Assembly (NCBI GenBank): GCA_038093515.1
Contig: JBBPSI010000194.1
Span: forward strand, 1-45,263
DNA: 45,263 bases
DNA from: Butyriboletus loyo
Taxonomy: Eukaryota; Basidiomycota; Agaricomycetes; Boletales; Boletaceae
Reading direction: 5' to 3'
The notes beneath the pieces were generated by a model. It did not search any database and was not told where the DNA came from. It was given only the letters and a program-made list of their open reading frames with translations. Below are positions 1-45,263 of the stretch, piece by piece (the stretch's first letter is position 1; each line of letters begins with the position of its first letter). Made by a program: the position numbers and the translations under genes.

Positions 1-2
1 AA

Positions 3-1130
3 AACCCCGTCGCTACGTATGCTTTAGAGCAACGTATGGATTTCACTGGGGACTATGTACTCCATACCCTCACCAGTCTTTACCGCTCCTACACCCTCGC
101 ACGTACCGTCCACACCCGCCTTTGTCCCAACAACCAACCACCCGTATACGCCACCACCCTAGAGACCTCCCTGATGGAGGCTAGGGGGTACACTTTAGAT
201 ATCCTTCACGCTGAGGGATTTGGCTACGTCGTGGACCAACTCCTTCCTGGCATCCTCGCACCCGTCCTACGCCCCATCCTCGTCGCTCTCGCTCCTAGGG
301 AGAGAGAGTTTTATTTTCAGTCCAACGACAGGATTGGATTTCTTCGCCCCACTGCTCGCGGCCCCAATCCTCCTCCTCGTCCTGCCGTGGAAGGATCTCC
401 TCCGCCACTACCTGTTCCAGCGCCACCCACTAGAGATTCACCTGCGACCACACTGGTAGCAGATTCGTCCAGGGAAACCACTGGAGAATCCCTGGAGTCC
501 TTTCGGACCGACGTCGACGAGCCCCAGGTCGCTCGTCGACACTCCCCTCTACCGCCTCGAACTGTGCGTCGCCAACCTCGCCAGACGCTTCTCCAGGTTG
601 GATCTGTCCCGGGATCGGTCACCCTCACCGCCGCAGGAAGAAGGATCGCCAACAGGGCCTTTCGCTCCGTCACCCCCCAACCGTCCACTCGACGTGGCAC
701 CCCCGCCATCCAGCTCATCCCTCGTGTCACCTCCCCCGCCGCCACAGCTGGTGGCTCTAATGACTCTTCGTACGGACCCCCGCCCCCCTATCTCCCCGGT
801 CGGGGTACTCGTGATTCCCCTATCGTCGTCGACGACCGATCTCCTGGTCCCAGCCCAGGCACTGCTTGACCTCGCCTCGTCCACCCGCAACTCTGCTTCG
901 AGTGCGGGACCGTCGGTCACTTCCGTAGGGAGTGCCCCAATTACACCTGCCCCTTCTGTCACCAGATCGCCCCTGGTCATATACAGGAGTTTTGTCCAGA
1001 GCGTGTATGCGGCCTCTGTGGTGCCGTTGGCCATATCGTCGCCAACTGCACGTTTCGGGACGACGTCTGGGCGGATTTCAATGCCAATGACGCTTACGAC
1101 TACGACGTCAACGAGGGGGAGTCTCAGTGA
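3..1130 (+). pseudogene. ORF3 of A1: post-pol protein with three C-terminal zinc knuckles (one nonsense codon)
   Basis: Extra ORF found after pol in every family-A copy here; function unknown. This is the best-preserved reading frame: it runs from the window edge to TGA at 1128-1130 with a single in-frame stop (TGA 867-869), in a codon context that suggests a former CGA. The N-terminal part is conserved and probably helical (from MDFTGDYV to LAPRER, about 90 residues), followed by a proline/serine-rich linker. The C-terminus carries three cysteine/histidine modules: CFECGTVGHFRREC (C-x2-C-x4-H-x4-C), a C-x2-C-x6-H-x4-C module, and CGLCGAVGHIVANC (C-x2-C-x4-H-x4-C), then an acidic tail. Zinc knuckles bind single-stranded nucleic acid in retroelement Gag proteins, so nucleic-acid binding is a reasonable inference. 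The start codon is outside the window. Confidence 0.75.
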
Positions 1131-1181
1131 AGGGAGCATTCAAGTTGTGGAGTCGGAGTCTCCACCATGGGAAGGGGGTAA

Positions 1182-1608
1182 TGTTACGGTAGTGGTCTAC
1201 TTTTTCTCTCCATTACCGTTGGGACTGCTACATTCACCTAGCCTTTTGCTAGTTCCACTTGAACGGTAACAACTGTTCCTACTTAGTCATCACTTCCCGC
1301 ACACGGACACGTTTTCTTTCATACTCTGGAACGTTCTAGAGTATCTCTTCCTCATTTGTACTTTCGCTCTCGCGACCCGATTAGGGAGCATGGTCTGTGC
1401 GCAGACCTCAGTAGTATAAAGCCTCTGTCTTTACGCCTTGTACAGTATCTAGTTCTACGCAGCCTACTGCTAGCAATTAGTTCACTTCCAGACTCTTAGT
1501 GTGCGCACTAAGACATAGTCTGAGACTCACCCCAGAATCGTCTCTCGAGTCTCGAGGCCACTCCAGAGTGCCTCCTCGCTGTTCTAGTTGTTAGCGCCCA
1601 GCGTAACA
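1182..1608 (+). repeat. LTR-A, 3' LTR of A1
   Basis: 427 bp, starting TGTTACGG and ending GCGTAACA, directly after the polypurine tract. It contains the family-A promoter block (GGTCTGTGCGCAGACC, then TATAAA) and the ATCTAGTTCT motif complementary to the primer-binding site. Close to the other family-A LTRs here. Confidence 0.93.
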
Positions 1609-2092
1609 CTCAGTGAGGGGAGTTTTCAAGTAGTGGAGTTGGAGTCTCCACCATGGGAAGGGGGTAATGTTACGGTAGTGGTCTACTTTTTCTCTCCATT
1701 ACCATTTGGACTATATTTTCTCCTAGCATGCTGCTAGTTCCCTTTGAACAGTACGAACTGTTCTAGCTTAGTCATCATTTCCCGTGCACAGACGCCATTC
1801 CTTCCATACTCAGAAGTCTCTAGAGTATTCTGTCCCCTTTTGTCTTTACAACTCACGTGACCCGATTGGGCCATGGTCTGTGCACAGACCCTTGTACTAT
1901 ATAAACCCTACCCTTGTACAGTAGCACCCCATCTAGTTCTACACAGTTCACTGCTAGCAATTAGTTTCCACTCCAGACTCTTAGTGTGAGCACTAAGGCA
2001 TAGTCTGAGACCACCCGAGAATCATCTCCCGAGTCCTGCGGCTACTCTTGAGTGCCACCTTCAAGTTCTAATTGTTAGTGCCAAGCGTAACA
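1609..2092 (+). mobile_element. Family-A copy A2: short 3' tail plus 3' LTR
   Basis: 1609-1667 matches the last internal bases of family A (end of ORF3, then the polypurine tract). 1668-2092 is a 425-bp LTR-A (TGTTACGG...GCGTAACA). The rest of the element is not in the window, so this looks like the right remnant of the copy that A1 entered. Confidence 0.87.
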
Positions 2093-2241
2093 CATCACCA
2101 GTGAATGAGAAGGTCTGGAGAAGTGGTGATGACTATGGGGCCCACAGGGCAAAGGGGACATGGACTGGGGGACCTTGGATATGAGTCTTAGCATGCTAGT
2201 CAAGATGCATCATAATCTAGTCAAGTGCTAGTCATGTGATG
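2093..2241 (-). repeat. Fragment of LTR family C
   Basis: Resembles 12676-12833 inside the solo LTR-C: shared stretches include AATGAGAAGGTC, CCCACAGGGC, CTTGGATA and TAATCTAGTCA. It is degraded and stops exactly at the TA where Tc-1 begins. The sequence on the far side of Tc-1 does not continue it, so it was already truncated or rearranged. Nothing else recognisable. Confidence 0.6.
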
Positions 2242-2243
2242 TA

Positions 2244-2456
2244 CAGTGACTCCAAAAACCATTGCAATGTTTAAACCTAATGCAGTGCATGAAGCACACT
2301 GAAAGCACATATGGGAATTTTGCTTAGCTCTAGTGGGATGGAAGGTAGTGCCTACCCTTGGGTACCTATTGGTCACTTGGTCATGTGATCTGATCCAGTG
2401 GCTGTGGAGATACACCCATTGTAAAGCTGGAATGTCATTGCAAGGGTTTATGTACT
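2244..2456 (+). repeat. Tc-1 left terminal inverted repeat
   Basis: About 213 bp, matching the reverse complement of the right end (3630-4270 without the LTR insertion). The outer tip carries AAACCATTGCAATG. The inner edge, near 2436-2456, carries a diverged inverted copy of the same motif. Confidence 0.82.
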
Positions 2457-2590
2457 TCTATGCAAAATGTGAAATCTCAAAGAAAGAAATATTTGTACTT
2501 GTTTGGTCCTAAAAACAAAGATACACATATAAACATTATGTCTGAGTTCAAAAATGTTTGCATGCCTCTTTGCTTCCAACTTCCATCATT

Positions 2591-3599
2591 ATGAGATCTC
2601 TCTCATTTACTCAAAAGAACACAATCCTCACCATGCTTGATTCTGGCCATTTTTCTCACTCTATTGCCTCTACCACTGGCCTCAATGTTTCAACCATCTC
2701 TGGGCTTTGTTCCAAGGAACATTTCAACCTGAAAAAATCAACTGGAGGTCACCCTTCCAAGCTTTCCTCCACCAATATCCATCATGCCATCCATCTCATC
2801 TCATTTCAGAAGGCAGAAAATGCTGTTCATGTCACCAGGGCTCTCTCCAATATCATCAACCACCCTCTCCATCCAAATACTGTCTGGAACCACCTGGAGA
2901 AGACTGGTATGAAGGCTGTGGTCAAGAAGAAATGCCCCATTCTCTCTGCTAAACATCATAAGTCATGACTTGACTTTGCCTATGCTCACAAGGATTGGAT
3001 TCTGGAGGACTGGAAGAGGGTAGTATGGTCTGATGAAACCATAATCAATCACCTAGGATCAGATGTATACAAGTGGGTGTGGAAAAGGCCAGGAGAGAGG
3101 CTCAATAATAGGCTAGTAGAGGGAACTCTCAAGTTTGGAGGAGGTTCAGTGATGATGTGGGGGTGTATGACTTAGGAGGGTGTTGGATATGCCACAAAAA
3201 TTGATGGTAGGATGGATGGGGACCTATATCTGCAAATTTTGAAGAATGAACTTCAAGAATTATTTTCATCTCAATCATCTCAACATCATTTTCTAGCAGG
3301 ACAATGACTCCAAGCATACCTGCAAGAAGGTCAAGGAGTGGCTGGAGGAGCAGGATTTTAGAACCATGGTGTGGCCTGCACAGTCTCCTAACATTAACCC
3401 CACAGAACATGCCTGGGGTTACCTCAAGAGAAGGCTTGCAGAATATGAACTCCCTCCTAATGGGATAGAACAGTTGTGGGAGAGGGTGGAGGTGGAGTGG
3501 CACAAGATACCAGCTGCAGAGTGTCAGAAGTTGATTGAAAGCATGCCTAGAAGGGCTTAGGCAGTGCTTAAGTCAAACAGAGGATACACCAAGTACTGA
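2591..3599 (+). pseudogene. Tc1/mariner transposase (Tc-1), inactive
   Basis: DDE transposase that would cut and paste the element in the nucleus. From the ATG at 2591 the frame gives a helix-turn-helix N-terminus (about residues 5-45) and VVKKK, followed by a stop at 2966-2968. WSDETIIN (first catalytic Asp region), FGGGSVM and WGCMT follow. A disrupted middle comes next, and then 3366-3560 gives WPAQSPNINPTEHAW, the region of the third acidic residue, and the family C-terminus ending near YTKY at 3599. Stops near 2966, 3173 and 3558 plus frameshifts in the middle make it a pseudogene. Gene order and spacing match Tc-3. Confidence 0.87.
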
Positions 3600-3629
3600 T
3601 ATTTCCCAAATACCCCCTTCTTAGCAAAA

Positions 3630-4270
3630 GTACATAAACTGTTGCAATGATGTTTGTTATGATTTACTATGCTTTTTCCTTCATTCTCTATGGACTACCA
3701 TTCACCCACAGGGACTAACCCCTATTCACTGTATGACTTAGCCATTTCACTTAGTCATCTCATTCTCATTTGGATGCTACTTTCATTTTACTCTAGACTC
3801 TTCAAGAGTCATACCCCCTTTTCCACCTTTAACTCATTATGACTCTTACGACCCATTGTAGGCACAGACTATGCATGGGCCCTGGTAGTATAAATACCAA
3901 GCACCTGTATTAGTATAACCCATCTAGTTCTACGCAATTTACTTGCTAGCAGCTAGTTTCATCTCTAGTCTCTTAGTGTGAGCACTAAGGCATAGACTGA
4001 GATCTCCTGCTTTGAAAGAGTCTTGTGGCCACTTGAAAGTGTCACCTGAAGCTAGTTGTTAGTGCTCCAAGTGTAACTATGTTCCAGTTTTACAATGGGT
4101 GTATCCCCACAGCCACTGGATCAGATCACATGACAGAGTGACCAATAGGTATCCAAGGGTAGGCACTACCTTCCATCCCACTACAGCTAAGTGAAATTCC
4201 CACATGTGCTTTCAGTGTGCTTTATGCACTATATCAGGTTTAAACATTGCAATGGTTTTTGGAGTGACTG
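3630..4270 (-). repeat. Tc-1 right terminal inverted repeat, interrupted by LTR-A
   Basis: Reverse complement of 2244-2456, with the solo LTR and its second ATGTT (3655-4083) inserted about 25 bp from the inner edge. The inner edge contains AAACTGTTGCAATG, the inverted counterpart of the outer-tip motif. Confidence 0.82.
3655..4078 (+). repeat. Solo LTR-A with ATGTT target duplication
   Basis: A degenerate 424-bp family-A LTR (TGTTATG... to ...GTGTAACT; the expected last base is A). It is flanked by ATGTT at 3650-3654 and 4079-4083. The palindromic promoter block is decayed but a TATAAA-like box and ATCTAGTTCT remain. It is the most diverged family-A LTR here, so its insertion into Tc-1 is old. 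No internal retrotransposon sequence is left, as expected after LTR-LTR recombination. Confidence 0.88.
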
Positions 4271-4272
4271 TA

Positions 4273-4341
4273 ACCCTTAAAAATGGCTACCCATTGCCTC
4301 TTATCCTGCAGTTAATTAATAGGCTTAAAGGCACTGATATC
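4273..4341 (+). pseudogene. Reverse transcriptase fragment (family-B-like Gypsy)
   Basis: Encodes LKNGYPLPLILQLINRLKGTDI, the conserved reverse-transcriptase stretch before the first catalytic Asp. It is nearly the same as the B1 segment around 31925-32010 on the minus strand (KNGYPLPLIPQLINRLKGAD). It sits between the TA of Tc-1 and the 5' LTR of B1, so B1 probably inserted into an older relative. Confidence 0.72.
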
Positions 4342-4841
4342 TGTTATAATACTATATTATTTCCATGCTTTCAGACTTCATCTTTCATTTCAAAGATCAC
4401 GTGACTCAGTGCACGTGATCATGGGACAGTACATGTGACCAGAATCTAGACAGAGTCTATGATGTAATGGTCCAGACCAGCCCATGACATCATCAATCTA
4501 GACTATGACATCATACCTCATGTACTTAATCTCTGTTTGCTTCTCTTCTTTCTGATCACTGTTGGCTTCTTAGTCTAACCATGTATGGTAGTTTATCATA
4601 CACACAGCTAGGTCTGTGCATCTGTGCAGCTTTGTCTGTGTGCCATTCTGTACAATATAAAAGGCTTGTGGTTTAGGCTAAGTCCCCTCAGCTTTAACCA
4701 CTTGTCTTGTTCACTGGAAACAGTTGAGGGACTAAGGTCTTGCTTCATTCTATAATCCTTGCCAGTTCTTTGTGTAGGACTGAAACATTGCTGAACTGCC
4801 TGTGGACACTTTTGTTGGAGTTTACTTCTGTGATCATAACA
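4342..4841 (+). repeat. LTR-B, 5' LTR of Gypsy element B1
   Basis: 500 bp, starting TGTTATAAT and ending ATCATAACA. Homologous along its length to the solo LTR-B at 28175-28678 on the minus strand. TATAAAA is at 4656-4662. AGCTTTAACCA at 4690-4700, 34 nt further on, is perfectly complementary to the primer-binding site just past the LTR, which places the likely transcription start near 4690. Confidence 0.85.
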
Positions 4842-4843
4842 CT

Positions 4844-4854
4844 TGGTTAAAGCT
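4844..4854 (+). promoter_or_regulatory. Primer-binding site of B1 (self-priming type)
   Basis: TGGTTAAAGCT lies two bases after the LTR. Its reverse complement AGCTTTAACCA occurs in the LTR at 4690-4700, where transcription should begin. In Tf1 of fission yeast the 5' end of the transcript itself primes minus-strand synthesis by this kind of pairing; the same mechanism is inferred here. Confidence 0.75.
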
Positions 4855-5657
4855 TTGATACACACCCGGTTCCCAGGGCAGGGATAGACTGCAGTACACT
4901 TCCACTTGATGGAGTAGTTGTCTCACTTATAGAGCTTTTTGCTGCCCAGAGAATAGTGCTAGTCCAGGCTATTCACCCATTTTCATTTTCATTTTCCCCA
5001 TGCCTTTAGGGGAGTGCCTCAGAAGCACAGGCTTTGAATTGCTAGTTAGAACTTCTATCTCCTCCCTTTGGAGTGACAATCTGTGTCAGGGTCATGCCTG
5101 ATTTGTGAAGTGCAACATAGGGACCCCCAAATCCTTATGGCTGAGCATATACCATTTTGTTAGTCCCTTTGGTGACACAGGAGGTAGAGCATCATAAACA
5201 GTAGTAATCATTTGCTATACAGTAGTAAAAAAGTCATTACCCATTACAGTACATTATTGAAGACATACTTCTTCTGTTCTGCTTGCTGTAGACTTCCCCA
5301 GAGTTCCTTTGGAAGATAGGGGACAGTAAGGAACTTTGCAGTTTGTAGTAGCTACATCAAATGAACTACTTTTCTCTCTTCATATTCATTACAATCACCA
5401 CCTACATCCTCCTCATAACAATTCTCACATTCACAATCATAGTCTTCTCTGCAATTATCAAGGAACAAAAACAACCATATACAATCACCCTCTCATTGAA
5501 CTGTCACAAATTCACCACCAAACTCTTATTTACCACAGTTCAACATCCCCAAGGAGATGGAGAATTCAAAGATCATGCTTGGGATGAGCAAACTTGGAAC
5601 TAGGCAAAACTGAGTTCCAAAACTTCTGATGATGATTTCCCATTTGAGGATAAAAGG

Positions 5658-6683
5658 ATGTCAGGAGGACCATCTGGATCTGCCATTGGTTATGATGACC
5701 AGCTTATGTGTGACCTCTTTGCACAATGGCTTAACAAGGAAAAAGAGGAAAAAGTTTGAAAGAAAATTGCTGATCCAGGGGAATGGGACAGTGATAGATT
5801 GAAGTTCCATTATTGGTGGGCTTCATTAAAAGTTTGGGTGTCAGTCCAGAAGTGGAAGGCCAATAAAGGATACATGATCACTTCCAGATTGATGTTCTCA
5901 CACACAATGCCCTCAAAAAGTTTTGTGTCCTACAACAAGGTAAGCACCCATTGACACCTTTTTGGAGTGCTTTAAAATTTTATACAAACAATTGGAAGCC
6001 AAGCTGGGTCACACAATTAAGCTGCTAAAAAGAGCAGTAAAACATGAGATCTATAAACAGGTTTTCCTATCAGTAAAGGCAGAGGTCATGGAGGATCTCG
6101 ATCAGTTAATGGATGAGTATCAGAAGGTGGGCCACGCCTTTGAACAAATGTACTCGGAAAGGGGAGTCAGAGGTTTGGCCTGATATCAGTTCAGACCTTA
6201 CATAACTCAAGCTCCTCAGAGCTATCCACCTCCTCATGGTCCACCTCCTGGTTACACTGCCATAGGGACTCAACCTGGTAGAGGCACTCCTATGGACATT
6301 GGAGCAGTTGACACCAGAAAGGAAACAAGGACCTATTTCAGGTGTGGTGACATTGGACATATCTGGCCAACTGTCCCAAGAACCCGAACCATCAGGATAA
6401 ACCTGCTCCACATGCTCACCAGCAATGAGTTAGAGAGCAGTGGGTGCAGCAGGACAATGGTACCTATAGTCAGGAATGGGTCATCACAAACAACTGGAAG
6501 GAAGCATCCCCTTCTAGTAATACCACTCATCATGACAGGCCTTTACCAGCACCACTGGCAACCATGTTGCCACAACAAGGAATCTCCCAGCATGCTACAT
6601 ATATGGGAGAAGAAGCAAGGGCCTATTGGGCTGACATATTTACTTGTGAAGCCAAGGACAAGGCTGCTAAGGCTTTAAAATGA
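5658..6683 (+). pseudogene. Gag of Gypsy B1 (frameshifted)
   Basis: Structural capsid/nucleocapsid gene of B1. The ATG at 5658 opens MSGGPSGSAIGYDDQL. Capsid-like sequence follows in shifting frames (KFHYWWASLKVW, then 5962-6183 LYKQLEAKLGHTIKLLKRAV to EQMYSERG), then a proline-rich stretch and PMDIGAV ahead of a broken zinc knuckle, YFRCGDIGHIW, whose first and last cysteines are missing. 6444-6683 gives the C-terminus ending at TGA 6681-6683. At least two stops and two frame changes show it is dead. The Gag call rests on the PMDIGA-plus-knuckle layout and on position between the primer-binding site and pol. Confidence 0.68.
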
Positions 6684-6793
6684 AGTTGTCTCTTAGTGTT
6701 GGGATACCTAAGGGACAGGACAATTCTTTTTCAAATTGCTTTTCTTTACTATTCACATTTTTGGACTCCTATGTAGATGGAAATGAACACTTA

Positions 6794-7007
6794 CAGTGGC
6801 TCAAAAAACTGTCTGCATGTTTGCATGTTTTACATTAAATATTGCTGAACACAATAACCCCTGATTCTAACCCTAGGTAGTGGGTGTATGAAATATGGTA
6901 CCCGCTCTTGGCCTTCTGTTGGCCCAGGTATCAGATAATATGGATAGGGTTTGATGGAATGTCAGCTATTTTAAAATGACAGGTCATGTGGACAGTTGTT
7001 TGACTTT
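6794..7007 (+). repeat. Tc-2 left terminal inverted repeat
   Basis: 214 bp. The outer tip contains TCAAAAAACTGTCTGCATG. The inner edge near 6983-7007 carries its inverted, mutated counterpart (CATGTGGACAGTTGTTTGA). It matches 8150-8363 in reverse complement. Confidence 0.85.
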
Positions 7008-7022
7008 ACAAAATCCAACTAT

Positions 7023-8002
7023 CTAGTATTTGGTATGAGCTCCCTTGGCCTTGATAACTGCTTCAACTCTTCTAGGCATGCTTTCTATCCATTTGTGACA
7101 CTGTTCCACAGAAATATTCCCCCACTCTACCACCACCCTTTCCCATAATTGATGAACTCCTGTAGGAGCACTATTATAAGCTGAGAGACATCTTTTGAGG
7201 TGATTCCAAGTGTGTTCAATGGGGTTGAGGTCTGGAGATTGTGCAGGCCAATCCAGAAGCTTGATTCCTTGCTCCTCAAACCAATTCTGGGCTCTTTTGG
7301 AGGTATGTTTGGGATCATTATTCTGCTGAAAAATGATATCATGTTGAGAAATTCCAGATTTCTCCATGTGTTATAGCAATTCTTCCTCTAGAATTTACAC
7401 ATACTGTTCACCATCCATCCTCCCCTCAACCTCACTTAAAGCCCCCACTCAATTGAACCCTATACCATCAGGAAATTTGCTCCAAACTTGACTGTATCTT
7501 TAACCTCTCTGGCAGTTAGGCCCTTTCTCTTCTTTTTCCACACATACATTCCTGTCCACCTGACCCAATTCTATTTATTTTGGTCTCATCTGACCAAATA
7601 ATCCTCTTCCAGTCCTTATTGATACTTGAGAGCAAAGGCAAATCATCTTTTTCTAGGGCCAATTGGAAGAAGACATTTCTTCTTCTTCATCACAGCCTTT
7701 AAATGCACCCTCCTTGAGGTCTTTTCTCACTGTATGTGAGGGGATTGGAGGTTCAATGATGGAATTGATGAAATTTGTAGCCTGGACTGCATTTTTGGCC
7801 TTGCCAGTAATGATTTGCTGGACAATAGCACATTAGAAGGATGGCCAGCATGAAGCTTCTCCTTGTCAGGTTGGATCTCTTGGAGTACCCTAGCCACAGT
7901 AGACTTCCCTAGGCCAGTCTGGGAGGCAATCTTCCTAGTTGAAAGGCCAAGAGAGGAGAGAGAGATAATATTTTGTCTTAGAGAGGTGGAAATGGATTTC
8001 AT
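7023..8002 (-). pseudogene. Tc1/mariner transposase (Tc-2), inactive
   Basis: Read on the minus strand from the ATG at 8002: MKSISTSLRQNIISLSSLGLSTRKIASQTGL is the helix-turn-helix DNA-binding part. A decayed middle with WSDETKINRIG (first catalytic Asp) follows. The 7023-7367 frame gives IIFQQNNDPKHTS, where the second catalytic Asp of the usual QQDNDPKH has become Asn, then WPAQSPDLNPIEHTWNHLK with the third acidic residue, ending HTKY. Several stops and frameshifts lie between. It is the same family as Tc-1 and Tc-3 but clearly diverged from both. Confidence 0.88.
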
Positions 8003-8149
8003 GGTGATGGTGAGAAAATAAACATAGGAGGATGGGGTTTATATATGTTGGCTGACACTCAGTTACATAAAGGTGACATAATAGGACCCTTTATGGATGT
8101 ATGTAATGATATTACAGCATCTAGGGTCTAATATATGTGATCAAAACTT

Positions 8150-8363
8150 AAAGTCAAAAAACTGTCTGCATGACCTGTCATTTTAAAATAGCTGACATTC
8201 CATCAAACCTTATCCATATTACCTGATTCCTGGGCCAATAGAAGGCCAAGAGTGGGTACCATATTTCATACACCCACTGCCTAGGGTTAGGATCAGGGGT
8301 TATTGTGTTCAGTGATATTTAATGTAAAACATGCAAACATGCAGACAGTTTTTTGAGCCACTG
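8150..8363 (-). repeat. Tc-2 right terminal inverted repeat
   Basis: 214 bp, reverse complement of the left end. The inner edge at about 8153-8172 holds an intact TCAAAAAACTGTCTGCATG, inverted relative to the copy at the right tip. Confidence 0.85.
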
Positions 8364-8549
8364 TAGATAAGGAACCTTTGCTAGCATTTAGTTTGGTGTT
8401 TACACAATCATCCTCAGATGAAAGTGAAGATGTGCCTGGATTAATTGATTGTGAGGAGGATGATTTTCCCATAGTTACCATTTCTTCCATTTTGAAAAAT
8501 ATATTTATTGAAAATCCTGAAAGAGAGACTCCTAAAAAGAGCTCAGCGC
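8364..8549 (+). pseudogene. Gypsy B1 pol, N-terminal segment
   Basis: Encodes DKEPLLAFSLVFTQSSSDES... to PKKSSA. It joins in frame with 6680-6793 (MKLSLSVGIPKG to GNEHL) when Tc-2 and one TA are removed, and with 32870 on the minus strand when Y is removed. This is the poorly conserved stretch ahead of the protease. An acidic segment is visible but no motif. Confidence 0.6.
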
Positions 8550-8975
8550 TGTTACGGTAGTGGTATACTTTTTCCTTCCTCTACCACTCGGACTACTTCA
8601 CTTGCCTAGCCTTTTGCTAGTGCCCTTTGAGCAGTAGGAGCCGCTTTAGCTTAGTCATCATTTCTTGCGCATGGACGCACTTTCTTTCATACTCCGGAAT
8701 CTTCTGGAATATTCCTTCCTCATTTGTAGTTTCCTTCTCGTGACTCGATTAGGAACATGGTCTGTGCGCAGACCCCAGTAGTATAAAGACCCGGTCTTTA
8801 CACCATGTACACTATCTAGTTCTACGCAGATACCTGCTAGCAATTAGTTCACTTCCAGACTCTTAGTGTGCGCACTAAGACATAGTCTGAGACTTTGCCC
8901 AGAATCGTCTTCAGAGTCTTGAGGCCACTCCAGAGTGCCTCCTCGCTGTTCTGATTGTTAGCGCCCAGCGTAACA
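8550..8975 (+). repeat. LTR-A, 5' LTR of Y
   Basis: 426 bp, TGTTACGG...GCGTAACA. It shares private variants with the LTR at 32876-33301 (CCTTCCTCTACCACTCGG, GGAGCCGCT, GATACCTGCTAGC) that the X and Z LTRs lack, so those two are the original LTR pair of Y. TATAAA is at 8782-8787, preceded by GGTCTGTGCGCAGACC. ATCTAGTTCT at 8814-8823 is the probable transcript start. Confidence 0.93.
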
Positions 8976-8977
8976 AA

Positions 8978-8987
8978 AGAACTAGAT
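8978..8987 (+). promoter_or_regulatory. Primer-binding site of Y (self-priming type)
   Basis: AGAACTAGAT lies two bases after the LTR and is the exact complement of ATCTAGTTCT at 8814-8823, which sits 32 nt downstream of the TATA box. The arrangement is identical in Z (18365-18374) and X (minus, 40890-40899). Confidence 0.78.
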
Positions 8988-9365
8988 CTTCACCTCGCTT
9001 CTGCTCTTCAGCAGTAAAGCCGCCCTCCCCTCTCGCCCAACATTTCCATCCCACGATCCAGACGCGTTGGTCGTTCCTTCCGCGTTCCCTCCCCCGAACC
9101 GGAACCCATCATCGTTGACAACCCATCGCCGCCACACTCTCCTGCCCAGCCAGACCCTCAGCCCCAGTTTGACCCTCCGCCCCAGTCAGACCCCGAACCC
9201 TCTTATCAACCCGAGGACCAGGGTCTAGGGCAGGAATCTGAACCAGCACCCAGTGACGATGGTTACAACAGCGACTGGCTTGACAGAACCCCCCACGTCT
9301 CCCGCTCTCCATCCCCACCGTATTATCCTCCCGCAGCCTTCCTAGATGACAACGACAACAACAAT

Positions 9366-10361
9366 ATGTCTGACAAAAAGAATATCGTTCCCAAAGACTT
9401 CACCGGCTTGAACGAAGATGCCTCTCGATGGCTCCTTGCCATGCGTACTTACTTCGACGCCAACCAGTCAGCCTTCCCCGATGACAAATCAAAGACCAAT
9501 GCCCTTCTCATGAAAATGAGCGAAGGAAAAGGCAAGACGTTCTCTGAAGGATGGATGGCTCTCCTCTTAGACGGACACCCCACCGAGCAACAAAAAGAGT
9601 TCTCCGCAGTCTGCGAGGACTTCCACAGAGTTTTCCACCCCTTCGACGTAGGAGAGAGTGCCTGAATTGATCTGGGGAACCTCACCCAGAACAAAGCCAA
9701 CCGCAAGGACGGCTATGACACCTATGTCACGGAATTCCAGCTCCTCGCCGCCAAGTCTGGAATCTCTGATGAGAAGGCCCTCATCAAATGGTTCATTCGT
9801 GGACTAGACCCCCGCCTCACAGAGTCCGTTCTCTCTTGTGAGAAACCCCCCACCACACTTGCCGGATGGGCCGAAAAGACATCTGCCTTCCACGCGCAAC
9901 ACAAGCGCATCGACGACCTCTGCGCAGGGAAGCGCTACATTCCCACCTTCTCCTCTTCCTCCAAGCCCTCGTCCAACAGAAGGGACCCTAATGCCATGGA
10001 TGTAGATGCAGTCCGACTCACCCCCGTGCAACGTGCAGAATACATGAAGCAGAACAAGTGCTTCGTCTGTCACCAGGTTGGCTGCCGCTCAACCAACCAT
10101 CCTCGTCCCCCACGCAATGGGCAGAACTCCCGAGGACCGCCCTCTCGCCCCCCTCGCAACCCTCAGCGTGTGCGCGCTGCTGTCGTCTCGCCCCCCGAAC
10201 CGAAGCCCTCCCCACTCATCGACTACTTGTCTGAGTTAAAGGGTCGAGGCACCCAGCAGGACGATGTCCTAAACGTGCTCAAGGCATGTTTCAATGATGA
10301 TGAAGAAAGGCTGCCCGTTGCAGCAACCAAGGTGGCCGAAGCTTGGCCAAAGGATTTTTAG
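9366..10361 (+). pseudogene. Gag of Y (one nonsense codon)
   Basis: Capsid/nucleocapsid polyprotein that would assemble virus-like particles in the cytoplasm. The ATG at 9366 opens MSDKKNIVPKDFTGLNEDAS. The capsid region runs through WLLAMRTYF, FHPFDVGES, AKSGISDEKALIKWFIRGLDPRL and LAGWAEKTSAFHAQH. PNAMDVD and the zinc-binding motif CFVCHQVGCRSTNH (C-x2-C-x4-C-x4-H) follow. The gene ends at TAG 10359-10361. One in-frame TGA (9663-9665) replaces the Arg codon of X (ESARIDLG). An in-frame leader rich in Pro and acidic residues is open upstream from about 9013 but has no ATG. The last codons overlap pol. Confidence 0.87.
10353..10361 (+). promoter_or_regulatory. Probable -1 frameshift site at the gag-pol junction
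   Basis: The end of gag reads GAT TTT TAG and pol is in the -1 frame, reading TTT TTA GAA through the same run of five T. X and Z have the same sequence (near 39537-39545 and 20170-20178). In Y and Z the pol frame has no ATG near its start, so slippage on the T run next to the gag stop is the simplest way to make Gag-Pol. Inferred from sequence. Confidence 0.6.
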
Positions 10362-12264
10362 AAGAGAGGGAAGTTTCGACGTCTTCACCTCTCCATGTAA
10401 TCGCCCCTGTAGTACTATCAAACCCCAATGCGCAATCCATTCGAATTCCTGTGTCCTTATTCGCGCATGAAGGGGGTCAAATCGTCGACACATTCACCCT
10501 GGTGGACAGTGGCGCAAGCGGATGCTTCATAGATCGCGATCTAGTGAAGCGAAAGAAACTGCCGATGGAACGGCTACCCAAGCCACTTAGTGCCCAAAAT
10601 GTGGACGGGTCAAATAACCAAGGAGGAGTCATTCGACACAAGGTCACCATCTCCATCAGGATTGGAGAAACTGAGGAGGAACGGAGTTTCCTGGTCCTCA
10701 ACATAGGAAGAGAAAACATGATCCTGGGATTACCGTGGCTACGAGAAGCAAACCCGGTAATAGATTGGGCCACTGGCCATATCGATCTCCCAGATCAAAT
10801 CAAGAAGCCCCGACACGACTCCCCTCGGGCAATCGCTCAACGGTACCTGGTACGGTACCTTGACTTGGACCCAGACTCCAAGATCGCCAAGCTCTGGAAG
10901 AAGCGAGTAGACGCTTCAGCAAGGGACGCCTACCCTGTCAGAAAGGCAACCATCGCCACTGAGATCGCCGCTCAGACTGTCAAGGAGAAAGCAGTTCTCC
11001 CAACCCCGTTCAAGTCCTTCGCAGACGTTTTTGACAAGAAGAACACTGAGGAGCTACCCCCGTCCAGGTCGTTCGACCACGCCATTGACCTCGACAAAGA
11101 CTTCGTACCCAAAGTCGCTAAGGTCTACCCTCTGAACCCAAAAGAATCAGAGGCATGTAAGGCGTTGGTCGAAGAGCACCTCAAATCTGGGAAAATCACC
11201 CCCTCCAAGTCCCCACAAGCAGCCCCTTTCTTCTTTGTATCCAAGAAAGATGGCTCGCTACGCCCCTGCCAGGACTACCGGTATTTAAACTCCCACACCG
11301 TCAAAAATGCCTATCCTCTTCCCCTCATTTCCGACCTCGTCGACCGTCTCAAAGGGTCGAAAATCTTCACCAAGATGGATATTCGCTGGGGATACAACAA
11401 TGTCCTCATCAAGCCGAACGACCACTGGAAGGCGGCCTTCATTACACCTCAAGGGCGATTCGAGCCCAGTGTAATGTTCTTCGGACTTTGCAACTCCCCA
11501 GCCACGTTCCAAGCCCTGATGGACCACATCTTCGGTGACCTCATGGCCGAAGGATGGCTGATCATTTACATGGACGACCTCTTGATCCATTCCGCCACCA
11601 CTGCCGAACACGAAGCCCGAACGATCTGTGTCCTTGAACGCCTCCGCGAACATAAACTGTTCCTCAAACTGGAAAAATGTTCGTTCAATGCTGAGGAAGT
11701 AGAGTACCTTGGAATGATGGTCCGAGAAGGCCAGGTCAAGATGGACCCCACCAAATTGAAGGCCATCCGCAAATGGAACCCTCCAACCTCGGTGAAGGCA
11801 GTCAGGTCCTTCATCGGGTTTTGCAATTTTTACTGCAGATTCATCCAGGATTTCTCCCACATTGCGAAACCCCTCCACAACCTAACCAAGAAGAACTCCC
11901 CCTGGGCCTGGACCTCCGCCTGTGAAGCTGCATTCCAAGCGATCAAACAGTCGTTCTTGAGGCAGCCTGTCCTCTCCATGCCCGATGTCACGAAGCCGTT
12001 CGCTGTCATGACAGATGCCTCCCTCACTGCTACCAGAGCAGTCCTCATGCAAAAGGATGTCAATGGCGATTTGCATCCTTGCGCCTACTTGTCTAAGACG
12101 CTCTCGCCAGCAGAATGCAACTATGATATTTATGACCGCGAGCTACTCGCTGTCATTCACGCCTTGGAGGAGTGGCGACACTAATTACGTGGCACCGGTC
12201 ACCAAGTGGAGATTCTCACCGACCATAAGAATCTCACTTATTTCCACCAACCCAACAAGCTCTC

Positions 12265-13084
12265 TGTTACGCTGGTAGCGCACAATAGCTAGCAAGCGAG
12301 CACTTATAGGGGCTCGAGCCTAATGAGGAAACTAGCCGACTCGCGTAGATGATGCTATCGGGTGTCTTGCAAAGCAAGTGTCGGCGAGATCTTGTGTGGT
12401 GGCGACCAGACGAGATCGAGCAGGCTCTTATCGGCTTTATCGGCAAGAGGGGTATATTGCTAGATTACTATGCACTTGGTAGATGCGTAGAATTAGCTAA
12501 AGAACTCGTACTACTCTAAGTGCGAGTATATATACTAGTGTCTATCGTGCACAGACCGAGCTGTGCGTGGCAGCGAAGGGTATAGGGCTATGAGTCCGTC
12601 CGAGTCATAGCGGTGAAAGGAGAAGTGGCAAAGTGCCGGTAACGAGGGAGTCAAGCTCCGAGCAAGAAGGCAACATTGTCAGCGAATGAGAAGGTCAGAA
12701 GGCGAAGTGACGATGTCCACGAGGTGAGCCCCACAGGGCGAAGGGTGCGCGAACGGCGGAGCCCTTGGATACGGGTCTCGACGTGAAGGTACTGACGCGT
12801 CGTAATCTAGTCACGTGCTAGTCACGTGATGTAAGAAATGTCATTGGTCAAAGAAGAAGGGACGCGACAGCTCAGCTGAAGGTCCGGCCCGACAGGGCGA
12901 GAAGACAGGGGCTATCTCGGTGTAATGGCACAGAGACTCGCAGGAGCGACCGGGGAAGTGGATAACGTCCACTAGGCGACTAAGGAGCGGGCGATGGGCG
13001 GCATCGCAAGGCGGTGGGGGCGGCGGGGACGCATAAGCGTGGGAAAACGAGTGGCGGGGTACGCTTAGGGGTAAAACTGTAACA
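12265..13084 (-). repeat. Solo LTR of family C inside Y pol
   Basis: 820 bp, TGTTACGCTGG...CTGTAACA on the plus strand, flanked by CTCTC at 12260-12264 and 13085-13089. The sense direction is minus, judged by the TATA block seen in the other copy. Removing it with one CTCTC restores the RNase H reading frame (NKLS to RQQARW). It is the only full-length LTR-C here and serves as reference for the split copy (41329-41430 plus 16474-17136). Confidence 0.9.
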
Positions 13085-14570
13085 CTCTCCCGCCAGCAGG
13101 CTCGCTGGCTCATGTTCCTGCAGGACTTCGACCTGCACTTCCACCACATCCCGGGCACACAGATGGGACCCGCTGATGCTCTGTCCTGACGAGACGACGT
13201 CGACACCTCCGCTGATAACCAAGAGGTCACTCTCCTCCCAGAAAACCTATTCGCCAGAAAAATCGACGTTGCTCTTGCAGAGAAGATCACCGCTTCCTCC
13301 CCCAGTGACCCCATGATCAAACGATGCATGCAAGCCCTCTATGAGGATTCCCCCCTCTTCCCCAAGATGAACGCTGGCGACTGGGATTTTGACAGCAAAG
13401 AATTGTATTTCTGGAAGAAACGCTACATTCCAGAAGCAGCTCGCGTTGACCTCATCCGATCCCTGCATGAGAGTCCCGCTGGGGGTCACGGTGGGATATT
13501 CCGCACCCAGAATTTGGTGCAGCAAGATTATTGGTGGCCAGGAATGGCTAATCTTGTCCGACATTTCGTCTCTGGTTGCGCTACTTGCCAGGCGCACAAA
13601 GTTAATACTCACCCTACTGTTCCCCCTCTCACTCCTTTGGCCAGCATGGCCTCCCGTCCTTTCGAACAGGTCTCCATTGACCTCATCACCGGTCTTCCCC
13701 CCTCTTTGGGATATGATTCTGTCATGGTCGTGGTAGACCATGGGCTTACGAAGGGGGTAATTTATTCCCCTTGCAACAAGGACATTGATGCAGCAGGAGT
13801 TGCCCGATTATTTTTCAAAACTGTCTTCCTTCACTTCGGCCTACACTCCCGCTGCATCTCAGACAGAGGACCTCAATTTGCATCCACCTTTGCCAGAGAA
13901 CTCACAAGACTTCTTGATTACGACCTTGCCCTTTCTTCCGCATACCACCCCCAGACTGATGGAGAAACAGAACGGGTCAACCAAGAACTGGAGATGTATC
14001 TCCGGATCTTCTGCAATGGTCACCCAGAACGATGGGCTGAGCTACTTCCTATGGCCGAGTTTTCCCATAACTCCATGACTCATTCGTCGACCAACGTAAC
14101 CCCCTTTTCCCTGATGGTCGGCTATGAACCAAGGTCTTATCCTCCAATCGGCAAGACGTTCCTCCCCACCCTCGAGTCCAGACTCTCGGAACTCACGGGA
14201 GCCCGAACAGAAGCCTTGGAAGCCCATGAGAAGGCATGATGTTTGATGAAGGAGCGGATTTCCTCCAAGTTCTGGCTGTGGAAGTCAGGTGACAAAGTCT
14301 GGCTTGAAGGGCGCAATTTGAGACTCAGGTACCCGTCGAAGAAACTCGCTCCAAGACGGGAAGGGCCGTTTGAGATCGCACAGGTTGTCTCTCCTGTGGC
14401 GTACAGACTCCGATTGCCACCAACCTGGAAGATCCATGATGTCTTCCACGCGTCACTACTAACTCCTTATCGCAAGACTGCGGAGCATGGTCCGAATTTC
14501 ACAAACCCTCCACCGGAAGAAATAGACGGAGATGAAGAATATGAGATCAATCAGATCTTGTCCCATCGTG

Positions 14571-16360
14571 GCTCAAAGGGACGCCGTCAATTCCTTGTTT
14601 CCTGGAAAGGGTACTCTGCAGCGGAGAATACCTGGGAGCCGAATGGGAACTTGGTCCATGCGCAGGCCCTGCTCAAGGCTTATAAACTGCACCACCCCAA
14701 GGATTTTCCCTCCCCATCTTCGCAGTAAACTCGAAAATGGCCATTCCTCCTGCTGAAAACAATGCCTCTGACAACAATGAGAACATCCCTCTTCCACCTC
14801 AGCCTCCCGTCCGTTCCTCCCATCTCCCAGTGTCTTCCTGCCGCGTCCTCTACACCGCCGTCCTAGAAAACCCTGTCGCCACCTATGCCTTGGAGCAGCA
14901 TATGGACTTCACTGGGGACTATGTCCTCCGTACCCTTGCTTCTCTCTACCGCTCCTACACCCTCGCCCGTACTGTCCACACCCGTCTTTGCCCCGACAAC
15001 CAGCCACCCGTCTACGCCGCCGCCCTCGAGTCTTCCCTGATGGAAGCTTGAGGGTACACGTTGGACATCCTCCATGCTGAAGGGTTTGGCTACGTTGTAG
15101 ACCAACTTTTGCCGGGTATTCTGGCCCCCGTCCTCAGACCCATCCTCATTGCGCTTGCTCCTAGGGAGCGGCAATTCTATCTTCATTCCGCCGACCACAT
15201 CAGCTATCTCTGCCCCATGGCTTGCAGCCCCAATCCAGTGCCTCGTCCTCCCCTGGCAAGATCTCCTTCGCATATACCTGTTCCAGCACCACCCACTCAA
15301 GAGTCACCTGCAACCACACTGGTAGCAGACTCGTTGCATGAGATACCAGAGAGTCCTTGGAGTCCTTTCGGACTGATGTTGATGAGCCCCAGGTTGCTCG
15401 TCAACACTCCCCTCTCCCACCTCGTACGGTGCGCCGCCAACCTCGCCAGGCCCTCCTCCAGGCCAGAGCTATCCCCAGGTCAGTCACCCTCACCGCTGCA
15501 GGATGAAGAATTGCCAACCGAGCTGTCTGCTCCGTCACCCCCCAACCATTCACTCGACGAGGAACCCCAGCCATCCAGCTCATTCCTCATGTCAACTCCC
15601 CCGTCGCCGCAGCTGGTGGTTCTAATGACTCTTTGTATGGACCCCCGCCTCCCTACCTCCCTGGTCGGGGCACTCGTGATTCCCCTATCGTCCTGGATGA
15701 CAGATCCCCGGCTACCAGCCCACGCCCTACTCAACCTTGCCTCGTCCGGCTGCAGCTCTGTTTCGAGTGCGGCACCATTGGCCACTTCCGCAGAGAATGC
15801 CCAAACTACACCTGCCCATTTTGCCACCAGGTCGTCCCTGGTCATATACAGGAGTTTTGTCCAGAGCGTGTCTGCGGGTTATGCGGCACCATTGGCCATA
15901 TCGTCGCCAACTGCACATTCCGGGACAACATATGGGCAGACTTCTCTGCCGACGACGCTTACAACAATGACTTCAACGAGGGAGCATCTCAATGAAGGGA
16001 GTTTTCAAGTCGTGGAGTCGGAGTCTCCACCATGGGAAGGGGGTAATGTTACGGTAGTGGTATACTTTTTCCATCCATTACCACTAGGACTACTTCATTC
16101 GCCTAGCCTTTTGCTAGTGCCCTTTGAGCGGTATGAACCGCTCTAGCTTAGTCACCATTTCCCATGCACAGACGCGCTTTCTTTCATACTCCAGAACATT
16201 CTAGAGTACTCCTTCCTCGTTTGTACTTTCCTTCTTGCGACTCGATTAGGAACATGGTCTGTGCGCAGACCCCAGTAGTATAAAGACTCGGTCTTTACAC
16301 CCATGTACTCTATCTAGTTCTATGCAGTTCACTGCTAGCAATTAGCTTCACTCCAGACTC
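14571..16360 (+). repeat. 1790-bp inverted duplication of the X 3' region (plus-strand arm)
   Basis: Nearly identical to the reverse complement of 34363-36152, with equal length and no indel that I could see. Both arms carry the same disabling changes in ORF3 (TGA at 15049-15051 and a one-base loss near 15340). In the 314-bp LTR part I count about 11 differences, all transitions. Upstream of 14571 the two elements are clearly more diverged. Confidence 0.85.
14737..15995 (+). pseudogene. ORF3 of X, plus-strand copy
   Basis: Starts at ATG 14737, eight bases after the pol stop. MAIPPAENNA... leads into the conserved MDFTGDYVLRTLASLYRSYT domain, then TGA at 15049-15051 (Arg in A1) and GYTLDILHAEGFGYVVDQLLPG. 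About 290 bases later one base is missing relative to A1 (near 15340), so the C-terminus with CFECGTIGHFRREC, the C-x2-C-x6-H-x4-C module and CGLCGTIGHIVANC is read in another frame (15633-15995). Its position after pol and before the polypurine tract is where some retroelements carry an env-like gene, but I see no signal peptide or membrane segment. Confidence 0.78.
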
Positions 16361-16473
16361 TTAGTGTGAGCACTAAGACATAGTCTGAGACTTCTCCCAG
16401 AATCGTCTCCAGAGTCCTGAGGCTACTCTTGAGTGCCTCCTCACTGTTCTAGTTGTTAGCGCCCAGCGTAACA
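16047..16473 (+). repeat. LTR-A, original 3' LTR of X
   Basis: 427 bp, followed by CTCCC (16474-16478). Variants (CCATCCATTACC, GAGCGGTATGAACCGC) pair it with the LTR at 40902-41328 on the minus strand, whose outer flank is GGGAG (41329-41333), the reverse complement of CTCCC. The two LTRs of one insertion now lie about 24 kb apart and face each other. Confidence 0.92.
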
Positions 16474-17136
16474 CTCCCTAGTCGCCTAGTGGACGTTATC
16501 CACTTCCCCAGTCGTTCCGCAAGTCTTAGTGTCGCTACACTGAGATAGCCCCTGTCTTCTCGCCCCATCGGGCCGGACCCACACATGTGATTAGATTACG
16601 ACGCGTCCTTACCTTCACATCAAGACCTGTATCCAAGGGCTCTGCCATTCGCACACCCTTTGCCCTGTGGGCCGCACCTTGTGAACATCGTCACTTCATC
16701 TTCTGATCTTCCTATTCATTGACGATGTCGCCACCTTACCCAGAGCTTCGCTCCCTCATTACCAGCACTTTGCTGCTCCATATTTCGTGGTTATGACTCG
16801 ATGCGACTCATAACCCTTCACCCTCGCTGCCACGCACAGCTCGGTCTGTGCGCCATATCTATTTAGTATATATACCAGCGTACTTAGGATAGTACGGCTT
16901 CTCTAGCTAATTCTACGCATCTACCAAGTGCCTAGCAATCTAGCTTATACCCCATCTGCCAATAGAGCCAATAAGCTTCAGCTTGATCTCGTCTGGTCGC
17001 CACCATACAACATCTAGCTGACACTTGCTCTGCAGAAGCCCGATAGCGTCGTCTACGCAAGTCAGCCATCTTCCCGATTAGGCTCGAGCCCCTATTCAAG
17101 CGCTCGTTGCTAGTTGTTTCACACTCCAGCATAACA
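16474..17136 (+). repeat. LTR-C, right part of a copy split by X and by the inversion
   Basis: Matches the reverse complement of the solo LTR-C from its middle to its end (...GCATAACA). It has the promoter block GGTCTGTGCGC followed by TATATATA near 16870. The missing first part is at 41329-41430. Flanks agree: GATTA at 17137-17141 here and TAATC at 41431-41435 there are the two copies of one 5-bp target duplication. Confidence 0.85.
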
Positions 17137-17249
17137 GATTATGGCCTTCTGCTATGGGTAGGTTTAGGAGGTTTGCCTTTAGTGGTTCTTGAGTTATTAG
17201 CTTAACAATCAAAATGTTGCCAACATTGCAATGGTTTTGTTGCCCACTG
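17137..17249 (-). repeat. Displaced left terminus of Tc-3
   Basis: Ends CCCACTG followed by TA (17250-17251) and matches 42740-42852, the outer half of the right end of Tc-3, almost base for base. In Tc-3 the LTR-C inserted at TAATC within this terminal repeat. The inversion then carried the outer piece about 24 kb away from the body at 41431. Confidence 0.83.
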
Positions 17250-17251
17250 TA

Positions 17252-17480
17252 CATTGCATCTGCCTCCAACCCAGCAGACCCCATCTCTCGAGGAATCCTC
17301 CTGCCATGCTCTTTGCTCCTTCTGCACATTCCCATTCCTCCCTCCCTCATCCCTTTTATCATTGATGTTGTCGACTTCCTCACAAATGGCATCACCACCC
17401 ATGCCTATGTCCAACCCAGTATCCCTACACCCTCTAGCAGCATTGCTCTCAATCAGTGTCGCAATGCTGAAGCCTCTCTT
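17252..17480 (+). pseudogene. YR retroelement: C-terminal RNase H region
   Basis: Encodes YIASASNPADPISRGI, a motif typical of the end of the RNase H domain in YR retroelements, then a hydrophobic, proline-rich stretch (LLLHIPIPPSLIPFI). The frame is interrupted by the solo LTR-A (17481-17907), continues in 17908-17937, is interrupted by Z, and resumes at 25442 (DILIREALSQTPNG). The Tyr codon uses the TA of the Tc-3 target duplication. Reverse transcriptase sequence upstream is not in the window; it should lie beyond the right edge on the minus strand. Family assignment is by motif memory, not by a search. Confidence 0.62.
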
Positions 17481-17907
17481 TGTTACGCTGGGCGCTAACA
17501 ACTAGAACAGCGAGGAGGCACTCTGGAGTGGCCTCAAGACTCGTTGAAGTGTTTCTGAGCTGGGTCTCAGACTATGTCTTAGTGCGCACACTAAGAGTCT
17601 GGAGTGAAACTAATTGCTAGCAGGTTACTGCGTAGAACTAGATAGTGTACATGGTGTAAAGACTGGGTCGTTATACTACAAGGGTCTGTGCACAGACCAT
17701 GTTCCTAATTGAGTCGCGAGAAGGAAACTACAAATGAGGAAGGAATATTCCAGAAGATTCTGGAGTATGAAAGAAAATGTGTCCATGTGCGAGAAATGAT
17801 GACTAAGCTAAAGCGGCTCCTACCGCTCAAAGGGCACTAGCAAAAGGCTAGGTGAGTGAAGTAGTCCGAGTGGTAGAGGAAGGAAAAAGTATACCACTAC
17901 CGTAACA
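17481..17907 (-). repeat. Solo LTR-A with CTCTT target duplication
   Basis: 427 bp, minus orientation (TGTTACGCTGG...CCGTAACA on the plus strand), flanked by CTCTT at 17476-17480 and 17908-17912. It sits inside the YR element coding sequence. Its variants (CCTCTACCACTCGGAC in sense) are closest to the LTRs of Y. Confidence 0.93.
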
Positions 17908-17937
17908 CTCTTCACACAGAGGAGCAAGTCTGGCACA

Positions 17938-18362
17938 TGTTACGGTAGTGGTATACTTTTTCTCTCCATTACCACTTGGACTACTATGTTCACCTAGCCT
18001 TTTGCTAGTTCCCTTTGAACAGTATGACTATTCAGATTAGTCATCATTTCTCACGCACAGATGCTGTTTCTTTCATACTCAAGAAGCTTCTAGAGTATTC
18101 CATCCTCATTTGTCTTTTGACTCTCATGACCCGATTAGGGACATGGTCTGTGCGCAGACCCCAGTAGTATATAAACCCAGTCTTTACACCAATGTAACTT
18201 ATCTAGTTCTACACAGTCTTCTGCTAGCAATTAGTTCTCTTCCAGACTCTTAGTGTGTGCACTAAGACATAGTCTGAGACCCATCCGAGAATCGTCTCAA
18301 GAGTCCTGTGGCTACTCCAGAGTGCCGCCTCAGAGTTCTCGTTGTTAGTGCCCAGCGTAACA
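17938..18362 (+). repeat. LTR-A, 5' LTR of Z
   Basis: 425 bp, TGTTACGG...GCGTAACA. The TATA box reads TATATAAA, with GGTCTGTGCGCAGACC upstream and ATCTAGTTCT downstream. The primer-binding site AGAACTAGAT follows at 18365-18374. Confidence 0.95.
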
Positions 18363-18496
18363 AAAGAACTAGATCTTCACCTCGCTTCTGCTTCCCAGCA
18401 GTAAAGACGCCCTCCCCTCTCACCCACCATTACCACCCCACGATCAAGATGTGTCAGTCGCTCTTTCCGAGTTCCATCCCCCAAACCGGAACCCAT

Positions 18497-18945
18497 TTTC
18501 GGAATTGGTAAAGTCCGAGCAGGTGCACTGAGGGCAACGAAGGATGCAAGGGTAAACCTATCAGTGGAAAGACTCACTGATAATACGAGAGTGAGAGTAT
18601 CGCAAACAGAGTATAAGGAGCAAGGCTCAACTTAGAGATATCGCAGTAGTGAAGATAGAACTGAAAGATCTAGAGAAAAGTGACAAGCCATAAGGGCTGT
18701 CTTATATACAGTACATGAGTGTTTGTACTTATGTTCTGTATAGTACCTTTATAAGGTATAGTATGAAATACATGACGATATGATAGAGATAAGAGATAAG
18801 ACTAAGCATATCGTCCAATAGCATAATAAGAGCTATTTGTAATGTGATAAGCGTGACTAGGTCTAGACAATGATGTCATATAGACCAGTCTAGAAACATA
18901 GTGGCTGTAAGTGAAATACAGAAATAGAACACTACCGTTTCAACA
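18497..18945 (-). repeat. Solo LTR of a Ty1/Copia element (family D) in the leader of Z
   Basis: 449 bp, sense strand minus (TGTTGAAAC...CCGAAA), flanked by CCCAT at 18492-18496 and 18946-18950. The uninterrupted site is visible in Y near 9105 (CCGGAACCCATCATCG), which confirms the borders. It matches 29912-30394, where the same LTR follows a Copia RNase H coding end. The 3' end lacks the usual CA. Confidence 0.9.
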
Positions 18946-19180
18946 CCCATCGTCGTTGACAACCTGTCACCACCCCACTCTCCTGACCAACCAGACCCTC
19001 TGCCCCAGCCTGACCCCGAACCCTCTTACCAACCTGAGGACCAGAATCTAGGGCAAGGATCCACCTGACAATGACAACTACAGTAGCGACTACCTTGATA
19101 GAACCCCTCATGTATCTCACTCCCCATCCCCACCATACTATCCACCCGCATCCTTCTCTACCGACGATGATGACAACGAC

Positions 19181-20178
19181 ATGTCCAGTGAAAGAAAAAA
19201 CATTGTCCCCAAGGACTTCTCTGGGTTGAACGAGGATGCCTCCTGATGGCTCCTCACCATGCGAACCTACTTTGACATGAACCCCACTGCATTCCCCGAT
19301 GACAAGTCTAAGATCGGAGCCCTCCTCACCAAGATGAGCAAAGGAAAAGGAAAAATGTTCTCAGAAGGCTGGATGGCCCTTAGCCTGGACAGGAACCCCA
19401 CTGAACACCAGAAAGAATTCAAGATGGTCTGCGAGGACTTCCAAAGAGTCTTCCATCCCTTTGACGTAGGAGAGAGTGCCTGCATTGATCTGGGAAACCT
19501 CACCCAGAACAAAAACAATCGAAAGGACAGGTACGACACCTATGTCATGGAGTTCCAGCTCCTCACAGCTAAGTCTGGAATCATTGATGAGAAGGCACTC
19601 ATCGAGTGGTTTATTTGCAGTCTCGACCCCCGCCTTGCTGAAGCAGTCCTCTTGTGTGAAAAAGTTCCCACCACCCTTGCCGGTTGGGCCGACAAAACAT
19701 CTGCCTTCCATGCTCAACATAAAAGAATTGACGACCTCCACACAGGAAAGCGCTATATCCCCACCTTCTCTTCCTCCTCCAAGCCCTCATCTAGCCGAAG
19801 GGACCCCAATGCCATGGATGTTGATGCCATCCAACTTACTCCCATACAACGTGCGGAGTACATGAAGCAGAACAAGTGCTTCATATGCCACCAAGTCGGC
19901 TGTCGCTCAACCAATCATCCACGCCCTCCACGCAACAGACAGAACTCCCGCGGACCGCCTCCTCATCCCCCTCGCAACCCCCAATGTGCATGCGCCGCTG
20001 TCGTCACACCCCCTGAACCTAAGCCCTCCCCACTCATCGACTACTTGTCTGAGTTAAAGGTCGAGGCACCCAGCAGGACGATGTCCTAAACATACTCAAA
20101 GCTTGCTTCAACAATGAAGAAGAAAAGTTGCCCGTCGCAACAAGCAAAGTGGCCAAAGCTTGGCCAAAGGATTTTTAG
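19181..20178 (+). pseudogene. Gag of Z
   Basis: Same layout as Gag of Y. ATG at 19181, then a TGA at 19244-19246 in place of an Arg codon (ASRWLL in Y). From 19259 the frame is open through FHPFDVGESA, MDVDAIQLTP and the zinc motif CFICHQVGCRSTNH. A one-base loss near 20058 shifts the last 40 codons; the original frame ends at TAG 20176-20178 at the same T-run as in Y. Confidence 0.87.
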
Positions 20179-23100
20179 AAGAGAGGGAAGTTTCGACGTC
20201 TTCACCTCTCCATGTAATCACCCCTGTAGTTTTATCAAACCCCCATGCACAATCTATTCGAGTTCCTGTGTCAATCTTCGCACATGAAGGGGGTCAAATT
20301 GTCAACACATTCGCCCTGGTGGACAGTGGCGCAAGCGGATGCTTCATAGACCGGGATCTAGTGAAGCGAAAGAGATTGCTGATGGAACGGCTACCCAAGC
20401 CACTCTGTGCGCAGAATGTGGACAGGTCAAATAACCAAGGAGGAGTCATCCGACACAAAGTCACCATCTCCATCAGGATTGGAGAAACCGAGGAGGAACA
20501 GAGCTTCCTAGTCCTCAACATAGGAAAAGAAAATATGATCCTGGGTTTACCATGGTTGAGAGAAGCCAACCCAGTAATAGATTGGGCCACCAGCCATATC
20601 GATCTCCCAGATCAGATGAAGAAACCCCAACATGACTCACCTCAGGCAATCGCTCAGCATTACCTGGTATGGTACCTGGACTTGGACCCAGACTCCAAGA
20701 TCACCAAGCTCTGGAAGAAGCAAGTGGACGCTTCAGCAAGGGACGCATACCCTATCAGAAAAGCAACCATCGCGACCGAGATCGCCTCACAAGCCATCAA
20801 AGAGAAGGCAGTACTCCCGACCCTGTTCAAATCCTTCGCAGACGTTTTTGACAAGAAGAACACTGAGGAACTACCCCTGTCCAGATCCTTCGACCACGCC
20901 ATAGACCTTGACAAAGACTTCGTTCCAAAGGTCGCTAAAGCCTACCCTCTGAACCCGAAAGAGTCTGAAGTGTGCAAAGCCTTCGTCGAAGAACATCTCA
21001 AGTCCAGGAAGATTACCCCTTCCAAATCCCCTCAGGTAGCCCCATTCTTCTTTGTGTCCAAGAAGGATGGCTCACTATGCCCCTGTCGGGACTACTGGTA
21101 CCTGAACTCCCATACCATCAAAAATGCCTACCCTCTACCTCTTATCTCCGACCTCATCGACCGTCTCAAAGGGTCGAAGGTTTTCACCAAGATGGATATC
21201 CACTGGGGATATAACAATGTCCTGATCAAGCCAAACAACCGCTGGAAGGCAGCGTTCATCACTCCTCAAGGGTTGTTCGAACCCACCGTGATGTTCTTTG
21301 GACTCTGCAATTCCCCTGCTACATTCCAGGCATTGATGGACCACATCTTTGGCAACCTTATGGCCGAGGGATGGTTGATCATCTACATGGACGACCTCCT
21401 GATTCACTCTGCCACCACTCAGGAGCATGAGGCGCGAACCATCCGAGTACTGGAAGGATTACAGGAACATAAATTATTCCTTAAGCTGGAAAAGTGTTCA
21501 TTCGACGCCGAGGAAGTGGAGTACCTCGGAATGATGGTCTGGGAAGGACAGGTCAAGATGGACCCCACCAAGTTGAAGGCAATTCGCGAGTGGAACCCCC
21601 CTACTTTGGTAAAGGCAGTCAGGTTCTTCATCGGATTCTGCAATTTCTACTGCAGGTTCATACAGGACTTCTCCCACATTGTGAAGCCCCTGCATGACTT
21701 GACAAAGAAGAGCACCCCCTGGGCTTGGACCCCCGCTTGCGAACAAGCATTCTAAGCAATCAAACAGTCCTTCCTACGCCAACCCGTACTCTCCATGCCT
21801 GACGTCACGAAGCCATTTGCCATTATGACGGATGCTTCCCTCACCGCTACTGGAGCTGTGCTCATGCAGAAGGATGTCAACAGCGACCTACATCCCTGTG
21901 CCTATCTATCTAAAATGCTCTCCCCCACCGAGCATAACTACGATATCTATGATTGTGAGTTGCTCGCAGTCATCCATGCATTGGAAGAATGGCAACATTA
22001 TCTTCGGGGCATGGGTCACCAGGTAGAAATTCTCACCGACCACAAGAATCTCACCTACTTCCATCAACCCAACAAGTTGTCTCGCTGGCAAGCGTGCTGG
22101 CTCATGTTCCTGCAGGACTTCGACCTGCATTTCCACCACATCCCAGGCACCCAGATGGGTCCTGCAGATGCCCTGTCCCATTGTGACGATGTCAATACCT
22201 CCACCAACAATCAGGAAGTCACACTCCTCCCCGAAGACTTGTTCGCCAGGAAAATCGACCTGGCCCATGTGGACAAGATCACCGCCTCCTCCCCCACCGA
22301 TCCCATGATCAAACGATGCATGCAGGCCTTATACAAAGACTCTCCCCTCTTCCCCAAGATGAACGCAGGGGATTGGGACTTTGATGGAAAATAGTTGTAC
22401 TTCCGGAAGAAACACTATATTCTGGAAGCCGCCCATGTCAACCTCATTCGCTCCCTGCATGAAAGCCCTGCTGGAGGTCATGGTGTGATATTCCACACCC
22501 AAAACCTGGTGCAGAGAGATTACTGGTGGCCTGGCATGGCTAACCTTGTCTGTCAATTCATCTTGGGATGTGCTGTTTGCCAGGCGCACAAGGTAAACAC
22601 CCACCCCACCATTCCTCCCCTCACACCCTTGGCTAGTGTGGCCTCTTGCCTATTTGAACAGGTCTCTGTCGACCTCATCACCGGTCTTCCTTTCTCCCTG
22701 GGTTATGATTCAGTCATGGTTGTGGTAGACCATGGGCTTATGAAGGGGGTAATTTATTCCTCTTGCAACAAGGACATTGATGTGGCAGGAGTTGCTAAAC
22801 TATTTTTCAAAACAGTCTTCCTTTGATTTGGCCTCCATTCCTGCTGTATCTCTGACCGTGGCCCTCAATTCGCCTCCACCTTTGCCAGAGAACTTGCAAG
22901 GCTTCTTGGCTATGACCTCGCCCTCTCCTCCATGTACCACCCACAAACTGACGGAGAAACCAAATGGGTCAACCAAGAACTGGAGACATACTTAAGGATC
23001 TTCTGTGATGGTCACCCAGAACAATGGGCCGACCTACTCCCCAAGGCCGAGTTCTCTCATAACTCGATGACACACTCCTCAACCAATGTGACTCCTTTCT

Positions 23101-23720
23101 CTTTGATGGTCAGGTATGAACTGAGATCTTATCCTCTGATTGGAAAGATGTTCCTCCCCACCCTCAAGTCCAGACTTTCGGAACTCACAGGAGCCTGAAT
23201 GGAAGCCCTGGAAGCCCACGAAAAGGCACGACGGTTGATGAAGGAACAGATCTCATCCAAGTTCCATCTGTGGAAGACAGGAGATAAGGTTTGGCTCAAG
23301 GGATGTAACCTTCGACTCAGGTACCCATCAAAGAAGCTTGCCCCGAGACGGGAAGGACTGTTCGAGATTGCACAGGTTGTCTGCCCTGTGGCATACAGAC
23401 TCTGATTGCTGCCAACCTGGAAGATCCACGATGTCTTCCATGCGTCACTTCTGACTCCCTATTGTGAAACTGCGGAGCATGGTCCAAACTTTACCAATCC
23501 CCCTCCAGAAGAAATAGATGGAGATGAAGAGTACAAAATCGATAAGATCCTATCGCACTGTGGATCAAAAGGACACCGTCCATTCCTTGTGTCCTGGAAA
23601 GGATACTCCATGGCTAAGAACACCTGGGAATCAAACGGGAACCTGGTCCATGTGCAGGCCTTGCTCAAGGCTTATAAGCTGTGCCACCCCAGAGAGTTTC
23701 CTTCCCCATCTTCACAGTAA
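20160..23720 (+). pseudogene. Pol of Z (several stop codons)
   Basis: Same length and order as the 1186-codon Pol of X. 20160-21755: protease DSGASG and reverse transcriptase IYMDDLL, then a stop. 21795-22394: RNase H with MTDAS and YDCELLAVIHALEEW, where Asp-Arg has become Asp-Cys. 22395-22826 and 22932-23198: integrase, with the HHCC finger and TKWVNQ in place of TERVNQ, so the third catalytic Glu is Lys. 23406-23720: chromodomain with FLVSWKGYS. Five or so internal stops. Compared with X, many Arg codons have become His, Cys, Trp, Gln or stop, as expected from CpG transitions. Confidence 0.93.
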
Positions 23721-23727
23721 AACAAAG

Positions 23728-24965
23728 ATGGCTATCCCTCCCGCTGAAAACAATGCCCCACTCCTGGCTCAACTTCCTGTTCGCTCTTCGCATCTCCCAG
23801 TCTCCTCTTGCCACGTCCTTTACACTGCTGTCATTGAAAACCCCATCGCTACATATGCCTTGGAGCAACGTATGGATTTCACTGGGGACTATGTCCTCCG
23901 CACCCTCACCAGTCTTTACCGGTCCTACACCCTCGCCCGCACCATCCACACCCGCCTCTGCCCAGACAACCAACCCCCTGTATACGCCACTGCCCTGGAA
24001 ACCTCCCTGATGGAGGCTAGAGGATATACCCTCGACATCCTTCATGCTGAAGGCTTCGGGTACATTGTGGATCAGCTCCTCCCAGGCATCTTGGCCCCTG
24101 TCCTCCGCCCCATCCTGGTTGCTCTTGCTCCTAGGGAGAGAGTGTTTTATTTTCAGTCTAACGACCGCATCAGCTTCCTCCACCCCACTGCTTGCAGCCC
24201 CAACCCCCCTCCTCATCCTGCCACAGAAGGATCTCCTCCACCTCTACCTGTTCCAGCACCATCCACTAGAGAGTCTCCTGCAACCACATTGGTAGCAGAC
24301 TCGTCCCGTGAGACCACTGGCAAATCCCTGGAGTCCTTTCGGACCAATGTCGATGAGCCCCAGGTCGCTCGTCGACACTCCCCTCTACCACCTAGAACTG
24401 TGCATCGCCAACCTCGCCAGGCGCTTCTCCAGGTTGGAGCTATCCCCGGGTTGGTCACCCTCACCACCGCAGGAAGGAGGATCGCCAATAGGGCCATATG
24501 GTCCGTTACCCCTCAACTGCCCATGTGCAGAATGACCCCTGCCTCCACTTCATCCCTTGGGTCTCCTCCCCCCTCGCTGCAACTGCTGGTTCTACCAGCT
24601 CCTCGTATGCACCTCCACTGCCCTACCTCACCACCCATGGCACTTGTGATGCCCCCATCATTTTCGATGACAGATCCCCTGTCGGCAGCCCACACCCTGC
24701 TCGACCTTGCCTCGTCCACCCACAACTTTGCTTTGAGTGTGGCACCGTCAGCCACTTTCGTAGGGAGTGCCCCAACTACACTTGCCCCTTCTGTCACTGC
24801 ATTGCCCCAGGTCATATTCAGGAGTTTTGCCCTGAACGAGTATGCGGCCTCTGCGGCACCATTGGCCATATTGTCGCCAATTGCACATTCCAGGACGACA
24901 TCTGGGCAGATTTCAATGCCAACGATGCTTACGACTACGATGTCAACAAGGGGGAGTCTCAATGA
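23728..24965 (+). pseudogene. ORF3 of Z
   Basis: ATG at 23728, seven bases after the pol stop. The N-terminal domain is intact (MAIPPAENNA, MDFTGDYVLRTLTSLYRS, GYTLDILHAEGFGYIVDQLLPG, LAPRER). The frame is open through the linker to about 24520, where one frameshift moves the C-terminus into the frame of 24498-24965. That part carries CFECGTVSHFRREC, the C-x2-C-x6-H-x4-C module and CGLCGTIGHIVANC. Apart from the frameshift there is no stop, so this copy also shows that the domain and the knuckles form one protein of about 410 residues. Confidence 0.78.
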
Positions 24966-25016
24966 GGGGACCTTGCAAGTAGTGGAGTCAGAGTTTCCAC
25001 CATGGGAAGGGGGTAA

Positions 25017-25441
25017 TGTTATGGTAGTGGTATACTTTTTCTCTCCATTACCACTTGGACTACTATGGTCACCTAGCCTTTTGCTAGTTCCCTTTGAACA
25101 GTACGACTATTCAGATTAGTCATCATTTCTCACGCACAGACACTGTTTCTTTCATACTCAAGAAGCTTCTAGAGTATTCCATCCTCATTTGTCTTTTGAC
25201 TCTCGCGACCCGATTGGGGACATGGTCTGTGCACAGACCCCAGTAGTATATAAACCCAGCCTTTACACCAATGTAACTTATCTAGTTCTATGCAGTCTTC
25301 TGCTAGCAATTAGTTCTCTTCCAGACTCTTAGTGTGTGCACTAAGACATAGTCTGAGACCCATCCAAGAATCATCTCAAGAGTCCTGCGGCTACTCCTGA
25401 GTGCTGCCTCAGAGTTCTTGTTGTTAGCACCAAGCGTAACA
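25017..25441 (+). repeat. LTR-A, 3' LTR of Z
   Basis: 425 bp after the polypurine tract GGGAAGGGGGTAA. Followed by GCACA. Aligns end to end with 17938-18362. Confidence 0.95.
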
Positions 25442-26697
25442 GCACAATGATATCCTCATCCGAGAAGCCCTCTCACAAACTCCTAATGGGACCTAGGTTC
25501 AACTCCCCACTCTCAGACACAGCCTCCTCCATCACTGTATTTTCCTCAGCCTTGCATCCCCACCCCTACAGCCCCAACCTTACTCCAAAGCCCTCATGCC
25601 TTTGCCCGCACTGCTGCACCAGAGACTGTCTATGACTGTGGTCACCTTTACACACTTTCCACAGAGCAAACTCACAACCAACAGAATCTGTTGGGCTGCA
25701 CTCCAACTCAATTTCAGATGGCCAGTTTGAACAGATCTTGGATGTCATCTGTGCCTCATGGACGGAGAAGACAAAGGAAACATATGGTTCTGGCCTACTG
25801 GTTTTCCATGTCTTCTGCAATCTACATAATATCCCAGAAGATGACTGCTGCCCAGTGTCACCCTCCCTCATTTCATCCTTCATAGCAAGTTGCACAGGTG
25901 CTTACTCAGGCTTGGCTCTTCACAATTTCACTACAGATCTCCATGCTTGGCACCTCCTCCATGGCCAATCCTGGCACCCAAACAACAATGAGTTGCACTC
26001 ATTGCTAGAGAGTGCATCACATCTAGCTCCAGCCTCCTCGAAATGCCCCAAGCATGTTCCTTTCAAATGGGACCTTCTGATCAAATTCCTATCCTATCTT
26101 AACACAGACAGTCATCGTGATGCAGCAATCTTCGCCTGCATGCTAGTCACTTTCTACTCTGTTTCCAGACTGGGCGAGTTCACAGTACCACCTATCTCAA
26201 AGTTCAATCCTTCCGAACACATCACACAGGCCAACTACTCAAAGGTCCTCAACACCAACAACCTCATCATCCTTTCATTCCGCATTCCCACCACTAAATG
26301 TGCATGTTCCAGGGAAACCACACAATGTGCATGGTTAGAGCATCCCACAGATCCAGTAGGCTGGCTCGACAACCATCTGTGCATCAACAACCCAGGTCCA
26401 CTAGACCACCTATTCACCTGGAAACACCTAAAATCTGGTTTGTGACCACTCACAAAAACAGAAGTTACCAAGCATATCCAACAAATTGTAATGCAACTCT
26501 CTCTCCCAAATGTCAAGGGTCACAGTCTTCACATCGGGGGAACGCTACATTACCTTTTTCTGGGTACACCTTTCGACATCATCAAGACCATGGGGAGATG
26601 GTCAGGAGACTCTTTCACACAATATCTTCGAAAACATGCCCTCATTTTATCCCCTTACCTGGTTGAATGTGTGGACATCATAGAGCAGCTCACATAA
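25442..26697 (+). pseudogene. Tyrosine recombinase of the YR retroelement, copy 1
   Basis: Integrase of the phage-lambda type used by DIRS-like elements to insert a circular cDNA. A linker with PKPSCLCPHC is followed (25738-26445) by a core-binding domain (ICASWTEKTKETYGSGLLVFHVF, SLISSFIASCTG) and the start of the catalytic domain, SVSRLGEFTVPP with the first Arg. After one stop and frame change (near 26445), 26491-26697 gives GHSLHIGGTLHYL, GRWSGDSFTQYLRKHA and the C-terminus. The H-x-x-R box reads H-S-L-H, so the second catalytic Arg is lost (CAC, consistent with a former CGC); a Tyr follows in QYLRKH. Probably DIRS- or Ngaro-like; a Crypton is less likely because RNase H sequence precedes it. 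Confidence 0.72.
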
Positions 26698-26759
26698 CAT
26701 GCAATGCCCCCCATTCATTGACAGACAGTAAGTCCCCGCTCCTTCCTGGATGGGGTCGA

Positions 26760-28140
26760 GCTTCACTCCACGCATCACAGTCTCCTTGCCGATTGGAAAC
26801 ACAGCTCACTTGTTTGGGAGCAGATAGTGCTTCAGGCTGGAAAAGCCCTACGGGCTTTCACCCTTCATTCTATAGTCTCCTCTCCACAGTATTGTACATC
26901 TGTACATAATTCTTCTGTCAACCATCACTCCTCTCTCTCTCTAGCTCCCACTAAGTGTTTGATATTCATGGACATGTACTCAAGTGACAAGGGGAAGAGC
27001 TCTTCCAAACAGCACAAATCTACCTATCCAGCTGATTTGACCCCCCTCCCATCTGCACTTTGCCTGCACTGCCCTGTAAAGGACAGGCTTTCCTTGTGGG
27101 TACCTGTCTGCTGTCATGCCCTCTTACTCAATTTGCCTCTAGTTGAGTTTTCTCACATCCAAGACATTATGATCCACACATGGGCAACTAGTACACATGA
27201 ATCATATGGGTCAGGTCTCCTCATCTTTCATGTCTGGTGTGATGCTAGGGCTGTTCCTGAGTCTCAACATGCTCCTGCCCCCTCAGACCTCATCTCAGCC
27301 TTCATTGCATATCTTGCAGGCCTGTGCTCACAGAAAACTATCTCCAATTATATCTCAGGTGTTCAGGCTTGGCACATTTTCCATGGTCAATCTTGGTCCC
27401 TCAATGATCTCAAAATTGACACACTGCTCAAGGCAGTGGATTGTCTTGCACCAGCAACCTTGCATTGGAAGAAGTGTTCTTCATATATCATTGGCTTCAT
27501 CACATCTGTGCATGGAGAACTTGACCTGAATGTTCCTCTTGATGCCTCCATGTTCAGTTGTCTCACCACTGGTTTCTACTCCATTGCACACCTAGGCGAG
27601 CTCACTGTTCCCACTCTCCAAGCCTTCGATCCAGTGTGACATGTCAAACACTCTGATATTCAGATTGAGCATACTCACAATGGACTGAAACAGACGGTAT
27701 TTGCTATCCCCCAGACTAAGACAAGTCCCATGGGTGGAGACCTTTTGTTTGCTGACCAACATGGACTTTCTGACCCACACTCTGCCTTGGACAACCACCT
27801 TTGTGTCAATAACCTTGCTTCTTCATCTCTGCTTTTCACCTACTGTTCCAAACCCCCCAGAGTGTACCACCCTCTGATGAAGCCAAAGTTTATTGCACAC
27901 ATTGTGGCTGCAGCCAAAGCGGCTGGTCTGGAGCCTCTCCAAGGTCACAGTATTTGTATTGGTGGTACACTTGAGTATCTGCTGCACAACACTCCATTGA
28001 GGCAGTAAAAACCATGGGTCACTGGAGAAGTGATACATTTCAAGGTTACCTACACAAGCATGCTCAGATTGTGGCTCTGTACATGCAGGCCACACTGGTC
28101 CTTCACCAAGAGTTTGTCCATTACACCATGCCAGAGGTCG
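26760..28140 (+). pseudogene. Tyrosine recombinase of the YR retroelement, copy 2
   Basis: A second, diverged recombinase directly after the first. 26827-27639: linker with TPLPSALCLHCPVKDRLSLW (parallel to TPKPSCLCPHC in copy 1), core-binding domain (HTWATSTHESYGSGLLIFHVW, LISAFIAYLAG, ISGVQAWHIFHGQSW), and SIAHLGELTVPT, where the first catalytic Arg is His. After a stop, 27730-28008 gives LDNHLCVNN and GHSICIGGTLEYLL, where the second catalytic Arg is Cys. The tail is frameshifted. Either two elements in tandem, the second lacking its reverse transcriptase, or a duplicated domain. Both catalytic Arg losses fit CpG transitions. Confidence 0.7.
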
Positions 28141-28174
28141 AGCACATATGCCAGGGTGAGCAGTAGCCTCCTCC

Positions 28175-28678
28175 TGTTATGAGACAACAGAGTTATCAAG
28201 TCACACAGGGTTCCGCGACTGTCGCAGTGCTACACAAGTACTGGCGAGATGTAATGAGGATAGCTTAAGTCTTAATCTCTCAACTGTTGCCAGCGAATAA
28301 GACAAGTGGTTAAAGCTAGGGAATCCTAGTCTAACTACGAGCCTTTATATATTGTACAGAGATGCGCACAGACCATGCTGTGCGTGAGATGAACTACTAT
28401 ACATGGCTAGACTAAAGAAGAGAAGCGCAACGGTGATTAACCACACGAGGCGCAGGGATTATAAAGAAGAGAAGTAAACGGAGATTAAATACATGTGTCG
28501 TGACGTTATAGAGTCTAGGCCTGGGCTAGACCATGACATCATATGCTTAGTCAGCAAGAGATCACATGTAAGTTCCCACGATCACGTGCGCTATGTCACG
28601 TGACCTTTGAAGTTGAAAATGACTAAGTCCGAAGTGAAAGTGTACAAAGTGTACAAATAAAATGTTATGATTATAACA
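28175..28678 (-). repeat. Solo LTR-B with CCTCC target duplication
   Basis: 504 bp, sense strand minus (TGTTATAATC...CTCATAACA), flanked by CCTCC at 28170-28174 and 28679-28683. Homologous to the 5' LTR of B1 over its whole length, including the TATA box and AGCTTTAACCA. Much richer in CpG than the B1 LTR, so probably younger or less decayed. Confidence 0.92.
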
Positions 28679-28744
28679 CCTCCTACTTTTCTGAGAATCC
28701 AAGTTTCACTCAATGCATCATCGTTCTCCTACCTTTTTGGGGGA

Positions 28745-28897
28745 TTTGCAGCTCATCTCAACTCCACAGGTTTGTAGGTCATCGGGAAGCACTGCATGCT
28801 TTTGCCCATCCACTTCACCTGTATCTCATTTATCAACTAGGAAATTCTGTCAGTTGTTACTTCCATAGCTACTCACATCTACAGTGAACCTCAAAGA
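28745..28897 (+). repeat. Direct repeat 1 downstream of the recombinases
   Basis: About 153 bp, starting TTTGCAGCTCATCT and ending CTCAAAGA, repeated at 29185-29338 in the same orientation with a handful of transitions. The two copies are separated by 287 bp (28898-29184) without an obvious gene. This spacing, just past a YR gene, fits the B1-A2-B2 ends of split-direct-repeat elements; inference only. Confidence 0.85.
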
Positions 28898-29184
28898 TTG
28901 CTAGTCTATCATGAAGCAAGGCACAAGTGAAGGGTTAGAGTTAAGTCTTTGAGTGAGTGGCAAGATGCAGCATTGCTTCTTGCCATCATTTCATCACCAC
29001 CACCACTGTACTTTACTACAGTGTCCAGGACATCTTGACTTTCTGTCTCACTCATTGAGTCTTTTCTTCCACCCACCACTCCCTGGGCTGCATCTCATCA
29101 CTGATTCAACACAGCACCTCACAGCATCTCTTTGTGGTAAGCTACTTCCTGTGTGAAGTCTGCTGCAAGGCTGGCCACCCACCC

Positions 29185-29338
29185 TTTGCAGCTCATCTTG
29201 ACTCCACAGGTTCATAGGTCATTGGGAAGCACTGCATGCTTTCACCCATCCACTTCACTCATATCTCATTTATCCACTAGCAAATTCTGTCAGTTTGTTA
29301 CTTCCATAGCTACTTGCATCTACAGTGAACCTCAAAGA
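29185..29338 (+). repeat. Direct repeat 2 downstream of the recombinases
   Basis: Second copy of 28745-28897. Its end coincides with the start of unrelated gag-like sequence (29339), so it may be the physical end of the YR element. YR elements make no target duplication, and none is seen. Confidence 0.85.
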
Positions 29339-29911
29339 GCCAATAATTGTGCAAAAGGCACAGGACTTCTGCTGCACTGTCAGAGCATATTCCAGTTTAG
29401 GAGCTTGAGGGGCTGGAGGTTGGTGTTGTATACTGGTTGGTAACTGGTTTTGACTTTGGTGTGTTGACGAACTGTGATTGGTAGTATTAGGTAATGTGGT
29501 GGCTGTAGACAGAATTGCAGATAATCAAAGTGCTGATCTTGTCAATAGAAACATGGCTGTACTGATAGTATCAGCAATAGGATATGGATCATCAGGGTGG
29601 AGGTCTGACTGGACTATAGATAGCCAGTGTCAGATTCTTTTCTCCACATCCTGCAGAAATCTGGAAAGGAAAAGTGAATTGTGCTCAACCTCTGAAAGCT
29701 TCTTAGTAGCAATCAGGAGGGAGGCGATCTTTATAAACTTCTGTCTATGCTTTCCAAGATCCTCTTGGCTACACATAGCACAAGCCTTGGAATCCTATAC
29801 TAGATATTGAAGATCAGCTCAACAATACCAATCACCCCCTTCGCATCCAGGATATAGATCTTTAACAGCAGTGATGAATAACTCCAAATCTGCTCCCAAG
29901 GCTGAAGGTAA
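29339..29911 (-). pseudogene. Gag-like fragment of an unidentified retroelement
   Basis: Minus-strand reading gives LGADLELFITAVKDLYPG, then (after stops) EDLGKHRQKFIKIASLLIATKKLSEVE, a segment ending HPDDPYPIAD, a Gln/Pro-rich stretch, and QQKSCAFCTIIG, which looks like the first half of a zinc knuckle cut off by the YR element border at 29338. The layout is Gag-like but I cannot name the family. The Copia LTR at 29912 interrupts its upstream side. Confidence 0.5.
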
Positions 29912-30394
29912 TTTCGGAATTGGTAAAGTCTGAGCAGGTGCACTGAGGGCAATGAAGAATGCAAGCATAAGCCTATCAGTGGAAAGACTCACTGATAATA
30001 CAAGAGAGAGTATCACAAACAGGGGTACTTGAAGAGTATAAGGAACAAGGCTCAACTTAGAGATATCACAGTAGTGGTGAAAGAACTGAAAGATCTAAAG
30101 AAAAGTGACAAGCCATAAGGGCTGTCTTATATACAATACAGGAGTGTTTATACTTGTGTACTGTATAGTACCTATATAAGGTAAGGTAAGAATCACATGA
30201 CAATATGTTAGAGATAAGAGATAAGACTAAGTATATCATAAGTAGAGCTATATGTAATGTGACAAGTGTGACTGAGTCTAGACTATGATGTCATAGTGAT
30301 GTCATATGGTTCTAGACCATGATGTCAGAAAGCCCAGTCTGGAAATGTAGTGGCTGTAAGTGAAATACAGAAATAGAACACTACTGTTTCAACA
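29912..30394 (-). repeat. Ty1/Copia LTR (family D), 3' LTR of a truncated element
   Basis: 483 bp, TGTTGAAACAG...CCGAAA on the minus strand, homologous to 18497-18945. In sense direction it is preceded by a purine-rich tract (AAGGAGGAG) and by the end of a Copia RNase H gene, which fits a 3' LTR. Confidence 0.85.
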
Positions 30395-30715
30395 CTCCTC
30401 CTTGCTTTAGCATTACTTCTTTATGGAAGAGAAATGTAAAAGAGAGAGCATGGACCGAACTTCTTCAAACCTCTGCCATGTCAGATTCTTCATAAAGATA
30501 TCTGCAGCTTATTGTTGAATAGGAGTATAAAAGAGAGTAATCTCCTTATCCTCAACACATTCCCGAATATAATGAAATGGAATTGCAATGTGCTTGCTAC
30601 GTCCTTCAATGGCAGGATTAGAAGCTAGAAATATAGCCCCTTGATTATCAACTAGAAGGGGTAAAGGACCAAGTCTGTATCCCAACTTGAAGAACAAGGA
30701 GCACACCCAAGTCAG
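30395..30715 (-). pseudogene. Copia RNase H, C-terminal fragment
   Basis: 30509-30706 encodes LFFKLGYRLGPLPLLVDNQGAIFLA, SNPAIEGRSKHIAIPFHYIRE and ITLFYTPIQQ, the classic end of Ty1/Copia RNase H (DNQGAI, RSKHI). Reverse transcriptase and everything upstream are missing. The reading breaks off near 30713-30716 against B1 integrase sequence, so a deletion or rearrangement joins the two. Confidence 0.87.
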
Positions 30716-32875
30716 GCTTGATCCAAATGACTGGCAATAGGAGAATCATGGCATATGTTAAGTAATTGTATTCTAAGTGCCTCAGACACAAAGACTTTTT
30801 TCTTTTCATTAATAAATACAGATTGATCTGTATTGTAATAGAATCCTGGTATTTCATTTTCATTTTCATATTCTTCTTGCAAGGTATTGTAAAAGGAAGA
30901 GGAAAGGGTGACTTTATTAATGAAAAGATTCTACAGTAATATTTGTATCATGGTCTGCTCAATGTGAAAGTGCATCTGCTCTGCCATTGGTTGATCCTGG
31001 CTTGTACACAGATCCTGGCTTGTACACAAAATGATAATTAAATTCTTGAAGAAGCATGTGCCAGTGGGCTTGTTGTCCAGACAGTGTTTGTGGCTTCTTC
31101 CAATACTCAAGGTTCTTGTGATCCATCCAGATCTCAAAACCTTCTCTCCCAATTAGATAGTGGTGCCATTCTTCTAAGGTGTGAATAACAGCCAATAGTT
31201 CTTTATCATAAATCAGATAGTTCCATTTGGCAGCATCAAATGAGTGCAAAAGGAATGCACAGGATCACCATAGATCATCCAATCCTTTTATGGAAAGAAC
31301 AGCCCCAACTGCTATATCTGAGATGTCTGTTTCTGCCCACATTTCCTTGTCTTGGTCTGGATAGGCTAAAAGTGGTGCTGTTGTAAACTTTTTCTTTAGC
31401 ATAATGCTGATTGTTCTTCTTTACCCCATTTGAAAGGAGTATCCATCTTCATCAAATTATTGAGAGGATGAGCTATCTCCAAGAAACCCTCAATAAACCT
31501 TCTATAGTAGTTACATAATCCAAGGAATACTTGAACTTGTTTAAGGCATGTAGGAGCTGGCCAATCACAGATGGCATCCATCTTCTTGGTCTGCATCTCA
31601 ACACTGTCCTTGGAAACTACCATACTGAGAAAGTCTATTTTATCAGAAGAGAAAACACATTTTTTCTGGTTTTATGAATAAATCATTGTCTCTAAGGTGT
31701 TGGAGGACCTATTTTATGATATCCTCGTGTTCCACCTTAGTTCTCCCTTTGGTAAATTAATGTCATTGATGTAAATAATGACAACAGCATATATATTGTT
31801 AAATATATCATTCATCATATTCTGAAAAGTAGGAGGGAAATTAGTAAGCCCAAAGTACATTATGAAAGTGGCTTTCCATTCATCTCCTTCTTTGATATGA
31901 ATATTGTTAAAACCCCATCAGAGATCTAACATAGTAAAGATATCAGCGCCTTTAAGCCTATTGATCAACTGTGGTATAAGGGGTAATGGATAACCATTTT
32001 TAATGGTTTCATCATTTAGATAACAATAGTCCATAACTAAATGCTTATCACCAGTATTTTTAGGAATAAAGAACATAGGAACTGTCTGAGGAGACTTTGA
32101 CAGTCTTATGTAACCCTTTTTGAGTTCTTTATCGACAAAGCTTCTAATCTGGTCCTGTTCCTCATTGGACATTGGAATAACCTGTCCCTTTTTTGGAATG
32201 AAATTGGGCTTAAGATCAATTGTGTGATCCCAAGGCTTGTGCTCAGGCATATGTGCTGCTTTGTCCTCAGAGAAAACATCTAGATAATTGTGATAAGCCT
32301 TGAGCACTTTTTCAGCCACACCAGGCTCAATGGAGCAACAACTGGTAATGCTGGACAAAGAAATAGTGTCTGCAATAACTTTACAATATGGGGAACAATG
32401 ATTGAAAGAAATCTTTTTGAAATGACAGTCAATATCCACATTGTGGTGCACAAACCAATTGTAACCAATAATCATTTGATGGAAACCCAAGAGGGAAATG
32501 TAAGCCTCAATGGATTTGTAATGTCCATCAATTTCCATAAAAAGGGAAGCTTTGTGTGTAATATGTCCTATAACTCCTTTAGAGCTGTCTGCATTAATAA
32601 CTTCCATAGAAGATGGTAAAGGAATTAGATCAATTTTGTGAGTTTCACAATATTTTTCGTCAATGAGGGTATTGACTGCTCCCATATCCAGCAAAGCTTT
32701 AAGTGAACAAGTTCACCAAGTAGTGTTTGACTGGTATGTAATTGTAACCAATGGTGAGTAATCACCACTGAACATTAAAGAACTTTTTACTGAGGGTTTA
32801 TAAATAGAAGTGCTTGATTGAGTGTTCATTTGTCTTAGAAGAGACTTAAGCATGCTATTTATTGATCCCAGCACT
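30716..32875 (-). pseudogene. Gypsy B1 pol, right half: protease, reverse transcriptase, RNase H, start of integrase
   Basis: Continues B1 from 8549. In sense order: LGSINSMLKSLLRQM, protease LLDMGAVNTLIDEKY (the usual DSGA is DMGA), reverse transcriptase with PQTVPMFFIPK, NGYPLPLIPQLINRLKGADIFTMLDL, and YIND at the YxDD box, so the first catalytic Asp is Asn. RNase H follows (YDKELLAVIHTLEEWHHYL, MDHKNLEYW), then the first half of the integrase zinc finger (LLNICHDSPIASH). It stops there against Copia sequence, so the rest of integrase and the 3' LTR are gone. Several stops and frame changes. With 4342-8549 it makes one element. Confidence 0.84.
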
Positions 32876-33301
32876 TGTTACACTGGGCGCTAACAATCAG
32901 AACAGCGAGGAGGCACTCTGGAGTGGCCTCAAGACTCTGAAGGCGGTTCTGGGCGAAGTCTCAGACTATGTCTTAGTGCGCACACTAAGAGTCTGGAAGT
33001 GAACTAATTGCTAGCAGGTATCTGCGTAGAACTAGATAGTGTACATGGTGTAAAGACTGGGTCTTTATACTACTGGAGTCTGCGCACAGACCATGTTCCT
33101 AATCGAGTCGCGAGAAGGAAACTACAAATGAGGAAGGAATATTCCAGAAGATTCCGGAGTATGAAGGAAAGTGCGTCCGTGCGCGAGAAGTGATGACTAA
33201 GCTAGAGCGGCTCCTACCGCTCAAAGGGCACTAGCAAAAGGCTAGGCAAGTGAAGTAGTCCGAGTGGTAGAGGAAGGAAAAAGTATACCACTACCATAAC
33301 A
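32876..33301 (-). repeat. LTR-A, 3' LTR of Y
   Basis: 426 bp, the same length as the 5' LTR of Y (8550-8975) and sharing its private variants. Preceded in sense by a polypurine tract variant (GGGAGGGGGGTAA). Confidence 0.93.
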
Positions 33302-33352
33302 TTACCCCCCTCCCATGGTGGAGACACCGACTCCACTACTTGCAAGGTCCCC

Positions 33353-34362
33353 TCACTGAGACTCTCCCTCGTTGACATTGTAGTCATAAGCATCATTGGC
33401 ATTGAAGTCTGCCCAGACATCGTCCCGGAATGTGCAGTTGGCGATGATATGGCCAATGGCACCGCAGAGGCCGCATACTCGTTCAGGGCAAAACTCCTGA
33501 ATATGACCCGGGGCGATGCGGTGGCAGAAGGGGCAAGTGTAGTTGGGGCACTCCCTATGAAAGTGGCCGACGGTGCCGCACTCGAAGCAAAGTTGCAGGC
33601 GGACGAGGCGAGGTTGAGTAGGGTGAGGGCTGTTGTCAGGGGATCTGTCGTTGAGGATGATGGGGGCATCACGAGTCCTGTGATTGGCAAGGTAGGGGGG
33701 CAGGGCTCCATACGAGGAGTTGGAAGAACCAACCATTGCTGCGACGGGGGTGGTGACTCGAGGAATGAGCTGGATGGTGGGGTTCTGCGATGGGTGGATG
33801 GTTGGGGGGTGACGGAATGAAAGGCCCTATTGGCGATCCTTCTTCCTGCGGCGGTGAGGGTGACCGATCCCAGGACAGATCCAACCTGGAGAAGCGTCTG
33901 GCGAGGTTGGCGATGCACAGTTCTAGGCGGTAGAGGGGAGTGTTGATGAGCGACCTGGGGCTCGTCGACGTCAGTCCGAAAGGACTCTAACGACTCGCCA
34001 GTGGTCTCACGGGACGAGTCTGCTACCAGAGTGGTCGCAGGTGAATCTCTTGCGGATGGCGCAGGAATAGGTAGTGGCGGAGGAGATCCTTCCACAGTAG
34101 GACAAGGAGGAGGATTGGGACTGCGAGTGGTGGGGCGAAGAAACCCGATGTGGTCATTGGACTGAAAATAAAACACTCTCTCCCTGGGAGCGAGAGTGAC
34201 GAGGATGGGACGGAGTACGGGCGCAAGAATGCCCAGGAGGAGCTGGTCCACTACATACCCGAATCCCTCGGCATGAAGGATGTCCAGGGTATAACCCCTA
34301 GCCTCCATCAAAGAGGTCTCAAGGGCAGTGGCATACACAGGCGGTTGGTTGTCGGGGCACAG
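33353..34362 (-). pseudogene. ORF3 of Y, C-terminal part
   Basis: Starts within the N-terminal domain (YATALETSLMEARGYTLDIL), continues through FYFQSNDHIGFLRPT and ESFRTDVDEPQVA, then changes frame near 33770. The C-terminus (33353-33736) has CFECGTVGHFHREC, the C-x2-C-x6-H-x4-C module and CGLCGAIGHIIANC. The initial residues were lost at the rearrangement junction. Confidence 0.78.
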
Positions 34363-34676
34363 GAGTCTGGAGTGAAGCTAATTGCTAGCAGTGAACTGCG
34401 TAGAACTAGATAGAGTACATGGGTGTAAAGACCGAGTCTTTATACTACTGGGGTCTGCGCACAGACCATGTTCCTAATCGAGTTGCAAGAAGGAAAGTAC
34501 AAATGAGGAAGGAGTACTCTAGAACGTTCTGGAGCATGAAAGAAAACATGTCTGTGCACAGGAAATGGTGACTAAGCTAGAGCGGTTCATACCGCTCAAA
34601 GGGCACTAGCAAAAGGCTAGGCGAGTGAAGTAGTCCTAGTGGTAATGGATGGAAAAAGTATACCACTACCGTAACA
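34363..34676 (-). repeat. LTR-A, truncated 3' LTR of X at the inversion junction
   Basis: Corresponds to 16047-16360. It stops in the CTCCAGACTC stretch and runs straight into Y ORF3 at 34362. The join shows little or no homology between the two sides. Confidence 0.9.
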
Positions 34677-34727
34677 TTACCCCCTTCCCATGGTGGAGAC
34701 TCCGACTCCACGACTTGAAAACTCCCT

Positions 34728-35986
34728 TCATTGAGATGCTCCCTCGTTGAAGTCATTGTTGTAAGCGTTGTCGGCAGAGAAGTCTGCCCATATGTTGTCC
34801 CGGAATGTGCAGTTGGCGACGATATGGCCAATGGTGCCACATAACCCGCAGACACGCTCTGGACAAAACTCCTGTATATGACCAGGGACGACCTGGTGGC
34901 AAAATGGGCAGGTGTAGTTTGGGCATTCTCTGCGGAAGTGGCCAATGGTGCCGCACTCGAAACAGAGCTGCAGCCGGACGAGGCAAGGTTGAGTAGGGCG
35001 TGGGCTGGTAGCTGGGGATCTGTCATCCAGGACGATAGGGGAATCACGAGTGCTCCGACCAGGGAGGTAGGGAGGCGGGGGTCCATACAAAGAGTCATTA
35101 GAACCACCAGCTGCGGTGATGGGGGAGTTGACATGAGGAATGAGCTGGATGGCTGGGGTTCCTCGTCGAGTGAATGATTGGGGGGTGACGGAGCAGACAG
35201 CTCGGTTGGCAATTCTTCATCCTGCAGCGGTGAGGGTGACTGACCTGGGGATAGCTCTGGCCTGGAGGAGGGCCTGGCGAGGTTGGCGGCGCACCGTACG
35301 AGGCGGGAGAGGGGAGTGTTGACGAGCAACCTGGGGCTCATCAACATCAGTCCGAAAGGACTCCAAGGACTCTCTGGTATCTCATGCAACGAGTCTGCTA
35401 CCAGTGTGGTTGCAGGTGACTCTTGAGTGGGTGGTGCTGGAACAGGTATATGCGAAGGAGATCTTGCCAGGGGAGGACGAGGCACTGGATTGGGGCTGCA
35501 AGCCATGGGGCAGAGATAGCTGATGTGGTCGGCGGAATGAAGATAGAATTGCCGCTCCCTAGGAGCAAGCGCAATGAGGATGGGTCTGAGGACGGGGGCC
35601 AGAATACCCGGCAAAAGTTGGTCTACGACGTAGCCAAACCCTTCAGCGTGGAGGATGTCCAACGTGTACCCTCAAGCTTCCATCAGGGAAGACTCGAGGG
35701 CGGCGGCGTAGACGGGTGGCTGGTTGTCGGGGCAAAGACGGGTGTGGACAGTACGGGCGAGGGTGTAGGAGCGGTAGAGAGAAGCAAGGGTATGGAGGAC
35801 ATAGTCCCCGGTGAAGTCCATATGCTGCTCCAAGGCATAGGTGGCGACAGGGTTTTCTAGGACGGCGGTGTAGAGGACGCGGCAGGAAGACACTGGGAGA
35901 TGGGAGGAACGGACGGGAGGCTGAGGTGGAAGAGGGATGTTCTCATTGTTGTCAGAGGCATTGTTTTCAGCAGGAGGAATGGCCAT
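34728..35986 (-). pseudogene. ORF3 of X
   Basis: Same as the plus-strand copy at 14737-15995, including the TGA after SSLMEA and the one-base loss in the linker. Differences I can see are Arg/His, Arg/Gln and Ala/Val changes, each explained by one transition. Zinc-knuckle part at 34728-35090. The start is the ATG at 35986, eight bases after the pol stop. Confidence 0.8.
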
Positions 35987-35994
35987 TTTCGAGT

Positions 35995-38900
35995 TTACTG
36001 CGAAGATGGGGAGGGAAAATCCTTGGGGTGGCGCAGTTTATAAGCCTTGAGCAGGGCCTGCGCATGGACCAAGTTCCCATTCGGCTCCCAGGTATTCTCC
36101 GCTGCGGAGTACCCTTTCCAGGAAACAAGGAATTGACGGCGTCCCTTTGAGCTGCAGTGGGATAAGATCCGGTCAATTTCGTATTCCTCATCTCCATCTA
36201 TTTCTTCCGGAGGAGGGTTTGTGAAATTCGGGCCGTGTTCCGCTGTTTCACGATAAGGGGACAGGAGGGATGCATGGAAGACATCATGAATCTTCCAGGT
36301 CGGTGGTAGTCGGAGCCTGTACGCCACAGGGGAGATGACTTGCACAATTTCAAACGGGCCTTCCCATCTAGGGGCGAGCTTCTTCGATGGGTACCTAAGT
36401 CTAAGGTTGCGCCCTTCAAGCCAAACCTTATCTCCTGTCTTCCACGGCTGGAACTTGGAGGAGATCCGTTCCTTCATCAGACGCCGTGCCTTCTCATGGG
36501 CTTCTAATGCTTCCGTTCGGGCTCCCGTGAGTTCCGAGAGTCTGGACTCGAGGGCGGGGAGGAATGTTTTGCCAATTGGAGGGTAGGATCTTGGTTCGTA
36601 GCCGACCATGAGGGAGAAAGGAGTCACGTTGGTCGAGGAGTGGGTCATCGAGTTGTGGGAAAACTCGGCCATAGGAAGGAGTTCAGCCCATCGTTTGGGG
36701 TGACCATCACAGAAGATTCGGAGATACGTCTCCAGTTCTTGGTTGACCCGTTCGGTTTCACCATCAGTCTGAGGGTGGTACGTGGAAGAGAGGGCAAGAT
36801 CATAGTCGAGGAGTCTCGCGAGCTCTCTAGCGAAGGCGGATGCGAATTGAGGACCTCTGTCTGAGATGCATCGGGAGTGTAGGCCAAAGTGAAGGAAGAC
36901 GGTTTTGAAAAATAATTTGGCGACTCCTGCCGCGTCGATGTCTTTGTTGCAAGGGGAATAAATTACCCCCTTCGTAAGCCCATGGTCTACCACGACCATG
37001 ACAGAATCATATCCCAGAGAGGGAGGAAGGCCGGTGATGAGGTCAACCAAGACCTGTTCGAAAGGACGAGAGGCCACACTGGCCAGAGGAGTGAGAGGGG
37101 GAACGGTGGGATGAGTATTAACCTTATGCGCCTGGCAAATGGTGCAGCCAGAGATGAAGCGGCGGACAAGATTAGCCATGCCTGGCCACCAATAATCCCT
37201 CTGCACCAGGTTCTGGGTGCGGAATATTCCACCGTGACCGCCAGCGGGGCTTTCATGCAAAGAGCAAATGAGGTCGACACATGCCGCCTCGGGGATGTAG
37301 TGTTTCTTTCTGAAATACAATTCCTTGCCATCGAAATCCCAATCCCCAGCGTTCATCTTGGGAAAGAGGGGCGAGTCCTCATAGAGTGCCTGCATGCATT
37401 GCTTAATCATGGGGTCGCTGGGGGAAGAAGCAGCGATCTTTTCTGCGAGAGCAACATCGATCTTCCTGGCGAATAGGTTATCAGGAAGGAGAGTAACTTC
37501 CTGGTTGTCGGCGGAAGTATCGACGTCATCACGTCGGGACAGGGCATCGGCGGGACCCATCTGAGTCCCAGGGATATGGTGGAAATGCAGGTCGAAATCC
37601 TGCAAAAACATGAGCCAGCGGGCTTGCCGGCGAGACAGCTTATTTGGTTGGCAGAAATATGTGAGGTTCTTGTGGTCGGTGAGAACCTCTACTTGGTGAC
37701 CAGTACCTCGCAGGTAGTGTCGCCATTCTTCTAATGCATGAATGACCGCGAGCAACTCGCGATCGTAGATGTCGTAATTGCGCTCGGCTGGTGAGAGCGT
37801 CTTGGACAAGTATGCACAAGGATGTAGGTCGCCATTGACATCCTTTTGCATGAGGACTGCTCCAGTGGCAGTGAGGGAGGCGTCAGTCATGACAGTGAAT
37901 GGCTTCATGACATCGGGCATAGAGAGGACCGGTTGCTTCAAGAACGACTGTTTAATTGCTTGGAATGCTTGTTCACAAGCCGGGGTCCATGCCCAGGGGG
38001 AGTTCTTCTTGGTCAGATCGTGGAGGGGTTTCGCGATGTGGGAGAAGTCCTGGATGAACCTGCGGTAGAAATTGCAAAACCCAATGAAGGACCTGACTGC
38101 CTTCACTGAGGTTGGGGGGTTCCATTCGCGAATGGCTTTCAATTTGGTGGGGTCCATCTTGACCTGACCTTCTCGGACCATCATCCCGAGATACTCCACT
38201 TCTTTGGCATCAAACGAACATTTCTCCAGTTTAAGGAACAGCTTATGTTCGCGGAGACGTTCCAGGACACGGATCGTCTGTGCTTCGTGTTTGGCAGTGG
38301 TGGCGGAATGAATCAGGAGATCATCCATGTAGATGATGAGCCATCCTTCGGCCATAAGATCACTGAAGATGTGGTCCATCAACGCCTGGAACGTGGCAGG
38401 GGAGTTGCATAACCCGAAAAACATCACGGTTGGTTCGAACAACCCTTGGGGGGTGATGAATGCTGCCTTCCAACGGTCGTTCAGTTTGATGAGGACGTTG
38501 TTGTATCCCCAGCGGATGTCCATCTTTGTGAAGATTTTCGATCCCTTGAGACGGTCGACGAGGTCAGAGATGAGGGGGAGAGGGTAGGCGTTTTTGACAG
38601 TATGGGAATTCAGATACCGGTAGTCCTGGCAGGGGCGTAGCGAGCCATCCTTCTTGGACATGAAGAAGAAAGGGGCTGCTTGTGGGGACTTGGAGGGAGT
38701 GATCTTCCCTGACTTGAGGTGTTCTTCGACGAACGCTTTACATGCCTCTGATTCTTTTGGGTTCAGAGGGTAGACCTTAGCGACTTTGGGTACGAAGTCT
38801 TTGTCGAGGTCAATGGCGTGGTCGAACGACCTGGATGGGGGTAACTCCTCAGTGTTCTTTTTGTCAAAAATGTCTGCAAAGGATTTGAACGGGGTTGGGA

Positions 38901-39555
38901 GAACTGCTTTCTCCTTGATGGCCTGGGTGGCAATTTCTGTGGTGATGGTTGCCTTTCTGACAGGGTAGGCATCCCTTGCTGAAGCGTCTACTCGCTTCTT
39001 CCAGAGCTTGGCGATCTTGGAGTCTGGGTCCAAGTCCAGGTACCGTACGAGGTAACGCTGTGCGATTGCCTGAGGGGAGTCATGTCGGGGCTTCTTGATT
39101 TGATCTGGGAGATCGATGTGGCCAGTGGCCCAATCTATTACCGGGTTAGCTTCTCTTAACCACGGTAGCCCTAGGATCATGTTTTCTTTCCCAATGTTGA
39201 GGACCAGGAAGCTCCGTTCCTCCTCGGTTTCTCCAACTCTGATGGAGAGGGTGACCTTGTGTCTGATGACTCCTCCTTGGTTATTTGACCCGTCCACGTT
39301 CAGAGCGCTAAGTGGCTTGGGTAGCCGTTCCATTGGCAGTTTCTTTCGCTTTACTAGATCGCGATCTATAAAGCATCCGCTTGCGCCGCTGTCCACAAGG
39401 GCGAATGTGTCGACAATTTGACCTCCTTCATGCGCGAAGAGTGACACGGGAACTCGAATTGATTGCGCATTGGGGTTTGATAAAACTACAGGGGCGAGAG
39501 TATGGAGAGGAGAAGACGTCAAAACTTCCCTCTCTTCTAAAAATCCTTTGGCCAT
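35995..39555 (-). CDS. Pol of X: protease, reverse transcriptase, RNase H, integrase, chromodomain (uninterrupted)
   Basis: 1186 codons without a stop, the only intact retroelement polyprotein here. Protease with DSGASG (residues 55-60). Reverse transcriptase about 270-460, with FTKMDI and IYMDDLL (YMDD 409-412). RNase H about 550-670, with MTDAS and YDRELLAVIHALEEW. Integrase: zinc finger H767, H774, C804, C807; catalytic D838, D899 and E935 with 35 residues between the last two (SDRGPQ, TERVNQ). Chromodomain about 1125-1172 (EYEIDRIL, FLVSWKGYS, ENTWEP), which in chromoviruses guides insertion to heterochromatin. An ATG happens to lie at 39555, but expression is more likely by -1 slippage from gag. 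All catalytic residues I can check are present, so the enzyme could be active, although gag is broken. Confidence 0.93.
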   Translation of the reverse strand: MAKGFLEEREVLTSSPLHTLAPVVLSNPNAQSIRVPVSLFAHEGGQIVDTFALVDSGASGCFIDRDLVKRKKLPMERLPKPLSALNVDGSNNQGGVIRHKVTLSIRVGETEEERSFLVLNIGKENMILGLPWLREANPVIDWATGHIDLPDQIKKPRHDSPQAIAQRYLVRYLDLDPDSKIAKLWKKRVDASARDAYPVRKATITTEIATQAIKEKAVLPTPFKSFADIFDKKNTEELPPSRSFDHAIDLDKDFVPKVAKVYPLNPKESEACKAFVEEHLKSGKITPSKSPQAAPFFFMSKKDGSLRPCQDYRYLNSHTVKNAYPLPLISDLVDRLKGSKIFTKMDIRWGYNNVLIKLNDRWKAAFITPQGLFEPTVMFFGLCNSPATFQALMDHIFSDLMAEGWLIIYMDDLLIHSATTAKHEAQTIRVLERLREHKLFLKLEKCSFDAKEVEYLGMMVREGQVKMDPTKLKAIREWNPPTSVKAVRSFIGFCNFYRRFIQDFSHIAKPLHDLTKKNSPWAWTPACEQAFQAIKQSFLKQPVLSMPDVMKPFTVMTDASLTATGAVLMQKDVNGDLHPCAYLSKTLSPAERNYDIYDRELLAVIHALEEWRHYLRGTGHQVEVLTDHKNLTYFCQPNKLSRRQARWLMFLQDFDLHFHHIPGTQMGPADALSRRDDVDTSADNQEVTLLPDNLFARKIDVALAEKIAASSPSDPMIKQCMQALYEDSPLFPKMNAGDWDFDGKELYFRKKHYIPEAACVDLICSLHESPAGGHGGIFRTQNLVQRDYWWPGMANLVRRFISGCTICQAHKVNTHPTVPPLTPLASVASRPFEQVLVDLITGLPPSLGYDSVMVVVDHGLTKGVIYSPCNKDIDAAGVAKLFFKTVFLHFGLHSRCISDRGPQFASAFARELARLLDYDLALSSTYHPQTDGETERVNQELETYLRIFCDGHPKRWAELLPMAEFSHNSMTHSSTNVTPFSLMVGYEPRSYPPIGKTFLPALESRLSELTGARTEALEAHEKARRLMKERISSKFQPWKTGDKVWLEGRNLRLRYPSKKLAPRWEGPFEIVQVISPVAYRLRLPPTWKIHDVFHASLLSPYRETAEHGPNFTNPPPEEIDGDEEYEIDRILSHCSSKGRRQFLVSWKGYSAAENTWEPNGNLVHAQALLKAYKLRHPKDFPSPSSQ

Positions 39556-40532
39556 TCTTTGGCCACCTTGGTTGCTGCAACAGGCAGCCTTTCTTCATCT
39601 TCGTTGAAGCATGCCTTGAGGACGTTCAAGACATCTTCCTGCTGGGTGCCTTGACCTTTCAACTCGGACAGGTAGTCAATGAGTGGGGAGGGCTTTGGTT
39701 CAGGGGGTGTGACGACGGCGGTGCATGTGCGTTGAGGGTTGCGAGGGGGACGAGGAGGCGGTCCTCAGGAACTCTGTCCATTGCATGGGGTGCAAGGATG
39801 GTTGGTCGAGCGGCAGCCGACTTGGTGGCAGATGAAGCATTTGTTCTGCTTCATGTACTCCGCACGTTGTACGGGAGTAAGTTGGACCGCATCTACGTCC
39901 ATGGCGTTGGGGTCCCTTCGGTTGGACGAGGGTTTGGAGGAGGAGGAGAAAGTGGGGATGTAGCGCTTTCCTGCGTGAAGGTCATCGATACATTTGTGCT
40001 GGGCATGGAAGGCGGAGGTTTTCTCAGCCCAGCCAGCGAGCGTGGTGGGGGGTTTCTCACAAGAGAGAACAGATTCTGCGAGACGGGGGTCGAGTCCATG
40101 AATGAACCACTCAATGAGAGCCTTTTCATCAGAGATCCCAGACTTGGCGGTGAGGAGTTGGAACTCTGTGACGTAGGTGTCATAGCCGTCCTTTCGGTTG
40201 GCTTTGTTCTGGGTGAGGTTCCCCAGATCAATTCGGGCACTTTCCCCTACGTCAAAGGGGTGGAAGACCCTTTGGAAGTCTTCACAGACCGTCGTAAACT
40301 CTTTCTGCCGTTCGGTGGGGTGTCCGTCTAGGAGAAGGCCCATCCAGCCTTCGGAGAACGTCTTTCCCTTTCCTTCGCTCATCTTCATGAGGAGAGCATT
40401 GATTTTTGATTTGTCGTCGGGGAAGGCCGACTGGTTGGCATTGAAGTAGGTGCGCATGGCGAGGAGCCATCGCGAGGCATCTTCGTTCAGGCCAGAGAAG
40501 TCTTTTGGAACGATATTCTTTTTGTCAGACAT
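39537..40532 (-). pseudogene. Gag of X (one nonsense codon)
   Basis: ATG at 40532 opens MSDKKNIVPKDFSGLNEDASRWLLAMRTYF. Open for 255 codons through FHPFDVGESARIDLG, IEWFIHGLDPRLAES, MDVDAVQLTP and the zinc motif CFICHQVGCRSTNH, to a TGA at 39765-39767, where Y has CGA. The same frame then continues to TAG at 39537-39539 in the TTTTTAG frameshift site. The stop removes only the basic C-terminal tail but also blocks Gag-Pol. Confidence 0.9.
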
Positions 40533-40889
40533 ATCGTCATTGTTGTTGTCTTGGAAGTCGGCGGGCGGGTAGTACGGTGGAGATGGGGAGCGGGAGACGT
40601 GGGGGGTTCTGTCAAGCCAGTCGCTGTTGTAACCGTCATCGCTGGGTGCCTGTTCAGATTCCTGCCCTAGACCCTGGTCCTCGGGTTGGTAAGAGGGTTC
40701 GGGGTCAGACTGGGGCAGAGGGTCTGGCTGGGCGGGAGAGTGTGGCGGCGATGGGTTGTCAACGACGATGGGTTCTGGTTCAGGAGAGGGAACGTGGAAA
40801 GAACGACCAACGTGTCTTGATTGTGGGATGGAAATGGTGGGCGAGAGGGGAGGGCAGCTTTACTGCTGGGAAGCAGAAGCGAGAGGAAG

Positions 40890-40899
40890 ATCTAGTTCT
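40890..40899 (-). promoter_or_regulatory. Primer-binding site of X (self-priming type)
   Basis: AGAACTAGAT in sense, two bases from the LTR, complementary to ATCTAGTTCT in the LTR. Same arrangement as in Y and Z. Confidence 0.75.
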
Positions 40900-40901
40900 T
40901 T

Positions 40902-41328
40902 TGTTACGCTGGGCGCTAACAACTAGAACAGCGAGGAGGCACTCTGGAGTAGCCTCAGGACTCTGGAGACGATTCTGGGAGAAGTCTCAGACTATGTCTT
41001 AGTGCTCACACTAAGAGTCTGGAGTGAAGCTAATTGCTAGCAGTGAACTGCGTAGAACTAGATAGAGTACATGGGTGTAAAGACCGAGTCTTTATACTAC
41101 TGGGGTCTGCACACAGACCATGTTCCTAATCGAGTCGCGAGAAGGAAAGTACAAACGAGGAAGGAGTACTCTAGAAGATTCTGGAGTACGAAAGAAAGCG
41201 TGTCTGTGCGCGGGAAATGGTGACTAAGCTAGAGCGGTTCATACCGCTCAAAGGGCACTAGCAAAAGGCTAGGCGAATGAAGTAGTCCAAGTGGTAATGG
41301 ATGGAAAAAGTATACCACTACCGTAACA
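40902..41328 (-). repeat. LTR-A, 5' LTR of X
   Basis: 427 bp, partner of 16047-16473. Flanked outside by GGGAG (41329-41333). TATAAA, the palindromic promoter block and the self-priming ATCTAGTTCT are present. Confidence 0.94.
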
Positions 41329-41430
41329 GGGAGCAGGCGATGGGCAGCATCGCAAGACAGCAGGGGCGGCGGGGACGCATGAGCGTGGGAAAACAAGTGG
41401 CAGGGTACGCTTAGGGGTAAAACTGTAACA
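41329..41430 (-). repeat. LTR-C, left part of the split copy
   Basis: Matches 12985-13084 of the solo LTR-C (GCGGCGGGGACGCAT, GTACGCTTAGGGGT, ACTGTAACA). It supplies exactly the first part missing from 16474-17136, overlapping it by the CTCCC duplication. Followed by TAATC (41431-41435). Confidence 0.87.
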
Positions 41431-42852
41431 TAATCAAGGGCTTTCAAAAATATATATATTGCTTATGTAATTCATTCTATATTCACCAATCAAGCAAGGG
41501 TACTCATTGCAACAGTTTTGTTGCTGATATCAAGGGTATCTAAATTAGTATGAAGTATATCCTCCTTTGGCTTTAATCACCTCCTGAATCCTTCTAGGCA
41601 TACTCTCAATCAACTCCTGACACTGTGCAATCCCAATCCTATCCCACTCTGCCTGTACATGCTCCCACAACTCCAAAACCCCCTTAGGTGACTCAGGATA
41701 CTCTGCTAGCCTTCTTTTGAGAAGAAACCATAGGTGTTCTGAGCAGGCCACACCATGACCTCAAATCCATTGTCAGCAAACCACTCCTTGGCTCTCCTGC
41801 TGGTATGCTTGGGGTCATTATCCTGCTGAAAGATAATGTCCTCTGGAGTTTTTCCATAATACTGAATCCATGATCTGCACATAAAGATTAGCATCCATCT
41901 TACCATCAATCTTGCAAGCCATTCCAACTCCTTCCCAGGTCATACAACCCCATATCATCACTGATCCTCCTCCAAACTTCACTGTACCTTCCACCAGCCT
42001 ATCACTTAGGCCCTCTCCTGCCTTTTTCCACACCCATTTCCTTCCATCTGACCCAATGTGATTGATTTTGGTCTCATCTGACCATATGACATGCTTCCAG
42101 TCCTCCACAGTCCAATCCTGATGGCTTAAAGCAAAGTCCATTCTTGCCCTCCTATGATGCATAGAGAGAAGGGGGTGTTTCTTCTTCACCACAGCCTTCA
42201 TACCAGCCTTCCTGAGGTGATGACAAATGGTTTGGGGGGAGATGGGATGGTTCTTGATGTCCTGAAGAGTTTTGGTAACCTGGACAGCATTTTCAGCCTT
42301 CCCAGTACCAATAAGACAAATGACATGGCGCATGTCAGTGGGAGTTATGAGGGATGGGTGACCACCAGAGGCTTTGAGTAGGTCTGGACAGTGTTTGGAG
42401 CGAAGTCTACTAATGGTAGAGTGGTTGAGACCAGTAGAATGTGAGATCTGGCAAGTGGATTGACCCATTTCCAGGCAGGAGATGATTTGGTTGGTTTGTT
42501 CAATAGAAAGGGATTTCATGATGGAAGTAATGGAAAAAGCGATGGTGTTTTGATGTGTTTGCACAATGTTGAACTTCTTATGCATCACATGACCCATTGC
42601 TTATGTAATACTCAGCCACAACATATGATTCTAACATTTTATAGGGTCAGCAACAAAACTGTTGCAATGAGTACCCTTGCTTAATTGGTGAATATAGAAT
42701 GAATTACATAAGCAATGTATATATTTTTGGAAAGCCCTTGATTATGGCCTTCTGCTATGGGTAGGTTTAGGAGGTTTGCCTTTAGTGGTTCTTGAGTTAT
42801 TAGCTTAACAATCAAAATGTTGCCAACATTGCAATGGTTTTGTTGCCCACTG
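41431..42852. mobile_element. Tc1/mariner element Tc-3, main body
   Basis: The right end, CCCACTG, is followed by TA (42853-42854). The right terminal repeat is 42648-42852 (205 bp). On the left only its inner part (41431-41526) is present, because LTR-C inserted at TAATC; the outer 113 bp are at 17137-17249. Rejoined, the element is about 1.53 kb, like Tc-1 and Tc-2. Confidence 0.9.
41545..42519 (-). pseudogene. Tc1/mariner transposase (Tc-3), one small deletion
   Basis: From the ATG at 42519: MKSLSIEQTNQIISCLEMGQ with helix-turn-helix (HSTGLNHSTISRLRSKH), VVKKKHPLL, WSDETKINHIGSDG (first Asp), FGGGSVMIWGCMTW. A frame change near 41830 leads to IIFQQDNDPKHTSRRAKEW (second Asp) and VMVWPAQ. 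About 22 bases that should encode SPDLNPI are missing there, then EHLWFLLKRRLAEYPESPKG and MPRRIQEVIKAKGGYTSY follow in another frame to the stop at 41545-41547. Least damaged of the three transposases. Confidence 0.9.
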
Positions 42853-42854
42853 TA

Positions 42855-43121
42855 CCTGTGAACACTTTCCAGACATATGGAACCTTGACATGGAACCTTG
42901 ATGACCATGGAAATATTGGAATAGGATGGAACTTGATGAGGAAGAGGAAAGGAAGTGAAGAGAGTTGTGAAGTGATTATTTGCAATGCATGTGAGTGCTG
43001 AATTGCCAGGAGGAGGAGCAATTGCAACCTAGAGGATATGTGTTCTCTACATCTGTGGGGGTCTTTGATTCTGACCATCCTCAGTCAGTCATGTGATACT
43101 GATGTAAGTGGTGTGGCAACA
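42855..43121 (-). repeat. Probable LTR of a Copia element (family E), left copy
   Basis: Aligns in the same orientation with 45001-45263. In sense it starts TGTTGCCACACC (43121) and appears to end near GTGTTCA at about 42863, roughly 260 bp. Copia protease/gag sequence lies between the two copies, so a 3' LTR is the best reading. Its end lies only a few bases from the TA used by Tc-3. Confidence 0.55.
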
Positions 43122-43705
43122 CATGTGCAAACAAAAACTTGCTGATTGTTGATTGTCTGTGCTTTCCTTCCTTCCTTCTGTACACCACACCATCCAACCA
43201 TCCATCTCATCTTTTCTCCACCATGTCTTTCTGCCTCAACAACCTCCTCACAGCATGGTGCCTCACCATAGAGTACCAATAGCTCTAATTTATTGCCACA
43301 AATTGTGGCACTGTAGTGCATTAATTGCCCAAGAGATACCAGCTGAGCAGAAGAGTGAGGAATATGACATACATCATAGAGATCTAAGATCTCATCCTTA
43401 TCTCCAATCCACCAGTGGATCATGACACATCCTTATACATGTGTCACCCTTTAATTCTTCATATGTCATAAAGTCATTTTTTTTGATGTAAAGTGCATTG
43501 AAGCACCAGAGTCGAGAATCCATAGATTCTTATTACCATGCTCACACAAGCATTGCTTAAGGGATTGGGCATTATCAGAACATGAACATAAGTCCATTGT
43601 CTGATGTAGAGGTATATTTGTACCTACTACAAGCACTGATTCTACCATACTACAAGCTATGGGATCACCACAGAAGTAGGAGTCAACCAAAGATCATGAG
43701 CATGC
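43122..43705 (-). pseudogene. Copia protease and pre-integrase fragment
   Basis: 43466-43690 reads CSDNAQSLKQCLCEHGNKNLWILDSGASMHFTS; WILDSGAS is the aspartic protease motif of Ty1/Copia. After stops, the segment ending at 43085 gives YDVCHIPHSSAQLVSLGQLMHY, the conserved stretch between protease and integrase. Integrase, reverse transcriptase and RNase H are absent before the left repeat, so a large internal deletion is likely. Confidence 0.8.
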
Positions 43706-44780
43706 ATCTTAAGTGGATCAAAATGCTACTAACCTCATAATGATATCAGGCAAATCTTCTGGAAGAAATGCCCTGGCCATTGATGGAAAACCATCTTTGT
43801 TGTCAGAGAGCTGTCTGACTGAACTGTACACATTGATGAAGTCTTCTGTGTTCCAGTCTCTGCTGGTTCCAGGAGCAGATGGCATTATTAGCTTCTTGTT
43901 ACAGGAGCATCTTGAACACTTTCACTTCACTGGTGGTTCATTGTCATCAGAAAAATTCCAATTGATTTTGGGAGTGGCAGGGAGTGGGGATGGTAGTGAT
44001 AAGGTGGCATCCAGTACCCAGATTTTCTGGAAGGAGGGGGCAATCTCAAGCCTTTTGGAAAGAGAAAATGCCTGCTAGATACAAGTATCAGCAGGTAGGC
44101 CTTGTTTCCCCTGGTACAACTGCGGAAGTTGATGGGTAAGGAGTCATGGGTTGATTGTCGTGGGTGTGAGGGGAATTGACATGATGGGGGAACTGTCAAA
44201 GATGGTGGTGGAGGCAAGGTGGACTTGGTCTGACTTTCCCTTGCCTTTGCATACATGCTGAATCTTCTTCTTCTCCCTATCTCCCCCATTTCCCTGCTCT
44301 GCTGCTATACTTTGGGTACCTGCTGCTGCTGCTGGAAAGTAGGGGTTTCGCTCTGTTGTTTCACCACACTAATCTTATTAGATTGTGCTTGGTGGTTTCC
44401 TTTTCTCTTGCCTGAGAGATGGTGCTGGTCCCATGACAGGACTGCAGTGGCATGGATCTTGGCAACAGTAGAGACCTTTATATTCTCTGCTGTGTCCTTG
44501 CCCTGAGCAATCATCTGGGCCACCACATCCATAGACACAGGCAGTTTAGCCAGGAGCATCATGGCCTAGACATTAGCAGGGATGGGGTATCCTGCTGTCT
44601 GAAGACAAGTGAACATTGTTTCGATCTTGGAAAGGGCAGATGCAGGGTAAGAAGAGGAGGGCACTTGGATGTCCATCAACTCTTCAAAGATTGTGTATCC
44701 CACCACAATCCCAGTCATTGTGAGAGGCTAGGCACAATCTGTTGGCTATGGCTTGGAATCATAGGATGAGGTCAGAGGGT
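43706..44780 (-). pseudogene. Copia gag fragment
   Basis: Lies upstream of the protease in sense direction. 44305-44562 encodes MLLAKLPVSMDVVAQMIAQGKDTAENIKVST, similar to the Copia Gag (UBN2-type) motif LLxxLPxxY. A Gln-rich stretch (FQQQQQ) and then basic and proline-rich sequence (43927-44289) follow. Interrupted by several stops and frame changes. Family assignment rests mainly on its place next to WILDSGAS. Confidence 0.6.
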
Positions 44781-45000
44781 GACTAGACAATCGCACAGGG
44801 AAGCAGGAGAGTCAAAAAGTAGTATTTTAGGTTGTAGTTACAACCTTTTTATAGTCTGGGCATTTTCCAAGACTTGAAACACTAAGGATAAGTGAAAACT
44901 AAGTAGAAACATCAAGAAACTGTTAACAGAATGTGCATAAGCATGTAGGTTGTCATAGGAGTTGATCAGATATAATAAGAATGAGGTCAAATAGAAATGA
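44781..45000. other. Copia leader, no gene seen
   Basis: Between the gag fragment and the right repeat. No conserved coding motif and no clear tRNA-type primer-binding site visible. Confidence 0.4.
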
Positions 45001-45263
45001 CCTACCAGCAAACACTTTCTGGACACACAGAACTTTGACACAGAACCTTGATGACCACAGAATTGTCAGAATTGGTTGGAATGCAGCAAGGAACATGGAA
45101 GGAAGTGAGGAGAGTAGTGAAGTGATTGTTTGTGATGCATGTGGATGCTGGACTGCCTGAAGGAGGAGCAACTGTGACCTAGGGGGTATGTGTTCTCTCC
45201 ATCCACAGGGGTCTTTTATTCTGACTGTCCTTAGTCAGTCACATGATGCTGATGTAAGTGGTG
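45001..45263 (-). repeat. Probable LTR of the Copia element (family E), right copy, cut by the window edge
   Basis: Aligns with 42857-43113. Shared stretches include GAACCTTGATGACCA, AGTGAAGTGATT, GTATGTGTTCTCT and TGATGTAAGTGGTG. The sense start lies just past the window. Confidence 0.6.

What the first reader, a model, noticed from the sequence alone, without database searches (positions are those of the whole stretch)
14571..34362. An old inversion of about 18-20 kb, readable from five split elements and three target-site duplications
Seen: (1) Gypsy B1 is cut at Y; its left side ends at 8549 (plus) and its right side resumes in frame at 32870 (minus), with AGCGC/AGTGC at the two sides of Y. 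(2) The LTR pair of Y is 8550-8975 (plus) and 32876-33301 (minus), by shared private variants. (3) The LTR pair of X is 40902-41328 (minus) and 16047-16473 (plus), flanked by GGGAG and CTCCC, which are reverse complements. (4) One LTR-C copy is split into 41329-41430 and 16474-17136, with TAATC/GATTA outside. (5) The left tip of Tc-3 is at 17137-17249 but its body starts at 41431. One inversion between inverted family-A elements explains all five.
Basis: partly seen in the sequence, partly recalled or inferred. Interest (0 to 1): 0.9.

Follow-up and report, generated by a model that had tools for sequence, protein, structure and literature searches.

The report
Inversion between two fungal retrotransposons
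In what is probably a mushroom-type fungal genome, a 16-kb piece of DNA appears to have been flipped between two opposed copies of the same jumping element; the scar shows one end joined by matching sequence and the other simply glued, with 1.8 kb copied on the way.

Summary
The inversion is real in the sequence as assembled. In 9 of 11 other B1 copies the left flank abuts the inverted segment's end. In 10 of 11 Tc copies the distant tip abuts the body with exactly the 5-bp target overlap. An intact LTR-C copy in the window and 2 of 4 fetched loci show the two LTR-C pieces adjacent. Target-site duplications fit only crosswise.

One correction: it is not a clean reciprocal crossover. The left junction (14570|14571) is homologous and in register. 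The right junction (34362|34363) is not: the 3' LTR of X, cut at 314 of 427, is fused to Y about 1.4 kb out of register. The 1,790 bp between these points in X are present twice, as inverted copies 98.6% alike, and about 415 bp of Y are missing. Best mechanism: a break in Y, invasion of the inverted copy X, about 1.8 kb of copying, then a half-crossover whose broken donor end was end-joined. The duplicate's lower divergence (1.4%) than the LTR pairs (3.0-3.3%) places the inversion after both insertions. A known kind of event; assembly error is unlikely but not excluded.

The parts
8550..14570 (+). 5' part of element Y (Ty3/Gypsy chromovirus family A): 5' LTR 8550-8975, then internal part with an LTR-C copy inserted at 12265-13084
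14571..16360 (+). copy of X following Y in register; inverted duplicate of 34363-36152 (25 differences in 1,790 bp)
16361..16473 (+). last 113 bp of the 3' LTR of X; with 16047-16360 it makes a full LTR; followed by X's TSD CTCCC 16474-16478
16474..17136 (+). larger part of the LTR-C copy that X had entered; its partner is 41329-41430; TSD GATTA at 17137-17141
17137..17252 (+). tip of a Tc1-like element whose body starts at 41431; 100% identical to its other tip 42740-42855
16474..32875 (.). inverted segment between the outer ends of the two elements (16,402 bp)
30713..32875 (-). B1 part that in 9 of 11 other genomic copies abuts the sequence ending at 8543-8549; Y target site 32871-32875
32876..34362 (-). 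3' end of Y (3' LTR 32876-33301 plus 1,061 bp internal); starts at the position equivalent to 14986
34362..34363 (.). non-homologous junction: Y joined to the 3' LTR of X, cut at 314 of 427; no microhomology apparent
34363..41328 (-). body of X with truncated 3' LTR 34363-34676 and 5' LTR 40902-41328; TSD GGGAG 41329-41333
41329..41430 (+). smaller part of the split LTR-C copy; TSD TAATC 41431-41435
41431..42855 (+). body of the split Tc1-like element; frame 41818-42597 (-) with a Tc3-type transposase match

Best explanation
Two copies of a Ty3/Gypsy chromovirus, Y (+) inside a B1 element and X (-) inside an LTR-C copy that itself sat in a Tc1-like element, lay in opposite orientation about 16 kb apart. 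Shown: the segment between them is now inverted relative to five broken elements; the left junction is homologous and in register at 14570|14571; the right junction 34362|34363 is out of register; 1,790 bp of X exist twice and about 415 bp of Y are absent. Inferred: a double-strand break in Y lost some sequence; its left end invaded X by homology and copied about 1.8 kb towards X's 3' LTR; the intermediate was resolved as a half-crossover, linking Y's left end to X's tail and the intervening DNA; the broken body of X was then end-joined to the right end of Y. The net result is an inversion with an inverted duplication at its ends.
For: Crosswise TSDs and LTR pairs. Paralogous empty sites: B1 abuts in 9 of 11 copies with 2 to 12 unaligned bases, in two of them (L010, L011) with the target site single and its length exact; Tc tip and body abut in 10 of 11 copies with a 5-bp overlap equal to the TSD; LTR-C pieces adjacent in 2 of the 4 fetched loci with LTR-C matches and in the window's own 12265-13084. 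Divergence from X drops from 224/1486 left of 14570 to 25/1790 right of it, in one ungapped alignment; the next best match of 14571-16360 among 40 scored candidates is 89%. Right junction out of register by 1,375 bp with no visible microhomology. Timing fits: duplicate 1.4%, LTR pairs 3.0% and 3.3%.
Against: No reads and no second allele: no near-identical second copy of 25442-32875, 4000-8549 or 41329-45263 appeared among the scored matches (40 scored of 1081, 941 and 681 candidates), so assembly error cannot be excluded. The LTR part of the duplicate is more diverged than its internal part (11/314 against 14/1476, p = 0.002), which a single copying event does not predict; 9 of the 11 lie in LTR positions 84-193, a stretch picked after seeing the data and also over-represented in three other, partly overlapping LTR comparisons but not in a fourth. 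The LTR tree does not recover Y5 and Y3 as sisters. The two internal pieces of Y do not share their nearest relatives (92% to C199/C64/C268 against 87% to C46/C389), but the two halves of the unbroken X do not either, so the family is mosaic and the test is blind. Half-crossover itself is inferred from the end product only.
Confidence: 0.78

Rival explanations
1. Same inversion, but the duplication comes from staggered breaks in X (on one chromatid, or one break on each sister chromatid), filled in and joined to the ends of a broken Y.
For: Inverted duplications at inversion ends are the usual footprint of this model (PMC7584159 and PMC12368964, passages). The right junction looks end-joined.
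Against: The left junction is exactly in register between the two homologous elements over a 3,276-bp ungapped alignment; blind end joining would give that only by rare chance. A version in which the left ends anneal by homology is hard to tell from the half-crossover.
Confidence: 0.25
2. Assembly error: the assembler flipped the segment between two similar repeats, and no inversion exists.
For: Inverted 8-kb repeats are classic misassembly sites (recalled); the window is one whole contig (45,263 bp) of a 420-contig draft whose first bases lie inside a repeat; no second copy to compare.
Against: The two copies of the 1,790-bp stretch differ at 25 sites, and the right junction is not at a shared sequence; a repeat-induced flip should join homologous positions on both sides.
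Confidence: 0.1
3. A simple reciprocal crossover made the inversion and a later event duplicated the X segment and removed part of Y.
For: The left junction is a normal homologous one. The uneven divergence within the duplicate would allow more than one event.
Against: Needs a second, independent rearrangement ending precisely at the first breakpoint.
Confidence: 0.08
4. No inversion: gene conversion between two ordinary elements made the 3' part of the left one look like X.
For: The sharp identity step at 14570|14571 alone would fit a conversion tract.
Against: Conversion cannot swap TSDs or split B1, LTR-C and the Tc element.
Confidence: 0.01

Closest known systems
Ectopic (non-allelic) homologous recombination between inverted transposable elements
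   Same: Two chimeric same-family elements at the ends and an inverted segment between (scheme in the Figure 1 legend of PMC12368964, passages seen); exchanged flanks and TSDs follow from it
   Different: Only one of the two junctions is homologous here, and sequence was duplicated and lost
Inversions by staggered breaks and end joining with inverted duplications (Drosophila O7; Ranz et al. 2007 as cited there)
   Same: Inverted duplication at the ends, one end-joined junction (PMC7584159, passages)
   Different: One junction is in exact homologous register inside related elements
Break-induced replication ending in half-crossover, with a broken donor (yeast)
   Same: One-ended invasion, some copying, fusion of recipient with donor, broken donor left to be repaired (PMC3937135, passages); half-crossover or BIR also proposed for Ty1-mediated rearrangements (PMC3102749, passages)
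   Different: In the passages seen those are yeast assays, the first between two copies of a chromosome; here the inferred donor is an inverted repeat about 16 kb away and the donor end was closed by end joining
Ty3/Gypsy chromoviruses (Tf2-like pol with chromodomain)
   Same: X frame 35995-39555 carries protease, RT, RNase H, integrase zinc-binding, Tf2-1-like SH3 and chromodomain matches
   Different: Nothing unusual seen in the element itself

Membership tests
Transposon-mediated ectopic-recombination inversion | Same-family elements in opposite orientation at both ends | tested here: met
   8550-16473 (+) and 32876-41328 (-)
Transposon-mediated ectopic-recombination inversion | Flanking TSDs exchanged between the two elements | tested here: met
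   contiguous reading mismatched; crosswise 5/5 (X) and 4/5 (Y); nested LTR-C TSD 5/5
Transposon-mediated ectopic-recombination inversion | Pre-inversion adjacency of split flanking sequences | tested here: met
   9 of 11 B1 copies, 10 of 11 Tc copies, the window's own LTR-C copy and 2 of 4 fetched loci with LTR-C matches; all paralogous, not orthologous
Transposon-mediated ectopic-recombination inversion | Both junctions in homologous register, no net gain or loss | tested here: not met
   right junction out of register by 1,375 bp; 1,790 bp gained, about 415 bp lost
Staggered-break end-joining inversion | Inverted duplication at the two ends | tested here: met
   14571-16360 and 34363-36152
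Staggered-break end-joining inversion | Both junctions without homology | tested here: not met
   right junction yes, left junction homologous and in register
Half-crossover repair | Homologous invasion junction, copied donor tract continuous with the donor's distal part, broken donor end repaired separately | tested here: met
   met as far as an end product can show; uneven divergence inside the tract is not explained; intermediates not observable
Half-crossover repair | Dependence on strand-invasion and resolution enzymes | not testable with these tools
   needs genetics
Ty3/Gypsy chromovirus | Protease, RT, RNase H, integrase and chromodomain in pol; TG..CA LTRs; 5-bp TSD | tested here: met
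   integrase seen by its zinc-binding and C-terminal matches only

The most novel reading that the evidence does not exclude
A naturally kept footprint, readable to the base, of a half-crossover between inverted repeats on one chromosome whose broken donor was closed by end joining: an inversion with one homologous and one non-homologous end, showing that retrotransposon-mediated inversions in fungi can be made by one-ended invasion instead of reciprocal crossover.
Probability: 0.45. Interest if true: 0.45.

Novelty: new member of a known kind. Interest (0 to 1): 0.33.

Why it matters
Transposon-mediated inversions are usually sorted into 'homologous' or 'end-joined'. Here nested insertions with TSDs and many paralogous copies let each step be placed, and the event is both: one end each. 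Such hybrid scars may be misfiled as simple crossovers where only the flanking elements are annotated. The duplicate orders the inversion after the insertions without an outgroup genome.

Tried and rejected
Gene conversion without inversion: rejected by TSDs and split host elements. Simple reciprocal crossover: disfavoured by the out-of-register right junction. Allelic contig with the other orientation: none seen for 25442-32875, 4000-8549 or 41329-45263 among 40 scored candidates each; the list was cut off; 17253-25441 was not searched as a whole. Nearest-relative congruence of Y's two internal pieces: failed, but equally for the unbroken X, so uninformative. LTR tree of 21 rows: Y5 and Y3 fall in one fork of five with C394, C140 and C86 (86/86), but Y3 sits with C394 (91/87), not directly with Y5; 16047 groups with the truncated LTR 34363 (88/84); X5 is unresolved; too few sites to prove pairs. 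Donor LTR for the extra differences in the duplicate's LTR: of the 41 listed matches none but the query itself is closer than the window's own 16087-16247 at 94%. Papers: searches (listings). Passages of PMC9674265 (Marasmius oreades: one inversion among protoclone variants, at hAT copies) and PMC3026039 (Anopheles Ty3/gypsy) gave no close parallel. Ranz et al. 2007 was not held and is cited only through other papers. I make no claim that the half-crossover reading is absent from print.
Full report
Setting. The window is a whole contig, C194 (45,263 bp), of a 30.3-Mb genome in 420 contigs. The one protein searched for relatives, an open frame at 26827-27639, found 12 proteins, the best two from Paxillus (61% and 58% over 75% of the query), with others named from Mycena, Agaricus and Collybiopsis and some unnamed. 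The genome is therefore probably that of a mushroom-forming basidiomycete; the organism itself was not identified. The window is largely nested transposable elements.

Anatomy. Two full-length family-A elements face each other: 8550-16473 (+) and 32876-41328 (-). The intact 1,186-aa frame of the second (35995-39555) has protease, reverse transcriptase, RNase H, integrase zinc-binding, Tf2-1-like SH3 and chromodomain matches: a Ty3/Gypsy chromovirus. Read as contiguous units, neither has a target-site duplication: AGCGC/CTCCC and GCACT/GGGAG. Read crosswise they do: AGCGC/AGTGC for Y and GGGAG/GGGAG for X; the LTR-C copy around X has TAATC/TAATC. Random 5-mer pairs of the window match exactly at 0.0011 and with at most one mismatch at 0.017. 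Three other complete insertions in the window have perfect TSDs of their own, as do 4 of the 5 LTRs that I read as solo among 12 fetched, the fifth having one mismatch.

Empty sites. The strongest test does not use LTR similarity. In 11 other B1 copies (L010-L020) I looked for the window's left flank and the end of the inverted segment. In 9 they abut with 2 to 12 unaligned bases between them and in the opposite relative orientation expected; in L010 and L011 the target site is single and its length exact, with two substitutions. L016 keeps the order with a gap of 385 bp and L015 has no adjoining left match. In 10 of 11 copies of the Tc1-like element (L034-L044) the tip at 17137-17252 adjoins the body that starts at 41431, with exactly the 5 bp of the TSD overlapping; L040 is disrupted. 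Four of these loci also hold LTR-C matches: the two LTR-C pieces adjoin in L036 and L043, keep the order with a diverged middle in L034, and L042 shows one piece only. The window's own intact copy 12265-13084 also shows them adjacent. These copies are paralogous, not orthologous, so they show the original structure of the elements, not of this locus in a relative.

LTR pairs. The LTR at 8550 has its best match at 32876 (97%, next 95%) among 40 scored of 798 candidates. For 16047 the best is a solo LTR on C77 (721 bits), then 40902 (712 bits). C77 has its own TSD with one mismatch. So the Y pair is supported by similarity, the X pair mainly by TSD and nested context. In the LTR tree the pairs are not cleanly recovered.

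The junctions. In one ungapped alignment of 3,276 bp the left element differs from X at 224 of 1,486 sites up to 14570 and at 25 of 1,790 from 14571 to 16360. The next best match of the latter stretch among 40 scored candidates is 89%. At 34362|34363 the 3' LTR of X stops at position 314 of 427 and Y starts at the position equivalent to 14986, 1,375 bp out of register, without apparent microhomology; the Y bases just before this point are lost, so microhomology was judged against related sequence. Consequently 1,790 bp of X are present twice in inverted orientation, and the part of Y equivalent to 14571-14985 is missing.

Timing. The duplicate differs at 25 of 1,790 sites, all transitions, 18 of them at CpG. 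LTR pairs differ at 14/426 (Y) and 13/427 (X). The internal part of the duplicate (14/1476) is less diverged than the Y LTR pair (p = 0.002). The inversion is thus younger than both insertions. Against a single clean event, the LTR part of the duplicate (11/314) is more diverged than its internal part (p = 0.002). Nine of these 11 lie in LTR positions 84-193, a stretch that I picked after seeing the data; three other comparisons, two of which share sequences with this one, are also enriched there (Y pair 7 of 14, X5/16047 7 of 13, X5/34363 11 of 14), while the LTRs of the 17938-25441 element are not (5 of 21). A mutable stretch is my preferred reading; conversion from another LTR found no donor. 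CpG decay by DNA methylation is recalled knowledge, not tested. No absolute age is given.

Mechanism. Homologous left end, continuous copied tract, non-homologous right end and loss at the broken element fit a one-ended break repair: invasion of X by the left end of Y, about 1.8 kb of synthesis, half-crossover, end joining of the donor's broken body to the right end of Y. Half-crossovers that leave a broken donor are described in yeast (PMC3937135, passages), and half-crossover or BIR has been proposed for Ty1-mediated rearrangements (PMC3102749, passages). Staggered breaks are a standard account of inverted duplications at inversion ends, and repair footprints are a discussed alternative (PMC7584159, passages). 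The exact register at the left favours invasion over blind joining, but a break pair on sister chromatids with annealing at the left would look much the same.

Limits. No reads and no alternative allele seen (scored candidates only; 17253-25441 not searched as a whole). Two differing copies of the duplicate and a junction without shared sequence argue against a repeat-induced assembly flip, but do not exclude a chimera. The nearest-relative test across the junction was uninformative because the family is mosaic.

Verdict. Observation confirmed, interpretation largely right but incomplete; a well-resolved member of a known kind of rearrangement.

Noticed in passing
25442-28172: The longest stretch of the searched part of the inverted segment (25442-32875) without any other listed match in the genome (others: 28680-28897, 29068-29911); the frame 26827-27639 resembles hypothetical proteins of Paxillus, Mycena and Agaricus, one of which (P0007) bears a cut-off name beginning 'Tyr r'.
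   Followed up: partly
1123-2093: The 3' end of another family-A element appears twice in tandem (LTRs 1182-1608 and 1668-2092 with about 60 bp of internal sequence between; repeat 79% alike).
   Followed up: no
6792-8365: Tc1-like element inside B1 with 217-bp inverted ends (94%); among 40 scored candidates many near-complete copies at 92-96% identity, suggesting a fairly recent burst.
   Followed up: no
LTR positions 84-193 of family A: Differences between LTRs of Y and X cluster in this stretch in four partly overlapping comparisons but not in the 17938-25441 element; mutable stretch or small conversions.
   Followed up: partly
14571-16360, 32989-34362: The 3' third of family A seems to occur in two subtypes about 80% alike, combined with the same kind of 5' part in different contigs, as if the family were mosaic.
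   Followed up: partly
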